From NCBI GenBank assembly GCA_018268695.1, contig JAFDWD010001121.1, positions 124,001 to 188,000 on the forward strand: a stretch of 64,000 nt of DNA. Direction: 5' to 3'. Source of the DNA: Actinomycetota bacterium. Its GTDB lineage: Bacteria; Actinomycetota; Thermoleophilia; Solirubrobacterales; 70-9. The notes beneath the pieces are model-generated. The model saw only the letters and a program-made list of their open reading frames with translations, searched no databases and was not told where the DNA came from. Each line of letters begins with the position of its first letter. Within the stretch, counting starts at the first letter, position 1. A program made the translations under genes and the position numbers. Positions 1 through 64,000 of this stretch are shown here, in pieces.

Positions 1-166
1 TGCGGCCGGGCTGGGCGCTCGCCAGCAGTTCGCCCGCGGTGACGTCGGAGGCTGCGGCGTTGAAGCTCGTGTAGGCGAGGGCCACGGCGAGCAGCACCGC
101 GGCGCCGAGGGCGACGAACAGGCGGATCCGGAGCTTTCTCGGGAGGCTCAAAGCGCCGCGGATCAT
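1..166 (-). CDS. ccmE: Cytochrome c maturation protein CcmE (N-terminal part, cut by the window edge)
   Basis: Only the first 55 or so residues are present. They read as a short basic N-terminus, one membrane anchor (RLFVALGAAVLLAVALAY) and then SFNAAASDVTAGELL, which matches the start of the CcmE family. CcmE is a membrane-anchored haem chaperone that accepts haem from CcmCD and hands it to CcmF for attachment to cytochrome c outside the membrane. The haem-binding His motif lies beyond the window, so the call rests on the anchor and the following TAGELL-type segment. The ATG at 166 follows GTAGGAG, which serves as ribosome binding site and is also the right arm of the palindrome at 170-184. 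Confidence 0.62.
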   Translation of the reverse strand, partial: MIRGALSLPRKLRIRLFVALGAAVLLAVALAYTSFNAAASDVTAGELLASAQPGR

Positions 167-169
167 ACT

Positions 170-184
170 CCTACAAACTGTAGG
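170..184. promoter_or_regulatory. Palindromic operator-like site 1
   Basis: CCTACAAACTGTAGG is a perfect inverted repeat of CCTACA around a 3-base spacer. It lies 4 bases upstream of the ccmE start codon and overlaps its ribosome binding site. Three further copies occur at 1007, 3192 and 3234. The TACA/TGTA core resembles operators of the BlaI/MecI/CopY repressor family; that link is inference. Confidence 0.7.
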
Positions 185-250
185 GACACTTAAAGAAGAG
201 CTAGCGATGGGGCGGCGGGCCCCGCCTTCTCTTCAGGCCCGACGACGGAC

Positions 251-991
251 TCAGGCGCCGGGGCTGATCGCGGCCGACTCGGGCCCGCGGCCACGGAATT
301 CGTCGCGGAAGTCCCGCACCACTTCCAGCGTCGCGGAGCCTGCAAAGCTGTGACAGCCGACCAGGTTGGTCCAGGCGCTCACCGCGACCTCGTAGGGCAT
401 CTTCGGGTCGGGGAAGAGCAGCACCCCGCCGGGGCTTTCGTCGAAGAGGCCCTTGAGGGCGAGTTGGTCGCCTTCGGCGAGCGTCGGCGAGTACTGGATC
501 TCGACCCGCCCGTGCTCGAGCGAGTGAACGGTGTTTTCGAACGCCGGGGCTTCGCTGTAGGCGCCGTCGGCCTGGGGGACCGGGGAGTGGTTGCCGGACG
601 TCGGCGGGCTGGTCCCGTACCGGGGCGGCATTTCTCCTTCGCCGAGGTGGCTTTCCCCCTCGCCGGGCAGGCCCAGGCGGAGCCTGCAGCCCGCCCGCGC
701 GGCCGCCTGCTTCAGGCTCGTTTCCCGAGCCGCCGGCGGCGGCGTTCCCACGCGCTCGTCCGCCGCGGTGCCGTTGGTCTCGCCGGTCGCCGGGTCGATG
801 TGCGCGGCGCTCGAGGATCCGCCGCCCGCCGAGAGGACCAGGATCACGATCCCGGCGATCACCGGCGCGGCGATCAGCCCACCGATGCCGCAGGCGATCC
901 GCAGCCGCCTGCGTTCCTCCCGCCTTTCGCGCTCTTCGGCATCCAGCCGCCGCTGGCGAAGCTGCTCCCGCTCTTCCCTGCGATCGGCCAT
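251..991 (-). CDS. Membrane-anchored DUF3105 protein
   Basis: 246 residues. A charged Arg/Glu-rich cytoplasmic N-terminus (1-30) is followed by one membrane segment (about 33-55), a low-complexity linker and a DUF3105 domain (about 98-235). Family hallmarks visible are PPTSGNHSP and VHSLEHGRVEIQY, whose conserved His residues could bind a metal. The domain faces outside the cytoplasm. The function of DUF3105 is not established. The ATG at 991 sits 15 bases from palindrome 2, which it shares with the divergent gene at 1051, and its neighbour ccmE carries the same palindrome. A role in extracytoplasmic redox or metal handling is possible but is inference. Confidence 0.85.
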   Translation of the reverse strand: MADRREEREQLRQRRLDAEERERREERRRLRIACGIGGLIAAPVIAGIVILVLSAGGGSSSAAHIDPATGETNGTAADERVGTPPPAARETSLKQAAARAGCRLRLGLPGEGESHLGEGEMPPRYGTSPPTSGNHSPVPQADGAYSEAPAFENTVHSLEHGRVEIQYSPTLAEGDQLALKGLFDESPGGVLLFPDPKMPYEVAVSAWTNLVGCHSFAGSATLEVVRDFRDEFRGRGPESAAISPGA

Positions 992-1006
992 CGCCGGTTA
1001 ACTGTA

Positions 1007-1021
1007 CCTACACGCCGTAGG
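1007..1021. promoter_or_regulatory. Palindromic operator-like site 2
   Basis: CCTACACGCCGTAGG is the same motif as site 1 with one mismatch between arms (CCTACA against CGTAGG). It lies between the divergent starts at 991 (minus) and 1051 (plus), so one bound repressor could control both. Confidence 0.66.
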
Positions 1022-1050
1022 AATGGGGCCAAAACGGATAACGTCTCACC

Positions 1051-1518
1051 GTGTCGCTGCGATCCAGATGGATGCTGACCCTCGCCGGCTGCGCGATCGC
1101 CGTGGTCGCGGTCATCGTCCTGCTTCGTGGCGGCGGCTCCTCCGAAGACGGCGCGGCGATTCTCCAGGCCGATCGCCGCACGCGGGACTTCATCGTCGAG
1201 GACCAGCGGCCGCATTCGGCGAGGATCCCCGGTGGGCCCGAGCCGAGACAGGCGCTCGAACAGGCGATCCTCGCGGACATCCGTCGCCGCGTCCGCGACG
1301 GCGATCTCGGCGGGCCGTCGCAGAGCGTCCACTGCGAGCGCTTCGGTGCTCGGCACGAGGGCCGGATCGGCTTTCGCTGCACCGCCCGGGCCGGCGGCTT
1401 CCCCTACCCGTACCTGGGGGTCGCCGAGCCGGCGCGGCACCGGCTCACCTGGTGCAAGGTCGACCTCGCCTCCGAAGGTGAGGTCCGGGTGCCGGTCAAC
1501 TCCCGCTGCGAGGTCTGA
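1051..1518 (+). CDS. Small single-pass membrane protein, unknown function
   Basis: 155 residues from a GTG start; an in-frame ATG at 1072 is an alternative. The N-terminus has a short basic stretch and one hydrophobic segment (about 9-25), then an extracytoplasmic domain with four Cys (in HCERFG, RCTARAG, WCKVDL and SRCEV) that could form two disulfides. I do not recognise the family. It is divergent from the DUF3105 gene and shares its palindromic promoter site, so it may belong to the same regulon. Confidence 0.6.
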   Translation: MSLRSRWMLTLAGCAIAVVAVIVLLRGGGSSEDGAAILQADRRTRDFIVEDQRPHSARIPGGPEPRQALEQAILADIRRRVRDGDLGGPSQSVHCERFGARHEGRIGFRCTARAGGFPYPYLGVAEPARHRLTWCKVDLASEGEVRVPVNSRCEV

Positions 1519-1527
1519 GCCGAAGGC

Positions 1528-2496
1528 TCAGGCGCTGATCGCCCGCCGCCCGAGCAGCGACCACTTTTCGACGAATTCCTGCTTCGTCCATTCGACGCGC
1601 TCGCCGATCAGCGGATCGTTGACCGAGAGGATGCCGTCTCTCAGGCCGCGCAGGAGCACCGTGTGCTCCCCCCAGTTGACCGTCACCTTCTCGCCACGCG
1701 GACCGCGCCAGCTTTCATACGGCCCGTCGGTGAGCCCGATCCAGGCCAGCACGGCGTGGCCGGAGAGCAGCCGCCGGTAGATCGCCGCCGGCCTGGCACG
1801 GGTGAGGTCGACCGGGTCGACCCAGCGGTGTGCCAGCGCCATCAGCGGCCTCGGGTAGACGCCGTAGCCTCCGGCGAGGCCACCGCCGCGGACGCGACCG
1901 ACGAAGCCGCGGTCCGGGTCCCCCCAGACTTTGCCTCCGTCGGTGCCGGTCGTCGGGTCGAGCGGGCCGTCGCGGTGCAGCTTCGCCTGGAGGAACTTCT
2001 GGCTCTGCTCGACGCCCCGACTCGCGAGCAGCATCTTCAGGGCGGCGGTCTCGCAGTTGTTCGGAAAGATCTGCTTGACGACGGGAGCGTCGATCTGGGC
2101 GGCGACCGGCTGCTCGGCCACATCGACCTCGCCGCCGTCGCCCGCGACCGCCGCCGCCATATCCTGCCGGACGGCGCTGCGATCCAGCCGGTAGGTGATC
2201 GTCGCCTGACCGACGGTGCGGGTGCGATACGCGGGCACCGGCAGCGGCGCCCGTCCCGAGGCGATGCGACGCGCGTGGCGCTCGGAGAGCACCACCTTCC
2301 CCTTGCCGGGGACCGTCAGCGAGACCAGGCTCGGTCGTGGGACGGCTGCCGAGCGCTCGCGCGGAAGCAAGGCGACGGTGGCCATTCCGGCTGCGACGAG
2401 CAGCAACACCACGACCGCGGTCACTCGGCGGCGGCGGACTGTGCGACGCCGATCCACGACGGCTCGGTTGCCGCCCGGGACAAGATCTCCTCTCAT
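1528..2496 (-). CDS. Secreted or anchored C39-like cysteine protease
   Basis: 322 residues. An Arg-rich N-terminus precedes a membrane segment (about 23-42), and the rest is extracytoplasmic. The Peptidase_C39_2-like domain has the nucleophile in FPNNCETAALKMLLA (Cys near residue 141), His in WGEHTVLLRG (near 278) and an Asp in SVNDPL (near 292), the expected Cys-His-Asp set. Reading frames extend further upstream, but the ATG at 2496 overlaps the stop of the methyltransferase gene as ATGA, which decides the start and shows translational coupling. The substrate is unknown. Confidence 0.78.
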   Translation of the reverse strand: MRGDLVPGGNRAVVDRRRTVRRRRVTAVVVLLLVAAGMATVALLPRERSAAVPRPSLVSLTVPGKGKVVLSERHARRIASGRAPLPVPAYRTRTVGQATITYRLDRSAVRQDMAAAVAGDGGEVDVAEQPVAAQIDAPVVKQIFPNNCETAALKMLLASRGVEQSQKFLQAKLHRDGPLDPTTGTDGGKVWGDPDRGFVGRVRGGGLAGGYGVYPRPLMALAHRWVDPVDLTRARPAAIYRRLLSGHAVLAWIGLTDGPYESWRGPRGEKVTVNWGEHTVLLRGLRDGILSVNDPLIGERVEWTKQEFVEKWSLLGRRAISA

Positions 2497-3179
2497 CTGC
2501 GGGCCTCGACGATCCCGCCCTCGTGGTCGGTCAGCTCGAGCTCGATGCCCTCGAAGCCGGTCGTGGCGAGCGCCTCCTGCCACCACCCGCCGGACGCCGG
2601 CCTCTCCCAGCGCCCGGTGAGCAGACGCATGCCGTTGCGGGCGAGCCGCCAGGCACCGCCGGGCCCCTTGGCGAGCAGCGCCCTCACCTTGCCGGCGACG
2701 ACGGCGCGGTCGCGACGGTCGCGCAGGGCGACCGTGAACATCATGTCGCCGAGGATCAGCCGCCCGCCGGGACGCAGCACACGGTGGAGCTCGCCGAGGG
2801 CGACGAGCTTCTCCTCGTGGCCGAGGTGGTGGAGGCAGTAGTTGCTGATCGCGACGTCGATCGAGCCGCTGACCAGCGGCAGGCAGACCGCGGAGGCGAC
2901 CACCGGCTCGATGTTACGCTGATCCGCGCTCAGCGCCTTGGCGGCCAGGTGCGCGCACATCTGGGCGCTGATGTCGACGGCCCAGACGCGGCCGGCGACC
3001 TCTGCCGCAGGCAGGGTCAACAGCCCGGTGCCCGAGCCGAGGTCGAGAACCGTCTCCTCGCCCGTGATCTGCGCCCGCTCGAGGATCCGGTCGCGCAGAA
3101 CCTGGAAACCATTGGTCCGGGAGACCAGCTCCGCCTGCGCGACGTAGCGATCCCAGTTCTTCTCGGCGAGGACGGCCAT
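2493..3179 (-). CDS. Class I SAM-dependent methyltransferase
   Basis: 228 residues. SAM-binding motif I is VLDLGSGTGLLTLP (near residue 46), followed by WAVDISAQM (motif II acidic end) and the SNYCLHHLGH and RPGGRLILGD segments seen in Methyltransf_11/25 proteins of the UbiE/small-molecule type. The ATG at 3179 is chosen because the palindrome at 3192-3206 lies just upstream; an extension to 3290 would run through both palindromes. It is the first gene of a pair with the C39-like protease. The substrate cannot be read from sequence. Confidence 0.82.
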   Translation of the reverse strand: MAVLAEKNWDRYVAQAELVSRTNGFQVLRDRILERAQITGEETVLDLGSGTGLLTLPAAEVAGRVWAVDISAQMCAHLAAKALSADQRNIEPVVASAVCLPLVSGSIDVAISNYCLHHLGHEEKLVALGELHRVLRPGGRLILGDMMFTVALRDRRDRAVVAGKVRALLAKGPGGAWRLARNGMRLLTGRWERPASGGWWQEALATTGFEGIELELTDHEGGIVEARR

Positions 3180-3191
3180 CAGAGGCTTTAT

Positions 3192-3206
3192 CCTACACCT
3201 TGTAGG
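3192..3206. promoter_or_regulatory. Palindromic operator-like site 3
   Basis: CCTACACCTTGTAGG is a perfect CCTACA inverted repeat with a 3-base spacer. It lies 13 bases upstream of the methyltransferase ATG and 28 bases from site 4, in the divergent promoter region. Confidence 0.7.
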
Positions 3207-3233
3207 AGATTCCTCTTTTCCCGGGATCAGACT

Positions 3234-3248
3234 CCTACGATACGTAGG
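3234..3248. promoter_or_regulatory. Palindromic operator-like site 4
   Basis: CCTACGATACGTAGG is a perfect CCTACG inverted repeat with a 3-base spacer. It lies about 30 bases upstream of the plus-strand start at 3278. Sites 3 and 4 together cover both divergent promoters. Confidence 0.7.
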
Positions 3249-3277
3249 GATCCGTCGTCGAAGCGAGCAAGGAGCCG

Positions 3278-3415
3278 ATGCCAAACCCACCGAAGTCGAT
3301 ACGGAGGCGCTCGGTCGCCGCCTACCTGGAGTCGCCGCCTCCGGTCTTCGTCGCGGGCTCCGCGATCGGCGGAACCGTCGCGATCTTGCTGATCCTGTTG
3401 CTCGGGGCGCTCTGA
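3278..3415 (+). CDS. 45-residue single-pass membrane protein
   Basis: The ATG at 3278 follows AAGGAGCCG, a good ribosome binding site. The product starts with a basic stretch (SIRRRS) and ends in one hydrophobic helix (VAILLILLLGAL). Its stop overlaps the next start as TGATG, so the two genes are coupled. No family is recognised. Transcription probably starts near palindrome 4. Confidence 0.55.
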   Translation: MPNPPKSIRRRSVAAYLESPPPVFVAGSAIGGTVAILLILLLGAL

Positions 3416-3744
3416 TGGACCTGAGGTGGCTCAGGCTGCGCCGAGGGCAAGGGAAGGCGCGGCGGCGTCGCCCGAAGCTGTCGGCCGAGAGCGCACCGAT
3501 CCTGGACGGGCCCCGGGTCGTGATCGAACGCCTCGACTCCGCTGCGCGGTCCCGCGAGGCGGTCGTCGCGCTCGGCGCGCTGTTCGAGGTGACCGACGTG
3601 GACGGCGACGGTCGCCGCTTCGAGGTGATCCTCGGCCACTGCTCCTACGCCGACGAGGCCGTCGTCCGCCTCGCCTCCGAGCTCGACGACATCGACCGCG
3701 ACTGGCAGCTGTACCTGAGCTGGCCGCGATCCCTCGATGGCTGA
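3415..3744 (+). CDS. Hypothetical 109-residue protein
   Basis: The start codon overlaps the stop of the 45-residue membrane protein (TGATG). The N-terminal 25 residues are strongly basic (RLRRGQGKARRRRPK); the remainder is a compact acidic domain without signal peptide or membrane segment. I do not recognise the family. Coupling to a membrane peptide suggests it works at the inner face of the membrane, but that is inference. Confidence 0.5.
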   Translation: MDLRWLRLRRGQGKARRRRPKLSAESAPILDGPRVVIERLDSAARSREAVVALGALFEVTDVDGDGRRFEVILGHCSYADEAVVRLASELDDIDRDWQLYLSWPRSLDG

Positions 3745-3780
3745 CGGCGTCGGCGCGGATGCAAGGCAGGATGCAGGAAC

Positions 3781-3811
3781 TCCGACGTTCTGTCGGAACT
3801 ATGTCTATACT
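3781..3811 (+). promoter_or_regulatory. Promoter of the riboswitch operon with an overlapping inverted repeat
   Basis: TATACT at 3806-3811 is a good -10 box just before the riboswitch. TCCGAC-GTTCT-GTCGGA (3781-3797) is a perfect 6-bp inverted repeat over the expected -35 region. No clean TTGACA is present, so the repeat may be an activator or repressor site. Confidence 0.4.
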
Positions 3812-3812
3812 G

Positions 3813-3956
3813 CCGCGCCAAGCAACTGCCGAATCCGAGCCAGGTGGCGAGGAACGGGGGAACCAAAGGGGCCGCGAGGTCCCCGGGGCGAGTCAGACCT
3901 GAGTCTGTAGCGCGATCTCTTTCAGCGCGAGCCCGTCAGCTAACTCCGTAGGCCGA
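3813..3956 (+). promoter_or_regulatory. Cyclic di-AMP riboswitch (ydaO-yuaA class)
   Basis: Hallmarks appear in the right order: GCCGAATCC, then GGAACGGGGGAACCAAA, then GGGGCGAGTC, a TAG element, and the distal CCCGTCAGCTAACTCCGTAGGC-type strand (quoted in part as GTCAGCTAACTCCGTAGGC). This is the ydaO-yuaA aptamer, which binds c-di-AMP. In Actinobacteria it commonly controls cell-wall hydrolases, and the gene 17 bases downstream is an NlpC/P60 hydrolase. The AAGGAGA at 3959-3965 follows the aptamer immediately, so control could act on translation as well as transcription. Confidence 0.92.
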
Positions 3957-3972
3957 CGAAGGAGATTCAGTC

Positions 3973-4581
3973 TTGCTTTCACGTCATTTTCGGCTGGGCG
4001 GTGCGCTGGTGGTGCTTGTGCTCGCGTCAGTTCTGGCGATCAGTCCCGGTGCCGCGGCCGCAGCCTGCAATCCGTCGGGCGGCCTCAGCGCCGCCCAGGA
4101 CGCGTGCGCACCGCTACCGGAAAGCACCGAAACGCCCACCGCCCCTACCACCGCCACCGCCCCCGGAGCCAAGGCCAGGCTCGTCGACGGAATGGCGATC
4201 CCGCCCGCGGGCGCTCCCCCGGCCGTCAAGCAGGTGATCGAAGCGGCCAACCGCATCCGGACCAAGCCCTACCTGTGGGGCGGCGGGCACGGCACGTGGT
4301 GGGACGCGGGCTACGACTGCTCGGGGGCCATCAGCTACGCGCTGCGCGGCGGCAGCCTGATCACCTCGCCGCTCAATTCGACCGGGTTCATGAGCTGGGG
4401 CGAACCGGAAGCGGGCAGCTGGATCTCCGTCTACGCCAACGCCGGTCACGCCTACGCGGTGATCGCCGGCCTGCGCTGGGACACCGCCGGATCGGTCGGC
4501 GGCACGGGGCCGCGCTGGTACACCAGCACCCGGTCGGTCGTCTCGGGCAAATTCACGGTCAGACACCCGACGGGGTACTGA
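3973..4581 (+). CDS. Secreted NlpC/P60-type peptidoglycan hydrolase
   Basis: 202 residues from a TTG start, chosen because GAAGGAGATT lies 8 bases upstream. A signal peptide (1-31, ending AAAAAC) and a Thr/Pro/Ala linker precede the catalytic domain. YLWGGGHG (near 101) and YDCSGAISYAL (near 113) hold the nucleophilic Cys, and NAGHAYAVIAG (near 156) holds the His, the usual NlpC/P60 arrangement. It should cleave stem peptides in the wall. It is controlled by the c-di-AMP riboswitch and followed after 25 bases by a DUF305 lipoprotein. A broken copy of its C-terminus lies at 5436. Confidence 0.88.
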   Translation: MLSRHFRLGGALVVLVLASVLAISPGAAAAACNPSGGLSAAQDACAPLPESTETPTAPTTATAPGAKARLVDGMAIPPAGAPPAVKQVIEAANRIRTKPYLWGGGHGTWWDAGYDCSGAISYALRGGSLITSPLNSTGFMSWGEPEAGSWISVYANAGHAYAVIAGLRWDTAGSVGGTGPRWYTSTRSVVSGKFTVRHPTGY

Positions 4582-4606
4582 TCATCGACCCGAGATAGGA
4601 GATTCA

Positions 4607-5317
4607 GTGAAGGTTCTTCGACAGATCCGCAGACGAAAGATCCTGTTGGCCGCACCGGCCCTGCTCGCGATCAGCGTCGCCGCCACTGCTTGTGGCGGAG
4701 GCGGCAGCAGCACCGCGCCGTCGAACAGCTCGACCGGCTCGACCGAGCGCACCGTCGATCAGGCCTTCGTCGCCGAGATGATTCCGCACCACGAACTCGC
4801 GGTGGAAATGGCCGAAGTGGCACAGGACCAGGGTGAACACCCCGAGGTGACCGAACTGGCCGACGACATCGTCGAAAGCCAGGACGCGGAGATCGAAGAA
4901 ATGAAGCCGATCGCAGAAGAACTCGGCGCGGACGAAGGCGAAGAGATGGAAGGCCAGGCCATGGAAGGCATGGAAGGCATGTCCGAATCGGGCAGCATGG
5001 AAGAAGGCAGCTCGAGCATGAGCCAGGACGCAAGAGTGCTCGGCCTGGCGATGGACGAAATGGGCATGTCGATGAGCGCGATCAGCCTCAACGGCTACAG
5101 GCCGTTCGACCGCGCCTTCATCGACATGATGACTCCCCACCATGAGGGAGCGATCGCGATGGCCGAAGCCGAGTTGGCCAAAGGAGAAGACAGCCGGCTG
5201 AAGCATCTGGCCAAGCGCATCATCGCCGCCCAGCAGAGAGAGGTTCGCGAGATGAACGAATGGCGCGAACAGTGGTATGGCGGGCCGGTTCCGCCCGGCG
5301 CGATGGCCGAAGGCTAG
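4607..5317 (+). CDS. DUF305 lipoprotein with duplicated His-Met-rich domain
   Basis: 236 residues from GTG, preceded by ATAGGAGATT. A lipoprotein signal ends in VAATAC, giving a lipid-modified Cys near residue 29. Two DUF305 halves follow, each with the hallmark (MIPHHELAVEMAEVA near 60, MMTPHHEGAIAMAEAEL near 175). They are separated by a Met/Glu/Gly-rich linker with repeated MEGMEG-type runs. The paired His and abundant Met suggest metal, perhaps copper, binding outside the membrane. It is co-transcribed with the NlpC/P60 gene and shares its near-identical GGAGATTCAG leader. Confidence 0.85.
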   Translation: MKVLRQIRRRKILLAAPALLAISVAATACGGGGSSTAPSNSSTGSTERTVDQAFVAEMIPHHELAVEMAEVAQDQGEHPEVTELADDIVESQDAEIEEMKPIAEELGADEGEEMEGQAMEGMEGMSESGSMEEGSSSMSQDARVLGLAMDEMGMSMSAISLNGYRPFDRAFIDMMTPHHEGAIAMAEAELAKGEDSRLKHLAKRIIAAQQREVREMNEWREQWYGGPVPPGAMAEG

Positions 5318-5435
5318 CCCGACAATGGCGATCGGCTTCTTTCGAACGACGGAGACGACCACCTCCTGCGCTCTTGGGCGCCCGCCAGCAGGCTTTGGGC
5401 ACGGTGACCCTGCCGGGCGCCTCGCCGAAGGACGC

Positions 5436-5569
5436 CGCGCCTACGGGTTGATCGCCGGCCTGCGCTCGGACACCGCCGGGTCCTCCGACGGCACCGGGCC
5501 ACGCTGGTATGCGAACAGCCGGTCGGTCGTCTCGGGCAGCTTCGTCGTCCGCCCTCCGACGGCTACTGA
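5436..5569 (+). pseudogene. Remnant of a second NlpC/P60 hydrolase (C-terminal end only)
   Basis: The translation GLIAGLRSDTAGSSDGTG and PRWYANSRSVVSGSF closely matches the last 40 residues of the hydrolase at 3973 (VIAGLRWDTAGSVGGTG, PRWYTSTRSVVSGKF). The catalytic Cys region is missing, and upstream similarity is lost before about 5436. A one-base indel near the end puts the homologous TAC-TGA terminus out of frame. This is a decayed duplicate. Confidence 0.7.
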
Positions 5570-5618
5570 CGGTCGAGGCGGCACCGGCCCCCACCCGGCC
5601 GGTGCCGCCTCGACCGTC
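5568..5618 (+). terminator. Long GC-rich hairpin after the NlpC/DUF305 region
   Basis: The arms 5568-5588 and 5598-5618 are exact reverse complements over 21 bp (GACGGTCGAGGCGGCACCGG and partner) with a 9-base loop. It directly follows the decayed hydrolase stop and probably terminates that transcript. No clear U-tract follows, so this is a structural call. Confidence 0.6.
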
Positions 5619-5829
5619 GGAGTGTGTGCCCCCCGCTCCGCCGGAGGCGGGGCAGCAGTCACGGTGCATTCGGTCGTCGAACCGGTTATGCCTGTGGCCA
5701 CCCGCGGCCGTGGTGATGCCCGGGCCAGGAACCGGGATGGTGTCCGTTGTCGTCACCTTCGTTGCTTCCCGCCTTGCGCTCGGCATGGTGCGGTACCCCC
5801 GGAGATGCGACAGACGAACGGGAGGGCCC

Positions 5830-6077
5830 TCAGCGCTCGGCAAGAGCCGCGCAGATGGGGTAGTCGACGCCCTGCGAGAAGGGCCGGCGCCATAGCGCCG
5901 TCGCCCGTGGCACGACCCCGAAAGAGCGGAGGTGGCGCGTGGATCGCTCTCGAGGGGATCCAGGCCACGGGCGACCGCGCGCGGCGCCACATCGACGTCC
6001 TCGCCCTCGGCGAGGTGCAGGACGTGGTCGGGCGTCCCAAGGACCGCAGTCGCGCGATCGAGCTGGCGGGTCGGCAA
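5830..6077 (-). pseudogene. Possible short frameshifted gene beside the attachment site
   Basis: The minus strand starts MPTRQLDRATAVLGTPDHV and stays protein-like through GLDPLESDPR. Removing two bases near 5935 would continue into HLRSFGVVPRATALWRRPF and end at a stop at 5830. Neither piece is recognised. It would be the chromosomal gene downstream of the tRNA site. This is a weak call based only on how natural the joined translation looks. Confidence 0.25.
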
Positions 6078-6111
6078 CCGTATTCGGCGCTACCATGGGA
6101 TTGCTGCCAGA

Positions 6112-6133
6112 TGCGCCCGACTGGATTCGAACC
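6112..6133 (-). other. tRNA 3'-end fragment: attachment site marking one end of the integrated element
   Basis: On the minus strand the 22 bases read GGTTCGAATCCAGTCGGGCGCA: T-loop consensus GGTTCGAATCC, T-stem strand CCAGT, acceptor strand CGGGCGC and discriminator A. The preceding bases (GCGCG) cannot pair with the T-stem and no tRNA body is present. Such truncated 3' ends are the direct repeat left when an element integrates into a tRNA gene. The orientation puts host DNA at lower coordinates and the element at higher coordinates. The acceptor strand fits tRNA-Arg (5' strand GCGCCCG), which is inference. Confidence 0.72.
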
Positions 6134-6194
6134 CGCGCGGCGCGGCTCAACAGCCAGCGTTCAACCGCGCGGAAATTCTCGACCTTCTCTTCCA

Positions 6195-6977
6195 CTAGTT
6201 TCGATGGCCTCGGGTCACGGTGCCAACACCTACGTGGCGGTGCCGACGGGTCTCCCGTACGCCGCCCCCCAAGTACAGGTAATGACGACCGGCCCCATCG
6301 TCCTGCCGAGCCAACAACCTCGCCTTGGTCAAACGGACACGCCTCTTCCCGTTCCAACCGACCACCTCGGGCGAGGCAGGATCCACCTCGAGGATGCGAA
6401 AGCGCACCCCGTCTCGGAACCGGCGGAATTCTTGTCCCTGCGCCGCCTCGCCGGGATGTCGCTCGAGGGAGGTGCGTGAAAGACCGCGCGGCCTGATCGG
6501 CCGGCATGAGTGGATTCCGAGGCCTCCGGCGCTGGGAGAGGCCAGGTTCGCCATGCACGATCCGGAGGCACCGACGACCCGCATCGTCGACGGCAGCGCC
6601 GACAAGAGGGCTTCGACCTCCGTCGCGGCATCCCATTCCGGCAGCACCAGACGGCACCGCCCGCCATCGGCGTCCACCGCGACCACGGCGATCGTGGTCC
6701 GATAGCCGCGAGCCCGAGGCTTCCACCCTTGAAAGCGATAGTGAGTGCCGACCCCGGCGCCGTCGACGGCGAGAAGCCTGTCGAGCGAAAGCCGCCTTTC
6801 GGACATGTCGTCCAACGTGACGCGTACCCACTCTCCTTCCACGCTTCGGACCGTCATGGGGCGGCGTCGTCGACCGGCACGCGGAAAGAAGACCTGACCG
6901 GGGCGGATCCGCTCCGGATGCCGGGGGTCCCGCGGTCCAGGGCCCTGCTTGAGCCGCAACGTATGCCCGCCGGCCAT
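6195..6977 (-). CDS. Hypothetical protein with two copies of an SH3-size domain
   Basis: 260 residues; last gene of the conjugation operon, next to the attachment site. It appears internally repeated. The N-terminal copy starts PGQVFFPRAG and ends DGAGVGTHYRFQGW. The C-terminal copy starts QGQEFRRFRDG and ends DDGAGRHYLYLGG. Both have the pattern GQ-F-R, a beta-rich middle with a VRV/VRL strand, then RLLA and DGAG-HY. No known family is recognised. There is no signal peptide or membrane segment. Position suggests a cytoplasmic accessory of the element. Confidence 0.5.
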   Translation of the reverse strand: MAGGHTLRLKQGPGPRDPRHPERIRPGQVFFPRAGRRRRPMTVRSVEGEWVRVTLDDMSERRLSLDRLLAVDGAGVGTHYRFQGWKPRARGYRTTIAVVAVDADGGRCRLVLPEWDAATEVEALLSALPSTMRVVGASGSCMANLASPSAGGLGIHSCRPIRPRGLSRTSLERHPGEAAQGQEFRRFRDGVRFRILEVDPASPEVVGWNGKRRVRLTKARLLARQDDGAGRHYLYLGGGVRETRRHRHVGVGTVTRGHRN

Positions 6978-7027
6978 CCCTTCACCCGCTCCATGTCACG
7001 GTCGTCATATTCCTCGGGGAAGACTCC

Positions 7028-7654
7028 TCAACAAAGCGCACGGATCACCCCGAAGGCACGGTCGATCACGTCGGCCAGACACGCGGTGACGGCATCGCGG
7101 TCGATGGGATCGCCCATCGGCAGATCCTCCTCGCGCAGCCCGTTGGCGATCGGCTCGAGCGCCGCGGTGTAGCCGACCAGGGCGACCAGGACGTCCGACA
7201 GGGCGACGGCCGAGACGCAGCGGGCCCGGCCGGCGACCAGCGCGAGGATCTCCTCCCGCGCCTCGGGAGAGGGGCCGCCACGCCAGAGCTGCGCCGCGGC
7301 CCTGATCGCCTCGGCGCAGATGTCGGCATGTAGGCCCACCTGCTCCTCTGCGACATCGGCCTCGCCCAGCCGTCGGCCTTCCGCGAGCCGCACCAGCGCG
7401 ACCCTGCAGGCGACACAGATCGGCTCCTGGACGCGCGCGAACCAGGTCCCGAGGCTCGCGCCCGGTTCGACGAGGTACTTCTCCTCAGCCTGGAGGATCC
7501 CGCGCCGGACGAGGCGGATCGCAGCCTGTCCGCGGTCGAGCGAGGCGGGCTCGACCTGGTCCGCGCCCCTGGCCCGGACGACGTTCGCTCGCGATCTCGC
7601 TGCACGCCGGAGGAAGGGGAGTCGCCGCCGCCCTGTGCCTCGCTTGGGCCCCAT
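7028..7654 (-). CDS. Hypothetical 208-residue protein downstream of the coupling protein
   Basis: The ATG at 7654 lies 10 bases after the stop of the coupling-protein gene, so it is in the same operon. The N-terminus is very basic (GPKRGTGRRRLPFLRRAAR). The rest is predicted helical, Ala/Leu-rich, with three Cys (in EPICVACR and RARCVSA). No membrane segment and no recognised family. Confidence 0.5.
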   Translation of the reverse strand: MGPKRGTGRRRLPFLRRAARSRANVVRARGADQVEPASLDRGQAAIRLVRRGILQAEEKYLVEPGASLGTWFARVQEPICVACRVALVRLAEGRRLGEADVAEEQVGLHADICAEAIRAAAQLWRGGPSPEAREEILALVAGRARCVSAVALSDVLVALVGYTAALEPIANGLREEDLPMGDPIDRDAVTACLADVIDRAFGVIRALC

Positions 7655-7664
7655 CCGGCAGCGC

Positions 7665-10600
7665 TCACCTTGCCGGGTCGACCTGTTCGCGTGGGTCGAT
7701 CAGCATGAAGGGGCGGGGCACGGACTTTCCGGCCCGGCGCCGTTCCTGCGCATTACGGGCTGCCCGGATACGCTCTGCCGGCGGCTCGGCCGGGACACGC
7801 CAGGCCCGCAAGGTGCGCTGGCTGATGTCGCGGGCGACCGCGACGAAGACGTTTCGGCGGCCGAGCCGGAGCGTCTTGGCCTCCGGCGTGACGCCCTGGC
7901 GGTGCTGCTCACGGGTCTGGGTTTCGGCGGGCCCGAGCAGGTAACTCGTCAGGGTCTCGTCGAGGAGCTCGACGAAGCGGGCCGCGCGCTTCGTGTCGGA
8001 GACGACGAAGAAGACGATCGGGGGCCGGCCGAGCGCCTTGTAGCGGGGGTGCGCCCGCCACCACCCGGTCAGGAAGCCGTCATAGGCGATCGCCTTGCGA
8101 CGCACGGTCTCCTCGTTGTTGCCCCATTCGATCTCCACCAACAGGTCGGTCTCCACGTTCTGGCCGTTCGGCCGCCTCAGCACCAGCTCCAGCGTCAGGT
8201 CCGGGACGAAGTTCGCGAACTCCTCTCCGGCGAAGTCGATCGGCGCGTTCTCGCGCAGATCGCGCGGCACCAAAGGCCGGGCCGGGCCGCGACCCTCCTT
8301 GACGAGAGGCAGCTCGATCTTCCCCGTGCGGGGTCCGCGCCAACCGGCGAGCTGCCGCGGGGCGAGCGCGCGGAAACCCCAGAGCCACTCGTTTCGCGCC
8401 AGGTCGTGCACGACGTGCTGGCTGCTGTTCAGCTCGGGCGCCCGCCAGCTGCCCGAGGCGGGGTGATCGGGGGCGTCGCGCAGGAGGGCGAACCCTTCCT
8501 CGTCGAGCGCATAGAAGCGCTTTCCTCGTCCGCGGGTCTTGCGCAGGCCGAGCTCCCCGCGCCTGATCATCCGCCGGCGCACCAGCAGGGAGAGCTCACG
8601 ACGGACCTGCCGCTCGCCGGCCGAGACGAGGAACTCCCTCTGGATCTGACCGGCGCTCAGCACGCGCAGCTCATAGAGGGCCTCGAGGATCGCCCGCTGC
8701 TCGGCGTTGATCGTCTTGTGCCGGAGCTCGGAAGGCTCGGCACCCGGCTTCTCCCAGCTGATCCCCGCAGCCTGTTCGCGCATCAGTTCGACTTCTCCGT
8801 AACCGGCGCTCAGGGCCTTGTCGGTCGGGGTCCCGAGCGGGGCGACGTCGGCCTGACGGCGGCCGCGACGTGGCGGCCGCGCTTTTCTTTCCTCCGCCCG
8901 TGCGGGCGATTGCTCGGGGCCGGCCGCACGGCTCGGCGCCGGCCCGGGTCGGGTGGGAGCCGGCGTCTCGGGCGGTGGCGCCGGTCCTGGGGGGCCGGCG
9001 TCGGCGGCTCCCGCCTCAGGCGGAATCGCCGCCTTGCCCGCCGCCTTCTCTCCTGAGGGCTCGCTCGCCTCCTCGCCTCCGACATCCCTCACATCCTCGT
9101 TCTCCCCCCGACCGGTCAGCTCCCGGGGCGGCGCGATGACCTCCGGGTCATAGCCCCCTTCGGCCCGCACCCGGGCGTCGAACTCCGCCAGCTTGCGCGG
9201 GTCGCGCGTCCAGGGGATCGTCTTCACCGTGAACGAGCTCGACAGCCGCTCGCCGGCCTGCAGCACCGCGACCCCGTGCTTCAGCTCAAGCCCGGTCAGC
9301 TGGTTGACCTCGACCCGGGTGCGCTTCAGGTCCCCGAGGCCGCCCGAAACCCGCGCCTCATACGCGGGGTTCAGCCGGTTCACCGCCCGCAGGGCGTCCT
9401 GCTCCGCCGAGCGCAGGTAGACCCGCGAGTTGCAGAGGGCGTCGACCGCTTCGGCGAGTTCGGGCGTCATCTGGCCCCCGTGCTGCCAGCCGAGCGCCAG
9501 ATCGAGCCCGGCCGAGCGATCGTTCTCCATCATCCGCGCGATCGTCGGGGTGAAGAGGTTGCCGGCGTCGTCGATAATCGCCGCCACCCGGGCGCGCTCC
9601 TCCTCGGGGAGCGCCTGTTGGGCCAGGATCGCCCGATGGAGGACCTGTACCGCGAACTTCAGGAAGACGAGGGCGTCGGGGTGGTCGCCCGCGCGACCGG
9701 CGATCAGCAGAAGCTCCCTTTTGCGGATCATCTCCGCCAGGCTGACCGTCACCGGGTGGTGCAGAACGGCGTTCAGTCGCTCGTCGCCGAGGAGGGTCTG
9801 GATCTTGTTGTAGGGGGCCTCGAGGCGCATCACCGCCTGGCTCGGAGATTTCTGCAGCTGCGCGGGCAGGATCCGCGCGAAGTGGTCCCAGACCGCGTGC
9901 CACTTTGAATCGCCTGCTAGCTTCGCGATCTTCTTCGCCCGCCACTCGGCCGCGTCGTCGTCCGATGCCAGCCAGCGGGCGGTGTGCCAGAAGGTCGGCT
10001 CGACCTCCAGCGCGAGGGTCGCGCCGCGCGCCATTTTGAACGAGCGCTGGGAGGCGTTCAGCGCCTGGCTGTCGCCCTCCTCGGTGCGGCTCACGTCGAC
10101 CATCGCCTCCGAGAAGATCTCGGCCTCGACGGTGAGATCGCGATCGGGCGTCTCCAGGGCGAGCCCGAAGAGAGGCCGGGCCACGTCGAGGAAGCGGACG
10201 GTGCGCCAGGCGGGGACCGTGGCGGCGATCGCTTCGGCGAGCTCGCCCTTCGGGTCGAGGACGACCAGCGCGGTGTTCGGCTCAGTCGCCCGCACCGCGC
10301 CGACCCTGGCCAGGACCGAGGTCTTCCCGCCGCCCGCGGCGCCGCTGACCTGGAACCCGTACTTCCAGTCCTCGGCGCGGACACCGACGTAGTTGCCGCG
10401 CAGGTCGGTGGCGATCGCCTTCCGCTCCTCATTGGGACGATAGACCTCGGGGGGAGTCGCCAGCTGGGGGACGCTAGAGCGCTCGACGGCGACGTTCTTG
10501 GTGTGCGCGGTCGGGATCTGCCAGAGGCCCGCGATCTCGAGGCTCGAGTAGACCCCCCGCCACCAGGAGGGCAGCGGGTTCGACTCGGCCCGCACCAGCC

Positions 10601-11729
10601 GCTCTATATATAGGGCCCGTCGCAGCAGCGGACGGCGCTGGCGCAGTTCGTTCTCGCCGCCGAGTGCCTGGCCCTCGATCGCGCCCGCCACCTGGCGCGC
10701 CGCCCTGTAGGTCTCGGCGCCGACCCGGATGTCGCAGAAGGAGAGGGGACGGAAGACGACCGCCTCGGTGGAGGAGCGTTCCTCGCGCTGCTGCACCGCG
10801 TCGGGCGCCGGGGCCTCCCGTGCCGGGTCCCGCCGCTGGACCGAGAAACTGCGCGCGGTCCGCTGGAAGCGGTCGGGGACCGGCGAGATCGTGATCTGCA
10901 CCAGCACCCGCTCGCCGACCTCCGCCATCACCGCGAGCACGGCGTCGATCGCCGCCTCCTGATAGGGCTCGGTGCTCGCGAGGCTGCGCTCGAGCGGACG
11001 GTCGAGCGCCCGGGCGAAGTGCTTCGCCTTCTTCAGCCGCACCACCTCCCCAAGCCACCTCCGCAGCTCCTCGCGGGCCTCCTCCTCGACGGCGGCGATC
11101 TCGGCGTCGGGGTAGCGGCTGGCGAGCGCCCCGCGGAGGGCCTCGAGCGACCCCTCGGCCCGCGGCACGGCGATCCCGATCCGCTGCTCGGCCGCGCCGC
11201 CGGGGGTCGACCCGCTGATCAGCTCCAGGGTCACCGCCGGGGGCGAACCCCGCACCAGCCGCACCCACCAGCGCTCGCGGGTGATCCGCGTCAGCGCCTC
11301 GATCAGGCCGGCCACCTGGGCGGGCGAGGCCTCCGAGGAGCGCCCGGGGATGATCAGCACCCGTTGCATGATCCGTTCGCGGCGGGCCCTGGTGCGGGCG
11401 GCGAGGATCGCGCAGGCGGCGAGGCCGGCCGCCAGGAGGGGCCAGCGGAGGACCGACCACGCGACCCCGAGCAGGTCGCCCGCCGGCGGGGGGGCGTCCA
11501 ACCTAGGCGAAGCCGTGCGCTCGTTTCTGCCTGCGTCGCCGAGCCCTGCCGCCCCGATCGGCGCCGGACGCGCGAAGCGGGCGCGCGGCGCCGTCGCCGA
11601 CGCGGCCGCCCCGTGGTCCGCAGGCACCGAGCTGAGGGGACGATGGAGGCTGAGCAGGCCGACGATCAGCGCCACAACGGCGACCGCCGCTGCCATCGCC
11701 AGCCAGGCGTTCCGTGCCGCCCCGCTCAC
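7665..11729 (-). CDS. VirD4/TraD-type coupling ATPase fused to a replication-relaxation domain
   Basis: 1354 residues. Two N-terminal membrane segments (about 9-27 and 88-110) are followed by a long all-alpha region and the FtsK/HerA-type motor. This has Walker A SGAAGGGKTSVL (near 461), the coupling-protein signature VVLDPKGEL (near 487) and a second acidic strand VAAIIDDAGNLF (near 713). A Pro/Ala linker (about 880-990) leads to a Replic_Relax-like domain (about 1005-1290) with a winged-helix start (ILEALYELRVLSAGQIQ) and the HVVHDLARNEWL segment typical of that family. Coupling proteins bring the DNA-relaxase complex to the T4SS channel. Replic_Relax proteins are implicated in plasmid replication initiation or DNA processing. 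The fusion puts both on one chain. Confidence 0.8.
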   Translation of the reverse strand: MSGAARNAWLAMAAAVAVVALIVGLLSLHRPLSSVPADHGAAASATAPRARFARPAPIGAAGLGDAGRNERTASPRLDAPPPAGDLLGVAWSVLRWPLLAAGLAACAILAARTRARRERIMQRVLIIPGRSSEASPAQVAGLIEALTRITRERWWVRLVRGSPPAVTLELISGSTPGGAAEQRIGIAVPRAEGSLEALRGALASRYPDAEIAAVEEEAREELRRWLGEVVRLKKAKHFARALDRPLERSLASTEPYQEAAIDAVLAVMAEVGERVLVQITISPVPDRFQRTARSFSVQRRDPAREAPAPDAVQQREERSSTEAVVFRPLSFCDIRVGAETYRAARQVAGAIEGQALGGENELRQRRPLLRRALYIERLVRAESNPLPSWWRGVYSSLEIAGLWQIPTAHTKNVAVERSSVPQLATPPEVYRPNEERKAIATDLRGNYVGVRAEDWKYGFQVSGAAGGGKTSVLARVGAVRATEPNTALVVLDPKGELAEAIAATVPAWRTVRFLDVARPLFGLALETPDRDLTVEAEIFSEAMVDVSRTEEGDSQALNASQRSFKMARGATLALEVEPTFWHTARWLASDDDAAEWRAKKIAKLAGDSKWHAVWDHFARILPAQLQKSPSQAVMRLEAPYNKIQTLLGDERLNAVLHHPVTVSLAEMIRKRELLLIAGRAGDHPDALVFLKFAVQVLHRAILAQQALPEEERARVAAIIDDAGNLFTPTIARMMENDRSAGLDLALGWQHGGQMTPELAEAVDALCNSRVYLRSAEQDALRAVNRLNPAYEARVSGGLGDLKRTRVEVNQLTGLELKHGVAVLQAGERLSSSFTVKTIPWTRDPRKLAEFDARVRAEGGYDPEVIAPPRELTGRGENEDVRDVGGEEASEPSGEKAAGKAAIPPEAGAADAGPPGPAPPPETPAPTRPGPAPSRAAGPEQSPARAEERKARPPRRGRRQADVAPLGTPTDKALSAGYGEVELMREQAAGISWEKPGAEPSELRHKTINAEQRAILEALYELRVLSAGQIQREFLVSAGERQVRRELSLLVRRRMIRRGELGLRKTRGRGKRFYALDEEGFALLRDAPDHPASGSWRAPELNSSQHVVHDLARNEWLWGFRALAPRQLAGWRGPRTGKIELPLVKEGRGPARPLVPRDLRENAPIDFAGEEFANFVPDLTLELVLRRPNGQNVETDLLVEIEWGNNEETVRRKAIAYDGFLTGWWRAHPRYKALGRPPIVFFVVSDTKRAARFVELLDETLTSYLLGPAETQTREQHRQGVTPEAKTLRLGRRNVFVAVARDISQRTLRAWRVPAEPPAERIRAARNAQERRRAGKSVPRPFMLIDPREQVDPAR

Positions 11730-11772
11730 CTGGCGGCCCTCCGCGGCCGACGGGGAATGCCTCGCCCGCGGA

Positions 11773-12846
11773 TCACAGCCCCTCCGGGTGACTCGGCAGG
11801 AAGCCCGCGGTCGTGTGTTCGGCGAACCCGGGCCCGCTGGCGAAGTTCGATCCGGAGGTCCCCCAGGTCTGCCCGGCGATGTCGATGAAGACGTGTTCGG
11901 CGTTCGACCAGATCGTCACCTCGGCGCCCGGACCAGACGGGTAGGCGGTGGCGAACTGGCCGGAGCCGATCCCGCCCGGGTCGGGATAGCCGGCGAGGAC
12001 GAGCAGCCAGCGCACGGCCCCCGAGCAGTCGAGGCCCCGCGTGGGGCTGCCGAATACCTGTTCGCCCGCCGCCGTCCAGCAGTAGCTGCCGGTCGAGGGT
12101 CCAGGTTCGCTGCCGTGGCCCCCGCCCCAGCAGTAGGGGATCTTCTGCGATTCGATCCACCTGGCGACGTAGCGGAGGCGCTCGACCGGCGCGGTCGGCA
12201 GGGGGCCGAGCCCCGCAGGCTGCGGACTGCATTCGACGGTGCCGAACCCTGCGGCGATCCGTTCGACCTTGCGCACGTACCAGTCGGCGTGGTTGTAGTC
12301 GAAGATGGCGCCGTACCAGTCACCGGGCGCGCCGTCGACGTGGAGGAGATGCGCGGCGGCGGGGATCGCGTCTTCGGGGTCGTAGGGGTCCTTGACGCCG
12401 TCGCCGTTCCCGTCGACGCCGTAGGCTTCCCAACTGGAGGCGAGGAACTGCATCGGCCCCTCGGCACCGGCGAAGTTGGTCCCGGACTTGACCCCGGGCA
12501 GGGTCGATTCGCCGTAGTCGGACTCGACGTAGTTGATCGCCGCCAGGATCCCGGCGCCCCTCGGTCCCAGGTCGTACTTCTGGGCGGCGGCGGAATAGAT
12601 CGGAAGGAGCCGGGCAGGCGGGCTGTTCGCGCCTTCCCCGGCCGGCAGGGTGCAGCTCTGCGCCTCACCTTTTTCTTCCGGGGCGCTGGCGCCGACGATC
12701 GCCGCCAGCAGGACCAGGAAGACGAGGAAGCAGGCGAGGACCCCGGCGCCGAGCATGGCGAGCTTCGCCATCCCGACCCTGGCGACGATCCGTCGCGCCA
12801 GGCGGCCGCGCAGGTACCGGACGAGGGGTGAGGGTCGTCCGTTCAC
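11773..12846 (-). CDS. T4SS cell-wall hydrolase: transglycosylase plus NlpC/P60 domains
   Basis: 357 residues from a GTG that overlaps the preceding stop (GTGA). A cytoplasmic basic stretch and one membrane segment (about 27-50) precede a lysozyme-like transglycosylase domain (about 80-205; INYVESDYGES with catalytic Glu, GPMQFLASSWEAYG). An NlpC/P60-like domain follows (about 220-357; YCWGGGHG, LDCSGAVRWLL with Cys near 272, AEHVFIDIAGQTWG with His near 314). This two-domain build matches the CwlT/Orf14 hydrolases of Gram-positive conjugative elements, which open the wall for the channel (VirB1 role). Confidence 0.87.
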   Translation of the reverse strand: MNGRPSPLVRYLRGRLARRIVARVGMAKLAMLGAGVLACFLVFLVLLAAIVGASAPEEKGEAQSCTLPAGEGANSPPARLLPIYSAAAQKYDLGPRGAGILAAINYVESDYGESTLPGVKSGTNFAGAEGPMQFLASSWEAYGVDGNGDGVKDPYDPEDAIPAAAHLLHVDGAPGDWYGAIFDYNHADWYVRKVERIAAGFGTVECSPQPAGLGPLPTAPVERLRYVARWIESQKIPYCWGGGHGSEPGPSTGSYCWTAAGEQVFGSPTRGLDCSGAVRWLLVLAGYPDPGGIGSGQFATAYPSGPGAEVTIWSNAEHVFIDIAGQTWGTSGSNFASGPGFAEHTTAGFLPSHPEGL

Positions 12847-13358
12847 TCGCCGAGCCCCGTCACGAGCCAACGGCCGCGCGCCCTGACGAGGGTCGGGGTC
12901 AGGACATGCGAGCCACCGGTCCCGACGACGACGATGCCGACCAGGAGCGCCTGGCGACCCTCGAAGATGCCGACCCGCACACCTGCCACCCGGGAGACCC
13001 ATTCCCGCGGCGGCCCGCCGGCGGCCGGGATCCGCACCGGCGCCCGCAGGAGCCGGCGGGCGAACGCCGGGGTGCTGAGCCGGGCGAGGGTCCGCCGGTC
13101 CCCCTGCCCGCTCGCTCCCCGCTCATAGTGCAGGTAGGCGGCCAGGAACCGAAGCGCCGGGCCTGCGGCGTCCGGGCGCGGGGCCTCGGCGGCCGACGGT
13201 CCGGGGACCGTCGTCAGGCGGGTGGGCGCCCCGCCGCCGGGGGTCCCGGCCGGCACGGCCGGATCGGGTCCGAGCAGGGCCACCGCCGCGCCCCAGGCGA
13301 TCAGCACCGCCAGGGAGAGGACGAAGAGCGCCCTGCGTCGTCTGTCGGGCAGTGCCAT
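12843..13358 (-). CDS. Anchored VirB8/TcpC-like T4SS protein
   Basis: 171 residues. There is one N-terminal membrane anchor (about 10-28), a Pro/Gly linker and a small extracytoplasmic domain. The domain has the ALRFLAAYLHYERG helix and LARLSTPAFARRL, a pattern like the NTF2-fold domain of VirB8/TcpC proteins. It lies between the VirB6-like and hydrolase genes and its stop overlaps the hydrolase start. The assignment to VirB8 is structural inference from layout; sequence identity cannot be judged here. Confidence 0.55.
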   Translation of the reverse strand: MALPDRRRRALFVLSLAVLIAWGAAVALLGPDPAVPAGTPGGGAPTRLTTVPGPSAAEAPRPDAAGPALRFLAAYLHYERGASGQGDRRTLARLSTPAFARRLLRAPVRIPAAGGPPREWVSRVAGVRVGIFEGRQALLVGIVVVGTGGSHVLTPTLVRARGRWLVTGLGE

Positions 13359-13364
13359 CGAGCC

Positions 13365-16124
13365 TCACCTGCTGAGCCAGTCGCGGACCCGCGAACGCCG
13401 ACGCGGGCGAGGGACGCCGGGCTCCTCGGGGTCCTCGGCGGGACGCCATTCACCGCTGGGGGGACGGTCCGGGATCTCCGCGCCCTGCCGGCGGTCCCCG
13501 GCCGCCTCGCCAGGGGCGCGCTGTCGACGCAGACCGCTGGTCGGCCGGCGCTGGTCGCCACGGGTGCGCACGGGCCGGTGGAGGTCGACCTGCTCGAGGC
13601 GCGCGGCCGCCAGCTCGCCGCTCGCCGAGCGCGCCTCCGCCACTCCGGCTGCGATCGCGTCACGGCCCTCCGGGGTGGCCGGATCCCGGCCCGCGGCCTG
13701 GGCCCGCCACCGATGCTCGGGTGCATCGAGTGGCAGGTGCGCCTCGCGTTGGATCGCCTCGCGCGCGCCCTGGAGCTCCGCCTTGCCGTGGGCGGGCAGC
13801 CCGGCTGCCTCGTTGGCGCGGACGTGGTCGACGAGGCGGCGGTCCGCGCGCGCCTGGGGGGCGGTCTCCTCGAGTCGGCGCTGCAGCTCGCTCAGCCGCA
13901 CCTGCTTGGCGCTCGCGCTGCGGTGGGCCTCCTCGGAGAGCGATCCTGGGTCATCACGTAGCGCCCGCACCTCGTGGTCCTCGCGCAGCGAGCGTGCCTC
14001 GCGCTCGCTGCGCTCGCGCGCGTCCAGGCGCTCGCCGGCGTTGGCCGTCGCCACGTCGAGCCGTTCGTGCGCCTGGCGATCGAGGCCCCGCTCGGCCCCT
14101 TCCTGCCGCCTCCTCGTCTCGCGCTCGCTGCGCTGCACGGATCTCGCGCGATGCTCGGAACGGATGTTGCCGACCGCGCCGCTCGCCGCCTTGGCCACCC
14201 TGTAACCGAGGTATCCGCCTGCGAGGGTCCGGTAGAGACCGGTCCCCCGATCCCCTATCGGGTCGATCTGGAAGACGGCCAGGTACTTGTCCCGGGAGAG
14301 GAAGACCGCCCACCAGAAGGCCATCACCGCGACCAGGCCGAGTGGCGCCGAGGAGCCGCCGATCGCCGAGCCGAGGATGGTCGACCCGAGCAGGACGATG
14401 CCGAGCAAGGAGCTGTAGATCAGCTTCGCCACCACGGATCCGAGGAGAGACGTCGCCCAGCGGGTGAAGATCGCCCGACCGGTCTGCCCGAAGACGGGGA
14501 AGAACATCGCCAGCGGCGCGGCGAGGACGAGGACGAAGGCCGCCGCCGTGGCCGTCACCAGCTTCATCGCCAGCCAGAGCAACAGGAGGAGTCCGCCGAG
14601 CAGGCCGACGGCGAAGACCACCACCATCACCATCCGGGTCAGGACGCCCCCCCGGCCCTGCATCGAGACCTTGTCGGGCGCGTGGCCTTCGGAGCCGCCT
14701 CCGATGTCGAGCTGGGGGCCGATTTCGAGCGGCAGCCCGATGTGTTCGTCGGGTTCGCCGTTGTAGTAGTCCCAGAGCTTGTCTCGCGGTCCGCTCAGCG
14801 GGCTGAAGCGCAGGTAGAGGTCGCGGATCGTCGGCGCCGGGCCGAAGAGGCCCGAGAGGTCGTGGGCGAGGGCCGAGGTCGCCGCCGCGGGGGCCGCCGT
14901 CCCCAACCCGGCGAGCAGCTGCTGGGTGAACGCGTCCCCTTCGCCGAGGCCGCTGCGCGCGGCTTCGCGCGCCGCCTTCGAGGGTTCGGCGTTCATGCAC
15001 CAGCCGACCGAGCTGAAGTCCATCGCGCAGAACGGGACGGCGGTCATCTGGTTCCAGACCGCCCCCATCGCGTCGTTGTAGGAGCGGATCGGGGCGCCGG
15101 CGTTGCCCGAGGACGGGGCCGAGACGGCGACCAGCGAGGCGCTGTCGATCGCCCCCGCGAGGCGCCCGACGGTGTCGCGCGGGGAGTGGATGATCCAGAG
15201 AGCCCCGAGCATCATCGCCAGCGCCATCGCCATCCCCGCCAGCGTCTCCGCGGAGCGCCGGCGGACGATCCCGTTGTAGAGGCCCCAGCCGCCGAGGACG
15301 ACGAAGAGCGTCATCAGCCAGGGCGAGGTCAGCTGGTCGTAGAACCTCGTCAGCCCGGTCGAGATCTGCCCCAACATCCGGTTGTCGGTGAAGGGGCTGA
15401 GCGAGAAGGCGAACCCGAGTACGATCAGGCAGCCCTTCAGCATCATCAGCATTCCCAGCCAGACGACCGAGAGGATCTGCAGGACGAAGGAGACCGCCGG
15501 GACGAAGAGCGAGCTGATGAAGCCGCCCGCTTCGATGTGGATGTCCCAGCCGTAGTTGCCCACCGGATATTCGGCCTCGGGCGAGTGCGAGGAGCGGCAG
15601 TTGCGCACCTGCTGGGCCGAGAGCTTCCCCGCTTCACCGCAGAGCGGGTTGGTGATCCCGAGCACCGCGGTCGGGTCGAGCGAGCCGCCGTAGGGGACGA
15701 CCGGCGTCGGTGCAGCTTCCGCGGCCCCTTCGGCGCCCGTCGCGACCGCCGGTTCGGCCGGGCCCTTGCCCCGCCCTTCCTGGCCGCCGGACGCGACTTC
15801 GCCGCCTCGCCCCCCTTCGTCGGCTTCGCCGCCCACCCCGGCGCCGGGGCCGTGCGCGGCGTTGTAGGCCTGCCAGCGGGCCTCGCTCCAACGTCCGATC
15901 TTCCCTTCGCAGTAGGCGGGGTTTTCGGCGTCGGTGACGGGAGGGTCGAAATGCCCCCGGCAGACTTCGAACACCATCCCGGTGCCTCCGCGGTAGACCC
16001 GCACGAGGGTCACCGCGGGGTCGGCGTCGGCGAGCGGCGGCGCGGCCGTCGCCAGAAGCAGGGCGGTCAGAGCCGCGACGATCGCGAGGCGCCGGGCGAC
16101 GCCGGTTCGCTCATGCTGCCACAT
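13365..16124 (-). CDS. VirB6/TrbL-like polytopic membrane channel protein
   Basis: 919 residues. A signal peptide (1-34) and a periplasm-like region rich in Gly/Glu come first. A long membrane domain follows (about 200-655) with at least eight hydrophobic segments (for example FISSLFVPAVSFVLQILSVV and VVVFAVGLLGGLLLLLWLA). The tail (655-919) is hydrophilic, coiled-coil-prone and Arg/Glu-rich (AERGLDRQAHERLDVA). The start overlaps the end of the VirB4 gene by 14 bases. It should form the inner-membrane part of the conjugation channel, with the tail in the cytoplasm. Confidence 0.82.
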   Translation of the reverse strand: MWQHERTGVARRLAIVAALTALLLATAAPPLADADPAVTLVRVYRGGTGMVFEVCRGHFDPPVTDAENPAYCEGKIGRWSEARWQAYNAAHGPGAGVGGEADEGGRGGEVASGGQEGRGKGPAEPAVATGAEGAAEAAPTPVVPYGGSLDPTAVLGITNPLCGEAGKLSAQQVRNCRSSHSPEAEYPVGNYGWDIHIEAGGFISSLFVPAVSFVLQILSVVWLGMLMMLKGCLIVLGFAFSLSPFTDNRMLGQISTGLTRFYDQLTSPWLMTLFVVLGGWGLYNGIVRRRSAETLAGMAMALAMMLGALWIIHSPRDTVGRLAGAIDSASLVAVSAPSSGNAGAPIRSYNDAMGAVWNQMTAVPFCAMDFSSVGWCMNAEPSKAAREAARSGLGEGDAFTQQLLAGLGTAAPAAATSALAHDLSGLFGPAPTIRDLYLRFSPLSGPRDKLWDYYNGEPDEHIGLPLEIGPQLDIGGGSEGHAPDKVSMQGRGGVLTRMVMVVVFAVGLLGGLLLLLWLAMKLVTATAAAFVLVLAAPLAMFFPVFGQTGRAIFTRWATSLLGSVVAKLIYSSLLGIVLLGSTILGSAIGGSSAPLGLVAVMAFWWAVFLSRDKYLAVFQIDPIGDRGTGLYRTLAGGYLGYRVAKAASGAVGNIRSEHRARSVQRSERETRRRQEGAERGLDRQAHERLDVATANAGERLDARERSEREARSLREDHEVRALRDDPGSLSEEAHRSASAKQVRLSELQRRLEETAPQARADRRLVDHVRANEAAGLPAHGKAELQGAREAIQREAHLPLDAPEHRWRAQAAGRDPATPEGRDAIAAGVAEARSASGELAAARLEQVDLHRPVRTRGDQRRPTSGLRRQRAPGEAAGDRRQGAEIPDRPPSGEWRPAEDPEEPGVPRPRRRSRVRDWLSR

Positions 16125-18651
16125 CGGCGACCTCCGCCTCCTCGCCGGGCTGGGACGCGGCGCTGCGCGGCGGGGGCGTCCCGAAGAGCGAGAAGAGCCG
16201 CGGCTCGCAAGGGTCGATCTGCAGGGGCACCGACTGGCCGTCGATGTCGCGGTAGTAGAAGCGCCCTTCCCCGAGGGCCAGGAAGCGGCGGATGAGGGCC
16301 GGGTCGTCCTCGTCGAGGCGCTGCAGCCGGGCCGAGCGCTTCGCTTCCTCCTCGGTCTCGACCCCGCCCGAGAAGAAGGCGCCGATCAGATCCGCGACCT
16401 CCTCGGCGTCGACCACCTGCTGGGTGGAGAGCAGGAGGCTCAGGTTCTGCGAGCGGCTCCTGCGCGCCGCGTGGTCGAGCAACGACAGCCCGACCGCCGA
16501 ATCGAACAGGACATAGGCCTCGTCGAGCGCGATCACCGAGTGGCGGTCGGGGTCGCGGCCGCAGAGGTTCAGCGCGTACATCGCCACCAGCCGAAGGAGC
16601 GCCGAGCCGATCCGCTCCTCGGCGGTCATGTCGGAGCGCGGCGTGCCCGGCCGCGGCAGGATCAGGTTGCGGATCTGCAGGGAGATGACGCGGCTGGTCC
16701 CGACCTCGGCGACCTCGCGGCCGGGCAGCCCGTAGGCGAGCTTGGCGAGCCCGGCACCGGCGTGGACCGAGAGGGCCCGCCCGGCTTCGCGCGCCGTCTC
16801 GCCTCCCGCCTCGAGGAGATCGACCACCTCGCCGAGGACCTGTCCGCGCCCCTCCTCGGCGCAGACCGCCTCGACCGCGGCACTGATCTCGGTCTGCCAA
16901 GGGGGCGGGACCGGTGCCGGCAGCACCTCCATCGCGAAGCCGATGGCAGCCTCGGCCCGACGCTCGGGCGGGGCGATCCGCAGAGGGTCGATCAGGCCGC
17001 GGTAGCGCTCGTCGGGCGAGAGCACGATCTGCTCCATCTCGGCCGCCATCTCGGGGATCAGATGGAGCTTGTGGTCGGGGTGCTCGGGCGTCCCCTTGGG
17101 GTCGATGGCGACGATTGGCCCCGAGCCCTGCAGGAAGGCCTGGTAGGCCAGGAGCTCCATCGCCACCGTCTTGCCCGACCCCTGGGAGCCGGTGAAGAGG
17201 ATCGGCGGCGGCCGGTTCTGTTGGGAGGCCTCCGCCAGGTCGAGGCGGATCGGCTGGCGCGAGGCCGTCAGGGTGTAGCCGATGTAGGGGCCCATCTCCG
17301 AGCCGGCATGGCTGACCGCGGTCGGCACCATCGCCGCGACCTCCTCGGGCAGCAGGTGCTCGCGGTAGGCCGATAGCCCGAAGCGCTGGGCGGGCAGGGT
17401 GGAGAGGAAGACCTGGTGCTGGGCGCCGAGCGGGCGGTGCAGCTGGATCCGGGGACCGAGCTCGGCGCGCAGCTGCTCGATCCGCTCCTCGAGCTCCTCC
17501 TCGTCGCCCGCGGCGGAGACGACGTAGGAGAGGGTGCTCCGCAGGAGCGGCGGATGGTCGTTTCCGCCGAGGCGACGCTGCAGCTCCCGCGCCTCGGCCG
17601 GGCGCTCCTCGGCATCGGGCGAGGGACCGTGCTCCCCCGCGGTCTCCTCGCGCCACATCTGGTCGGCATCGACCATGCGCCGGCGGGCGAGCTTCTGCGC
17701 GTCGCGGTTGGCCAGGATCTCGCAATGCAGGCAGGCGTCGACCGGGAACTCGAGATCGAGCGGGGCAAACATCAGCTCGGCCTCGGCCCCGGGGAAGTCG
17801 CGGACCTCGGGCATCGAGCCGCAGACGAGCATCGCCTGCAGCGAGACCCCCTGCTCTGACTCGATCTCGAGGTGACGGGCCGCGATCCGCACCCGGTAGT
17901 CGGAGTGCAGGCGCAGGAGGTCCCATTCGGCCGGCTCGAAGCCCACCTCCTCCCCCCCGTCGGCGACGATCGCCAGCGCCTGAGGGCGGAAGTTCGAGTC
18001 CAGGACCGGCTCGCCAAGGCCGCGCACGTAGGCGTGGCGGACCAGCCATACCGCCTCGGAGGCGAGCGCACGCTCGCCCTCCACGCAGCCGAGGACGCGC
18101 TCGTGCGTACGCCGCTCGAGGCGTTCGAGCTCGACCAGCCTCGAGTGCCGGAGGCCACGCGGGTCCTCGATCCCGACCATGCCCGCGAAGCGCCTCCACA
18201 TCGACCCGACACCACCGTCGCCGAACAGCCCCGCGAGCCCGCCGCCGGCTTCCTGCAGGCGGACCGCCAGGTAGATGTCGGGTCGGACCGTCTCGCGGTC
18301 GGCGAGCACCCGCGCGTGGGAGCGCAGATGGGCCTCGAAGGCCTCGCGGCGGCGGCCGATCTCCTCCACCCCACCGTGTCGCCGGTCGAAGGTCTGCCAG
18401 GCCGAGGCCAGGTAGGCGCCGGTCGAGAAGCGACGGGCGACCCGCAGCACCTGGAAGTCGGCCCCGAGGCCGTGGACGAGCGCCTCCAGCTGCGCCATCA
18501 CCTCGAGCTTCCGGCCCACCGAGAGCCCGGCATAGCTCTGCGGGGCGAGGCGGTAGAGGCCCCAGGCGTCGCCCAGGTCCGAGCCGAAGACGATGTTCCC
18601 GTAGATGAACGCGGGCCGTGGACGCGGCGCGCCGAGGCGGGACGGGCTCAC
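16111..18651 (-). CDS. virB4: VirB4/TraC-type conjugation ATPase
   Basis: 846 residues from a GTG that overlaps the upstream stop (GTGA). The motor has Walker A FTGSQGSGKTVAMELL (near 488), VAIDPKGTPEH, Walker B SVIALDEAYVLFD (near 705) and a glutamine sensor LSTQQV, as in VirB4/TraE ATPases. The N-terminal half (about 1-440) is the membrane-associated VirB4 domain. It powers substrate transfer or pilus assembly at the inner membrane and is the most conserved marker of the system. Confidence 0.9.
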   Translation of the reverse strand: MSPSRLGAPRPRPAFIYGNIVFGSDLGDAWGLYRLAPQSYAGLSVGRKLEVMAQLEALVHGLGADFQVLRVARRFSTGAYLASAWQTFDRRHGGVEEIGRRREAFEAHLRSHARVLADRETVRPDIYLAVRLQEAGGGLAGLFGDGGVGSMWRRFAGMVGIEDPRGLRHSRLVELERLERRTHERVLGCVEGERALASEAVWLVRHAYVRGLGEPVLDSNFRPQALAIVADGGEEVGFEPAEWDLLRLHSDYRVRIAARHLEIESEQGVSLQAMLVCGSMPEVRDFPGAEAELMFAPLDLEFPVDACLHCEILANRDAQKLARRRMVDADQMWREETAGEHGPSPDAEERPAEARELQRRLGGNDHPPLLRSTLSYVVSAAGDEEELEERIEQLRAELGPRIQLHRPLGAQHQVFLSTLPAQRFGLSAYREHLLPEEVAAMVPTAVSHAGSEMGPYIGYTLTASRQPIRLDLAEASQQNRPPPILFTGSQGSGKTVAMELLAYQAFLQGSGPIVAIDPKGTPEHPDHKLHLIPEMAAEMEQIVLSPDERYRGLIDPLRIAPPERRAEAAIGFAMEVLPAPVPPPWQTEISAAVEAVCAEEGRGQVLGEVVDLLEAGGETAREAGRALSVHAGAGLAKLAYGLPGREVAEVGTSRVISLQIRNLILPRPGTPRSDMTAEERIGSALLRLVAMYALNLCGRDPDRHSVIALDEAYVLFDSAVGLSLLDHAARRSRSQNLSLLLSTQQVVDAEEVADLIGAFFSGGVETEEEAKRSARLQRLDEDDPALIRRFLALGEGRFYYRDIDGQSVPLQIDPCEPRLFSLFGTPPPRSAASQPGEEAEVADVAA

Positions 18652-19280
18652 TCGATCACCACCTCGCCGCCCCGAGGCACCGAGATCACCTTGCCCCGCA
18701 GCATCGCCGCGCCGGGGCGCCGCCGGACCCGGTAGCGCCGCGCCCGCGCCAGGCGCCGGCCGGGCTCCCTGACCCACGGAGGCACCCCCTCGGCCCGCAC
18801 CTCGCCGGGATATCGGAAGGTCAGCTGGGCGGGGCCCCGCACGCGGCCGGGCACCGGGAAGGACTCGCGGGCGTCGAAGGCGATCGTGATCTCCGCCACC
18901 GGGACTATCGCCGCACCCCGGGGCGGACAGGGCTCGAGGCCGGCGAGGTCGCGAGGGGCCAGGCGCCAGCCGATCAGCGAGGCGAGGGCCTGGTGGGGCG
19001 GGCGACCGTCGACCCGTCCCTGCATCAGGACGAAGGCCCCGGCCAGCGGCAGTCCGAAGAAGGAGATCAGCGGCCCCCAGACGGCGACGAGTGCCCCCAG
19101 GGCGGGGAGCCGCGACACGACGACGAGCGCGAACTCGAGCGCCAGGAAATAGCCGATGCCGCGGAGCGGCACTCCGTGCGGGTAGGGGATCCGCCAGCGA
19201 TCGAACTTGTAGAGCCGGCGCTCGATCCGGAAGACGCGGCGGTAGCCGCGTAGCTGGATGCCTCGCGACCGGTCCATCAC
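18648..19280 (-). CDS. TcpE-family conjugation membrane protein
   Basis: 210 residues. GYRRVFRIERRLYKFD is the N-terminal signature of TcpE proteins, followed by two membrane segments (about 43-57 and 68-84) and a polar region (VDGRPPHQALASLIGWRL). The C-terminal 100 residues form a beta-rich cytoplasmic or external domain. TcpE is a membrane component of the Tn916/pCW3-type conjugation apparatus. Its stop is coupled to the VirB4 start. Confidence 0.78.
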   Translation of the reverse strand: MMDRSRGIQLRGYRRVFRIERRLYKFDRWRIPYPHGVPLRGIGYFLALEFALVVVSRLPALGALVAVWGPLISFFGLPLAGAFVLMQGRVDGRPPHQALASLIGWRLAPRDLAGLEPCPPRGAAIVPVAEITIAFDARESFPVPGRVRGPAQLTFRYPGEVRAEGVPPWVREPGRRLARARRYRVRRRPGAAMLRGKVISVPRGGEVVIE

Positions 19281-19311
19281 GCCACCGCGCCGGGATGAGG
19301 ACCGGCCGCCC

Positions 19312-19698
19312 TCACAGCACGACGTTGTAGAGGGTGCGGAAGGTCGATTCCACCTGGTTGGGGACCAGGAGGAACGCCCCGATCACGAAGGCGGCCACTA
19401 TCAGGGCCACCGCCGCCCCGGCGTTGCGCTGAAGGACGGTCACCCCCAGGCCGATCGCCACGACGATGTAGAAGGCGCCTGCCACTTCGCTCTGCAGGAT
19501 CGAGCCGAGCCTTTTGAGGACGCCGGGCGCGGCGCCGCCTTCGGAGCCCGCGCTTTCGCCGCGCCCGATCGCGGCTTCGGCCTGCGAGATGCCGGTGATC
19601 GTCGGTATGGAGGGGCCGAGGTCGGAACCTGGGGCCGCGGCCGCGACCACCAGGAAGCCGACGAGGAATATGGCCCCGAGTGCCGTCAGTCTGCGCAT
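19312..19698 (-). CDS. VirB2/pilin-like small membrane protein
   Basis: 128 residues. The ATG at 19698 is preferred over one at 19755 because GAGGAGG lies 10 bases upstream. A signal-like segment (MRRLTALGAIFLVGFLVVAA) is followed by a linker and two hydrophobic helices (AGAFYIVVAIGLGVTVL, AAVALIVAAFVIGAFLLV). The end is FRTLYNVVL. Size and two-helix layout fit VirB2/TrbC-type subunits or TcpD; which one cannot be decided from sequence alone. Confidence 0.6.
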   Translation of the reverse strand: MRRLTALGAIFLVGFLVVAAAAPGSDLGPSIPTITGISQAEAAIGRGESAGSEGGAAPGVLKRLGSILQSEVAGAFYIVVAIGLGVTVLQRNAGAAVALIVAAFVIGAFLLVPNQVESTFRTLYNVVL

Positions 19699-19760
19699 GG
19701 TGCAATTCGCCTCCTCGAGGTTCTTTCGTTTCGTGGGTGTCGCCGGCCGGCTCATCGCGG

Positions 19761-20672
19761 TCAGCTCTGCTGGGAGATCGCCTGGACGTAGGTGACGCGC
19801 CAGCCCGGGCCGAGACCGGGTTCCGGGGAGGCGGCCCGCCGCACGCCGACCTCGTAGCGCAGCGTGTAGGTGCCGCCCCGGAGGTCGGTGGCGCTCACCG
19901 TCGCCAGCACGGCGCCGCCCCCTTCGCCGTCGACCCAGTCCAGTTCTTCGACCCCGCCCAGTTCGAGCCCGGCGCCCGGCAGGGTCACGGTGGCCGCACC
20001 GGCGAGGTCGGCGGAGAGGTCTTCAGCGTCGCCCGCCAGGTAGTTGCCGAGCGCCCGCTTGACGAGCGCGGTGACGGCTTCGTCGGAGACCGGCTGCCCG
20101 GCGCGCCCGGCGATCTGTGCGGCGGACTGGAGGGGCGCCCCGACGAAGGACGGGTAGCCGGCGAGGAATATCGCCCCACCCCCGCCGCGCTCGACCGGGA
20201 CCGAGAGGTAGACCGGTTCCTCGGCGTCGCTCAGCTGCGCGGCGACGGTGATCGCGGTCCCGCCGGCGAGCGGACGCTGCACCTGGGCGACGTCGGCCCA
20301 GCTGACGTCCTGGGAGCCATGGTCGGGAGGGGTGAAGCCGGCCCCCGCTTCGATGCCCTCCCCGACGAACGGCCTGAGCGCCGCTTCGCGCTCTTCGGGA
20401 CGGGCGGCGTCATAGCTCAGGTAGGCGCGGGCGAAGGCGAGGGCGAAGTTCTGCTCGGCGTAGTCGGTCGGCGGCCCCGTCCGTGCCCCCACGGGCGCGT
20501 CGGACGGCGGGACGAAGATCGAGCGCAGGCCGGCGAGGCAGAGAATGAGGACCAGAGCCAGGAAGGCGTAGCGGGGCGCCCGCGCCTTCGCTCGCCCGAG
20601 CCGTGCCGAGGCGCCGATACGTCGGCGCGGTCTCCTGGCGGTCTTGTCGACGGCGGCCTCCACCCTGTTCAC
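19761..20672 (-). CDS. TcpC-family conjugation protein
   Basis: 303 residues. A basic cytoplasmic N-terminus, one membrane anchor (about 36-52) and a two-lobed extracytoplasmic region match the TcpC family (conjugative transporter, PF12642-type). Features are NFALAFARAYLSYD, PEEREAALRPFVG, a middle strand GTAITVAAQLSD and a second lobe starting DEAVTALVKRALGNYLAG. TcpC of pCW3 is a VirB8-like structural subunit needed for transfer. The start abuts the stop of the upstream gene without a gap. Confidence 0.85.
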   Translation of the reverse strand: MNRVEAAVDKTARRPRRRIGASARLGRAKARAPRYAFLALVLILCLAGLRSIFVPPSDAPVGARTGPPTDYAEQNFALAFARAYLSYDAARPEEREAALRPFVGEGIEAGAGFTPPDHGSQDVSWADVAQVQRPLAGGTAITVAAQLSDAEEPVYLSVPVERGGGGAIFLAGYPSFVGAPLQSAAQIAGRAGQPVSDEAVTALVKRALGNYLAGDAEDLSADLAGAATVTLPGAGLELGGVEELDWVDGEGGGAVLATVSATDLRGGTYTLRYEVGVRRAASPEPGLGPGWRVTYVQAISQQS

Positions 20673-21404
20673 CTAGAGGCCGAACTCCTGGGTGTGCGCC
20701 CCGTCGCGGATATGGGGCGGGCCGGATGGTGCGGGTTCGAAGGCGGGTTCAGGGGCAGGTTCGCTCGGGGCTTCGGGCGCGACTTCGGGCGGCGGCGTAT
20801 ATGACGGAGGCGCTTGTTCCGCGGCGGAGGCTTCGGTCGGCTCGGCGGCCGGCGTTACGTCTTCTCCGGTCGGTTCGGAGGTCGGCTTTTCGGACGCCGC
20901 TCGCACCCTCCGCGCGGAGACGTTGCGCCGCTGGACCGACCGGCGCTCGCGGCGTCGCCGGGCACGACGACGGGTCTGGGAGCGCCTGCGCCGGTCGCGC
21001 CCCTGCTCGGCCTCCTTTCGCCCAGGCCGGTCTTCGGCCCCGGCGACGATCCCGGGGTGATCAGGGGCGAGGACGCGCGCCGCCGTGCGCCCGGCGACGC
21101 CACCGGGACCGGCCCCGGAATGAGGGGCGTCTGCGCCGCCCTGAAGCACCCCGGCTAGGGCCCGGCCGAGCAGGACCAAGGCCACGAGGAGTGCGACCAA
21201 GGCCACCGAGCGCGCCGTATTCATGGAGGCACGCCGGCGCCCGGTCGGACGATGCGATCGCCCCGCGCCGTCGGGGCGATCGCCAGGTAGGAGGCCTTTG
21301 AGACCGTGACCGCCGGGGGAATCCTGGGCGGGATCCGGCCCGGCGACGGCGATGGGCGCGTCGAGTTCCTCCTCGCCAAAAGAGAAGTAGGCGTCCCTTG
21401 CCAT
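20673..21404 (-). CDS. First gene of the transfer operon: single-pass protein with long charged and Pro-rich tail
   Basis: 243 residues. The ATG at 21404 follows GAGAGGAGAGGAG. An acidic motif near the start (MARDAYFSFGEEELDAP) precedes one membrane segment (about 62-80). Arg-rich (RDRRRRSQTRRRARRRRE) and Pro/Glu/Ala-rich stretches follow, ending PPHIRDGAHTQEFGL. The FSFGEEELDA start is the most family-like part. It probably acts as a small T4SS structural or substrate-handling partner of TcpC, but the function is not known. Confidence 0.55.
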   Translation of the reverse strand: MARDAYFSFGEEELDAPIAVAGPDPAQDSPGGHGLKGLLPGDRPDGAGRSHRPTGRRRASMNTARSVALVALLVALVLLGRALAGVLQGGADAPHSGAGPGGVAGRTAARVLAPDHPGIVAGAEDRPGRKEAEQGRDRRRRSQTRRRARRRRERRSVQRRNVSARRVRAASEKPTSEPTGEDVTPAAEPTEASAAEQAPPSYTPPPEVAPEAPSEPAPEPAFEPAPSGPPHIRDGAHTQEFGL

Positions 21405-21834
21405 CTCTCGCTCCTCTCCTCTCGGTGGTCGTCGCGGATCTCGGTCCGCGCACGTCGCGCGGCCCTCATGCCCCACACACGTCCCAGCGCCGCGGCGCGC
21501 CACCCCTCTTCGCAAAGTCGGTCGACGACGCCCCGACAGCCGGCCCCCGGAATAGGCCTACGGGACGGCGGCGCGGAAGAAGCCGTCTGCGACCTCCCGA
21601 GGATCGCCATGCACGACGGACCATCCCGGGCTCACGCCGACCGGCGCGCCGGGCACCGGCAGGTCCCCGAATCGGCGGCCCGGCCCGCGCCGACCAAAAA
21701 CCTGTCGATGCGACTGGGAAGGCAAGCCTTGTCCATCCCGACTGCGCCCGGACGGCGAGAGCCGCGGCGTCAAGCTGGGCGCGGCCGGATCCGAGCACCA
21801 TGTCGTCCGCCGCGCGTGCGGATATGGTCGGGTC
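21405..21834. other. 430-bp divergent intergenic region upstream of the transfer operon
   Basis: No convincing gene. It should hold the transfer-operon promoter. Minus-strand translations such as GCRGVVDRLCEEGWR and SPGWSVVHGDPREVADGFF look like short decayed coding pieces in different frames. No clear transposon end or repeat is visible. Confidence 0.4.
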
Positions 21835-22050
21835 ATGACCGACGCGCCAGGAGAGTGGGACATGATCGAGGAGGCCACCCGGGACATCGTCAGGTCCTGG
21901 GAGGAGACGCAGCCGACGCCGACCCGCGACACCCCGGCCGCCTCGGTCCTGCGGTCGGAGTTCCGGCGCCATCGTGCGCGCGGCTGCTCGGAAGACGACA
22001 TCGTCGCGATCGTCGGCGCCGAGGTGCTCCGGTCCGTCGGAGACCCTTAG
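21835..22050 (+). CDS. Small acidic protein, 71 residues
   Basis: Reads MTDAPGEWDMIEEATRDIV and continues as a helical protein ending DDIVAIVGAEVLRSVGDP. Composition is protein-like, but the ribosome binding site is weak. One of few plus-strand genes inside the element. No family recognised. Confidence 0.4.
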   Translation: MTDAPGEWDMIEEATRDIVRSWEETQPTPTRDTPAASVLRSEFRRHRARGCSEDDIVAIVGAEVLRSVGDP

Positions 22051-22099
22051 GGCCTGTACTCCGTCTCGTCCGCGGGCCTAATCGCGTCAAGGCACCTGC

Positions 22100-22408
22100 A
22101 TGGAGATCGGGGAGAGGATCGTCGGCGCCTACATGCGCTACATCCGCGAGTGCGAGGTGGTCGTCTACAACACCTTCCTACGCGACCAACAGGGGGAGAT
22201 CGACGTCGTCGCCCTGAGGACGGGACCGCCGCGAGAGGCCTGGCTCTGGGAGGTCACCACCAACATCGGCGGGATGCTCTATCCGGCGGACGGGGGCGCG
22301 GACGGGACGATCGCGAAGCTCCGGGCCAAACTATCTCGCCCGAGGGAATTCGCGCAGGTGACCTTCCCCGATGATCCACCTCACCGAGGACAAACCTGGG
22401 TCGCCTGA
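22100..22408 (+). CDS. PD-(D/E)XK nuclease-like protein, probably truncated
   Basis: 102 residues. CEVVVYNTFLRDQQGEIDVV followed by REAWLWEVTTNIGG gives the E-x-D ... E-x-T pattern of a PD-(D/E)XK fold (GEID as the metal site, WEVTT as the second strand). Such folds continue with more helices, but here the frame stops shortly after FPDDPPHRGQTW. A truncated or frameshifted gene is likely. It lies at the start of the region of broken nuclease genes. Confidence 0.45.
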   Translation: MEIGERIVGAYMRYIRECEVVVYNTFLRDQQGEIDVVALRTGPPREAWLWEVTTNIGGMLYPADGGADGTIAKLRAKLSRPREFAQVTFPDDPPHRGQTWVA

Positions 22409-22482
22409 GGGGTCGCCTCACGCCCTCGTCGAACCTCGCCCGCTGAGGCCTCCCTTCCGCGTGACGGTTCGTGCTTTGGGCG

Positions 22483-22998
22483 TCAGCGACCTGCCAGATC
22501 ACCTACCTCGGCCCGGAGGATCTCTATGCCGTAGTCGACCGGCCGGGGGTTGTCGCTGATCAGGACCAGCGCCTCGAGGATCACCGTCTCGATCGGCGTG
22601 TCGGCTGTGACTCGGGACTCGGGATGCTGGGCAGCGAAGGCCCGGACGGCCAGTTCGTCGAGGACGGCCAGTTCCAAGGTGAAAATCACTCGCGGCACAC
22701 CGTTCGGCCCGCCTCCATCGTCTGATGAGAGTTCGGCCGAACCGCAGTCGACCAGTTCCAGTCCGTAATCGGCGGGCATCGGGTTCGCGTTGCTGACCAC
22801 GAGAGCCTCACGGACGATCGAGCCCAGGTCCCCAGCTGGGAGCGGCCTCTCCCACGAAGCCCTGTATCGCTCGGCGGCGAACTCCCTCAGCGCCGGCTCG
22901 TCGATGACCAGCGCCTCGACCGTCAGTGCCACCCGCCTGTGGGCCTCCGACTTCAGCGGTTGCCAGGTCCGATCTGATCGCCGGGGTCCGCGCGTCAC
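22483..22998 (-). CDS. Protein with two copies of a DYGxE(L/I) domain
   Basis: 171 residues (a start near 22935 is also possible). Two repeats of about 70 residues each share a strand (TVEALVIDE / TLELAVLDE), a helix with REFAAERY / RAFAAQHP, then REALVVSNANPMPADYGLEL / LEALVLISDNPRPVDYGIEI. The same ending occurs in the 84-residue protein at 33398. No known family is recognised. No membrane segment. It appears to be a domain duplicated within the element. Confidence 0.55.
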   Translation of the reverse strand: MTRGPRRSDRTWQPLKSEAHRRVALTVEALVIDEPALREFAAERYRASWERPLPAGDLGSIVREALVVSNANPMPADYGLELVDCGSAELSSDDGGGPNGVPRVIFTLELAVLDELAVRAFAAQHPESRVTADTPIETVILEALVLISDNPRPVDYGIEILRAEVGDLAGR

Positions 22999-23220
22999 CG
23001 GACGACCTGCGGGCTCGGAGGCACAACCAGAGCGTCATCCGATCTCGATGACCCCCCGGAGCGAACCGTCGCTTCGACTGCCGAAAACGAAGAGAGCCCC
23101 CGCCACACCATGGTCCTCGGGACTCTAAGCGCCCGCAGCCCAAATGAGAACCGGCGAAGTTCCCGATTGGGCCAGGGAGCCGCCGGGTATCGACGGGCCT
23201 CTTGAAAGTCTCTGTCGTCG

Positions 23221-23660
23221 TCAGGCCGCCGGAAAGAGCTCGACGAGCGCCTTCGCCAGGACGGACGCCTGATCGGCGTCGATGGGACACCGGCCGAATC
23301 AGCCTCCTCGAGAGTCGGCGCGGGTAATAGAGCGGGAAGCCGTCGATGCTCAGCGTGCGAAGTAGTGGGATCCCGCTACCGCCCGCCCCGGCGGGGTTCA
23401 AGAAGCAGAAGCAGCCGTGGACAAGGGCATCCTGTTCGACGATCGCAAGCGCGGCCTTGACCGCGTCGATCTGGCGGCGAAGCCTCTCGACGAGTTCGAC
23501 TTCTTGCGCCCTCCGTTGATGAGGACCGCGTCTCCGAAGAACGGCTTGCGGACCTCGATCTTGCCCCTGCAGCGCTTGGCGTCGATCACGAACACGCTGC
23601 TCGGCGCGACGGCGATGTGGTCGTAGGCGCCTCGGCGGTAAGGACGGTATCCCGGGGGTG
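23221..23660 (-). pseudogene. Broken NERD-domain (nuclease-related) gene
   Basis: Three reading frames must be joined. One gives YDHIAVAPSSVFVIDAKR and GKIEV, the core of the NERD domain. A second gives ELVERLRRQIDAVKAALA, VHGCFCFLNP and IDGFPLYYPRRLSRRL. A third gives DADQASVLAKALVELFPAA and the stop. Together they follow the order of NERD proteins, which are nuclease-like. At least two frameshifts disrupt it and the N-terminal end is not clear. Confidence 0.65.
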
Positions 23661-23754
23661 ACCGCGATCGCGGCCTTCGAGTCGTTGCCGGTCGTGGGGG
23701 AACACGAGAACGATCTCGGGGAGGCGTCGGGCAAGGCAACCTGACCTGATGGTC

Positions 23755-24960
23755 CTAAGCGTGGAGGAGCTGGTGCCCGCAGGACGCCGGGCGACTGGAG
23801 CGAGACCGGCAGAGTTCGTTGGTCTGATGGATCCAATAGTGGTAGGTCCAGACCGGGGTCGTCCCTTCCCACTGCTCGGAGATCTGCACGATCCCCCAAT
23901 AGCGAAAGATGCCCGCCAGCCATTGAACGTTGCACTGGGCGAAGTCCGACCGCAGCGCCCGACATCCCGCGCGGTAGGCGTGATGGAAACGGAAGCTCGA
24001 GGCGAGATGTCGATCGGTGCTGAGCGCAGCGAAGAGGTCGTGCTTCGCCGCCGAGCCGGTCAGGACGGGGAGCGCCGGCGTCGTCGGGGTCACCGGCGCG
24101 GCGGCCTTCGGGGCGGTCGGGGCGGCGGTCGACGGAGGACTGGTCACGAACTTCGGCGGGTGGGCGGCGATTTCGTTCGCCACCCAGGCTGCCTCGACGT
24201 CGGCCCGCGTGTCGACCCGGGGTGAATCGGTCGGGCAGCCTTCTCGGATCCCGAAGCTCGTGATCCCGATCTCGACGAGTTCGTGATTGCTCACCATCAG
24301 CATCGGGCCGCCGCTGTCGCCGTGGCAGGTCGCCGAGCGGTAGCTCGGGTAGTCGATGCTGCAGAGCTCGGCCAGCGGGTGAAACTGGGCGCCGACTTCC
24401 GTTTCGCAATAGGCCTGGCTCTGGACCACCGTTTCGCCGACCTGCATTTCGGTCGGCGCCTCGCCTTCTGGTTCGGTGACACCCCAGCCCACCTCGTACC
24501 CGAGCGTACCCGGCCCCCAGATCGGTGAGGTCGCCAGCTTCACCGCCGGCGCCGCGATCGGGGCCGACAGCTGGATCAATCCGGCGTCGTGCCACGCCGC
24601 CAACGGGCCCGAACTCCTGTAGTTCGGGTCGATGACCAGACGTTCGGCGCGAGAAACCACTCCCGGGACGGCGAGGTTCGAGGTCCCGGTAAGCATTTCG
24701 AAGGTCGAGGGAGCGAGGAACGCGGTCCTCGATTCGTTCAGCAGGCAATGCGCCGCCGTCAGGATCATGTTCGGCGAGACCACAGTTCCCGAGCAGCCGT
24801 ATACGACGAGACCTTCTCGGGCGGTGATGCGGGCCATGAAGGGAAAGGTGGATATCGACGCGGGTTCGCCGCCGATGACGGAAGTGATCGGGCGGGCGCT
24901 CGCGGTCCCCACAGCGACCCACATCGAAAAGACGGCCAGGATCGCCGTCCCCGACACCAT
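23755..24960 (-). CDS. Secreted trypsin-like serine protease (S1 family)
   Basis: 401 residues from the ATG at 24960, which starts a signal peptide (MVSGTAILAVFSMWVAVGTASA). The mature chain begins near ITSVIGGEPASI. The triad is visible: His in ILTAAHC (near 70), Asp in WHDAGLIQL (near 123), Ser in CHGDSGGP (near 211). Cys pairs are conserved (GCSGTV...AHC, CHGDSGG). After residue 270 comes a Thr/Pro/Ala linker, then a C-terminal domain with three Cys (GCRALRSDFAQC, NELCRSRS). Likely exported; substrate unknown. Cargo gene of the element. Confidence 0.85.
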   Translation of the reverse strand: MVSGTAILAVFSMWVAVGTASARPITSVIGGEPASISTFPFMARITAREGLVVYGCSGTVVSPNMILTAAHCLLNESRTAFLAPSTFEMLTGTSNLAVPGVVSRAERLVIDPNYRSSGPLAAWHDAGLIQLSAPIAAPAVKLATSPIWGPGTLGYEVGWGVTEPEGEAPTEMQVGETVVQSQAYCETEVGAQFHPLAELCSIDYPSYRSATCHGDSGGPMLMVSNHELVEIGITSFGIREGCPTDSPRVDTRADVEAAWVANEIAAHPPKFVTSPPSTAAPTAPKAAAPVTPTTPALPVLTGSAAKHDLFAALSTDRHLASSFRFHHAYRAGCRALRSDFAQCNVQWLAGIFRYWGIVQISEQWEGTTPVWTYHYWIHQTNELCRSRSSRPASCGHQLLHA

Positions 24961-25163
24961 CGCCCGGTGCCCCACGCAGCGCAATCTATTCGGAGCGGTA
25001 CCCACATCCACTGTCGGGTTCGTCTTCACTGGCGGTGTTATCGGTACGAGCATGGATGCCTTGAGTGGCGCCACGGCCAGGGCGAGAAGGGTCGTGCCGG
25101 CCGAAGTTGGCAATTCGCTCGCCGCAGAATCTTCTACACAACGCCTGGCAGGGCGATGAAGAT

Positions 25164-25478
25164 TCAGATCAAGGCTGTTTTCCTAGGCTGGCCCTCGGGG
25201 CCGAGACCGACGATCTGCATGTCGACGCGTTTGCCGCTGCGGGTGGCGACCTGCGCGGTCACCTCGACCGTGGTCGCCTCAAGACCGGCGCGGCGGAGCA
25301 GCTCGATTGCCGCCGGTTCGAAGGTCGAGAGGACGACCGCCAGGATCTCGGTCAGACGGTCCTCGCGCTTTTGGAAGCGGGCCGCCTCGATCAACGTCCT
25401 GGAGGTGACGGGACCCGATCCCCCTCCATCGCCGATGCCCCAAGAGCCGTTGCGGCGTGGGGACGCGAATCCGGACAT
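25164..25478 (-). pseudogene. N-terminal fragment of a PD-(D/E)XK nuclease-like protein
   Basis: 104 residues. VTSRTLIEAARFQKREDRLT is followed by LLRRAGLEATTVEVTAQVAT and GKRVDMQIVG, the first catalytic Asp strand of a restriction-type fold. The chain stops at RKTALI just before the expected E-x-K strand. The remaining domain is absent downstream, so the gene is truncated. Confidence 0.45.
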
Positions 25479-25486
25479 CTCCGACC

Positions 25487-26010
25487 TCAGCGGCCCGATC
25501 TGTGGGGATCGTTCGCGAAGGGCGGCCGCCCCCAGGCCTCCCGGAAGGCGGCGAGCAACTCGGCCTCGACCTCTCGCGGAACGCGCCCAGGGGTCTCGGC
25601 CCAGGCAACCACAAGCATCGCGGAGTCCTCGAGCTGCCAGATCAGTCGGCCGCCCCAGTGGCCGACAGGCTCGCCTTCCCCGAACCGCCGGTATTGGCGC
25701 AGGCGGCGGCGCAGATCATCGGCCATCCCGATGTAGACGACCTCGGCGCCATCGACCCAGTTGGCGGTCAACGCCTGCTCCGAGACGGATGGGTCACGAT
25801 CCTTGAAGGGCCCCGCGGGATTCGACGGCAGGAATCCGGCGTGGTCCCGGCGGCTCGGATCACGACGTAAACGCCTCCGCCCGACGAAGGCTCGTTGGCG
25901 TCCTCGGCGAGCTCCTCGAATGTGACCCACCCTTGGAAACCGGCGGCCTCCAGGGCATCGCGGGTCCAGGCGTATGGACCGGTCCAACCGACGGCGCACC
26001 CGAGCCCGGA
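25487..26010 (-). pseudogene. Frameshifted GIY-YIG-like nuclease gene
   Basis: The C-terminal frame reads GAEVVYIGMADDLRRRLRQY, FGEGEPVGHWGGRLIWQLED and ends GRPPFANDPHRSGR, a GIY-YIG-like domain with VVYIG in place of the first motif. The N-terminal frame reads DALEAAGFQGWVTFEELAED and SGGGVYVVIRAAGTTP. Inserting one base near 25835 joins them through NPAGPFKDRDP. A single indel splits an otherwise complete gene, so it is either a young pseudogene or a sequence error. Confidence 0.6.
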
Positions 26011-26113
26011 TGACTCCACGGCCAGCGATGCTACCCGGCGAGGCGATGATGGCAGGCCATCCGCCTCCGGTGGCACCCCGGGTACGGCGCCTTCGCGGCA
26101 ATCGCGAGGCGGG

Positions 26114-26620
26114 TTATCCCTCCCGGCCTCCTCGCGACTCGTCCGCCAGCCACCTCTTCCCCACGTCCCTCCAGGATAGCCGGATGTGGAAGCCCGCCAG
26201 ACCCCAGAAATAGCCCTTAACCAGGATGAAGCGGCGCGCCTGCGGGCTTTCCGTGTATTCATTCACGCAGAAGTTCGCCATGTGCTCGCAGTTGTTGCCG
26301 ATCAGGTTGTAGCGGCCGCGCCGGGGGGCGATTGGCGAGGAGCCACTTCACACGTTCGACCCGACACGTTCGTCGATCCGCGATCGGGCGTGTCGGGTAT
26401 GGCCAATTGGCCCATGGCGGTCGGATGGCCGTCGTGGACAACGACGCGGGCCTCGCCGCCGTTTCGGAACTCGGTGAGGGAGTCCGCTCCGATCGTCGCC
26501 CCTGGCTTGTCGCGGGTCCCGCCGCCGAACTGGATCACGCGATCGTCCCCCACATAGATCCCGTGATGGGAGTACCCGAGCGGGCGGCGCACGCGCAGAT
26601 GATCTCCCGATGGAACGCTC
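26114..26620 (-). pseudogene. Broken LRAT/NlpC-like papain-fold gene
   Basis: Three frames are needed. The first gives GDHLRVRRPLGYSHHGIYVG and DRVIQFGGG (the conserved His strand of LRAT-domain acyltransferase-like proteins). A short one gives RVERVKWLLANRP. The third gives GRYNLIGNNCEHMANFCVNE, with the catalytic Cys in NNCEH, then RRFILVKGYFWGLAGFHI. The last junction lies in a run of six C. The complete domain order is present, but at least two shifts break it. Confidence 0.6.
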
Positions 26621-26717
26621 CGTGATCCTCCCGGGTCGGGTTCGGCATCCGAAATCCGCTACAACCGCAGCGACCGGGCCCGAGGCCGTCCGCGATCGTT
26701 CGGTTGACTCCTGTGGT

Positions 26718-27527
26718 CTACGTGGCCTGATCGCGAAGATGCTGCACGGCCCCGCGGACCTGCTCCTCAGGTGTGGCGCAACAAGGATCTGGTGCGGCCA
26801 GGGGGGCGACCGCCTGTCGGACAAGCAGGGGCGGCGATTCGGGGATCTCGATCTCGCGCGCAACCTCGAGGCGCCAGGGGAAGTTCCACTCGCCGCGGGA
26901 GCCATCCGGTTCGCGCCAGCGCCGTGGCGCGAAGGCGACCTTGAACTCGCGGCCTGCCCAGTCGGCCTCGGGGAAGGTGATCACCGTCGCGTCCGCAACG
27001 GGCCGTCCGGGCGGCGGTTCGCATTCGGCGCAGACGCCGGCCACGTCGACCGGGCGGCCGACGGCGGCGCAGCTGTAGTTGAGTGGCGTGCCGAGGTATC
27101 CGACGATCACCTCGCCGCAGGCAAGGCCGATGCGAGGCGCGAACTCGAGGTCCTGCTGCACTAGGTCTCTGGCGACCTGCAACGCTTCGCCGAAGGCATC
27201 GACGCTGCCGAACTCGACCGAGAAAAACGCGCTGAGGCGCCCGCCCCCGCATTCCCCAACGATGCCGTGGCTTTGCTCGAGCGGCTCGGATGCGACCCAA
27301 GAGAAGAACTTGTTGAGAAGCGCCATGGTCTCGGCCGCGTCGAGGCGCGCGGCCCGTCCGGGGATCATGCGCGGACGGGCGATCAGCACCGCCGCCTCGA
27401 TCTCACGCCCGATCAGCGGCGTCTGTGCCCAGCCGTCGTGGATCTGCCCCTCGATCGTCGGCTCGCCGTCCAGAAAGAATTCCTCGAGCGAGCGGAACTT
27501 GGGCATTCGCTCAGGGTAGAGCCCCAC
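26718..27527 (-). CDS. Degenerate class III nucleotide-cyclase homology protein
   Basis: 269 residues (an ATG at 27506 is an alternative start). A cyclase homology domain spans about 45-175: EAAVLIARPRMIPGRAARLD replaces the usual first metal strand, ECGGGRLSAFFS replaces the GDG-substrate segment, and GLACGEVIVGYLGTPLNYSC and AVGRPVDVAGVCAEC match the late conserved part. The first catalytic Asp is not apparent (ARPRM), so activity is doubtful. The C-terminus is a separate beta-rich part with several Cys. A regulatory, catalytically dead cyclase fold is possible. Confidence 0.6.
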   Translation of the reverse strand: MGLYPERMPKFRSLEEFFLDGEPTIEGQIHDGWAQTPLIGREIEAAVLIARPRMIPGRAARLDAAETMALLNKFFSWVASEPLEQSHGIVGECGGGRLSAFFSVEFGSVDAFGEALQVARDLVQQDLEFAPRIGLACGEVIVGYLGTPLNYSCAAVGRPVDVAGVCAECEPPPGRPVADATVITFPEADWAGREFKVAFAPRRWREPDGSRGEWNFPWRLEVAREIEIPESPPLLVRQAVAPLAAPDPCCATPEEQVRGAVQHLRDQAT

Positions 27528-27597
27528 GTCGCCGACCTCGCCTGCCTGAGGGCCCGCCCCGGCCCCATGACATCGCCGGCCGCCTGTGCGTCCTCAT

Positions 27598-27891
27598 TCA
27601 AGAGGCATCGAACGAGGCGAGGAGGGCTTTACCCATCGAGGTCACGGAATAGATCGGCTCCCGGGTCCCCCGCGATCCGGCTCCCGTGGACGCGGCGATG
27701 CACCTAGCCTCGACCAGGTGCCCGACCTGGTAATGGATTTTGGGCATCGTCGGCGCCTCTCGCGGCCAGCGACGTATCAGCTCGGGAATGCTTGCCGCCT
27801 CCTCCGCGAGCATCTCGAGGATGATCATCCGTCGCGGATCTTCCCCCGCGAGGGTCGCGGCCAGGGTGAGTTCCGGCAGCGGCGGTTCCAT
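27598..27891 (-). CDS. Winged-helix (ArsR/PadR-like) transcription regulator
   Basis: 97 residues from the ATG at 27891. EDPRRMIILEMLAEEAASIP, IRRWPREAPTMPKIHYQVGH (recognition helix), then a wing with GTREPIYSVTSMGKALLASF. This is a single-domain HTH of the helix_turn_helix_20/ArsR type. A second such protein lies at 34754. It precedes the cyclase-like gene on the same strand and may control it or the divergent secreted protein. Confidence 0.62.
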   Translation of the reverse strand: MEPPLPELTLAATLAGEDPRRMIILEMLAEEAASIPELIRRWPREAPTMPKIHYQVGHLVEARCIAASTGAGSRGTREPIYSVTSMGKALLASFDAS

Positions 27892-28183
27892 CGCCGGGGC
27901 CCCATACACGTACCCAGATTCCTCTAGGTAGCCAACCGATCGCCGTCGAGCGCACCGGCCCGGCGTCGCCCAGTTGGCTGCGTCGGGGGCTTTCGGAGGA
28001 GATCGGCAATGAACATCACCGGCAGGGACCAGGCGAGGACCCCACCGCCGGAAGCATCGCCGGGCAGGATCCTGAAGACGCGGAAGGGCCAACTCCACTC
28101 GGGCCGTGTAGAAAAGATGCACAGAGGGAACCCGATTAGCGACGAGGCGTTAGCCTGAACCGGCCCGATCGAAAGAGGCGACG

Positions 28184-28822
28184 ATGAGCTCACCAAAGAC
28201 CCTGACTCGTGGTGCTGCTGTTTCAGCCATAGCCGCCGCCTGCCTGGCGTTCAGCACGGTCGCGTCGGCCAATCCCCCGACCGACCCGTGCGGAGTGGTG
28301 ACCGAATTCGCTGCCGCCCACGCGTTTGGCTTCAAACAAGCACGGAAGACGAGTGTCGTAGTGCAGTCGCCCGGGAACACCGCTGGCGTGGTCCGTGTCC
28401 GATGCAAGTTGACGGCGTGGGACGGACACTTACCGTCCGGCCGCCAACAGGAACATTCGAAGCTCCTGCGCCGGGAATTGACCGCCCTGCGGATCGAATC
28501 CTGGGTGCCGGACCAGGGAGGGCAGGCCGAAACCTGGCGGGGCAACTTCCCCTCCAAGATCAAGGGCCTGACCGAACGGGCCCGCTCCGAGTTTCTCGGC
28601 GCCCCGCTCGACGGTTCGCCACTGTCCCTCCCGAAGGAAGGCGTCCCCCATGCACTCGCATTCACCGCGGAGACTGGCGGCCTTGAGAAGACCCGCGGAT
28701 TCTGGTGGGACCGTCGCGGGACGATCCTCTCGATGAACGTGCTGCAAGGCGCGAGCGGTCCGACCGTACCGTCGCTCCGGCGCTTCGTCGCGGACCTCAT
28801 CCGCCCGTTCTTCAAGGGCTAG
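28184..28822 (+). CDS. Secreted hypothetical protein
   Basis: 212 residues with a classic signal peptide (SAIAAACLAFSTVASA, cleavage near residue 29). ATG follows AAGAGGCGACG. The mature protein has two Cys (DPCGVV, RVRCKL) and a WDGHLPSG segment; no known domain is recognised. It is divergent from the HTH gene at 27891 and convergent with the sigma gene. Confidence 0.6.
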   Translation: MSSPKTLTRGAAVSAIAAACLAFSTVASANPPTDPCGVVTEFAAAHAFGFKQARKTSVVVQSPGNTAGVVRVRCKLTAWDGHLPSGRQQEHSKLLRRELTALRIESWVPDQGGQAETWRGNFPSKIKGLTERARSEFLGAPLDGSPLSLPKEGVPHALAFTAETGGLEKTRGFWWDRRGTILSMNVLQGASGPTVPSLRRFVADLIRPFFKG

Positions 28823-28850
28823 CGTCGAAGGAGCCCTGCGTGCTCCTGCC

Positions 28851-30347
28851 CTAGAGACCCAGTTCGGCCCCGCCGTCGACCGGATCGTGACTACCTCCTG
28901 AGCTGCTGCTACCCGTGGAGGAGGTTCCTCCCGTGGTGGCCGAGCTGCCACCGGTCGCCGAGCTCGATGAGGCGGTGGCTTCTGCTTCGCTGGATTCGGG
29001 CGGCGGTTCACTTTCAGCACCGGTTGGCGCCCTACCGGCGCCTTCGAGCCCTTCCACCAGTTCACCTCCGGCCGCGGTCGCCCGATGGACCGTTTCCGGC
29101 TTGGTGGTCTTCTTTTGGTGGGAGGGTTCCGAGGAGGCCTTCGCTCGCTTGAGCTGTGCGACCGGAGGGATCCGGGTGGTGGATGCGACCGGAGGTTCGA
29201 CGGATTCATGCTCGGCCGCGGCGGGAGGGGCCACGACGCGGCGGGTCGGACGCCGGTGAGCGTTCCGCTCGACCGGCCTTGGCGCCGGCGTTTCGTGGGC
29301 GACCCCGACGACCGCCAGCGGACTGACCCCCAGCGCGACGCACGCCGCGGTCGTCGCCGCGGCACCGGCGACACAGCCGGCAGCGACCTTCACCGCCGAG
29401 ACCCCGATCATCTGCCCGGCGGCGGCATCTCCGCCTGATCCCGGGACGGACGTCGCAACCCGGAGCGCCTGCTCCCTCGCGCGATCCCGGAGGGACCGCG
29501 TCCCCGCGACGATCCCCTGGCCCGCGTCGAGGACCCGGGCCGCCCCTTCGACGATCCGGTTCGCGTGGGCCCGGGCGCCGACCGACGCCGTGGTGGCGGC
29601 TGCCGCGAGACTGCTTGCGACGTCGAGCAGACGCCCTCGCATCCTCGCGTGCGCCACCTGACACCGGCGGCAGTGGGCGAGGTGCACCTCGACCGCAACC
29701 TGCTCGTCCTCGTCGCACGCCTCAGCAACGTAGCGTCGGAGCAGATCCGACTCCATCTCCTCGCAACGCTCACCGCCCTCGATCCGCGCGAATGCGCCCA
29801 GCACCCGGCTATTGGCGCGTTGGATGATCTTGCGATAGGTCCTCAGGCTGAGGCCGGGGGTGCGTTCGAGGATCTCCTCGGGGCTCAAGTCCATCTCGTG
29901 GCGCTGGCGGAAGATCAGCCGATCGCGCTCGGGGAGCATCTGAAGCGCCTCCCGGCCCATCGCCACGGCCTCCCGTTCCTCGGCAGCCTCGTCAGGACCC
30001 TCGGCACCGGCGTCGCTGATCGACTGCACGGTGCCGATCTCGACCTCTATCCGCCCGCCGAGCCGGCGCCGCTCGTCGATCATCGTCCGCCAGGCGGCCC
30101 GCTTGACGAAGTTCACCATCTGCGGGACCGCAAAGGATCTGGCGATCGGGTCCACCGTCCGCATCACGTGCTCGAAGGTCGCCGCGAAGATCTCCTCCGC
30201 CTCCTCCTCGGAGCAGCCTGCCTTGCGCAGTTCGCTCAGGCATCCCTTCCTGGCCGGACCGTAGACCTGGGAGTAGAACGCGGACGCCTCGGCGCTCAAC
30301 CCGCGCTCGACCTTCCGGGTGGACGGCTTGGGGCTCGCCTCCATCAT
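28851..30347 (-). CDS. ECF-type sigma factor fused to a zinc-finger anti-sigma-like region
   Basis: 498 residues. Sigma region 2 spans about 20-100 (EAEEIFAATFEHVMRTV, MVNFVKRAAWRTMIDERRR) and region 4 about 130-190 (LPERDRLIFRQRHEMDLS, LSLRTYRKIIQRA). A zf-HC2-type motif follows (HLAHCRRCQVAH, near 220-235), then a hydrophobic segment (about 310-345) and a Ser/Thr/Gly tail that would lie outside the membrane. Such fusions tether a sigma factor to the membrane with its own anti-sigma module, so release probably needs proteolysis or conformational change. Its target may be the neighbouring secreted-protein gene; that is inference. Confidence 0.82.
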   Translation of the reverse strand: MMEASPKPSTRKVERGLSAEASAFYSQVYGPARKGCLSELRKAGCSEEEAEEIFAATFEHVMRTVDPIARSFAVPQMVNFVKRAAWRTMIDERRRLGGRIEVEIGTVQSISDAGAEGPDEAAEEREAVAMGREALQMLPERDRLIFRQRHEMDLSPEEILERTPGLSLRTYRKIIQRANSRVLGAFARIEGGERCEEMESDLLRRYVAEACDEDEQVAVEVHLAHCRRCQVAHARMRGRLLDVASSLAAAATTASVGARAHANRIVEGAARVLDAGQGIVAGTRSLRDRAREQALRVATSVPGSGGDAAAGQMIGVSAVKVAAGCVAGAAATTAACVALGVSPLAVVGVAHETPAPRPVERNAHRRPTRRVVAPPAAAEHESVEPPVASTTRIPPVAQLKRAKASSEPSHQKKTTKPETVHRATAAGGELVEGLEGAGRAPTGAESEPPPESSEAEATASSSSATGGSSATTGGTSSTGSSSSGGSHDPVDGGAELGL

Positions 30348-30534
30348 CCGACCCCTGACCCGATCGTCGGCGGCGCTCCGCCGCTCGGAGAGACCGGGAG
30401 GGCACCTGGTCCCTGATCACCTACTCGGCGGACACCTCGACCCCCCACCATCGCCAAGGTGCCCACCGACCGACTCATCCTCGTCCCGCCGTCTTCATCG
30501 CGCCTCTTCCGTCCGCGGATCTCCTGCTCGTCCC

Positions 30535-32991
30535 CTAGTGCTTGGCGCCCTTTTTCCTTCCGCCCGACTCCGCCTTGCAGTGGCGCGGGCTCCCGTGTTC
30601 GGAGCTCGCACCACACCGATCGCGCCTCTTGTGATGGCGATGTCGATGGCCCTTTCTATGGTGTCGTCCGGTGTCGTGCTTACCCGCATGACGATTTGCG
30701 GACGAGTGTTCCCGATGCGGATAGACGATCAGCGTCTGTTCTTCCGAGGTCCCGCTGGCGTACGGATACCCAGGCTGTTTTCGCACCTCGGCCCGCATCA
30801 CATATTCGGTCGGGGCCAGGGTCTTGTTGAACCGGTAGGAGCCCTTGTAGTTCCCTTCCTTGCCGGTGCTGAGTCGCCTGAAGACGATCCAGCCCTTCCC
30901 CTTCCTCGCCTGGAGGACGACCTGGACGTGTTGGTTGTCGGGGCCCGGAACCGTGCCGCGGAACCGAGCAACGTTCCTGGCGTCGACGACCGTGTTTTCG
31001 ACCTCGAAGGTCGGACGGACGCGGGTCACCATCTTGACCTTGTTGTCGATTTCGCGATCCTGGGAGCGGTAGCTGACCACCAGGTTCCTGGTGGCGCCGG
31101 GCTTGACCGCGAATTCCCAACTCCCGTCAACACCGGTGATCGCGATCCCCAGGAACTTCCTCACCGAGCCGGTGACGACCTGGCTGAACACGCAGATCGG
31201 CGCTTCGGCCACCGGGGCGCCCGTCGCATCGAGCAGCCTGCCCTGCAGCAGGCCCCCTCCCCCCTGCCTGACGATCCGGCTACCGGCTCCTTCAGGGCCG
31301 ATCGACGAGCTGAGTGCCGCCCCAACATCGGCGTCGTCGCGCACGCAGTCATAGACGAGCGGGACACTGGTCGGCGCGCCGACGTTGCCCTCCGCATCTT
31401 CGAGCCAGAGCTGGAGCGTGAAACCGCCGCGATCGCGCGGGGTTTCGAGGCTGGGGATCGCTTCGATGTTTTCGCCGTCGACGGTCTGGTCTTCGACGAC
31501 CGTGGCCCCTTCGGGGTCGAGGATCCGGTAATGGGCGGCGTCGATCGGGGCGCCGGAGTCGACGATGTTGTGCCAGGTCAGGTCGAAGCCGGCCGCGCCC
31601 TTCGGGCTCTTAGGTGCGACCGCGGTGAGGTCCTGCGGCGCCGCCGGCGGGGTCGTGTCGTGGGGGATCGGGACGCTCGCGGGCGGGCCGACGAGGCCGA
31701 CTTCGTCCTCGAGCCAGACCTGGAGCCGATAGTCCCCGGCCTTTTCGGGCCCGACGATCGTCGGGATCGAGGTGGGGTTGACGGCGCTGTATTCCTGCGC
31801 CGGCACCACCACGTTGCCGGCCGCGTCGACGACGTTATAGAAGGCCTTCGTGATCGGGGACCCTTCGTTTGGCGGCAGGGTGAACTGGGCGCCGAAGTGA
31901 CTCAGGTAACGCGCCGGGTTCGGGGTGACGATCGAGAGTTCGCTCGGTGCCGCGGGAGCGGTGTTGTCGGTGGCGATCGTCCGCGCCGTGCAGCTCTGCC
32001 CGGCGGTCCCGTTCAGGCCCTGGAACTGTGCGAAGTCCTGCGTGCACACCTGGACCGTGTGGTTTCCGTCCTTGAAGGCGGCCGTGTTGAAGGCGATCGA
32101 GCGGTTCCAGGGTCCCCCGGTCGGGCACGGCGAGTAGGACCGGGCCCATTCGCCGTTGCTCGGGGTTACCGAGGTGGCGCATTCGGGGCCGTGGTCGAGA
32201 CTCCAGATTTCGTCGCCGTCCACATAGACGCGCTCCTCGCGGATGCCCGACCCCGCGTCGGAGACGCTGAAGGTGATGGCCTGGTTCCCTCGCACCCAAT
32301 GGTCGGAGAGGAGCGGCGATTCGGTCTGCGTGAATTCGGGATGAGATTCCGAGTCGTCGGAGAGGATGAAGACGATCCCGTTCAGGTCGGCCGCGTTGTT
32401 GCCGCTGACTTCGCAGCGCGCTGCGCGCACGCACTCGAGCTCGAAGACGAAGCGGCTGAAGTCGAGGTAACCGCCTTCGGGCCAGATGTGGGGGCCGAAG
32501 ACGCTGGACGACGGCAGCTGACCGTTTGCGGTCGCCCCCGCGCCCTGGGACATGATCTGGGTGGTCGAGCTCTGGCTGGCGATCCAGAACCGGGCCCGCC
32601 AGCCTTCGTTGAACTGGTAGGGCTCCCTCGTGAAGCCGCCGGCCGCCTTGAAGTGGATGGAGGGCGGCGCGTCGAAGTAGACGTCCTCGTAGGCTCCTTG
32701 TCTGACGGTGTGTGGCGGATCTTGGTTCTCGTGCACGCGGATGTACGCGCTTTCGCCAGGCGGATCGCCGCCTTCACCGCCACATCGGTTCGCAACTTCA
32801 AAGATCCCTGGGGCGTTGGTTTCGACCTGATATGGCGGTGCGCCGTTGTTGGCCGAGCAGGCGACCATCTTGTAGTAGGCGGCACTCGCCTGTCCGGCTG
32901 CGGCGAATGCGCAGGCGACAAGCGCGACGAGTGCGATCAGAACCGCGAAGGCAGGCCGCCGGCGCCGCGGCGACCAAAATGATTGGGGCAT
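30535..32991 (-). CDS. Large secreted protein with fibronectin/Ig-like repeats, Thermoleophilia type
   Basis: 818 residues. The ATG at 32991 follows AAGGAGATGCAGG and begins a signal peptide (FAVLIALVALVACAFAAAGQ) with the mature chain near AYYKMVACSANNG. A lectin-like or Ca-binding N-terminal region (about 35-270) has several Cys pairs. Two TPPAAP-type linkers lead into fibronectin-III-like units (PAAPSELSIVTPNPARYLS; PAAPQDLTAVAPKSPKG). After that comes a carboxypeptidase-regulatory-like unit (GLLQGRLLDATGAPV). The tail is strongly basic and His-rich (RHAGKHDTGRHHRKGHRHRH). Likely surface-bound or wall-associated; role unknown. Preceded by an AT-rich promoter region at 33150-33210. Confidence 0.7.
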   Translation of the reverse strand: MPQSFWSPRRRRPAFAVLIALVALVACAFAAAGQASAAYYKMVACSANNGAPPYQVETNAPGIFEVANRCGGEGGDPPGESAYIRVHENQDPPHTVRQGAYEDVYFDAPPSIHFKAAGGFTREPYQFNEGWRARFWIASQSSTTQIMSQGAGATANGQLPSSSVFGPHIWPEGGYLDFSRFVFELECVRAARCEVSGNNAADLNGIVFILSDDSESHPEFTQTESPLLSDHWVRGNQAITFSVSDAGSGIREERVYVDGDEIWSLDHGPECATSVTPSNGEWARSYSPCPTGGPWNRSIAFNTAAFKDGNHTVQVCTQDFAQFQGLNGTAGQSCTARTIATDNTAPAAPSELSIVTPNPARYLSHFGAQFTLPPNEGSPITKAFYNVVDAAGNVVVPAQEYSAVNPTSIPTIVGPEKAGDYRLQVWLEDEVGLVGPPASVPIPHDTTPPAAPQDLTAVAPKSPKGAAGFDLTWHNIVDSGAPIDAAHYRILDPEGATVVEDQTVDGENIEAIPSLETPRDRGGFTLQLWLEDAEGNVGAPTSVPLVYDCVRDDADVGAALSSSIGPEGAGSRIVRQGGGGLLQGRLLDATGAPVAEAPICVFSQVVTGSVRKFLGIAITGVDGSWEFAVKPGATRNLVVSYRSQDREIDNKVKMVTRVRPTFEVENTVVDARNVARFRGTVPGPDNQHVQVVLQARKGKGWIVFRRLSTGKEGNYKGSYRFNKTLAPTEYVMRAEVRKQPGYPYASGTSEEQTLIVYPHREHSSANRHAGKHDTGRHHRKGHRHRHHKRRDRCGASSEHGSPRHCKAESGGRKKGAKH

Positions 32992-33397
32992 CCTGCATCT
33001 CCTTTTCCGTCCGCACGGGGATGGCTGTCGGGGCTCCGTCGAGGCCCCTCTGCCTCCTCCACGGACGGGCGGAACGTCGCGCCACCCCCGGGAGGAAAGT
33101 TCCTGTCCGGCGCAGTGAAACTCAAGCACTCAGGCTCACTCATTAGACCAGCAGCAATACCCGGGTTTGTTAAGAATATTCCGCATCCTGAAGCGCGAAA
33201 ATTGACTAATCCTCGAGTCGAGGTTGAGGCTCGACCCTCGCCGAACCCTTGAGACATTTGCGCCGGAGGGGCAGCTGCACGGTGTAAAGCCCGGCGGACG
33301 CCGGTCGCGGGCAAAAAAAGGGAGAACTCGATTCTGCAGGCCACCTGGAGCGGGGCACCCCGATGATGGATGCCCCGCTCCGGCGCGCAGGCCTCGC
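32992..33397. other. 406-bp intergenic region with AT-rich patch
   Basis: No gene seen. The patch around 33165-33215 is markedly less GC-rich than its surroundings (TTTGTTAAGAATATTCC) and is the likely promoter of the secreted protein at 32991. A hairpin at 33347-33381 ends the operon to the right. Confidence 0.45.
33347..33381 (-). terminator. Hairpin terminator-like structure after the 33398 gene
   Basis: GGAGCGGGGCA (33347-33357) pairs exactly with TGCCCCGCTCC (33371-33381) around a 13-base loop. It lies 17 bases after the stop of the last gene of the block to the right. An A-run at 33313-33318 gives U-residues further downstream on that strand. Confidence 0.5.
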
Positions 33398-33652
33398 TTA
33401 GCCGGGATCGACCGGCCGGGCCTCGACGGCCGCGATCTCGATCCCGTAGTCGGCGGGCGACCGGTTCTCGTTGGAGACGATCACCGCCTCCAAGACCGCC
33501 TCGCCGAGATTCTCGGGCGACCACTCGGAATCGGACCAGCAGGCAGCGATGCGGCGCTGGGCGTAGTCCACAAGCCTGTCAGGGTCGTGGACAAGGATGC
33601 GGACGCTCAGATCTACCTGGACCGTCTTGTCGCCGGCATAGCGGTCCGTCAG
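33398..33652 (-). CDS. 84-residue protein with a single DYGIEI domain, probable CTG start
   Basis: Core features are VQVDLSVRILVHDPDRLVDY, GEAVLEAVIVSNENRS and PADYGIEIAAVEA. This is the same domain that is duplicated in the protein at 22483. No ATG, GTG or TTG lies near the overlap with the upstream gene. CTG at 33652 overlaps that stop as CTGA and has GGAGGG 6 bases before it, so a CTG start is likely. A longer reading from 33718 would run through the upstream gene. Confidence 0.55.
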   Translation of the reverse strand: MTDRYAGDKTVQVDLSVRILVHDPDRLVDYAQRRIAACWSDSEWSPENLGEAVLEAVIVSNENRSPADYGIEIAAVEARPVDPG

Positions 33653-33867
33653 TCCGCTCCCTCCGCAAAGAAGTCCGTCCCGTCCCAGGCCGGGTCCCCG
33701 CGGGGTTCGCGCACCCACTCGCTGCGGTATCGGGAGCAGTAGGCATCCCCCACGGACGCCTCGCGGGCGAGATACTCGAGCTCGACCTCCTCACCCGGGT
33801 ACTCCGACCAGATCACGATCGTCGTCTTGAAGAGCGGCCTCGGGACCGAACCGCCGGGCTCAGACAT
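33649..33867 (-). CDS. Hypothetical 72-residue acidic protein
   Basis: Reads MSEPGGSVPRPLFKTTIVIW, then EYPGEEVELEYLAREASVGD and ends FFAEGAD. ATG at 33867 overlaps the stop of the upstream zinc-ribbon gene by 8 bases. No family recognised. Small coupled protein of the element backbone. Confidence 0.5.
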   Translation of the reverse strand: MSEPGGSVPRPLFKTTIVIWSEYPGEEVELEYLAREASVGDAYCSRYRSEWVREPRGDPAWDGTDFFAEGAD

Positions 33868-34222
33868 TGAAGTCGAGGACTTCGCGGCCGGTTCGCGGCA
33901 ACCATTCGCAGACGAATTCGACGAAGTCCGCGCCCTGGCATTCGCCGGGCTGATTCATGTAGGCACCGATCGCGTCCATCGCCGCCTCGTCGTCGACTGC
34001 GCTGTCACCGGGCGGCAGATGCTCGGGGCGCCAGTCATCCCAGTGCAGATCAACTTGTTCCCGGCCGCAGCTCCTGCAAGAGATCTGGACCTCATCGAGC
34101 AGCGCGATGTGCGGTGAGCTCTCCAGAATCAGCACCTCGTCCTCGATCCGCAGGGGCGTCGCGACAAAAAGAGCGTCGCGCTCGTAGGCGAGGTCGTCTG
34201 AGCCGCAGTGTTCACACTTCAC
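33860..34222 (-). CDS. Zinc-ribbon-like protein
   Basis: 120 residues from a GTG start that overlaps the upstream stop. Two Cys pairs (CEHCGSDDLAYERD and SCRSCGREQVDLHW) form a probable zinc ribbon in the N-terminal half. The C-terminal half is acidic (DSAVDDEAAMDAIGAYMNQP). Possible DNA- or protein-binding accessory; function unknown. Confidence 0.55.
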   Translation of the reverse strand: MKCEHCGSDDLAYERDALFVATPLRIEDEVLILESSPHIALLDEVQISCRSCGREQVDLHWDDWRPEHLPPGDSAVDDEAAMDAIGAYMNQPGECQGADFVEFVCEWLPRTGREVLDFNV

Positions 34223-34757
34223 CGTCTGCCTCCAGCCAGCGCAGGTGGTCTTCGAGCCAGTCGACGGCGGGTCCGCCGAAGCGGTCCCAGAGCTGATCGA
34301 CGTCGACCCGGGCGATCTGCTCGGGGGTCACGGCGCGGTCTTCTCGGTCCACGAGGACACCGGCGATCACCCCGACCAGACAGGCCTCGAGCGGACCGTG
34401 CTCGCGCAGGCAGTTCGGGCACCGGGCGCAGGGGGAGGCCTCGATGCGGATGACCTCCGACCAGGGCACCCGAGACGAGCCGACCCGCGCCGCGCAGGGG
34501 CCCATACCGCGCAGGGGGCCATCGGCGACGGGACGGTCGTCGCCGAAGCTGCGGTAGAGGGCGACATGACGGCGGGCCTTTTTGCTGGTTGACCAGAGCT
34601 CGCGCGCGAGCGCTAGCCGTCTTCTCGACTCGTTCGTCAGGGTCCTTCCGATCGAACAGCCACGCGAGGACCCTGGCGTCCTCAAGTGGGGAGCGACCTG
34701 CAAGATCGTCGACCGCGCAAGCGGGCCCCTCAGGCGCCTTCCGGGTCTTGCCATCAC
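34212..34757 (-). CDS. Cys-rich hypothetical protein
   Basis: 181 residues from GTG (GTGATG overlap with the upstream regulator stop). The basic N-terminal half has little structure; the later part has CARCPNCLREHGPLEACLVG, a Cys cluster suited to zinc binding, and ends RFGGPAVDWLEDHLRWLEAD. The true start may lie further inside. It is followed by a coupled zinc-ribbon gene. Confidence 0.45.
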   Translation of the reverse strand: MMARPGRRLRGPLARSTILQVAPHLRTPGSSRGCSIGRTLTNESRRRLALARELWSTSKKARRHVALYRSFGDDRPVADGPLRGMGPCAARVGSSRVPWSEVIRIEASPCARCPNCLREHGPLEACLVGVIAGVLVDREDRAVTPEQIARVDVDQLWDRFGGPAVDWLEDHLRWLEADGEV

Positions 34758-35152
34758 GCCGCGGCCCTTCCGCTCGCCTCGACCAGGGACCGGATCTCGG
34801 CCAGCAGATGCCCGGCGTCGGCGTCGGTCGGTAGGTCCGCCGCCGGCAGCACCAGTTCGGCGATCTTGTCAAGCATCGCGGCGTCGGAGCGGTGGAACGT
34901 CGCGCGTTCGGACAGCGCGTAGAAGTGCTCGACCGCGCCGCGCCGAGGCTCGGTCTTAACGAGGTCGAGCCAGTCGTATTCCAGCAGCGTTTTTACGTGG
35001 TAGCTGACGTTGCCGAGCGGTTCCTCGAGCACGCCCGCGATCTGATTGGGGCTGGCGACGCCGCCGAGTTGCCCGATCGTCTCCAAGATCGCGAGGCGCA
35101 ACGGGTGCGCCACGGCCTTGGCGTCGTTCGTCGGTGACGGTTCGGTCTTCAT
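34754..35152 (-). CDS. ArsR-family winged-helix regulator
   Basis: 132 residues. ATG at 35152 follows GAAAGGATGA. HPLRLAILETIGQLGG, PNQIAGVLEEPLGNVSYHVK (recognition helix) and LVKTEPRRGAVEHFYAL (wing) are a full ArsR-type HTH. No metal-binding Cys pair is present, so it is not an obvious metal sensor. First gene of the leftward block ending at 33398, so it probably autoregulates that block. Confidence 0.78.
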   Translation of the reverse strand: MKTEPSPTNDAKAVAHPLRLAILETIGQLGGVASPNQIAGVLEEPLGNVSYHVKTLLEYDWLDLVKTEPRRGAVEHFYALSERATFHRSDAAMLDKIAELVLPAADLPTDADAGHLLAEIRSLVEASGRAAA

Positions 35153-35544
35153 TTCATCCTTTCGACAGCATGGACGGTTGTTGGTCCTTTGATTCCTCGC
35201 GGCCGACCTCCGCCCCATCCTCGGAGGTGACCGCGCGCGATTGAAGTCTCCTGCGGGGAGAAGGCAAGCCTGATCCCTCGGGCAGGAAGGCGGACGGCGA
35301 AGGCGACCCGCTCCGGCCGAAGCCACGGAGTGGAGGGCCGAGATCCGAGGACACCGGCCTCGGCGTCTTCGCGGAGGTTGGAGTCGGGGTCGGCTTAGCC
35401 GATGCAGCCGCACAGGACCCGTACAGAAAGCAGGGGCACTCGGCCTCCCCCGGCTCCCGCGGAATCGGGGGCGGCCCGGTCGAAGCGGAGCGCGCCATTC
35501 GGTCCTGCAATCGCATCCCGGGCTCTGCGGGCTGATCGTCAGGT
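35153..35544. other. 392-bp intergenic region
   Basis: A minus-strand frame runs through it (ending just before the ArsR start) but is low-complexity Pro/Ser/Arg-rich and has no good ribosome binding site, so I do not call a gene. It should hold the promoter of the ArsR block. Confidence 0.4.
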
Positions 35545-36171
35545 TCAGGGATGCGGCCGGCCTCCGGCTCCGCCCAGGATCGGGCCGCCAGGGCCGAGGA
35601 CGTCCTCGACCTCCTCCAGGCAGGAGAGACAGAAGATCTCGCTCAGCTCGCCGTCGCTCAGCACAGGCGTCCCGTCGTTGGAGAGGCCGAGCAGATCGTG
35701 GCGGTACTCGAGGCGCAGGTGGTCCTCGGCTCCGCAGGCCGGGCAGCGCGCCGGGGCGCTGACCACCCGACCGGCGGTGCGCTCCTCGAGCTCCCGCACC
35801 GCGGGGATCGCGTTGTTGGCGAGCCCGAGCGCCCCCTCGACGATCGAGAGGGTCAGGGCCGCGATGTCCGAGCCCTCCCAGACCTCGCGGTCCGCCAGCT
35901 TGCGCATCTCCTCGGAGGCGGCGACGACGTGGGCTTCAGGGTAGGCGGTCGAGAAGACCGTGATCAGCGCCACGTCACTCTCTTCCACCGCGCTCGGATA
36001 GACAAGGATCTCGAGACCTTTCGGGCACTCGAGCACGGCCGCCCGGTGCAGTTCATCGAGCACGCGGTTCAGGTCATCGGCGCACGAAAATCCGTCAAGG
36101 CACCCCAAGTCCTCTTCGAGCGGGGCTGCGTGGTCACAAGGCTCGCGCTTGAGGCGAAACTCCTCGCCCAT
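35545..36171 (-). CDS. Zinc-ribbon hypothetical protein
   Basis: 208 residues. ATG at 36171 overlaps the upstream stop (TGATG). A middle part (ALTLSIVEGALGLANNAIP) loosely resembles the EAL-x-x-N-x-P segment of the DYGIEI domain. The C-terminal part has RCPACGAEDHLRLEYRHD and EIFCLSCLEEVEDV, two Cys pairs that could bind zinc. Function unknown. Confidence 0.55.
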   Translation of the reverse strand: MGEEFRLKREPCDHAAPLEEDLGCLDGFSCADDLNRVLDELHRAAVLECPKGLEILVYPSAVEESDVALITVFSTAYPEAHVVAASEEMRKLADREVWEGSDIAALTLSIVEGALGLANNAIPAVRELEERTAGRVVSAPARCPACGAEDHLRLEYRHDLLGLSNDGTPVLSDGELSEIFCLSCLEEVEDVLGPGGPILGGAGGRPHP

Positions 36172-36440
36172 CAGAAGCCGAACTCCCATCGCGGCCAGTC
36201 CACCGACTCCTCCGCGATCTGGGTCGCACGGCTTGCGACCTCGCTCTGGATCGGGCGCAGGGTCGTCTCTTCCCGCGCCCCCTCCACCTGGTCTAGGGCG
36301 ACTCCCTCATCGATGATCACGACGCGGTCGACGGTTCCCTCCCGCAGGTCGACGATCACCTCGACCGGAACGGTGTAAGCAACCTGGACCCGGAGGTCGA
36401 CATCGGTCTGCTGGCGTCGGGTAGGCGCTTTCTCAGCCAC
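36171..36440 (-). CDS. Small hypothetical protein, 89 residues
   Basis: GTG at 36440 with GGGAG upstream. Reads TDVDLRVQVAYTVPVEVIVD, then GTVDRVVIIDEGVALDQVEG, ending DWPRWEFGF. A compact beta-rich domain without membrane segments. Coupled to the downstream zinc-ribbon gene. No family recognised. Confidence 0.55.
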   Translation of the reverse strand: MAEKAPTRRQQTDVDLRVQVAYTVPVEVIVDLREGTVDRVVIIDEGVALDQVEGAREETTLRPIQSEVASRATQIAEESVDWPRWEFGF

Positions 36441-36524
36441 TTGGACTCCCTTTCGCGATTCGGGAAGCGGGTATGACCAGGGCGACGGCGCCCGCGGCGC
36501 CCGGCTGCGGCGGGCCGAATGCGC

Positions 36525-36905
36525 TCACGAGGGCCCCGCCTCCTCGAAGCCGGCGGCGGCGAGGACGCCCGCGACGGCGCGCAGGCGCCAGATCAGACTG
36601 CAGGTCTCCGTCGGCGAGTCGCCGTGGCTCAAGCCGCCGCTGACATAGACCAGCGCCCCGCGGACGATGAACTCCGCCACCTCACGCCAGCTCGTCAACG
36701 ATGTCTGCAGCTCGTGCAGGTCCAGATGGAGGCGGTGGCGGACGCGGCGAAGGCCGGCGGACTCCCCTGGATCCCAGTCATCGAAGTACTCGGGTTCCAG
36801 CACGTCGGCCGGCTCGATCGCCTCGACGGCACGATGCGCCGCGGCGAAGTCAGGGGTCTGCGTCTCGTCGATCACGAGGACCGAGACCAACAGCTCAGCA
36901 CTCAT
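36525..36905 (-). CDS. Hypothetical 126-residue protein
   Basis: ATG at 36905 follows GGAGGGAGCA and overlaps the stop of the upstream small gene (ATGA). It starts AELLVSVLVIDETQTPDFAA, like the first strand of the DYGIEI domain proteins, and contains WREVAEFIVRGALVYVSGG in the place of their second helix. A distant member of that domain family is possible. Function unknown. Confidence 0.5.
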   Translation of the reverse strand: MSAELLVSVLVIDETQTPDFAAAHRAVEAIEPADVLEPEYFDDWDPGESAGLRRVRHRLHLDLHELQTSLTSWREVAEFIVRGALVYVSGGLSHGDSPTETCSLIWRLRAVAGVLAAAGFEEAGPS

Positions 36906-37111
36906 TGCTCCCTCCGTTCCTTTCCTTTGTCACTGCGCCGGGCAGGGTCCGCCGTCTTCGGATCAGACCCCGAAGGGGCGGTGCCCTTGGAGCGGGCACG
37001 GGCGAGTTCCGCGCGCACCAGCTCCAGCCGACGCCGGCGTGCCGCCGGGCTCTCCGGCGGAGGCACGGTGCGGTCGCGCCGCCCCGCGTCGCCATGGCAG
37101 GGCGAGCTCAG
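36902..37111 (-). CDS. Small basic protein in the gap after the HsdM-like gene
   Basis: About 69 residues: DRTVPPPESPAARRRRLELV, RAELARARSKGTAPSGSDP, ending RRSDKGKERREQ. It fills the gap between the HsdM-like stop and the next gene and is coupled at both ends (CTGA at 37108-37111 and ATGA at 36902-36905), which supports it. A CTG start is inferred; a GTG 15 codons further in is the alternative. Highly charged, probably nucleic-acid binding. Confidence 0.4.
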   Translation of the reverse strand: MSSPCHGDAGRRDRTVPPPESPAARRRRLELVRAELARARSKGTAPSGSDPKTADPARRSDKGKERREQ

Positions 37112-38012
37112 ATCGAACCCCCGGCCGGCAGGATCTTCATCGCGCTCGGCATCTGCGCTGTCTTCACCCGCAAGCGCTGCGCATCGACCGCCTCGCGCTG
37201 TTCGCGCATCGCCCGCGCCGGCCAATCGGGCTCGGCCAGGGTGTCGGCGCAACCGATCACCACATTGGCCCCGAGGCCCCAGATGTGGGCGTTGACCGCC
37301 AGCCCGGCGACGGCGACCGGTGCGATGTCGCACCCATACCAGACGTGGTCGTGAGGGTCCTTCCCCTCGTCGCGGATCGCCTGGGCGGCGGCGCGCAACA
37401 AGCCTCCGGTGCCGGCAGTGGGGTCGCAGATCGACTGTCCCGCCGCCGATCCGGCAAGCGTCATCCGGGCCATCGCCTCCGCGACGCCCGGCGGCGTGTA
37501 GAACTCCCCGCGCGCCTTCCGCCCGCTGCGACTGCGCATCGTCGTGTAGACGACGCCGAGGAGGTCGACCTGGCGTGAGACCTCGAGGTCGAGCGTCATC
37601 TCGAGGAGGCCGGACTTGACCGCGGCGCGGGCGACCGCGCCGGCAGCGGCAAAGAGATGGCGATCGAGCGGCTCCGCGTTCAGCCACTCGCCGAAGGGCC
37701 CGCAGCGGAACGCGAGCTCGGGGCGGACGATCGTGAACAGGCACCAGACCTCGCCGAGGAGCCGGGCGATCTCCTCGTCGCCGGCCTGGAGGATCTGCTC
37801 GCCGGGGTCGGGGCCCTGCGGATCCGCCTGTCCGAGCAGGGCGAGCGCGGCGATGACGCCGACGCAAACGCCCTCGTCCGTCCCGGCGCCGGAGCTGTGC
37901 CAGGCGCGATCTACGGCCTCGGCGATGCGTGCGGCCGCCGCCAGGTGCTCGCTCAACGGCGGCGAAGGAATGTCCCGCGGAGCGGGTCTGCGGGCAGCTG
38001 GTCGTGTCGCAT
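37108..38012 (-). CDS. HsdM-like (N6-adenine methylase fold) protein lacking the catalytic NPPF/Y motif
   Basis: Residues typical of type I methylases are clear: RGEFYTPPGVAEAMARM, then SICDPTAGTGGLLRAAA (SAM motif) and YGCDIAPVAVAGLAVNAHIW. The chain ends soon after CADTLAEPDWPARA, where the catalytic NPPF/Y should follow, so it may bind SAM without methylating. The frame opens at a TTG (37956). However, an ATG at 38012 with GAGAGGAG upstream gives MRHDQLPADPL, and one added C near 37979 joins it to PRDIPSPPLSEHLAAAARIA. A single indel probably hides the true start. Confidence 0.7.
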
Positions 38013-38088
38013 GAGGTTCTCCTCTCGTAAGGGGATGTGCGAGGGCACGGCGCCGGTGCCGCGCCCTCGGGGATCGGGGTCCGGGCGC

Positions 38089-38307
38089 TCAGTCGCGGGA
38101 GCCCGCGGCGCGCCGGTAGTGGGCGATCACCTGGGTGGCGCTCAGACGGTGCGTCGGGATCGGGCGCCCGGTCAGTGAGGCGACGGTCAGCACCCGCCGG
38201 CGCAGCACCTCGTCCATCTCTGCCGGCCCGGTGACGAGGCCGTAGAAGCGATCGCCCCGCACGTCGGCCAGGACGATGTCACGGGCCTTGATCGGGGCCA
38301 GCTTCAA
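38089..38307 (-). CDS. Small hypothetical protein, 72 residues
   Basis: TTG at 38307 overlaps the upstream stop (TTGA), the coupling style of this block. Reads LKLAPIKARDIVLADVRGDR, then FYGLVTGPAEMDEVLRRRVL and PTHRLSATQVIAHYRRA. A beta-barrel-like strand pattern (DIVLADVRGDRFYGLV) may be an SH3-like fold. No known family. Confidence 0.5.
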   Translation of the reverse strand: MKLAPIKARDIVLADVRGDRFYGLVTGPAEMDEVLRRRVLTVASLTGRPIPTHRLSATQVIAHYRRAAGSRD

Positions 38308-38540
38308 GGCCGGGCCGCCTGTCCGCGGTATCGGGGGTGGCGGGCGCGCCAATCGGCGCGCACCTCGGCCTCGGGCCGCCGCCGCCGTTTGCCCGCGTTG
38401 CGACGCACCGCGCATTCCTCGCCGCCGGCGCAGCGCCAGTGCGAGTAGCGGCGGGATCCACGGAAGCCGCCGCCCAGGGATCTGTCGGCGGCCCGGTGGC
38501 CGCAGACGATGCAGGGCCCTTCGGCCGGCGGGGCGGTCAT
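38304..38540 (-). CDS. Small Cys-rich zinc-finger-like protein
   Basis: 78 residues from the ATG at 38540 (GGGGTGAG upstream). PCIVCGHRAADRSLGGG and HWRCAGGEECAVRRNAGKR give four Cys for one zinc site, with a basic tail (KRRRRPEAEVRADWRARH) suited to DNA binding. A longer start at about 38622 is possible (VVGAKEDPIADQEVRS reads well). It follows the ParB-like gene. Confidence 0.5.
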   Translation of the reverse strand: MTAPPAEGPCIVCGHRAADRSLGGGFRGSRRYSHWRCAGGEECAVRRNAGKRRRRPEAEVRADWRARHPRYRGQAARP

Positions 38541-38626
38541 CTCACCCCGCCCGGGCGCGGCCACGTCGGTGATAGATCGGACTTCCTGATCTGCAATCGG
38601 GTCTTCTTTCGCTCCTACCACGGGCG

Positions 38627-40411
38627 CTAGGCCGCGCCCGCCACCGCCGGCTCCGCCTCCTCGGGCTCCGGCTCGTCGTCGGGATCGGCCTCGGGCACCA
38701 GCTCGAGCGCCTCGCCCGAGAGGCCCGCACTCCGCGCGAGGCGGTCGCGGCCAGGCTCGGCGGCGGCCTCGGGCGTCGTGTAGAGGGGCGCCAGATCGGC
38801 GGCGCGCTCTTCGCCGAGGCAGGCCTCGGCCTCCCTCCACAGGGCCGCCGGCGCCAGCCCCTGCAGTTGCTCCTCGCGGCCGATGGTGTATGGGAGTTCG
38901 AGGTTCGGCCGCGCGGCCGCGCCGAGCACGCTCTGGTCGGCGAAGACGGCCGAGACGCACGCGGCGAAGATCCGGCCGATCAAGGCCGGGCCCGTGGATG
39001 CCTTGCGCCATTCGGCCTCGAGCAGGCCGGTGATCTCGTCGACCGAGGGGTATTCCTCGACCATCCTCGAGCCGCCCCGCCCGGGCCGGAAGTCGCGTTT
39101 GAGCCAGGCCTCGCGCACCACCCGGTGCCCGCCCGCGATCTCGCGGCCGAGGAACTCAAGGAAGAGCACCGCGATCACCCGGGCCTGGTCGAGTGAGACC
39201 TCGCCCTGGTAGTCGAAGCGGTTGGTCAGCTCGCGGTCCAGGTGGCCGTTGGCGGCCTTGCCCCGTAGGGCTTCCTCCTTGCGGCGTTCCCGGGCGGCCT
39301 TGGGATCCTCGCGTTCGGCCGGCATCTCGACGGGCTCACCGCGCTCGATCTCACCGCTGCTCTCGGCCAGCTCGGCGGCCGCCGCGCGCGCCCAGTCGGC
39401 GGCGAAGGCGGCGTCGACGAGGACACCAGAACGGCGGTAGGCCCCCTCGCGGTACTCGATCAACGCCTCGAAGGCGCGGGCCCGATCGGCATCTTCCTCG
39501 CTGACATGAGCGGTGCGTAGTTCGGCGGGGACCGATGCCAGGGAGCCGTCGATCGCCTCCAGCGCCTCCTCGACGCCGGGCACCTGGGACTCGGCGACGA
39601 GGCCCTCGGTGGCCGCGGTGGAGATCCGCGATGTGACCTCGTCGAGATTGACGGTGTCGTGGGGCCCGAAGGGGATCAGGAAAGCCCCGTCAGGCTGTTT
39701 CTCCTCGTCGGCGAGGCGTCGCAGCGCCGCGGCAGGGTCGCCGTCGAGCGCGGCCTGGCTCTGGGCCCCGCTCGCGACCCGCTCGGCGAGCGCCTCGGCG
39801 ACGCCGGGTGCCTTCGCGGCGATCGGCGCCAGGGTGGCCGCGTTCCGCAAGGTCAGCTCCCCCGCGGCGAGGCGCTCGCGCACCGGCTCGGGAAGCTCGA
39901 GCAGAGCCATGCGTGTCTCCGCCAGTTCATGGGTCATCCCGAGGTGGTCGGCCGCGCCCCCGAGGCTGAAGCCGAAGCGTGAGATCAGGCCCGCCAGGAG
40001 CATCGCCTCCTCGAGCGGGGTGAGTTTCTCGCGCAGCGCGTTCTCGGCGAACGCCATCGCCAGACGGGTCGGCTCGTCGACCTCCTCGTCGACCCCGAGC
40101 ACCATCGAGGGCACCCGCGGGCGCCCGGCCCGGCGGGCGGCGAGCCAACGCCGTTCGCCGGCGATCAGCTCGAAGTCCTCCTCGCCGAGTTCACGCACGA
40201 GGACCGTCTGCAGGGTCCCCATCCGCTCCGTCGAGGTCGTCAGCGTCGCCAGCGCCGGCTCCGAGGCGCTGCGGCGAGGGTTGGCGCCGGGCCTGATCCG
40301 GTCGACCGGCAGCCAGCGTAGGGGACGCTCGCGCTCCCCCATGCCGGCCTCGATCTGCTCCTGCCCCTCGATGTGGACCGGGGGCCTCTCCATCACGGTG
40401 GCGTTGCTCAT
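38627..40411 (-). CDS. ParB/RepB/Spo0J-like protein with long C-terminal extension
   Basis: 594 residues. ATG at 40411 is chosen because AGGAGG lies 5 bases upstream. The ParB N-terminal domain has LPVDRIRPGANPRR (near 33), IAGERRWLAARRAG (near 80, the GERR CTP-binding motif) and FAENALREKLTPLEEA (near 115). An HTH follows (GGAADHLGMTHELAETRMAL). The remaining 350 residues are not typical ParB. No ParA is adjacent. It may act in partition or, like other stand-alone ParB proteins, in DNA processing. It starts the block leading into VWA, MoxR and SNF2. Confidence 0.85.
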   Translation of the reverse strand: MSNATVMERPPVHIEGQEQIEAGMGERERPLRWLPVDRIRPGANPRRSASEPALATLTTSTERMGTLQTVLVRELGEEDFELIAGERRWLAARRAGRPRVPSMVLGVDEEVDEPTRLAMAFAENALREKLTPLEEAMLLAGLISRFGFSLGGAADHLGMTHELAETRMALLELPEPVRERLAAGELTLRNAATLAPIAAKAPGVAEALAERVASGAQSQAALDGDPAAALRRLADEEKQPDGAFLIPFGPHDTVNLDEVTSRISTAATEGLVAESQVPGVEEALEAIDGSLASVPAELRTAHVSEEDADRARAFEALIEYREGAYRRSGVLVDAAFAADWARAAAAELAESSGEIERGEPVEMPAEREDPKAARERRKEEALRGKAANGHLDRELTNRFDYQGEVSLDQARVIAVLFLEFLGREIAGGHRVVREAWLKRDFRPGRGGSRMVEEYPSVDEITGLLEAEWRKASTGPALIGRIFAACVSAVFADQSVLGAAARPNLELPYTIGREEQLQGLAPAALWREAEACLGEERAADLAPLYTTPEAAAEPGRDRLARSAGLSGEALELVPEADPDDEPEPEEAEPAVAGAA

Positions 40412-40462
40412 CGCCACCTCCTCTCATCTCGAAGTCGCGGCGCGCGGCGCCGCCTTGCTCTC

Positions 40463-42223
40463 TCAGCGGGCACCGAGGGCCTCGACCGCGACGCTGCCGA
40501 TCACCGCGGCGATCTCCAGGGGCACGCCGACGGAGACCAGTGCGCTCTCGCCGTGGGTGACGGGCTCGGAGCCGATCCCGATCGAGACCACGCCGCAGCC
40601 GCTCGCACGCAGCTCGCTGATGTTCCGCTCGCCGGCCTCGGCCCACGGCGCGGACACCCAGACGCCGTCGCCGACGAGGAACAGGAGCCGCGGCCGGCGG
40701 CGGTCAAACAACGGCAGCACCGCGCGCAGCAGCTCGATCCCCTCGCCGACATCCTCCGAGCCGCCGACGGCCGAGACCTCGGGCACCTCGCCGAGACGAC
40801 GGCCCGCCCGGCAGAGCAGCTTCGCCTCGTCGCCGAAGAGCGAGACCGCGGCCCGCCCGCCGACCTGCTCGACCGCCGTGTGGACCACCCAGGCGACCGA
40901 GGCGAGCGGTCCCTCGAATGGGCCCATCGAGCCCGAGACGTCGACCGCGATCCCGACCACCGGCTGCCATAGCTCGGCGAGGACGGTCCGCCGGGTGGCG
41001 AAGGCGAGGCCGCGGATCGGCGCCCCGCGCTCGAGCTCCGACGCCTGGCGCATCGCGCCGCGGCCCGAGAAGCGCCCGGGCGGGATGACACGCCCCTCGC
41101 GGACGAGGCGCTTGGAGCGCGCCTCCTGCAGGGCGTGGGCGAGGCGCCGGGCGGCCGTCCGCTCGATCGCGACCGGAGGCCGCCCGCCGGTCTCTGGGAT
41201 CCCGGGCCCGAGCCCGAAGCCGTGCCCTCGGAAGAGGGCCAGGCGCCTCGACGCCGCCGCTCCCCCCTCGGCGATCTCGCGGGCCAGCTTGCGCAGCTCG
41301 GGGTCGACACCGCCTTCTCGGGGGTCGAGTTCGACCGCGGCGGCGCGGGCGCTCCGCTCCGCGACGGCGAGTGGGCCGCTCGCCTCCTCCCAGCTGGGGG
41401 CATCGCCGTCTCCGGCGGCGCCACCTTCGCCTCCTTCGGCCTCCTCGCCGGGTCCCCCGCCCCCGGCGCCGCCGGCTTCCTCCTCCTCGGTCGGGGCGAG
41501 CTCGGCCAGGCGCCGGGCGCCCTCGGTCAGCGCCGCGATCGCGTCTCGGTCGGGCGCGGCGCAGACCTCGGCGACGATCTCCTTCACCGTCTCCAGGTCT
41601 TCGGCACCGAGAACGGTGGTGAAGCGCGCTTCGCTGTCGAGGACGTCGGCGGCACGCAGGTTGCCGGCGGGCACGCGCGAGCAGATCAGGACCGCGCCCT
41701 TCACGGCCCGGGCGCGGCTCATCGGCGCCAGCGGGTCCTCGGGTCGATGCTCGAGGAGGAGCTTGGTGATCGCTGCGCGCAGGTAGCGCGCGACCCGCGG
41801 GACCCCTTCGATCAGCCGAGCCTCCATGCGGCCCTCCTCGAGCCACTTCGCGCGTTCGAGCAGCTCTTCGGGGATCTCCTGCATCGCCCGGGGCGTCGGG
41901 GTGTGTTTGACGTGCCCGCACTCGTGGAAGAGGACGCCGAGGACGACGACGAGCGCCTTCAGCTGGTCGCCGTCGGGTTCGGCGGGGATCTCCTCCGGCG
42001 TGCAACCGAGCAGCTCGCCGTCGAGCAGGATCACGTTGGTGAGCCGGTTGACGAGGCCCGCGACCGGCGCCGAGGCCTTCGGGTAGCACTTGACGAGGAC
42101 CCCGCCGACGATCGAGAGCGCCGCCTTGGTCAGCGCGGCGCTCGCCTGGCCCCAGCCGCCCGCCATGGCCGAGGGCTGGACACGTTCGGCGGGCAGCCGC
42201 CGGAACGCCTCCTTCCAGCCCAT
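40463..42223 (-). CDS. Zincin-like peptidase domain plus VWA domain protein
   Basis: 586 residues. LFHECGHVKHTPTPRAM (near 98-106) is an HExxH-type zinc-peptidase motif. The middle is acidic, with EEEEAGGAGGGGPGEEA-type low complexity. The C-terminal VWA domain has the MIDAS signature VDVSGSMGPF (near 426), with FLVGDGVWV later. ATG at 42223 follows the MoxR stop by 2 bases. This is the typical partner of a MoxR-type AAA ATPase, as in CbbO/CobT- and RavA/ViaA-type pairs, which remodel or insert metal into target proteins. The peptidase motif suggests it may cut or only bind metal. Confidence 0.8.
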   Translation of the reverse strand: MGWKEAFRRLPAERVQPSAMAGGWGQASAALTKAALSIVGGVLVKCYPKASAPVAGLVNRLTNVILLDGELLGCTPEEIPAEPDGDQLKALVVVLGVLFHECGHVKHTPTPRAMQEIPEELLERAKWLEEGRMEARLIEGVPRVARYLRAAITKLLLEHRPEDPLAPMSRARAVKGAVLICSRVPAGNLRAADVLDSEARFTTVLGAEDLETVKEIVAEVCAAPDRDAIAALTEGARRLAELAPTEEEEAGGAGGGGPGEEAEGGEGGAAGDGDAPSWEEASGPLAVAERSARAAAVELDPREGGVDPELRKLAREIAEGGAAASRRLALFRGHGFGLGPGIPETGGRPPVAIERTAARRLAHALQEARSKRLVREGRVIPPGRFSGRGAMRQASELERGAPIRGLAFATRRTVLAELWQPVVGIAVDVSGSMGPFEGPLASVAWVVHTAVEQVGGRAAVSLFGDEAKLLCRAGRRLGEVPEVSAVGGSEDVGEGIELLRAVLPLFDRRRPRLLFLVGDGVWVSAPWAEAGERNISELRASGCGVVSIGIGSEPVTHGESALVSVGVPLEIAAVIGSVAVEALGAR

Positions 42224-42225
42224 CG

Positions 42226-43188
42226 CTATTCGACCCGCAGGGGATCGAGCGCCACGCCGCCCGTGACGTGGGCCTGGAGGGCCTCGCTCATCGCCACCCG
42301 CGACTCCTCGGGGCAGAGCCCGAGCAGGTTCCGGGCCGCCGTCAGCGGGTCGAAGACCGCCGCGACCGCCTTGAAGGCGAGGAGCTCGCGCAGCTGCGGG
42401 GCCCACGTCGCGGGTCCCGCCTCTCCCGGGGCGATGCCGGCGAGCGGGTCCTGCGCCTCGAACTCGCGGTTCAGCTTCTCGGCCGCCGACACCGCGTCGA
42501 CCGGGACGCCGAGGCGCCTGGCGGTCGCCGCGTCGAACCCGACGTAGACGTGGATCGCGCAGCGCGAGGCGAGCGCTTCGGAGAACGTCGTGCCGGGGAG
42601 GTTGGGGTTGTAGGCGATGATCGCGCCGAAGCCCTCCTCGGCCTCCACCACCTCCCCGCCGCACTCGTTCAGGGTCAGCCGGCGGCGGGCGTCGAGGGCG
42701 GGGAAGACGCGGCTCTGCACCCTCGGGTCACCCTGGGTGATGTCGTCGCCGAACCAGAGCTTGCCCTTCCGGAGCGCGCGGGTCAGCGAGCCGTCGCCCC
42801 ACTCCCATCCCTTCTCGGGGGCGGGGAAGAAGCTGCCGGTGATGTCCTCGACCTGGGTGCCCTCCGAGAACTCCTGGGTGATCACCCGGCCCTCGCCGAG
42901 CGCGGCCTCGACGAGGGTCGTCTTGCCGGTGCCCGGCGGGCCGTAGAGGCAGACGTTGAAGCCCGCCTCGATCGCCTTGCGGATGAACTCGACGTCGTCC
43001 ATGCCGGCGATCCGTCGGACGGTGTAGGGCTCGCGGCCCGCGCCGAGCGGGATGGTGCGTCCTTCCGGGGATCCTCCTTCGGAGCCCCCAAAGTCGGTTG
43101 GTTCGATGTCGACGCCGGCGGCCCTGGCCGCCATATGCCGAAGCGTGCTGACACCGCCCGTCTCCGGGCGTGCGGTTGCGGTGGTCAA
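42226..43188 (-). CDS. MoxR/CbbQ-family AAA+ ATPase
   Basis: 320 residues from a TTG with GAGAGGAG upstream. Walker A is LYGPPGTGKTTLVEAAL (near 79). The Walker-B region reads KLWFGDDITQGDPRVQS (near 145), with a GDD in place of the usual DE. The sensor-1 segment IIAYNPNLPGTTFSEALASR and the MoxR insert TGSFFPAPEKGWEWGDG follow. With the downstream VWA protein it forms a two-gene chaperone pair. A perfect 7-bp hairpin (GGGCGCC, 43219-43239) lies just upstream in the gap to the helicase gene. Confidence 0.87.
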   Translation of the reverse strand: MTTATARPETGGVSTLRHMAARAAGVDIEPTDFGGSEGGSPEGRTIPLGAGREPYTVRRIAGMDDVEFIRKAIEAGFNVCLYGPPGTGKTTLVEAALGEGRVITQEFSEGTQVEDITGSFFPAPEKGWEWGDGSLTRALRKGKLWFGDDITQGDPRVQSRVFPALDARRRLTLNECGGEVVEAEEGFGAIIAYNPNLPGTTFSEALASRCAIHVYVGFDAATARRLGVPVDAVSAAEKLNREFEAQDPLAGIAPGEAGPATWAPQLRELLAFKAVAAVFDPLTAARNLLGLCPEESRVAMSEALQAHVTGGVALDPLRVE

Positions 43189-43291
43189 ATCGTGCTCCTC
43201 TCTGAAGCTGTGATGGCAGGGCGCCGCCGGAGGGCGCCCACGGTCGGTCTGCGCCCGGGCGTCAACGCCGGGCGTGGTAGGTGGGCCGCGC

Positions 43292-45901
43292 TCAGGCGGC
43301 GCGCCGGACGGTCTTCCGCCGCGCGGCGAAGATCTGGGCGGCGACCTTCATCTTGGTCGAGGCGCCCTCGCGATCGGCGAGCTCGGTCGCGAGTCCGGCG
43401 AACTGCCGCGCCAGCTCCTCCGAGCCCCCCTCGCCGGGGGCCGCGCCGGCGTCTTCGCCGCGGTTGAGGACGCCGTCGACCTCGGCCGCGCGGGGGATCA
43501 GGATGCCCGCCCGGTGCAGCTCGCAGGGATAGTTGAGGAGGGCGAGCAGGACGCCCACCGAGTCGAACTCCGAGCCGGTCCGCGTCGCCCGCCCGATCCG
43601 CTGCTCGAAGGGCCGCGGCGTCCAGGGCAGGTCGTAGTGGCCGACCAGGGAGGCCGGCAGGTTGTGGCCCCGCCTGCCGACCGGGCTCATCAGCATCACC
43701 GGGAACTCGCCGAGCCGGAAGGAGCGCTTGAGGCGGGCCGCCTCGCGCTCCCCGATACCGCCGATGAAGAGCGGCGCCTCGACCCCGTGGGTATCGGCGA
43801 GCTCGCGGGAGAGCAGCCGCAGGAGCTCGACCGACTCGGCGAAGAGCAGCGTCTTCTCCCCGTCGGCCGCGGCCGCGGCCGCGGTCCCCGCGATCCAGGC
43901 CCGCTTGCTGGGGCCGGTCCTGACCACGGCGTCGATCAGGCCTTCGGACTCCAGGAGCGCGGCGGCGACCGCCTTCGAGGCGCGCAGTGCCTCGGCGTCG
44001 GAGGCGGCGAGGAGCGCGACCTCGGTCGCCGAGAGCAGGAGGCCCCGGGTCGAGGCCATCCGCCTCCGCAGGACGGCCAGCTCGGAGTCGTCGGGCGCCA
44101 GGCCGGCGGCCCGCTCGACCTGCTCGCGCAGGGTGCCGAAGAGCTGCGCGATCCGCTCCTCGGCGGCGTCCAGCAGCGCCAGCTCGGCGAGCGTGGGGTC
44201 GATGATCTTGAACTCCGGGTCGTCGAGCTCGGGCATGTAGTCCTTCATGTCCTCGCGGGTGAGCCGGACCATCGTCGGGCCCATCGCCCGGCGCAGGCGG
44301 CGCTGGGAGACCTCGTCGAAGGTCGAGTAGCGGCTCGAGAGCGGCTTCTCGCGAAGCGCCTCGCGGTCGTTGCGGGCAAAGGCCTCCAGGGCGTCGTATT
44401 CCTGGTTGGTTCTGCCACGTGGGGTCGCCGTGATCAGCCCCGCGACCTTGGCCCGCTCGCGCAGGCGCCACAGTGCCCGGGCAAGCTGCGTGCCTGGGTT
44501 GGCGAGCGCCTCGTCGGCCTCCTCGACGACTAGGTCGTCGTAGGTCAGGACGCGCAGGTCCTCGACCGCGGTGCGGACCTGGTCGAAGGTCGCCATCACG
44601 ATCCCGGGCTCCGGCCCGAGCTGGCGATCGAAGGCGATCAGCCCGGGCGCGATCCGCCGGTCCTCGGCGACGTGCACGGCGACCCCCGGCCAGAACTTCG
44701 GGATCTCCCCCTCGACCCATTCGGAGCGGATGTAGCGGGGCAGGGCCACGCACATCCGGTAGGCCGCGAGCTCGGCGGCCTTGCCGCGGCAGGCGATCAG
44801 GGTCATCGGCGTCTTGCCGGTCCCGACTTTCGAGAAGTTCAGCATCCCGACCTCGGTCGCCCGGTGCCGGCCGACCGCGATCCGCTGCGGGGGGAGCAGG
44901 TCGCCGTCGAGGGCCGGCCGCGCCGCCGCCATCGCCAGGACGTCGGCGACTTCGGGATCGAGGACGACCTTGGCGCCCCCCTCCCTGGCGGCCCTGACCT
45001 CGCGCCTCGCCTCCTCGGCGCTCACCTCACGCGCGATCGCCAGCGGCCAGTCGCTCGCCTGGCCATGGACGACCTCGGCGAGGCCGGGCAGGCCGGGGAC
45101 CCGGCGGGCGACCAGGTGCCCGCGGGCGAGGACCTCCAGCGGCTCGAGGATCCCTTCCGGATCGTCGACCTCCACCCCGGCCTCGCTCATGTCGTGGGCG
45201 AGCTCGAGGGCCTCGTGGGCCAGCAATGCCTCGGGCGGGCGCGGGGTCTCATAGGGCCAGGCGTTCACCGGGCACCCCTCCGGGAGCCAGCCGACCGGGC
45301 GGGTCAGGATCCGGCCGAAGAGGCCGCCGGCGTCGTTGGCGCGGAGGACGACCGCCATCTGCGCGAGCGGGCCCTCCTCGCCGTGCTCGCACACCCCGAC
45401 GCGCGGCCTCGCGGAACCGAGCTTGCCGAGCTCGGCGGCGAGCTTCTCCTGCCGGGTGGCGACGCGGCGGTTCTGCGCCGCCCAGGCGCCCTTGGTGTAG
45501 GGGATCTCGGGCGGGATCAGGTCGAGGACCGCCTGCACCGCGCGACTGTCGGCGCCGGGGACCTGGAAGCTGCGCTCGCTGCGCCAGCCGCCCGCGCGGG
45601 CCGTGATCCCCAGCGCGAAGACCTCGCGCACGTAGGGACGGACCAGGACCGAGCGCCGCAGCAGCTGGTCGGGGCCCAGCGCGGGGCGCTCGACCCCTGC
45701 CAGGGTGAAGCGGAAGCCGAGCGGCGCCTCGTCCCGTGGGTGGGCACTGCCGAAGCGCGCCGCCAGCTCGCGCTGGGCCGCGGCGGCTTCGCGGGCGCGT
45801 TGCTCACGGCGCCGCTCACCTGCCGCCCGGCCGCGCGCGGGTGGCGTCGGCGCGGGCATACCGGGCAGGCTGGGCGCCGGAGCGGTTGGGGTCTTGCTCA
45901 A
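43292..45901 (-). CDS. SNF2-like DNA helicase/translocase
   Basis: 869 residues. TTG at 45901 is chosen for the GGAGGTG 4 bases upstream and the TTGA overlap with the preceding stop. Motif I is NFSKVGTGKTPMTLIACRG (near 356), motif II LVVEEADEALANP (near 457; EEAD instead of DEAH), motif III ITATPRGRTN and motif VI EQRIGRATRTGSEFD (near 765). The N-terminal 300 residues have no known domain. SNF2 proteins move along double-stranded DNA. Such enzymes are common in defence systems (DISARM, Dpd-type) and in phage genomes. Confidence 0.86.
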   Translation of the reverse strand: MSKTPTAPAPSLPGMPAPTPPARGRAAGERRREQRAREAAAAQRELAARFGSAHPRDEAPLGFRFTLAGVERPALGPDQLLRRSVLVRPYVREVFALGITARAGGWRSERSFQVPGADSRAVQAVLDLIPPEIPYTKGAWAAQNRRVATRQEKLAAELGKLGSARPRVGVCEHGEEGPLAQMAVVLRANDAGGLFGRILTRPVGWLPEGCPVNAWPYETPRPPEALLAHEALELAHDMSEAGVEVDDPEGILEPLEVLARGHLVARRVPGLPGLAEVVHGQASDWPLAIAREVSAEEARREVRAAREGGAKVVLDPEVADVLAMAAARPALDGDLLPPQRIAVGRHRATEVGMLNFSKVGTGKTPMTLIACRGKAAELAAYRMCVALPRYIRSEWVEGEIPKFWPGVAVHVAEDRRIAPGLIAFDRQLGPEPGIVMATFDQVRTAVEDLRVLTYDDLVVEEADEALANPGTQLARALWRLRERAKVAGLITATPRGRTNQEYDALEAFARNDREALREKPLSSRYSTFDEVSQRRLRRAMGPTMVRLTREDMKDYMPELDDPEFKIIDPTLAELALLDAAEERIAQLFGTLREQVERAAGLAPDDSELAVLRRRMASTRGLLLSATEVALLAASDAEALRASKAVAAALLESEGLIDAVVRTGPSKRAWIAGTAAAAAADGEKTLLFAESVELLRLLSRELADTHGVEAPLFIGGIGEREAARLKRSFRLGEFPVMLMSPVGRRGHNLPASLVGHYDLPWTPRPFEQRIGRATRTGSEFDSVGVLLALLNYPCELHRAGILIPRAAEVDGVLNRGEDAGAAPGEGGSEELARQFAGLATELADREGASTKMKVAAQIFAARRKTVRRAA

Positions 45902-46523
45902 GGTGCACCTCCGTGTGTCTTGGGGGCCCGGACGGGCGCCGAGGCGCCCCGGCCCGAGGTATGGATTCCGGCGACGGGCGACGGCGCCGTCGCGATGGGC
46001 TCGGCGTCGATCGGTATCTGCAGGCGCTCCAGGAGCGCCGCCGCGAAGGGCAGGGCGTCGGCGACCCGCGGCTCGAGCCATCCGCGGCTGTTCTCAAGCC
46101 ATCCTTCGGGGCCTGAGAGCGACGGCTTGCACTGGCCCCGGCGCGACGGTGGGGCCAGGTCAGACCGTCGTTCCCAGGGCCGATCTGTCTGATGCAGTCC
46201 CACTGCGCCGCGAGGGCGCGGTCGGGATCTGCCCCCTCGAGGCGCTCGTCGAGCCAACAACGTGCGTCGAGGAAGCGCCCGGCGGTCCTCACGAAGACAT
46301 GGCCCTGGACCTCGTCCTTCTCGCACCCCTCGGTCTGGCGGTCGAAGGCGAAGACCAGCTGGACGGGGGTGAGCCGCCGGAGCGCTTCGGCGAACGAGTG
46401 GCAATGCCCGTTGGTGAAGACGTGTTCGGCGTCGGAGTCGAGCACGCCGTATCGCAGCTCCCTGACTTCGGGGAAGCCGAAGAGGATGTCGAAGCAATCC
46501 CACTCGGAGACCGGGGCGCTCAT
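45898..46523 (-). CDS. Hypothetical protein carrying one frame shift
   Basis: The first frame starts MSAPVSEWDCFDILFGFPEV and continues to IGPGNDGLTWPHRRAG. The second gives CKPSLSGPEGWLENSRGW and LPFAAALLERLQIPIDAE to the stop. Adding one G to the GGGG run near 46145 joins them. Both ends are coupled to neighbours (ATGA at 46523, TTGA at 45898-45901), so both frames are used by one gene. Either a base-calling error, a recent mutation or a programmed shift. No family recognised. Confidence 0.55.
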
Positions 46524-47167
46524 CAGGCGATCAGCTCCGAGGCGGCGTCGAGCGCCAACTGGGGCGGCGCCGCGACCAGCCGCAGGCCCTCGGCGAGGTA
46601 GGCGTCGCGCCAGCGGACCCACTTGGTCCCGTCGACCGAGTCACAGCCGATCGCCTTCGCGTAGGCGATGCGCCTGGCGGAGTTGACGCGGCCCATGTGG
46701 ACCCAGGTGCCGCGGCGCCTGGCCTCGGCTACCAGGGCGCCTGCATCGGCGCCGAGCTTCCATGTCGTCGAGCCCCCGATGAACAGGGCGTCGATCCGCG
46801 GCCACGCGGTGTCGAGCCAACGGCCGAGGCCCTCGAGGCCGTCCTGGGCCACGAGGGCGACCGGGAGGCCGCGCCTGGCCGGCGCCGAGCACCAGCGCTC
46901 GAACCGACGCGCGGTCTCGTAGGCGTCGCCGACCACGTCGGGCACGGTCACGAAGAGACGCCCCTCGATGCCCCGCAGCCGATCGAGCATCGCGCAGTAG
47001 GCGTCGATGTCGAGGCCCTGGAAGCAGTCGTTGTCGGCCGCCCACGGCACACCCCGCGCGGCCGTGTCGGCGATCCGCGGGAAGTGCCGGGGCTGCACGA
47101 GGCGACCGAGATTCGGATGCTTAAAGGCGAGCATCTGCGCCTCGGCCTGCGTCGCGAGCAGCAGCAT
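46523..47167 (-). CDS. TGT/DpdA-like base-exchange enzyme (phage type)
   Basis: 214 residues. The order of motifs matches a compact TGT fold: WAADNDCFQG (near 42, like DSGGFQ of tRNA-guanine transglycosylase with the base-binding Asp), FVTVPDVVGD (near 71), VALVAQDG (near 102), FIGGSTTWKLG (near 129, like GGLAVGE) and IGCDSVDGTKW (near 171, like the nucleophile region DLFDC). Proteins of this size occur in actinobacterial phages as DpdA-like enzymes that exchange guanine for a 7-deazaguanine in DNA. Its job in this element is inferred; no preQ0-synthesis genes are in the window. Coupled at both ends. Confidence 0.72.
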   Translation of the reverse strand: MLLLATQAEAQMLAFKHPNLGRLVQPRHFPRIADTAARGVPWAADNDCFQGLDIDAYCAMLDRLRGIEGRLFVTVPDVVGDAYETARRFERWCSAPARRGLPVALVAQDGLEGLGRWLDTAWPRIDALFIGGSTTWKLGADAGALVAEARRRGTWVHMGRVNSARRIAYAKAIGCDSVDGTKWVRWRDAYLAEGLRLVAAPPQLALDAASELIA

Positions 47168-47497
47168 CTAGGTCCGCCCCGCCGGCGGCGTCATGTCGGC
47201 GGGCTCCACCGGCCGTGGCCGGATCCGCTCGGGGCGCGGGCGCCGCACGTACCTCTCCTGGTAGTCGGCGCCGAGCGCCTCGACGACGTCGCGGCCCTCC
47301 TCGGGCCAGAAGGCGCCGATCAGGCGGACGAGCTTCTCGCCGCCCTGGTCGGGGCGGTCGAGCAGGACGCTGACCGCGCGCTCGGCGTCGTGGGCCCAGA
47401 TCAGGCTGTAGCGGGCGCCGTCGATCCGCACCAGGCCGAGACGCTCCTCGTTCAAGGCGGTCCTGGGCGACTCGCGCTCGGTGGTCGCCGGGCTCAT
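47168..47497 (-). CDS. Hypothetical 109-residue protein
   Basis: Reads LNEERLGLVRIDGARYSLIW, HDAERAVSVLLDRPDQGGEK, then YQERYVRRPRPERIRPRPV. The stop abuts the ATG of the TGT-like gene, so it is in the same transcript. The first half is a small alpha/beta domain; the tail is basic and Pro-rich. No family recognised. Confidence 0.5.
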   Translation of the reverse strand: MSPATTERESPRTALNEERLGLVRIDGARYSLIWAHDAERAVSVLLDRPDQGGEKLVRLIGAFWPEEGRDVVEALGADYQERYVRRPRPERIRPRPVEPADMTPPAGRT

Positions 47498-47814
47498 GAC
47501 GCCGCTCCTTCGGGCTTCTTCACCGAGCCCGGGTCGGCGATCGCCCGCTCGGCGATCTCGATGCAGCGCTTACAGCTCGGCTCGTGGTCCTCGCCGCCAC
47601 GGTGGAGCCCCCAGAAGCTCCAGCGCGACTTGCAGAGCGCGTCGCGGGCGTTGCGGTGGATGCGGCCGATCCGCACCTCCTCCTCGACGACGACGTGATC
47701 GCCGCCGCCATAGAGCGCGGTCTCCCGCGGGGTGTAGGCGTGCTCGATGTGGGCGCCGAAGGGCAGCTGCTCGAGCAGCGTTTTGGAGGACCGCTCGGGC
47801 CCTGGATCGTTCAC
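47494..47814 (-). CDS. Hypothetical protein with a C-terminal zinc-knuckle-like motif
   Basis: GTG at 47814 is favoured because AGGAG lies 9 bases before it; the ATG at 47823 would leave no spacing. About 106 residues. IGRIHRNARDALCKSRWSFW is followed by HEPSCKRCIEIAERA, giving Cys/His ligands for one metal. The stop overlaps the next start as ATGA. Such small proteins are common in actinobacterial phages; function unknown. Confidence 0.5.
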   Translation of the reverse strand: MNDPGPERSSKTLLEQLPFGAHIEHAYTPRETALYGGGDHVVVEEEVRIGRIHRNARDALCKSRWSFWGLHRGGEDHEPSCKRCIEIAERAIADPGSVKKPEGAAS

Positions 47815-47892
47815 TGATTCCATCTCCTCTCGTGAATCGGCCCTGGCGCGCGAGATCGCGGCCAGGGATCTCCTAGGAAGCTGTAGGCAGGG

Positions 47893-47908
47893 CGGCCGCT
47901 CGCGGCCG
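47893..47908 (-). terminator. Possible hairpin between operon parts
   Basis: CGGCCGC-TC-GCGGCCG is a perfect 7-bp stem with a 2-base loop in the 150-bp gap after the stop at 47977. No U-tract, so this is a weak call. Confidence 0.25.
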
Positions 47909-47976
47909 ACCGGAACTCGACACCCGGTCTGCGACCTCCGGCGACCGAAGCTGGACGCCCGGATCGGAGGGCTACC

Positions 47977-48240
47977 TCAGGGCGACTTCCTGAAGCCCTC
48001 GAGGTCGACCCGGTAGCTGAATCTCGAGCCCTCGCGCCTGGTGAGGAAGCCCTTCCGACCCAGCGCCCGGAGCAAAAGGTGGACCGGTAGGGACGCCGGG
48101 ACCAAGATGGCAGCACGGGCGATGGCCATGGATGCCCCGAGGCAGCCGACGGCGATCGCCGCGAACGCGACGAGGGGACGCAGGATCGGATTCTCGACCT
48201 CGCGCCCTCTCCACTCAACGTTCCATCGCACCCGGTTCAT
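47977..48240 (-). CDS. Small membrane protein, 87 residues
   Basis: ATG at 48240 overlaps the mIHF-like stop (ATGA) and has GGAGG upstream. A hydrophobic region (FAAIAVGCLGASMAIARAA) spans about 25-45. The polar C-terminus (ALGRKGFLTRREGSRFSYRV) looks like a short winged segment. Function unknown. Confidence 0.5.
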   Translation of the reverse strand: MNRVRWNVEWRGREVENPILRPLVAFAAIAVGCLGASMAIARAAILVPASLPVHLLLRALGRKGFLTRREGSRFSYRVDLEGFRKSP

Positions 48241-48683
48241 CGCCGACCTCCGATCGCGTTCGCGGGACCACCTGCCGAGCTGCCGCGGGAGCCGAGAAGC
48301 CGCGGCGCCGATCCGTCTGGCACCCGGCCGCGGCGGTCGGCCGCTCGTCTATTCAGGAGCGCGCGGACGAGGAGGCGGCGCTGCCGCTCGGTGAGCGCTC
48401 CGAGCTGTCTGCCCTCGGCGATCCGGAGTGGCATCAGCAACTTCCGCGCGCGGGTGGGCCCCCAGCGCCTCTGGCTCGTCAGTAGCTCTGCGACGCTCAT
48501 CGTCGCGGCCTCCCACGGACAGGAGCTGACGACGTCGGCGGCGGCGAGATCGCCCCGCGCGACCGCGCGTTTCAGATCGGCCCTCGCGAGCCGGACCTTG
48601 TTTGCTCTCTCGAGCGCACCCAGATGCTGCGGGACCTCGGTTGCTGGGACCGCTTCCTCGGGTGCTGCCGTTGCAGAATCCAT
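48237..48683 (-). CDS. Actinobacterial integration host factor (mIHF)-like protein
   Basis: 148 residues; ATG at 48683 follows AAGGAGG. The middle matches mIHF: LERANKVRLARADLKRAVAR, then MSVAELLTSQRRWGPTRARK (helix-two-turn-helix) and LRIAEGRQLGALTERQRRLL. mIHF binds duplex DNA and supports phage L5 integration in mycobacteria. The copy here has an extra acidic N-terminus and a C-terminal Gly/Arg tail. In this element it may assist integration, excision or DNA packing. Confidence 0.75.
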   Translation of the reverse strand: MDSATAAPEEAVPATEVPQHLGALERANKVRLARADLKRAVARGDLAAADVVSSCPWEAATMSVAELLTSQRRWGPTRARKLLMPLRIAEGRQLGALTERQRRLLVRALLNRRAADRRGRVPDGSAPRLLGSRGSSAGGPANAIGGRR

Positions 48684-48760
48684 TGGATTCCTCCTTGGTC
48701 GAATCGGATGGGATGGGCCTGCCGCCGCGCCAGGACGGCCGGCCGATGGACCGCCCCGGG

Positions 48761-49654
48761 TCAGGCCGGGATCGGACCGCCGCCGACCGGGCACCGGTCC
48801 CAGTGCGGGCAGCCGTCGCCACCGACCCGCGGCGCGCACCACCAGCCGAAGTCGGGCGCGAGCGGCCACTCTCCGGGCTCGGTGGCGTCGAGATGGGCGA
48901 TCATCCGCGCCACGCGGGCCACCCGGCGCTGGAAGCCGAGCAGCTGGCCGGTGCTGCGCGGAGCGGGCACGACCCGCCAGCGCGGGCCCTCCTCGGGCCG
49001 CTCGAGGGTCGCCGCGTGGAAGACGAACTCCGCCGGGTTCCGCTCGGCCCAGCGCATGAACGTCTGTGCGGTGGCCTGCAGGTCCCGGTAGGCGCGCTCC
49101 TCCTTCACCGTCGAGCGACCGAACTTGAGATCGGCCAGCAGCCGCGGACACTCGAGGTCGAAGTAGCAGACGAATCGCCACTCCTGCCCGGCGTCGAAGC
49201 GGAAGCTGGCACGGCGCTCGACCGAGACCGGCTCGACCGACGGGGCGATCTCGGTCAGGTAGTCGGCGACGGCACCCCGACACTGGACCTTGCCGAACTC
49301 CGGGTCGTCCTCGAGGCCGAGGACGGTTTCGCCGATCTTCGCGGCGAAGAGCACGAGCACGAGGTCGTCAAGCTCTGCCGTGCCCGGCGCCCGCCCCGCG
49401 ATCCGCCCGGCGAAGTAGTGGGCGAGGGTGTCGCCGACCACCGAGCCGAGCGTCATCGAGAGGTTCGGCGGCACCTTCTCCCCGAGCAGGTAGGTGCGGC
49501 GGAAGGCCTCCGGGCACTTCTCGAAGGCCCGCAGGCTCGCCGGCGAGAGCGACTTCAGCCGCAGCCGGCGGCCGTAGCGTCGCGCCGGGAGCTGAAGCGG
49601 GACCGAGAGCGGGTCGACGGGGGCGGAGGCGCTCGGCCTCGCGATCGCACTCAT
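48761..49654 (-). CDS. Cas4/AddB-like PD-(D/E)XK nuclease with a probable Fe-S cluster
   Basis: 297 residues. ATG at 49654 overlaps the preceding stop (ATGA). LSPASLRAFEKCPEAFRRTY (near 31-50) gives the first Cys; the active site strand is CPRLLADLKFGRS (near 171-178, D-x-K). The C-terminus has WWCAPRVGGDGCPHWDRCP, three further Cys, so the four-Cys pattern of Cas4/AddB nucleases is complete. A typical partner of a single-strand annealing protein; RecT lies 5 kb upstream in the same direction. Confidence 0.78.
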   Translation of the reverse strand: MSAIARPSASAPVDPLSVPLQLPARRYGRRLRLKSLSPASLRAFEKCPEAFRRTYLLGEKVPPNLSMTLGSVVGDTLAHYFAGRIAGRAPGTAELDDLVLVLFAAKIGETVLGLEDDPEFGKVQCRGAVADYLTEIAPSVEPVSVERRASFRFDAGQEWRFVCYFDLECPRLLADLKFGRSTVKEERAYRDLQATAQTFMRWAERNPAEFVFHAATLERPEEGPRWRVVPAPRSTGQLLGFQRRVARVARMIAHLDATEPGEWPLAPDFGWWCAPRVGGDGCPHWDRCPVGGGPIPA

Positions 49655-50505
49655 CCCGACCAGCCTGCCGCCGCCGGCGGCTCGCCCGAGCGCGCCGCCT
49701 CGATCACCTCGGCGATCGAGCAGTCCAGGCGGAAGCGGTGTCCGGTGGCTTCTTCGACCCGCAGGTACTCCGGGGCGAGCTCGGGATTCAGCCGGGCCGA
49801 GAGGACGAGGGCCGGTCTCGAGGCGAGGATGCAGAAGCGGCAGCTGAGCCGTGGCATCCCGGCGGCGTAGGCGGGGTGGATCAGGTCGGCGATACGGCTG
49901 GCCTCGACCCGCTCCCAGACCTCCTCTACCGACCACTCGTGCAGCGGCAGGAAGTCGGTGACCTCACGCCGCCCGTTGCTGGCCCCCTGGTCGACGCGGA
50001 GCGCCGGGCGCCTGGCCCGGGCCGGTGACTCCTGGGCGCGCATCCCCATCACGTTCAGGAGACGCACCCGCTCCCGACCGCCCTGCTCGCGGCGCTCGCC
50101 GACCAGCCGGGTCATCAGCCGCCGCAGCGGTCCGCGCTTCAGATCCGAGGAGCACCAGCGCTGCCGGGCGCTCGGCCACATCCCCCGGCGCTCGACGCGT
50201 CCGAGCAGGTCGGGGCCGGAGGCCGAGACGACGAAGAAGCGCAGCCCGTAGCGCTCGGCCTGCTCACGGGCGAGCTCCCTGGTCCCCGCCCACTCGGCGC
50301 GGCCGAGGTCGGCATGGCCGACGACGACCCGGTCGAGGACGCCCTGGCGGGCCGCCTCCGTGGCGATCACGTCGAGGGTCGCCATGCTGTCCTTGCCCGC
50401 CGAGGAGTTCACCAGGACGACGTCGTAGGCACCGAGCTCGGCGAGCGTGCCCGCTGCCGCGCTGGGGGTGGTGAAGAGCTGCGCCTGACCGGCGGCGCCG
50501 CTCAC
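49651..50505 (-). CDS. PAPS-reductase/DndC-like PP-loop protein
   Basis: 284 residues from a GTG coupled to the upstream stop (GTGA). VLVNSSAGKDSMATLDVIAT (near 30-48) is the PP-loop that binds ATP. RQRWCSSDLKRGPLRRLM (near 111) and LSCRFCILASRPALVL (near 215) supply Cys as in phosphoadenosine-phosphosulfate reductase-like and DndC proteins. Members in phages and plasmids are of unknown substrate; DndC works in DNA phosphorothioation with DndD/E, which are not seen here. Coupled to the nuclease gene. Confidence 0.78.
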   Translation of the reverse strand: MSGAAGQAQLFTTPSAAAGTLAELGAYDVVLVNSSAGKDSMATLDVIATEAARQGVLDRVVVGHADLGRAEWAGTRELAREQAERYGLRFFVVSASGPDLLGRVERRGMWPSARQRWCSSDLKRGPLRRLMTRLVGERREQGGRERVRLLNVMGMRAQESPARARRPALRVDQGASNGRREVTDFLPLHEWSVEEVWERVEASRIADLIHPAYAAGMPRLSCRFCILASRPALVLSARLNPELAPEYLRVEEATGHRFRLDCSIAEVIEAARSGEPPAAAGWSG

Positions 50506-51158
50506 CTGGGGGCACCCCCGCTGCGGACCAGCTCGGCGGGGTCGAGCCGCTCGCTCCCGAGCCAGGCCGCCAGGACGGCCTCGGCCGCCGCGTCGATCGG
50601 CATGATCGTCCCGCTGGCGGGATCGAAGGTCCCGGCCTCGACCAGCGAGGCGCGCGCGACGGCCATCCTCGCCACCGTCGGGTAGTTCTCGACCAGCCGG
50701 CCGTGCGCGTGGAAGACCCGATCGGCCAGTCGGGCCAGTTCCGGCTGGTCGTAGATCGCGCCCTCGTAATAGACGGCGACCCGCTCGGCACCCGGCTGCG
50801 GGGCGCCGACGACGCCCGAGCCCCTGCGGATGCCCTTCGTCGAGGGGTCCCCCTCCCGCGGGACGAGGACGACATAGGGGCTCGCCAGCCGCGCGGTCGC
50901 CTCGGCCTCGGAGAGCATCCGGGCGATCCGCCTGAGACGCGGACGTTCGTGCTCGGCGACGTCCACCTCGGGGTCCACCTCCTCTCCATCGCCCTCCTCG
51001 GCGATGTGCATCCGCCCGTGGTCGATCTCCAGCCTGGCGCCCCGGTCGTGGCGACGGAGGACGCCGCCCCGGAGCGTGTAGGCCCTGTCCTCCTCGGGAC
51101 AGTCGACGTAGATCCCCAGCCCCAGCTCGTCGGCCGGCATTCCCATGACCAGTTCCAT
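50502..51158 (-). CDS. Hypothetical 218-residue protein
   Basis: ATG at 51158 is chosen for the GGAGGTTCGAG upstream. N-terminal acidic domain (ELVMGMPADELGLGIYVD, RAYTLRGGVLRRHDRGARLE), a middle helix ARMLSEAEATARLASPY and a C-terminal helical part (VENYPTVARMAVARASLVEA). No family recognised. Coupled to the PP-loop gene. Confidence 0.55.
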   Translation of the reverse strand: MELVMGMPADELGLGIYVDCPEEDRAYTLRGGVLRRHDRGARLEIDHGRMHIAEEGDGEEVDPEVDVAEHERPRLRRIARMLSEAEATARLASPYVVLVPREGDPSTKGIRRGSGVVGAPQPGAERVAVYYEGAIYDQPELARLADRVFHAHGRLVENYPTVARMAVARASLVEAGTFDPASGTIMPIDAAAEAVLAAWLGSERLDPAELVRSGGAPR

Positions 51159-51252
51159 CTCGAACCTCCAGTCTTCGGCGGGGGCACCGCCCCCGCGTTC
51201 TTCGCGCACGCGGCGCGCGGGATCTCCGCGGTCGACGACCGCGTCGCCCCTC

Positions 51253-51792
51253 TCAGTCGCCGCGGGCCGCGTCGGCGGTCGACCCGTTCAGCTCGTCACA
51301 GGCGTCCTGCGCCTGCCCACGGCTGCTCCAGACGTCGGCCCGGAGCGCGTCGGTCGAGGTGTCGAGCACCTGGTAGCCCTCGCCCGTGACCTCCACCACG
51401 TGGCGGGCGGCCTCGGCCTCGTGGTAGCGGCCGGCGCGCTCCACCAGAGGAGCCCAGTCGAGCCCGATCTCATCGGCGAGGTGGCGCAGGTCGCAGAGCA
51501 GATCGGCTATCTCCTCCTCGCCGGCGCGACCTCCCGGCCGCAGGTGGGCGGCGCCACCGGCCTCCCAGTAGGCCCTCAGGGCCGAGGCGGCCCGGAGGCT
51601 GCGCCCGCGATTCCCGCTGGGCGCCTCGTCACCGCCGTCCGGGGTCTGCATGGCTTCCGGGCGATCGAAGTCGAGGATGACCGCCGCGCACGACTGACAC
51701 TCGACGGCGACGTTCGCGCCGTCCGCGTAGCTCACGCATGCCAGCTCATGGCCTAGGTGTGGCGCCAGGTCGGAATAGCTGTGGGCAGCCAT
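51253..51792 (-). CDS. Hypothetical 179-residue protein
   Basis: ATG at 51792 with GGGAGGCGG upstream. The first 45 residues form a small metal-binding-like unit (LGHELACVSYADGANVAVEC, QSCAAVILDF). A later helix (LADEIGLDWAPLVERAGRYH) and beta strands follow. Similar N-terminal units recur in actinobacterial mobile elements. Function unknown. Confidence 0.5.
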   Translation of the reverse strand: MAAHSYSDLAPHLGHELACVSYADGANVAVECQSCAAVILDFDRPEAMQTPDGGDEAPSGNRGRSLRAASALRAYWEAGGAAHLRPGGRAGEEEIADLLCDLRHLADEIGLDWAPLVERAGRYHEAEAARHVVEVTGEGYQVLDTSTDALRADVWSSRGQAQDACDELNGSTADAARGD

Positions 51793-51830
51793 CCGCCTCC
51801 CTTCGGAAATCCGTCACGGTGGCCAGCCAC

Positions 51831-52535
51831 CTAGGCCACCACCTCATGCACGCCGCGCAGGACCGCGGCGATCCTGATCAGGTCCTCGTCCTCGTCGGCA
51901 CCGTTGTCCTCGCGGCAGGCCTGCTGGGCAAGGGCTTCGGCCGCCTCGGGCCCCTCGGCGGTCTGGACCGAGGTCGCGTAGCGACCTCCGTCCTCGTCGT
52001 GGTAGACGGCGATCACCGTGTAGGTCGGCGTCGTCTCGGGTGCCGACCACTCCAGTTCTTCGTCCCAGGCCCCGGCCACCTGTTCGCGAAGCGCCGAGGA
52101 CAGCGCCTCCACCTGATCGGCGTCGCCGACCCGATTGGCGATCAGGATCTGCTCGGCGACGGCCGCGACGTGGGCCCGCTCCGCCCTGACGCCGACCATG
52201 ATCGTCGCCCCGGCCTGGTCGGTGTCGAAGGTGAGGCTGGTGGGTTCGTCCTTCTCTGACATATGGCTCCTTTGCTGCCCGCATCGGTTGCGGGCTGGGT
52301 CTCGGACTTCTGCGGGAGACCGGGAGGCCTCCCCGCCGCCGTCAAGATCGAGGCGAAGCTGCACGCGGGTGTGCTCGTAACCGGCCTGCTCGAGGAGCAG
52401 CGCGGCACCCAGCTCGATCGGGTCCTTGGTCCCCAGGTAGGCGGCGATGTCGGCGAGCTGGGCTTTCACTTCCTCCGGGCTGCCGTGGACGCATCCCGTA
52501 TGCCGAACCTGCCGGTAGGCCTCCTCGACGCTCAC
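51831..52535 (-). CDS. Two coupled genes or one fused 234-residue protein
   Basis: The GTG at 52535 overlaps the upstream stop (GTGA). The product begins SVEEAYRQVRHTGCVHGSPE and YLGTKDPIELGAALLLEQAG. In the same frame an ATG at 52262 has the strong site AAAGGAGCCAT just before it and starts MSEKDEPTSLTFDTDQAGAT, running to the stop. The residues between (NRCGQQRSH) look like a translated ribosome binding site. So there were probably two genes whose first stop was lost, or a read-through with an internal start. Confidence 0.5.
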   Translation of the reverse strand: MSVEEAYRQVRHTGCVHGSPEEVKAQLADIAAYLGTKDPIELGAALLLEQAGYEHTRVQLRLDLDGGGEASRSPAEVRDPARNRCGQQRSHMSEKDEPTSLTFDTDQAGATIMVGVRAERAHVAAVAEQILIANRVGDADQVEALSSALREQVAGAWDEELEWSAPETTPTYTVIAVYHDEDGGRYATSVQTAEGPEAAEALAQQACREDNGADEDEDLIRIAAVLRGVHEVVA

Positions 52536-53035
52536 CGTGAGGTGGCCGCGACGAGGCGCCGCAGCTCCCCGAAGCGCCGGCGGCGCCCGTCGGGACCGAG
52601 GCCGCGCTCGCCCCGGCGCATGGCTTCGTAGCTCGGCAGCAGGCCGTTGGCGCGCTGCAGGAGCTCCTCGATCGCCTCGCAGGCCTCGCCGAAGCTGCGG
52701 TCGCCGGGGTCGACGACGTACTTGGCCTCGAAGGAGTGCGTGGCGAGCTGGCGCCCCGCCACAGGCGACCCGAACCGGGGCTGCTCCTCGCGCACGGCGA
52801 CGATCAGCGAGTCCTCCAGCGCGTAGACGATCACCTCCACCCCGGGCGGGCCGGTGATCGCCCCCGCCGTGTGGGCGTCGTGGAAGCGCTCTGACAGAGC
52901 GGCGCCGATGCCTGATTCGGAGTCGAAGTCGACTCCCTCTGGCTCGCCGAACTCCTTGCGGTCGCTCTCGGCGAGGCGCACACGGTCAAGCGAGAAGGGC
53001 ACAGCCGCGGCCCTCCGCGAATGCGGTCTCTTCAT
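52532..53035 (-). CDS. Hypothetical 167-residue protein
   Basis: ATG at 53035 follows GAGGAGGAAAG. Reads VDFDSESGIGAALSERFHDA, GVEVIVYALEDSLIVAVREE (a beta domain) and GEACEAIEELLQRANGLLPS, with a basic C-terminus. No family recognised; it leads into the coupled pair below. Confidence 0.5.
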   Translation of the reverse strand: MKRPHSRRAAAVPFSLDRVRLAESDRKEFGEPEGVDFDSESGIGAALSERFHDAHTAGAITGPPGVEVIVYALEDSLIVAVREEQPRFGSPVAGRQLATHSFEAKYVVDPGDRSFGEACEAIEELLQRANGLLPSYEAMRRGERGLGPDGRRRRFGELRRLVAATSR

Positions 53036-53084
53036 CTTTCCTCCTCGGTTGTGTCGGTCTGAAGGACCCTGGGCGAAGTGCCGC

Positions 53085-53517
53085 TCAGGGCAGCGGGATG
53101 ACGAGCAACGTCTCCCGCCCGAAGTCGGGCGAGCTGAGCTCCCCCGGTGCAAGGCGCTCGAAGGTGACCGTCATCTCCGCGAAGCTCGGGTGGGTCAGGG
53201 CGAATATCTCCCCGGCCTGCAGCCGCGAGCCGGTATCGAGTACGTAGGTGCCGATTTCGTGGAGCAGCTGCTGGGCCATCGGGGCGAAGGCGCCCGGGAC
53301 GTTCAACAGCGCCAGCTCCGGGTGCCCGGCCTTCTCGTACAGCCCCGAGGTGGTCAGGTAGCCACCTCGTCGCCAGGCCTCGCCGCCGAGCCAGGAGCCG
53401 CGGCGCAGCTCGGCGAGCAGCTCGGGGCCGAGGCCCCTGCCGCCCGACGACGCCCGCCTCGTGGTCGAGGGCGAGCGTCGCAGGGGTGTGGAGGGTCCGT
53501 AGTCGGGGTCGTTCCAT
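53085..53517 (-). CDS. DUF4262-like protein carrying one frame shift
   Basis: ATG at 53517 (GAGAGGAG upstream) begins MERPRLRTLHTPATLALDHE. Removing one G from the GGGG run near 53430 joins this to GLGPELLAELRRGSWLGGEA and GYLTTSGLYEKAGHPELALL, then ALTHPSFAEMTVTFERLAPG to the stop. The GLYEKAGHPELAL and following helix resemble DUF4262 proteins. A single indel at a G-run suggests an artefact or recent loss. Confidence 0.5.
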
Positions 53518-53648
53518 GTCTCCTCTCGATCTGGGTTGCCGCCGCCGAGCCGGATCGCCTCGGGCAGAATCGGACGGCTGCTCAGGCGATCACCTCGAGC
53601 AGCCGCGAGACGATCAGCTCCGGAGAACCGTTCGCCAGTGGGTCGCGG

Positions 53649-54350
53649 TCATCCCGGGCCGGCGCCTTCCTCTTCCTCGCTTGCGATGCCCGTTTTGCGC
53701 AACAGGTCGCGGAGGGCATCCGACGAGATGCGGTCTTCGCCGATCACCCTCGTCACGAGTGTGTGGATCTCGACCTGATCGAGATCGTCCAGGTAGTCGG
53801 TGGCCCTCGACTCCTGATGATCGGTCGCGCGCAGCCGCTCCAGCGCCGCCAGTTCGGCCGCGACGTCGATCACCGTGCACTCTTCGGGCCGGGCCCAGTA
53901 GTAGCGGCCACCTACGGTCGGCCAGCCGTCCTTCAGGTCGATTTCCGAGGCGACCCAGACCCGCCCGCGCACGTCGCGAATCCACTTCCCCATCAGCGCC
54001 CTGGCCTCTCGGAAGACATCGGCCCATTCCTCATCGCTGAGCTCGGATCTGTTCTCCGGCAGTTGAGGCTCACGCGAGACATCCATTCCCATCCCGGTCA
54101 GGATCTCCCTCATCGTCGGGTGCTCCCCGGGCGCTTCGAACGGCCCGTCCAGCTTCCAGTCGCGTTCCTCCTCGTCGCCCTCCACTTCGTCCCGAAGGCA
54201 GTCGCCGGGATGCTCGTCCAACCAGTCGCGCTGCTCATCCTCGGCCATCGACTCGAAGCCGTCGGGGATCTCGACCACCCAGTACTCGCGTATGGTCGCC
54301 CGCGCCGTCGCCTCGATTTCGACAGTCCGCGTCTCGGTGTCGTCGCTCAT
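53649..54350 (-). CDS. Hypothetical acidic 233-residue protein
   Basis: ATG at 54350 with AAAGGAGACACC upstream. Parts are ARATIREYWVVEIPDGFESM, DEHPGDCLRDEVEGDEEERD, then GKWIRDVRGRVWVASEIDLK and a C-terminal helix pair. Strongly acidic, no membrane segment. No family recognised; lies directly downstream of recT. Confidence 0.5.
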   Translation of the reverse strand: MSDDTETRTVEIEATARATIREYWVVEIPDGFESMAEDEQRDWLDEHPGDCLRDEVEGDEEERDWKLDGPFEAPGEHPTMREILTGMGMDVSREPQLPENRSELSDEEWADVFREARALMGKWIRDVRGRVWVASEIDLKDGWPTVGGRYYWARPEECTVIDVAAELAALERLRATDHQESRATDYLDDLDQVEIHTLVTRVIGEDRISSDALRDLLRKTGIASEEEEGAGPG

Positions 54351-54417
54351 GGTGTCTCCTTTCCTTGGTATGCCGACGCGAGCCCTGCGCCTCGACCAGG
54401 CGCAACACAGGGCCGTC

Positions 54418-55665
54418 TCAATCGGCCTCTTCGGGCCCCGGGTCCGCGTCGAGCAGCGAGGGCGTCTGGCCGGGTTCCTCCGCACCGGGCGCCTTCGCCG
54501 TCGCGGCCTCGGGCAGCACCGCGGCGGGCTCGGCGGCTGCCGTCGCCTCGGCCTCGGCTTTCTGGTGGCGCTCGGAGATCCACTGCAGCAGCGCCCGGGC
54601 GCGCACCTCGACGTTCCCCTTGCCGTCCTTCAGGGCGACCTTGCAGTTTCGTTCGAGCTCGACCGGCGTGATCCCGGCCTCCTCGGCCTCGGCGAGCGCG
54701 GCGGCGAGCACGGAGGTCTGCTCGTCGGTGAGTCGGTCGGGCATCTGGTCGAAGAGCGCCTCGGTCAGTTCGCCGCGCAGCCGCCCGAACTCACCGGCCT
54801 CGAACGCCTGGGCCAGGGTGCGCCTGGTCGCGGGGTGCGCCGGTGCACCGCTCGGCTGTCCCTCGGCGGCGTCGACGATCACGGAGGGTCCCCCCGTGCC
54901 GGGACCTTCGGGCGCCGGCGGCTCGGGTGCCGGAGGCGGCGGGCCGGCCGGTGGGGTGGCGGCCGCGGGAGCCGCGGCCCCGGGTGACCCTGGGGCTCCC
55001 GCGGCGGGAGGCACATCGACCGCGGCGGCGGCGGAGCCCTCCCCGCCGCCGCCGATCGCGGCCAGCGAGATCCCCAGCTCCTCGGCGGTATAGAGGCCCG
55101 AGAGCTGGGCGGGGAAGGCCTTGCGCAGGGCGAGGGCCTCGGCGCGGATGCTCAGCATGTGGGCCGGCTTGCCGCCGACCTTGTTCCACAGCGAGTCGGC
55201 GCCGGCGTCGCCCGTCGGGGCGAAGTCGTGCCAGTTCGCGGTGCCGGTGGTCGGCACCTTGGTCCCCTTGCGGTGGACCCGCACCCGGGCGGCGATCGGC
55301 GTGTCCTCGCCCGACCAGTAGTCGGTCCAGTTGCCCTCGGAATCGCACCATTCCGGGTCGCTCTGGCCCTCGTAAAGTTTGGTGCGCTCGGCCAGCAGGC
55401 GCATGCCGTCGATCGTCGCGACTGCCCGCATCGAACCGTTCTCCCAGAGGGCGTAGATCTGCCCGCCCAATGGCTCCAGCTTGTAGAGCTGGCATTCGAT
55501 CAGAAACTGGTCGACCTCTTTCTCGGTCGGGGTCACACGCCGGGCGACGCCGCCGGGGCCGACCTCGTACTTCTTCATCGACGCTTTGACCGCCTCGCGG
55601 TAGCCGATGGCGTCGTGCTTTGGCCCATCCCCGTTTCGGGATGGGGCCTCTGCGATTGCAGACAT
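54418..55665 (-). CDS. recT: RecT-family single-strand annealing recombinase
   Basis: 415 residues; ATG at 55665 with AAAGGAG. The RecT domain (about 20-215) has EKEVDQFLIECQLYKLEPLG, GQIYALWENGSMRAVATIDG, PEWCDSEGNWTDYWSGEDTP and KVGGKPAHMLSIRAEALALR, which are diagnostic. The rest is Pro/Ala-rich plus a helical domain of unknown role (about 290-400). RecT anneals homologous single strands after exonuclease resection. The Cas4/AddB-like nuclease at 48761 is its likely partner. Confidence 0.88.
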   Translation of the reverse strand: MSAIAEAPSRNGDGPKHDAIGYREAVKASMKKYEVGPGGVARRVTPTEKEVDQFLIECQLYKLEPLGGQIYALWENGSMRAVATIDGMRLLAERTKLYEGQSDPEWCDSEGNWTDYWSGEDTPIAARVRVHRKGTKVPTTGTANWHDFAPTGDAGADSLWNKVGGKPAHMLSIRAEALALRKAFPAQLSGLYTAEELGISLAAIGGGGEGSAAAAVDVPPAAGAPGSPGAAAPAAATPPAGPPPPAPEPPAPEGPGTGGPSVIVDAAEGQPSGAPAHPATRRTLAQAFEAGEFGRLRGELTEALFDQMPDRLTDEQTSVLAAALAEAEEAGITPVELERNCKVALKDGKGNVEVRARALLQWISERHQKAEAEATAAAEPAAVLPEAATAKAPGAEEPGQTPSLLDADPGPEEAD

Positions 55666-55779
55666 CCGATCTCCTTTCCGGCACGGGGCCCCAAACCGGG
55701 GCCGCGCGCCGCTGACGCGGCGCCCAGGATCCAGGCGCCGCAGTTGCGTGAGTGGCGGGCCCGCTCGGGACCCTGGGCG

Positions 55780-57711
55780 CTACAGGCCGGCCTCGGTGAC
55801 GAAGCGCGAGGTCTTCACCTGCTTGCCCCAGCGGCGCGCGCAGCTCGACATCACGAGGCTCTCCCGCGCGCGGGTCAGCGCCACGTAGGCGAGACGCCGC
55901 TCCTCTTCGGTGCGGCCCTCCTGGATGGCGCGGCTGGAGGGCATCACCCCCTCGTCGAGGCCGGCCAGCCAGACGTGGGCGAACTCGAGGCCCTTGACCG
56001 CGTGGACGGTTCCGAGCGCGAGTGCCGATGCCGAGCGCCGCGAGTCGGTCGAGTAGAGCACCAGCTCCTGCAGGAACTCCGCCAGGGCGGGGCGACGGCC
56101 CTCGACCACGCACTGCTGCTGGTAGGAGCGCGCCGCCCGAAAGAGCTCGCGGACGCTGCCCAGTTCTCCGGCGCCCGCCCGCCCGCGACGGCGGAGCTGA
56201 TCGGGGATGCCGGAGATGACGATGATGTCGCCGACCAGCATCTTGAACTCGCGCCGCCCGCCGCGGGCGATCTCCCGGATCCGCTCCATCGACTCCCCGA
56301 AGGCGATCGCCGCCTTCCCGCGGCTCTCGCCGATGCCGGCCTCCCAGGGCACCAGGCAGACCTGCTCGTAGCCGAGACCGCGGGACTTGGCGGCCTCGAT
56401 CAGCGCTCGGGCGCTCGCCGGCCCGAGGCCCGGACGGGACTCAAGGGCCCTGGCGAAGGCGGCCGAGTTGGCGGGGTTTACGGTCAGCGTCAGCCAGGCG
56501 AGCGCGTCGCGGACCTCCGAGCGCGCCCACAACGCCCGTTCCCCGAGGGTCGTGTAGGGGATGCCGCGGGTGCCGAGGGCGATCTCCAGGTCCTGGCGCA
56601 CCCGCAGGCCCCGCATTCGCACCAGGACCCCGAGCTCCCCGGGCGCGACTCCCGAGGAGATGTGGGCCTTGGCCCAGGCGGCGATCGCCTCGGCCTCCTC
56701 CTCCTCGGAGTCGTAGTGCTCATAGATCGGGTCGGGGCCCGGGCCGTAGGCGGCTTCGAGCGCCTTCGGGCGGCGCTGCTCGTTGTGGGCGATCAGCCGC
56801 AGGGCGGAGTCGACGATGCCGCCGTGCGAGCGGTAGTTGCGTCGCAGGACCACTGCGGCCGCGCCGGGGAAGTAGCGCTCGAAGTCGACCGTGAACTCCG
56901 GGTCGGCGCCGCGGAAGGCATAGACGATCTGATCGTCGTCGGCGACGACCGTCAGCCCGGCGCCGGTCGGCGCCAGCAGGCGGATCATCGCGAACTGCGC
57001 CTCGGAGACGTCGTGGAACTCGTCGACGAGGAGGGCCTTGACCCCGGCCCGCCAGGGCGCCGCGTGGCGCTCGTCGGAGAGGACGATCGCCGCGGCGCGC
57101 ACCAGGCCCTCGAAGTCCAGGGCGTTCGCGGCGCGCAGGTCGGACTCGTAGATGTCGAAGGCGCGGGCCGGGCCCGCATCGCCGCGCACCACCCAGAGCG
57201 CGGAGTCCTCGAGGTTCGCCTTGGCGGTCCCGATCCGGCGCACCAGCTCATGGGCGTCGAGGCCGGGCTCGGCCCGCTCGACCGCCGAGCGCGCCAGCTG
57301 CAGCTGGTCGTCGGAGTCGAAGATCGAGAAGCGGGGATCGAGGCCGACGATCTCGGGGTGGCCGCGGACGACCTGGGCGGCGAGCGCGTGGATCGTCGAG
57401 ATCCTCACCCCCGCCTGCTCGGAGGCGAGCTCGGCCGCCACACGCTCGGACATCTCCTTCGCGGCCTCGTTCGTGAAGGTGATCGCGACCACCTGGGCGG
57501 GCGCGACCTCACCCCCTCTTACGAGGTGGATGATCCGCTGCGTCAGGACGCGGGTCTTGCCCGCGCCCGGACCGGCGACGACCAGGAGCGGCCGCTCGAG
57601 CGGGGCGTGGACCGCCGCCCCCTGATCCGGGTCGAGGCTGCGCTCCTCCGATGGAGCGGAGGCCTGTCGGACGGCCGCCTCGAGCGGCGGCGCCTCGGTT
57701 GCCTGGGCCAT
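55780..57711 (-). CDS. UvrD/PcrA-like superfamily 1A helicase
   Basis: 643 residues; ATG at 57711 follows AAAGGAGGTGAG. Motif Ia-I: LDPDQGAAVHAP, VVAGPGAGKTRVLTQRI (near 43). Motif II: LLVDEFHDVSEAQF (near 229; DEFHD in place of DEFQD). Motif III: VVADDDQIVYAFRGAD. Motif V: LGTVHAVKGLEFAHVWLAG. Motif VI: RRLAYVALTRARESL. A complete 3'-5' helicase that may unwind DNA for recombination, transfer or replication of the element. Confidence 0.88.
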   Translation of the reverse strand: MAQATEAPPLEAAVRQASAPSEERSLDPDQGAAVHAPLERPLLVVAGPGAGKTRVLTQRIIHLVRGGEVAPAQVVAITFTNEAAKEMSERVAAELASEQAGVRISTIHALAAQVVRGHPEIVGLDPRFSIFDSDDQLQLARSAVERAEPGLDAHELVRRIGTAKANLEDSALWVVRGDAGPARAFDIYESDLRAANALDFEGLVRAAAIVLSDERHAAPWRAGVKALLVDEFHDVSEAQFAMIRLLAPTGAGLTVVADDDQIVYAFRGADPEFTVDFERYFPGAAAVVLRRNYRSHGGIVDSALRLIAHNEQRRPKALEAAYGPGPDPIYEHYDSEEEEAEAIAAWAKAHISSGVAPGELGVLVRMRGLRVRQDLEIALGTRGIPYTTLGERALWARSEVRDALAWLTLTVNPANSAAFARALESRPGLGPASARALIEAAKSRGLGYEQVCLVPWEAGIGESRGKAAIAFGESMERIREIARGGRREFKMLVGDIIVISGIPDQLRRRGRAGAGELGSVRELFRAARSYQQQCVVEGRRPALAEFLQELVLYSTDSRRSASALALGTVHAVKGLEFAHVWLAGLDEGVMPSSRAIQEGRTEEERRLAYVALTRARESLVMSSCARRWGKQVKTSRFVTEAGL

Positions 57712-57791
57712 CTCACCTCCTTTCGGGGTGGTTCGGGGCGCATCGCAGGCACGAGGTGTCGCCGACACGACGCCGGCTTCCCCTCCCTCGC

Positions 57792-58258
57792 TCAGCCCTC
57801 TTCACGGAGGACCTCGAAGTTGGCCTCGGCCTGTGACGGCGAGTCGTATTCGTGGACCACGACCCCGCCGCGCTCCAGCACCGCGAGGAAGCGGTCGACG
57901 AGCACGACCGGCCCGTAGCCGGTCTCCGCGCAGGCGTCGTACTCGCCGTGCTCGTGAAGGACGGCGATCGCCGCGCCGAGACGCGGGTCGACGGCGCCCG
58001 CGAAGCGCGGCTCGACGACCAGGCCGGCGAGCCCGAGCTCGCCCTTGGCCTCGAGCATCGCCTCCGCCAGCGCGATCACCACCTCGTATTCGTTCAGGCG
58101 AGCGGCCTCGCGGTGGGCGGCTTCGAACGCGAACGGGCCGATCCTGTGCGTGCCCGACTCGGCGAAGAAGACGCCGTCGGAGTGCTCGGCCACCCCCACT
58201 CGCGCCCCTCGGGCACCGTGATGGCGGCCCGCGTGAGATCGTGGCGCGCGGCCCCCAT
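57792..58258 (-). CDS. Hypothetical protein with one frame shift at a G-run
   Basis: An ATG at 58258 overlaps the upstream stop (TGATG) and starts MGAARHDLTRAAITVPEGRE. Removing or adding one base in the GGGGG run near 58197 joins it to VAEHSDGVFFAESGTHRIGP, then LNEYEVVIALAEAMLEAKGE and ends QAEANFEVLREEG. Without the shift, a GTG at 58199 would be the start (135 residues). No family recognised. Confidence 0.5.
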
Positions 58259-58626
58259 CAGCCCCTCGCTCCCACGGGCCCTGCGCCACCCGCGAGGACG
58301 ACTCGCGTGCGGCCGAGGTGCCGGCGCGCGACGCAGCAGAGGGCGCCCGGCGGCGGGCTCGGCCGGCGGCGCGTGGGGCCGCCGGGTAGCGGCGGCCGCC
58401 CGGGGGCGGGCTCGGTGGCAGGAGCCCCGCTCCACTCGAGCGTCAGTTCGATCGCCCGGGGCGGCTCGCCATCACCCTCGGCGAGGGCCACCGGCAGCCA
58501 GTCGGCGACCTCGCCCGCCATCTGAACGAAGCAGTCGACCAGCGCGGGTGAGGCGACCTCGGCGAAGGCATCGCCGGTCCTGCCGTCCGGCAAGAGCGCG
58601 AAGGCGCTCATCGTGAACTCATCCAT
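58258..58626 (-). CDS. Hypothetical 122-residue protein
   Basis: ATG at 58626 overlaps the upstream stop by 8 bases. Reads FTMSAFALLPDGRTGDAFAE, DCFVQMAGEVADWLPVALAE, EPPRAIELTLEWSGAPATEP and a Pro/Arg-rich end. No family recognised; coupled to both neighbours. Confidence 0.5.
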   Translation of the reverse strand: MDEFTMSAFALLPDGRTGDAFAEVASPALVDCFVQMAGEVADWLPVALAEGDGEPPRAIELTLEWSGAPATEPAPGRPPLPGGPTRRRPSPPPGALCCVARRHLGRTRVVLAGGAGPVGARG

Positions 58627-58960
58627 CGCCGACACCCGCCCCGACCCGACGGCCGCGGCCGGTGAGGATCATGAGGGGGCTGCGGGCGCACGCGGCAAGA
58701 CGACGTAACCACCCTCCCCCGCGCAGCTCACAGGGTCTGATCTGGCAGAACTCGAGTCCGTCCTGGGCCTCGAAGTAGAGCTCGGTCGCCTCCGTGTCGT
58801 CGCTCGGCGGTTGCGCCGGCAGCGTGGGGTCGATCCGGCGCGCCTCCTCCCACCATTCGCGCGCCACGGCGGCAGCCGCGGCGAGGCCCCCCGAACGATG
58901 GCGATGGACGCTCACGTCGGTGCCGTGGCGATGCTCATAGATGAAGACGTGGACCTTCAT
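58619..58960 (-). CDS. Hypothetical 113-residue protein, His-rich start
   Basis: ATG at 58960 with AAAGGAGGTCC. MKVHVFIYEHRHGTDVSVHR starts a small alpha/beta domain; ATELYFEAQDGLEFCQIRPC follows; the end is basic. The start resembles small phage and plasmid proteins, function unknown. Overlaps the end of dprA by 26 bases. Confidence 0.5.
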   Translation of the reverse strand: MKVHVFIYEHRHGTDVSVHRHRSGGLAAAAAVAREWWEEARRIDPTLPAQPPSDDTEATELYFEAQDGLEFCQIRPCELRGGGWLRRLAACARSPLMILTGRGRRVGAGVGDG

Positions 58961-59903
58961 CGGACCTCCTTTCGTCGTTTCCGGCGGCGCGGGCCGCGCG
59001 GCCAGAGGATTCGGTCGCCCCGATCACATCGAGGACGTCATGTGCGTCTCGGATCACCCGTGCGCCCGTGGCCAGCAGCTCGTTGGGCCCGGCCGAGACG
59101 CGCGAGGTGACGGGCCCGGGCACCGCGCCGACCTCACGGCCCGCCGCGCCGGCGAGCTCGGCGGTGACGAGCGACCCGGAGCGAGCGGCCGCCTCGACCA
59201 CCACGGTCATCCCGGCGAGCGCCGCCATCACCCGGTTGCGTGCCGGGAAGCTCCACCGCCAGGGCGTCGAGCCGGGTGGCAGCTCCGAGACCACGGCGCC
59301 GGTCTCGACCACCCGGCGCCAGAGAGAGCGGTGCGCGGCCGGATAGGGAGTGTCCGGGCCGCAGCCTAGGACCGCCAGGGTGGGGCTGTCCGCGTCGAGG
59401 GCGCCCCAGTGGGCGCAGGCGTCGATGCCGAACGCGAGGCCGCTGATCACGACCAGTCCCGTTCTTGCCAGTTCCCGCGCCAACTCGCGGGCGACCTCGC
59501 TCCCGTACGACGTCGCCCTGCGCGAGCCGACGATCGTCACCGCCGCCTGCGGCTCCAGGTCGCAGAGCAGCTCGCGGTCGCCGCGACCGATCAGCGCCCA
59601 GGGCGCGTCGGCGGCGTCACGCAGGCCCGGTGGGTAGCGATCGTGATGGCGGCAGATCGACCAGCACTCCGTCATGTCGAGGCGCTCCCTCAGGTCCGCC
59701 TCGGCGAGCGCCTCGATCTCTTCGATGAATCTCCCTGCCGCATTCGGCGCGACGACCTCGACCAGCTCCTCGTTGCCGAGCCGCAGCAGTTCCGGCGAGC
59801 GCTTGCCGACCGAACCGGTCGCCGTCCTCTCGATGTAGGGGCCGAGCATCGCCAGGAGCCAGGAGCGGCGCAGGCACTCGACGCAGGCACCCAGTTCAGA
59901 CAC
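58935..59903 (-). CDS. dprA: DNA-processing protein DprA
   Basis: 322 residues from a GTG that overlaps the comM-like stop by 8 bases. The DprA Rossmann-like core is clear: AVTIVGSRRATSYGSEVARE, VVISGLAFGIDACAHWGALD, VLGCGPDTPYPAAHRSLW, FPARNRVMAALAGMTVVVEA, SGSLVTAELAGAAGREVGAV and NELLATGARVIRDAHDVLDV. DprA binds single-stranded DNA and loads RecA in transformation. N-terminal Cys pair (ACVECLRR) is unusual. Here it is coupled to comM on a mobile element; whether it serves uptake or element recombination is open. Confidence 0.9.
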   Translation of the reverse strand: MSELGACVECLRRSWLLAMLGPYIERTATGSVGKRSPELLRLGNEELVEVVAPNAAGRFIEEIEALAEADLRERLDMTECWSICRHHDRYPPGLRDAADAPWALIGRGDRELLCDLEPQAAVTIVGSRRATSYGSEVARELARELARTGLVVISGLAFGIDACAHWGALDADSPTLAVLGCGPDTPYPAAHRSLWRRVVETGAVVSELPPGSTPWRWSFPARNRVMAALAGMTVVVEAAARSGSLVTAELAGAAGREVGAVPGPVTSRVSAGPNELLATGARVIRDAHDVLDVIGATESSGRAARAAGNDERRSDEGPRLHL

Positions 59904-61383
59904 GGTCCCTCCTTCGCAGCCGCAGGGCTTGGGCCATCTCCTCCTCGCCGATCCTCTCCGCGCCGGACAGGTCGGCGAGGGTGCGGGCGACCCGCAGGGC
60001 GCGGTCATGAGCTCGCCCACTGAGGCGACGACGCGCGTCGAGGTCGGCGAGGAGCGCGGCGGCGGCCGGGTCGATGGCGCACCCACGAACCTCGGCCGGG
60101 GTCATCTGCGCGTTGCAGCGCCCCGGCCCCATGCGCGCTTCCTGGCGCTGCCGCGCCGCGCAGACGCGGTCGCGTACCGTCGCCGAGGACTCGCCCGCTT
60201 CCCAGATCTCATCCGCCGACGGCTGGGGCACCGCCGCCAGCAGGTCGATCCGGTCGGCGAGCGCCGCACTCAGCTTCCCCCGGTAGCGCCCGACCTGCGC
60301 GGGACGACACGGGCAGGCCGGATCGTCCTCGCCACGCCCGCACGGGCACGGGTTCGAGGCGGCGACGAGCAGGAACCGACAGGGGAGACGGAGCCTCCCG
60401 CCGACGCGCTGGATCGTGACCTCGCCGGCCTCGTGCGGTGCCCGCAGCGCCTCGAGGACCTCGCGGCGGAACTCGCAGAGCTCGTCGAGGAAGAGGACCC
60501 CCCGATGAGCCATGGTGACCTCGCCGGGGCGCGCCGGGGTGCCGCCGCCGATCAGCCCGGCGGCGCTGATCGTGTGGTGCGGGGCGCGGAAGGGACGCCC
60601 CGCCGGGAGCGTTGAGCCGAGTCGCCCGGTGGCGCTGGCGATCCGCCACACCTCCGGTGCCTCGGCGTCGCCGAGCGGCGGCAGGAGCGAGGGCAGCATT
60701 CTCGCCGCGTGTGCCTTCCCCGCTGCCGGGGGCCCTACCATCAGGAGCGAGTGACCACCGGCGGCGGTGAGCTCGAGAGCCTGGCGCAGGTGCGGTTGAC
60801 CGCCGATGTGCGCGAGGTCGGGGCCTCCCGGGATGTCGGTCCGCAACCGGACGGGTGCGGGTTCCCGCTCCCACTCGCCCGCCGCGAGCCACGGCAGCCA
60901 GGCGACGTTCGACGCGGGCACCACGCCGATCCCACCGACGAGGGCGGCCTCCGGTCCGTTCTCGGCCGGCACCACGACCGTCTCGACGCCGGCCTCACGG
61001 GCCGCCTCGGCGATCGCGTAGGCCCCGCGGATCGGCCGCACCTCTCCGTCGAGCGCCAGCTCCCCGGCCAACGCCACCCGCTCCATCGCCGGCCAGTCGA
61101 GCTGGCCCGAGGCGCCCAGCAGGGCGGCCGCGATGGCGAGATCCATCCCCGGCCCCGCCTTGCGCAGGCTCGCGGGCGCCAGATTGACGACGATCCGCTG
61201 CGGCGGGAACTCGAAGCCGCCGTTGACCAGGGCGGCGCGGATCCGCTCGCGTGCCTCGCTCGCCGCTGCTTCGGGCAGCCCGACGATCGCGAAGCCGGGG
61301 AGGCCGCGGTGGACGTCGACCTCGATCCGCACGGGCCGGGCGGAGATGCCGTCGAGGGTGAAGGTGCGGGCCGTGCTCAGCAC
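59896..61383 (-). CDS. comM: ComM/YifB-type Mg-chelatase-like AAA+ protein with altered P-loop
   Basis: 495 residues; GTG at 61383 with GAGGAGG 9 bases before. Lon-protease-like N-domain (FTLDGISARPVRIEVDVHRG, IVVNLAPASLRKAGPGMDLA), then the AAA+ core: LMVGPPAAGKAHAARML (P-loop with Ala replacing Ser/Thr after GK), RPFRAPHHTISAAGLIGGG, VLFLDELCEFRREVLEAL (Walker B) and LLVAASNPCPCG. A C-terminal helix-bundle follows. ComM is a helicase for branch migration in transformation. The changed P-loop could weaken ATP binding. Confidence 0.88.
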   Translation of the reverse strand: MLSTARTFTLDGISARPVRIEVDVHRGLPGFAIVGLPEAAASEARERIRAALVNGGFEFPPQRIVVNLAPASLRKAGPGMDLAIAAALLGASGQLDWPAMERVALAGELALDGEVRPIRGAYAIAEAAREAGVETVVVPAENGPEAALVGGIGVVPASNVAWLPWLAAGEWEREPAPVRLRTDIPGGPDLAHIGGQPHLRQALELTAAGGHSLLMVGPPAAGKAHAARMLPSLLPPLGDAEAPEVWRIASATGRLGSTLPAGRPFRAPHHTISAAGLIGGGTPARPGEVTMAHRGVLFLDELCEFRREVLEALRAPHEAGEVTIQRVGGRLRLPCRFLLVAASNPCPCGRGEDDPACPCRPAQVGRYRGKLSAALADRIDLLAAVPQPSADEIWEAGESSATVRDRVCAARQRQEARMGPGRCNAQMTPAEVRGCAIDPAAAALLADLDARRRLSGRAHDRALRVARTLADLSGAERIGEEEMAQALRLRRRDRV

Positions 61384-61417
61384 GGCCGGCCCTCCTCGAC
61401 CCTCTTCTCGTTCGCCA

Positions 61418-62086
61418 TCATCGGATACCTCCGTTCGTGTCGAGTTGTCGATCCACCGCGGCGGAGTGCGCCGCACACCGTCGGCCCGCGACGTCGCCGA
61501 GCCAGGAGACGAGCGCCACGGGGAGCCCGTCGAGGTCCTCCGCCGGCAGCGCGCCGAAGAGAGCCCTGCGTTCGCGGACCCAGTCGAGCCGCCGCGCGAG
61601 GAGCGCGACCGCGATGCCGCGGCCGAGCAGGTCGAGCACCGTGGCGGCGCCGAGCGCCCGGTCGATCCCGGCCTCGCAGCAGACCAGCGCTGCGGTGAAT
61701 CGTGACGCCGCCGGCTCCTCCAGCAACCTGGCGAGATCGGCGGTGGCCGCGTGGACGACGACCGGCGACCTCCCGACGGCGTCGAATGCCCGTCCGAGCG
61801 TCAAGAGGCCTTCATCGTCGGGCGCGACGGTGGTCACACAGATGCGCCCGCGCGCCACCAGATCTGCCCGAGGCAGGGCGGCGGCGACCCTTCTCTCGAG
61901 CCGCCCGGCGGCGGCGCTCGCCAGCAACGTCGGGCGCGCGGGACGACCACCGAGGTCGACGAGGAGCGCCGCCCGGGTCGCGCCGCTCCCCGCACAGGCG
62001 AGCGCGGCGGCCGCCGCGCGCCCACCCTCGGCGCCACCGAGTGCGGTGACGAGGACGATCGGGGGAGCGCCCGCTCCCGCGGTCAT
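61418..62086 (-). CDS. Hypothetical protein beside comM and dprA
   Basis: 222 residues; ATG at 62086 with GAGGAGGGGAGG. IVLVTALGGAEGGRAAAAAL looks like a decayed P-loop of the ParA/MinD type. LLVDLGGRPARPTLLASAAA, RICVTTVAPDDEGLLTLGRA and AALVCCEAGIDRALGAATVL follow the strand order of that fold. The catalytic Lys is missing, so it is probably not an active ATPase. Coupled to the DUF3846 gene upstream. Confidence 0.5.
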   Translation of the reverse strand: MTAGAGAPPIVLVTALGGAEGGRAAAAALACAGSGATRAALLVDLGGRPARPTLLASAAAGRLERRVAAALPRADLVARGRICVTTVAPDDEGLLTLGRAFDAVGRSPVVVHAATADLARLLEEPAASRFTAALVCCEAGIDRALGAATVLDLLGRGIAVALLARRLDWVRERRALFGALPAEDLDGLPVALVSWLGDVAGRRCAAHSAAVDRQLDTNGGIR

Positions 62087-62439
62087 CCTCCCCTCCTCTC
62101 CGCAGGCTCCGCCGCTTCCGCACGGTCGACGCGTGCCAGCAGGCGGACAAGATCCTCGGGCACCGCCCGGTTCTCTCCATCTCTCGGATCGAAGCCGGTC
62201 ACCACGCATGGGCATGCGATCCAGTCATCGCAGCGCAGCGACTCGCGCAAGAGGGCCGTCGCGGTCCCGTTGGGCGTCATCGAGAACTTGCCGTCCTCGT
62301 TTATGTAGGCGACAGCGTCGGCCCGTCCGGGGACGTCGACCAGTTCTATGTCGCCGTCGACCAGCCGCTGCAGATCGTCCAAGCCGTCCTGCTCGACCAT
62401 CGTCGGGTCGCCGTCTACGGCGATCAGGATCGCCTTCAT
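62083..62439 (-). CDS. DUF3846-family protein
   Basis: 118 residues; ATG at 62439 with AGGAGGACCG. KAILIAVDGDPTMVEQDGL, LDDLQRLVDGDIELVDVPGR, AVAYINEDGKFSMTPNGTAT and IACPCVVTGFDPRDGEN match DUF3846, a small family common in phages and mobile elements. Function not established. Its stop overlaps the next ATG. Confidence 0.75.
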   Translation of the reverse strand: MKAILIAVDGDPTMVEQDGLDDLQRLVDGDIELVDVPGRADAVAYINEDGKFSMTPNGTATALLRESLRCDDWIACPCVVTGFDPRDGENRAVPEDLVRLLARVDRAEAAEPAERRGG

Positions 62440-62567
62440 CGGTCCTCCTGGTTGTCGTTGGTGTCCTCGACTCCCACGCGCCGTGACCGGCGCACCTCGG
62501 GAGGGCGCGAATGCCATCGAGCTCCTTTCTTCGGGCGAACGCCCCGCGGGGCGCCGCCGATTGCTCC

Positions 62568-62843
62568 TCAGCCGGCGGGCGCCGGTCCGGCGGATGCCGG
62601 CGGATGCCCGACCGCCGCCTCGACGCGGCGGCAGACCGCCTTGTGATCGGCGTCGGCGGCGACCGGATCGAAGGCCAGACCCGACCCGAAGCGCTCGACC
62701 TCGGGGCCGTCCTCTCCCCAGGTCACGTTCGTCTCATAGGCCTTCGGGCGAACCTCGGTCGTCGTCACGACGTAGGGCCCGACGTGGGTCCTGACCCAAT
62801 GGCGGGTCAGGAAGAAGCGGGCCGCCTCGCCGATCGTCCTCAT
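62568..62843 (-). CDS. Hypothetical 91-residue protein
   Basis: ATG at 62843 overlaps the upstream stop (ATGA); a GTG at 62852 has a better-spaced AGGAGG and would add three residues. Reads IGEAARFFLTRHWVRTHVGP, YVVTTTEVRPKAYETNVTWG and DADHKAVCRRVEAAVG. No family recognised. Confidence 0.5.
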   Translation of the reverse strand: MRTIGEAARFFLTRHWVRTHVGPYVVTTTEVRPKAYETNVTWGEDGPEVERFGSGLAFDPVAADADHKAVCRRVEAAVGHPPASAGPAPAG

Positions 62844-63378
62844 CGCGAGCACGACCACCTCCTCGCGGTCATGCGGCCGGGTGCCGGGCCGGCGCCGGGC
62901 GCGACGGTTCGCCGGAGACGCCGCCGGGCCGCGGCGAGGGCCGGGCGCGCCCTGGACAACGCCCGCAGCTCCCTTCCCCGCAGATGGGCGAGGAGCGACC
63001 AGGCGGCGGCCTCGCCGGGATCGCCTGCGATCGCGTTCAACTGCTCGAAGCCGTGCTCGCGGACGCGGCGGGGCTTCGTCGCCAAGGCGCAGAACTCGGT
63101 CGGCTCGACGAGCCGGCTCGCCCGCCAGGCGAGGACCTGGCGGGCCCGCCGTGCACCGGCTGCCGCGAGGGTGAGCCATGCCCGCTCCAGGTCCGGCGGG
63201 CAACCCTCCGCGGCGGCGATCAGCGCACCGGGAACCCGCGGTCGGCGACCGCGGCGAGAACCTCGCCAGCATCGGTCGCGGCCTCGAGCGCGACAGCGGC
63301 GGCGCGGATCTCCGCGGCGCCCTCTTCTCCGTCCTCGAGCGTGCTCCTGATCTCTTCGATTCGGCGCATCACGTGCAT
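62840..63378 (-). CDS. Paralog of the 63447 protein, carrying one frame shift
   Basis: ATG at 63378 (AAGGAG upstream) gives MHVMRRIEEIRSTLEDGEEG and AGEVLAAVADRGFP in one frame. One added C or G in CCCGG near 63228 joins it to ALIAAAEGCPPDLERAWLTL, RQVLAWRASRLVEPTEFCAL and SLLAHLRGRELRALSRARPA. The joined protein aligns with the next gene at AAAG-R-R-A and LLA-LRGR. Tandem duplicates. Confidence 0.55.
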
Positions 63379-63446
63379 GCGCGCTCCTTCCTGCCCGCGG
63401 TGCGGGCCGTCTCGGTCGGGGTCCGGCGGGCTCGCCTGCGCCGGGA

Positions 63447-63977
63447 CTAGACGAGGCCCAGCGCCTCGAGCTGGCCACGCAGCTGCGGGTTGATCGGCCG
63501 CCTGGACTCCCGGCGGGCCGCCTCGTAGCGGCGGCGGAGCGGGGCCTGGCGCTCGACCAGGCGACGGATGTCGCGGCCGCGCAGGCGGGCGAGGAGCAGC
63601 CAGGCTCCCCACTCCTCTTCGCACGTCGCCGCCTCGGCGCGCTGCTCGCAGGCCGCGTGGAGGTCCCCGCCGGCGACCAGGACCTCGACCAGCTCGTGCG
63701 GCGGGACGATCTGGGTGGCCCGCCTGCCCAGGGCGCGGCGGACCGCCCGCGGGCCCGCCGCGGCGATCGTCATCCATGCGAGGAGCTCAGGACGACCCCG
63801 ACCCTGGGCGGCGTCGAGGACGACGTCGGTGAACTGGCGCGCAGCCAGGGTCGACATCAGGGCACCGACCGGCGTCTTGGCCTCGACGATCGCCAGGGAG
63901 CGCTCGAGGCCCTCCCGCTCGATCTCGCCTCCGGCGGCCTTCCTGATCTCCTTCATCAGCTTGTAGCTCGGGTACAT
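63447..63977 (-). CDS. Hypothetical helical protein, intact member of a tandem pair
   Basis: 176 residues; ATG at 63977 with AAGGAG. YKLMKEIRKAAGGEIEREGL, GALMSTLAARQFTDVVLDAA, MTIAAAGPRAVRRALGRRAT and LLLARLRGRDIRRLVERQAP. Predicted all-helical, no known family. Its shifted copy follows at 62840-63378. Confidence 0.55.
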   Translation of the reverse strand: MYPSYKLMKEIRKAAGGEIEREGLERSLAIVEAKTPVGALMSTLAARQFTDVVLDAAQGRGRPELLAWMTIAAAGPRAVRRALGRRATQIVPPHELVEVLVAGGDLHAACEQRAEAATCEEEWGAWLLLARLRGRDIRRLVERQAPLRRRYEAARRESRRPINPQLRGQLEALGLV

Positions 63978-64000
63978 GTTCTGCTCCTTCCTCGCCCGGA

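Follow-up and report, generated by a model that had tools for sequence, protein, structure and literature searches.

A conserved module of ParB, SNF2, MoxR, and predicted zincin-VWA genes on conjugative elements of one actinobacterial class

The window analyzed here, meaning the whole stretch of 64,000 nucleotides (64 kb from a contig of about 200 kb), carries between positions 38627 and 47167 six genes, all on the minus strand, for a tRNA-guanine transglycosylase (TGT)/DpdA-like protein, an orphan, an SNF2 protein, a MoxR ATPase, a zincin-VWA protein, and a ParB-family protein (Table 1). Open reading frames, Pfam matches, motifs, and Foldseek comparisons bear out these identities and positions, as first given in a preliminary description of the locus. 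The stop codon of the TGT-like gene and the ATG of the orphan overlap by one base, and 2 bases separate the MoxR and VWA genes. An HsdM-like methylase gene adjoins the block.

The wider setting includes type IV secretion genes, among them one for a 1354-aa protein with a Replic_Relax domain, an SLT match, and a VirB4-like AAA_10 match, along with a TrbL/VirB6-like match below the Pfam cut-off. Judged by their domains, these genes are the conjugative-element context of the block. Type IV genes and the block's SNF2, MoxR, VWA, and ParB genes lie on one contig in the window and in genomes G001, G158, and G387, while ten queries found no such secretion genes on the 82-kb contig of G235 or on two contigs of G356. 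G001 holds locus L001, the closest relative of the window block, and questions at the level of the host were examined there. RecT, UvrD, and PD-(D/E)XK nuclease genes also lie in the window; the nuclease has a conserved Cys cluster at its C-terminal end. A search for palindromes was uninformative, with 6 kinds of repeated exact 12-mers, where five simple shuffles gave 1 to 5, and no repeated palindrome of 16 bases.

Table 1. Features of the window, with positions, strand, and basis of assignment
Feature	Position	Strand	Basis and remarks
Type IV secretion genes	7665..18777	-	Pfam; relatives on G001 contig
HsdM-like methylase	37108-37956		
ParB-family protein, 596 aa; ParB_N, HTH, long C-terminal part	38627..40417	-	Pfam, motifs
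Predicted zincin-VWA protein; HExxH domain at the N-terminus, MIDAS-bearing VWA domain at the C-terminus	40463..42223	-	Motifs, Foldseek
MoxR-type AAA+ ATPase; Walker A GPPGTGKT	42226..43188	-	AAA_5 3.3e-18
SNF2-type DNA translocase/helicase	43292..45901	-	Pfam, alignments; start TTG 45901 or ATG 45859
Orphan reading frame	45816..46523	-	Coupled to TGT stop; intact in L001, 163 aa
Small TGT/DpdA-like TIM-barrel protein, 214 aa	46523-47167	-	PHROG 15826; aligned motifs, Foldseek, profile-profile
PD-(D/E)XK nuclease, Cas4/RecB-like by motif	48761..49654	-	Pfam PDDEXK_1 1e-7
PAPS-reductase-like protein	49651..50505	-	PF01507 2.8e-11; BrxP model 3.8e-18
RecT annealing protein	54418-55665	-	Pfam
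UvrD helicase	55780-57768	-	Pfam

The ParB-family protein matches ParB_N (7.5e-16) and HTH_ParB (3.7e-8) in Pfam and contains AGERR and ENxxR motifs; its residues 225-596 match 54 proteins, itself counted, at 56-100% identity. The block's ParB-like proteins in G158 and G235 have no Pfam ParB match at 0.01, and the window protein, used as a whole-genome query, misses the block copies in G158, G235, and G387. The domains are those of the ParB of ParABS systems, but searches for a ParA partner came up empty both in the window, where the best match had E 0.20, and in the pieces of the G001 contig. In G158, moreover, a distinct ParA-ParB pair lies some 8 kb upstream of the block. Partition is therefore probably not the role of the block ParB. 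The 64 kb of the window, out of a contig of 200 kb, contain no site within 3 mismatches of a parS consensus.

The zincin-VWA protein is scarcely recognized by Pfam (VWA_CoxE at only 0.0016, under the cut-off), and its assignment comes from motifs and structure. Both the HExxH motif (H107, E108, H111), in keeping with the peptidase motif noticed at the outset, and the MIDAS DxSxS motif (D435, S437, S439) are invariant in all 33 aligned sequences. Across 38 loci, HExxH is found in 34, at a different place in L186 and lacking in L190, L192, L194, and L211, and DxSxS in 37. The closest PDB match to the predicted model is the VWA domain of NorD bound to NorQ (Foldseek, 1.1e-7); VWA matches filled the result rows for the whole model, so that the search barely probed the N-terminal domain. 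That domain (residues 27-260) is a predicted zincin on the basis of the HExxH motif and predicted helices. Sequence searches of the PDB from two protein-family alignments of this analysis returned nothing meaningful. MoxR-VWA pairs serve as chaperones of metal enzymes and are also parts of conflict systems. The same pairing, proposed earlier for this block, holds up in the adjacency of the genes, here and in most loci read, in the AAA_5 match, and in the NorD-like model. The block thus shares with NorQ-NorD, RavA-ViaA, and CoxD-CoxE an adjacent MoxR and VWA gene pair, but differs from them in the invariant N-terminal HExxH domain of the VWA partner, in its location on a mobile element, and in its DNA-acting neighbors.

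The SNF2 protein matches Helicase_C (5.5e-13) and SNF2-rel_dom (1.9e-5, with bits just under the cut-off) in Pfam. No relative was found in the phage collection or, with the SNF2 alignment, on viral contigs; the plasmid collection gave one match, and a Miltoncostaea plasmid carries an SNF2 relative without the other three genes. The orphan has no match in Pfam or PHROG, and over its second half the reading frame differs from that of L001, so the window copy may be broken.

Evidence that four of the six genes belong together comes from their distribution. The VWA protein is carried by 7 of 399 genomes of one class, and in all seven it is accompanied by SNF2, MoxR, and ParB, the four genes sharing a strand with gaps of at most about 1.2 kb. 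These genomes span four lineages in which the proteins are 20-40% identical. The profiles used were built partly from these same loci, and the pairwise matches are independent of them. Applied to a background of 103 other TGT-like loci (1.49 Mb), the same profiles found VWA in none, MoxR in 1, SNF2 in 2, and ParB in 6, which places the linkage above chance. When the seven loci are compared in pairs, the identities of the four proteins correlate at r 0.98-1.0, a value that is descriptive, the loci being few and related, and that gives the pattern expected of jointly inherited genes. For 24 of the 46 closest VWA homologues (59 listed), the longest contig equals in size that of one of 54 ParB homologues; for 119 TGT-like homologues (from the best 120 of 4,894), a longest contig of the same size was shared with VWA in 1 case and with ParB in 2. 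The proposal that ParB, VWA, MoxR, and SNF2 form a unit is accordingly upheld, and by sequence these four genes form a conserved module of conjugative elements. The broader expectation that the whole block stays together elsewhere stood for these four genes and failed for the TGT-like gene, which is present in 2 of the 7 module genomes.

Several observations bear on what the TGT-like gene is. The window protein has no Pfam match, PF01702 (tRNA-guanine transglycosylase) is absent from the Pfam matches of all 53 family members, and the alignment contains no invariant or near-invariant Cys for a C-terminal zinc site. Profile-profile comparison nevertheless relates the family remotely to phage DpdA (hhalign probability 91%, E 9.7e-7), pairing D45 with D63, D77 with D105, GG131-132 with GG153-154, and D179 with D206; which aligned aspartate is catalytic we presume from TGT. 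Tested against host TGTs, the alignment gave E 0.028 and a probability of 1.7%, with a short alignment in the expected register, a comparison limited by small alignments since DpdA against host TGT likewise gave no match. TGTs make up 37 of the 50 Foldseek rows shown, a single enzyme accounting for many of these through repeated crystal structures; the best TGT row scores 2.3e-5, and pyruvate kinases take the first two places. VIA-align did not favor TGT for this protein. By its alignments, the protein is a remote relative of DpdA with aligned aspartates.

The TGT-like family is very large, with 4,894 members among 7,999 candidates scored, and we know of no substrate assigned to it. Sonali gp81 and GreaseLightnin gp55, annotated as "DpdA-like tRNA-guanine transglycosylase," belong to it at 44-50% identity, and the phage regions read contain no annotated SNF2, MoxR, or VWA gene, unlike the block. 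Arthrobacter phage Sonali holds gp81 together with an annotated DpdA-type gene, gp87, which adjoins ParB-like, QueC, QueD, QueE, and FolE genes, and this joint presence suggests that the two types differ in function. In the two module genomes that have it, from two of the four lineages, the TGT-like gene lies at the edge of the module each time; it is missing from the other five and from 7 of the 9 genomes with the VWA protein, and among 104 fetched TGT-like loci only L001 has the rest of the block. In the tree, the G387 row, shortened by a cut to an internal Met, is not sister to the window row, and both fall in one group of 19 rows with viral rows intermixed. From its alignments and distribution, the TGT-like gene looks like a separate, roaming phage-type gene for a base-exchange-like enzyme, optional beside the module.

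These data bear directly on the idea that the block marks or guards DNA in the manner of a Dpd system, with the TGT-like protein inserting a 7-deazaguanine, ParB acting like DpdB, and SNF2 like DpdE. The Dpd system likewise has TGT-like, ParB-like, and SNF2-like genes, its DpdB being a ParB-like ATPase (PMC12839542, seen in part), and in phages Sour and Sonali a ParB-like gene adjoins the DpdA-type gene. Remote homology to DpdA and adjacency to the module in two lineages also speak for it, as does the top NCBIfam match of SNF2, which is DpdE at 34.7 bits. That score is set against a cut-off of 500, however; among DpdB-DpdK models (PADLOC, NCBIfam) run on the block proteins only DpdE matched (23.9 and 34.7 bits), over the generic helicase part of SNF2. 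A source of preQ0 was likewise not detected: tblastn with FolE, QueD, QueE, and QueC of two phages gave a best E of 0.034 in the window (64 of the about 200-kb contig) and nothing at 0.01 in pieces of the G001 contig. QueC-family matches in G001 (23.8 bits at best), G158, G356, and G387 reach about 24-30 bits, above the Pfam cut-off of 22, and are judged to be other PP-loop enzymes; a plausible QueC occurs only in G235/G381, and the preQ0 transporter PF02592 (YhhQ) is absent from all five genomes tested, G001 included. The DNA of Orion, a phage that carries dpdA only and infects a host lacking the pathway, was free of 7-deazaguanine (PMC6884629, seen in part). With the TGT-like gene missing from most module genomes as well, the suggestion that the block marks DNA with 7-deazaguanine is unsupported, and we regard a Dpd-like role as highly improbable.

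The MoxR-VWA pair alone has a wider spread, reaching plasmids, two viral contigs, and a second class. The viral relatives emerged with the VWA alignment as query; when VWA, SNF2, and MoxR were each run against viral contigs as a single sequence, none appeared. Adjacent MoxR and VWA genes without ParB or SNF2 occur in 18 of 20 second-class loci, none of the 20 having both ParB and SNF2, and likewise in plasmid and viral loci; searches at order and phylum level added only G421 and G654, both of this kind. With ParB and SNF2 missing from the majority of MoxR-VWA loci, these DNA partners are not needed for the pair to work. This independence favors a reading of the block as element backbone, in which separate functions are kept near one another: ParB would be a KorB-like regulator, SNF2 with PD-(D/E)XK, RecT, and UvrD would serve replication or recombination, and MoxR-VWA would be a chaperone-protease for type IV secretion or for a metal protein. 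The different gene order in G387 (MoxR-VWA-SNF2-ParB) and a VirB4-like gene close to MoxR-VWA in G654 are in keeping with it. Adjacency of the four genes across all four lineages at 20-40% identity, with matching divergence, argues the other way, and we consider the backbone reading unlikely.

Another possibility is defense or entry exclusion of the MoxR-vWA conflict type. A vWA-fused peptidase would stay inactive as an effector until an invader is detected, SNF2 would sense or track foreign DNA in the way of DISARM, BREX, Zorya, and Dpd, ParB would mark self, and PD-(D/E)XK would cut. Ternary MoxR-vWA systems with peptidase effectors are published (PMC7159879 and PMC12839542, each seen in part), the best curated SNF2 matches include the defense helicases DrmD, BrxH, and DpdE (those from NCBIfam scoring far under their cut-offs), and an HsdM-like methylase is a neighbor. 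The block has MoxR, vWA, and a predicted peptidase domain in common with the ternary systems as set out in the accessible part of PMC7159879, but it adds ParB and SNF2, and none of the four third components (VMAP, iSTAND, FtsH, beta-propeller) was recognized in the block proteins scanned, though a divergent one could escape. Its predicted peptidase is one constant, conserved family and not an effector that has been swapped, plasmids and viral contigs also carry the MoxR-VWA pair, and PADLOC gave no match at 0.1 for ParB, VWA, the orphan, or the TGT-like protein. Defense, too, seems to us unlikely, if slightly less so.

The reading that we prefer, tentatively and at less than even confidence, is that the block is an element-borne module for nucleoprotein remodeling and proteolysis, acting on proteins on DNA by a mechanism and on targets that we infer. 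ParB would load onto element DNA as a clamp and anchor the module, and the SNF2 motor would track the duplex. Proteins met on the DNA, candidates being relaxase-DNA adducts, host nucleoid or restriction proteins, and stalled complexes, would be bound by the VWA domain, the MoxR ring would pull and twist its VWA partner as NorQ does NorD, and the zincin domain would cleave the bound protein. Cleavage may then clear the way for processing by RecT, UvrD, and PD-(D/E)XK, the last encoded no more than 5 kb away from SNF2 in 5 of the 7 module genomes, or for transfer; the TGT-like gene beside the module would encode a separate enzyme. A more specific form, which we hold to be improbable, is a DNA-anchored AAA+/zincin protease machine, in which ParB-guided SNF2 and MoxR-VWA-zincin would strip and cleave proteins stuck on element DNA, possibly turned on the relaxase adduct or on host nucleoid proteins after transfer. 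Its counterpart in logic, by analogy, is the repair of DNA-protein cross-links by SPRTN/p97.

The combination of SNF2, MoxR, VWA, and ParB is not described in the open-licence papers searched, among which only PMC12839542, seen in part, was returned. Our analysis separates this module from the 7-deazaguanine story. A MoxR-VWA pair with a predicted peptidase domain, accompanied in one actinobacterial class by a ParB clamp and an SNF2 motor, would link AAA+ remodeling directly to DNA, and the module would suggest, in a form open to experiment, how large elements handle the proteins on their own DNA.

Four genes of the block, SNF2, MoxR, zincin-VWA (an HExxH domain joined to a VWA domain) and ParB, were found linked in each of four lineages; in one of these, ParB is the least securely identified of the four. 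The gene content that the preliminary description gave for 38627-47167 is confirmed, on the minus strand. The nearest relative of the block is L001, on a 59,804-base contig of the Actinomycetota MAG G001, with 65-90% identity in block proteins and 88-94% in the type IV proteins tested between window and G001. With type IV secretion genes at 7-19 kb (Pfam), we take the window, 64 kb out of a 200,147-base contig, to lie within a conjugative element carried by a high-GC actinobacterium.

Genes of the block in order of transcription
Gene	Coordinates	Strand	Order	Pfam
TGT-like	46523-47167	-	first	no match
Orphan frame	45816-46523 (ATG at 46523)	-	second	no match
SNF2	ends at 43292	-	third	clear support
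MoxR	43188-42226	-	fourth	clear support
Zincin-VWA	42223-40463	-	fifth	weak support for VWA
ParB	40417-38627	-	last	clear support

Small genes lie upstream of the block, together with genes that Pfam assigns to a PD-(D/E)XK nuclease, a PAPS-reductase-like protein, RecT, UvrD and DprA. The nuclease (48761-49654) keeps a C-terminal cysteine cluster, WxC...C..CP.GGG, also seen at L120 15986-16456 and L123 3796-4749, which is suggestive of a Cas4/AddB-like Fe-S nuclease. The PAPS-reductase-like gene (49651-50505; BrxP model, 3.8e-18), near the TGT-like gene in both window and L001, is a possible sulfur-modification partner, and an HsdM-like adenine methylase piece adjoining the block (37108-37956; 80% conserved in L001) is a possible self-marking enzyme. 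The orphan is intact at 163 aa in L001 (10642-11130); in the window its second half runs in another frame, which may mean that the gene is broken or the assembly wrong. DprA (DNA_processg_A, 4e-66) and a ComM/YifB-like gene, the latter recognized by eye only, lie near UvrD (58935-61476), a pairing that would be unusual company in a conjugative element. A Replic_Relax domain ends the large type IV set protein at 7665-11729 and in genome G158 (L142 6921-9872) is fused to the coupling-protein domain TrwB_AAD_bind.

Among 399 genomes belonging to the same class as G001, seven encode the zincin-VWA protein, and every one of the seven has at least one VWA locus flanked by MoxR, SNF2 and ParB on the same strand, with gaps up to ~1.2 kb, the largest lying between VWA and ParB in G356 and holding two small ORFs. 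By identity the loci form four lineages, namely the window with G001; G356; G158, G235, G381 and G372; and G387, with the G381 and G235 regions alike in genes and matches. Gene order is SNF2-MoxR-VWA-ParB in three lineages and MoxR-VWA-SNF2-ParB in G387, and the identities of the four proteins co-vary across loci (r 0.98-1.0). The profiles were made partly from the loci counted (window, G356, G158 or G235, and G387 copies); independent of them are pairwise BLAST values, obtained with a 20-protein search set in every case, for SNF2 (G356 2.8e-133, G158 1e-58, G235 9e-52, G387 3e-29) and ParB (9e-50, 1.5e-6, 9e-7 and 9e-9, respectively). A PD-(D/E)XK gene lies within 5 kb of SNF2 in five of the seven genomes; the G372 contigs are too short to tell, and in G387 none was found within 8 kb of the VWA gene. 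Upstream of the G387 copy are a C5-cytosine methylase (L141 2528-4705) and a 1760-aa methyltransferase-plus-SNF2 helicase protein (L141 7507-12789).

Pfam gives no ParB match at 0.01 for the ParB-like protein of the block in G158 and G235. When the window ParB was searched against whole genomes, G158, G235 and G387 returned other ParBs but not the one in the block, and the ParB profile also matches the ordinary ParB of G158. The identity of ParB is therefore firm for three loci (window, G001 and G356), fair for G387, where ParB_N scores 0.00025, below the cut-off, and probable for the G158 group. Independent support for VWA-ParB linkage comes from contig sharing in the protein database, with equal size of the longest contig assumed to mean the same contig; as each cluster is represented by its longest contig alone, sharing can be missed. 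Among the 46 closest VWA homologues (P0121-P0166 of 59 listed, 13 more distant ones left out), 24 share with one of 54 ParB homologues; the 119 TGT-like homologues with a size, among the best 120 of 4,894, share one with VWA and two with ParB.

That the genes stay together held for these four and failed for the TGT-like gene. A survey of the latter covered 104 loci, 24 of them from genomes and 80 from viral contigs, these being the best of 169 viral relatives; searched with the window proteins at E 1e-4, L001 alone carried the rest of the block. The remaining matches to the 20 queries were PAPS in L002 (6851), L007 (8267) and L089 (3845), ParB in L048, RecT in L074, and both SNF2 and UvrD in L021; profiles matched VWA in none of the other 103 loci, MoxR in one, SNF2 in two, ParB in six and PD-(D/E)XK in none. 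Nine genomes have the VWA protein, seven of them with the full module; of the nine, G001 and G387 carry the TGT-like gene, each as a single copy that shares the module's strand and lies upstream of it. A tree does not place the two proteins as sisters. This suggests a repeated association, though two cases are no proof.

The TGT-like protein is modelled with confidence as a TIM barrel (pLDDT 94.9). Foldseek places TGTs in 37 of the 50 matches listed, pyruvate kinases first; VIA-align gives no TGT among its 50 listed, and Pfam matches TGT in 0 of 53 family members. Against a profile of eight phage DpdA-type proteins, the family profile scores a probability of 91% (E 9.7e-7, 137 columns), aligning D45/D63, D77/D105, GG131-132/GG153-154 and D179/D206, of which the first and last match the positions of TGT's two catalytic aspartates. 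The family lacks a conserved cysteine and so, in contrast to host TGT, the zinc site. Phage annotators name it "DpdA-like tRNA-guanine transglycosylase," and Arthrobacter phage Sonali (L208) carries both TGT-like gp81 (6001-6618) and DpdA-type gp87 (8988-9878), the latter in a preQ0 cluster with ParB-like, QueC, QueD, QueE and FolE genes.

A tblastn search with the FolE, QueD, QueE and QueC genes of two phages detected none of the four in the window (best E 0.034) or, at 0.01, in the G001 contig pieces. Seven of the nine VWA genomes have a clear host TGT. Eight exceed Pfam's 22-bit cut-off for QueC; in G235/G381, where alone QueC is plausible, matches of 71 and 32 bits share a single 200-codon frame, and elsewhere they score 20-30 bits (G001, 23.8). 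PF02592 transporters were found in none of five genomes, versus 9 of 14 controls. De novo preQ0 is therefore unlikely in G001, the nearest known host. With the TGT-like gene so rare beside VWA, the Dpd-like DNA marking proposed earlier is unsupported.

Beyond the class, the MoxR-VWA pair is a recurrent mobile-element gene set, as its occurrence in a second class, a phylum draw, plasmids and viral contigs attests. In the second class (VWA in 19 of 394 genomes, E 1e-15), MoxR adjoins VWA on the same strand at 18 of 20 loci, lies ~7.5 kb away on the other strand at one and is absent from one; SNF2 and ParB were found at none of the 20, several on short contigs. The phylum draw (396 genomes) yielded VWA in G001, G421 and G654, the latter two having MoxR-VWA without the rest of the module. 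The pair is found on two viral contigs and on named plasmids from three genera (Pseudonocardia, Streptomyces and Streptosporangium); in two of the three plasmid cases an annotated WGR-domain gene directly precedes it (L106 12585-15744, L109 12548-15786). Two Rhodococcus plasmids have VWA with MoxR on the opposite strand 2-3 kb off, PD04 carrying an additional, adjacent pair, and a Miltoncostaea oceani plasmid has an SNF2 relative without the module. Among the genomes seen, coupling of ParB and SNF2 to MoxR-VWA is peculiar to the class of the window.

The strongest rival reading, which we consider unlikely, is a defence system of the MoxR-vWA-peptidase conflict type; such systems are described in PMC7159879 and PMC12839542, and defence loci often include SNF2 proteins, but the third component is not recognised here, the peptidase is constant, and plasmids and viral contigs carry MoxR-VWA too. 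A looser element backbone of separate functions is likewise less likely. The favoured but tentative reading, drawn from family knowledge and linkage, is a machine that would act on DNA-bound proteins; a clamp-type ParB, a DNA translocase, an AAA+ ring, a VWA protein with a peptidase motif and a nuclease, together on transferable elements, fit such a role.
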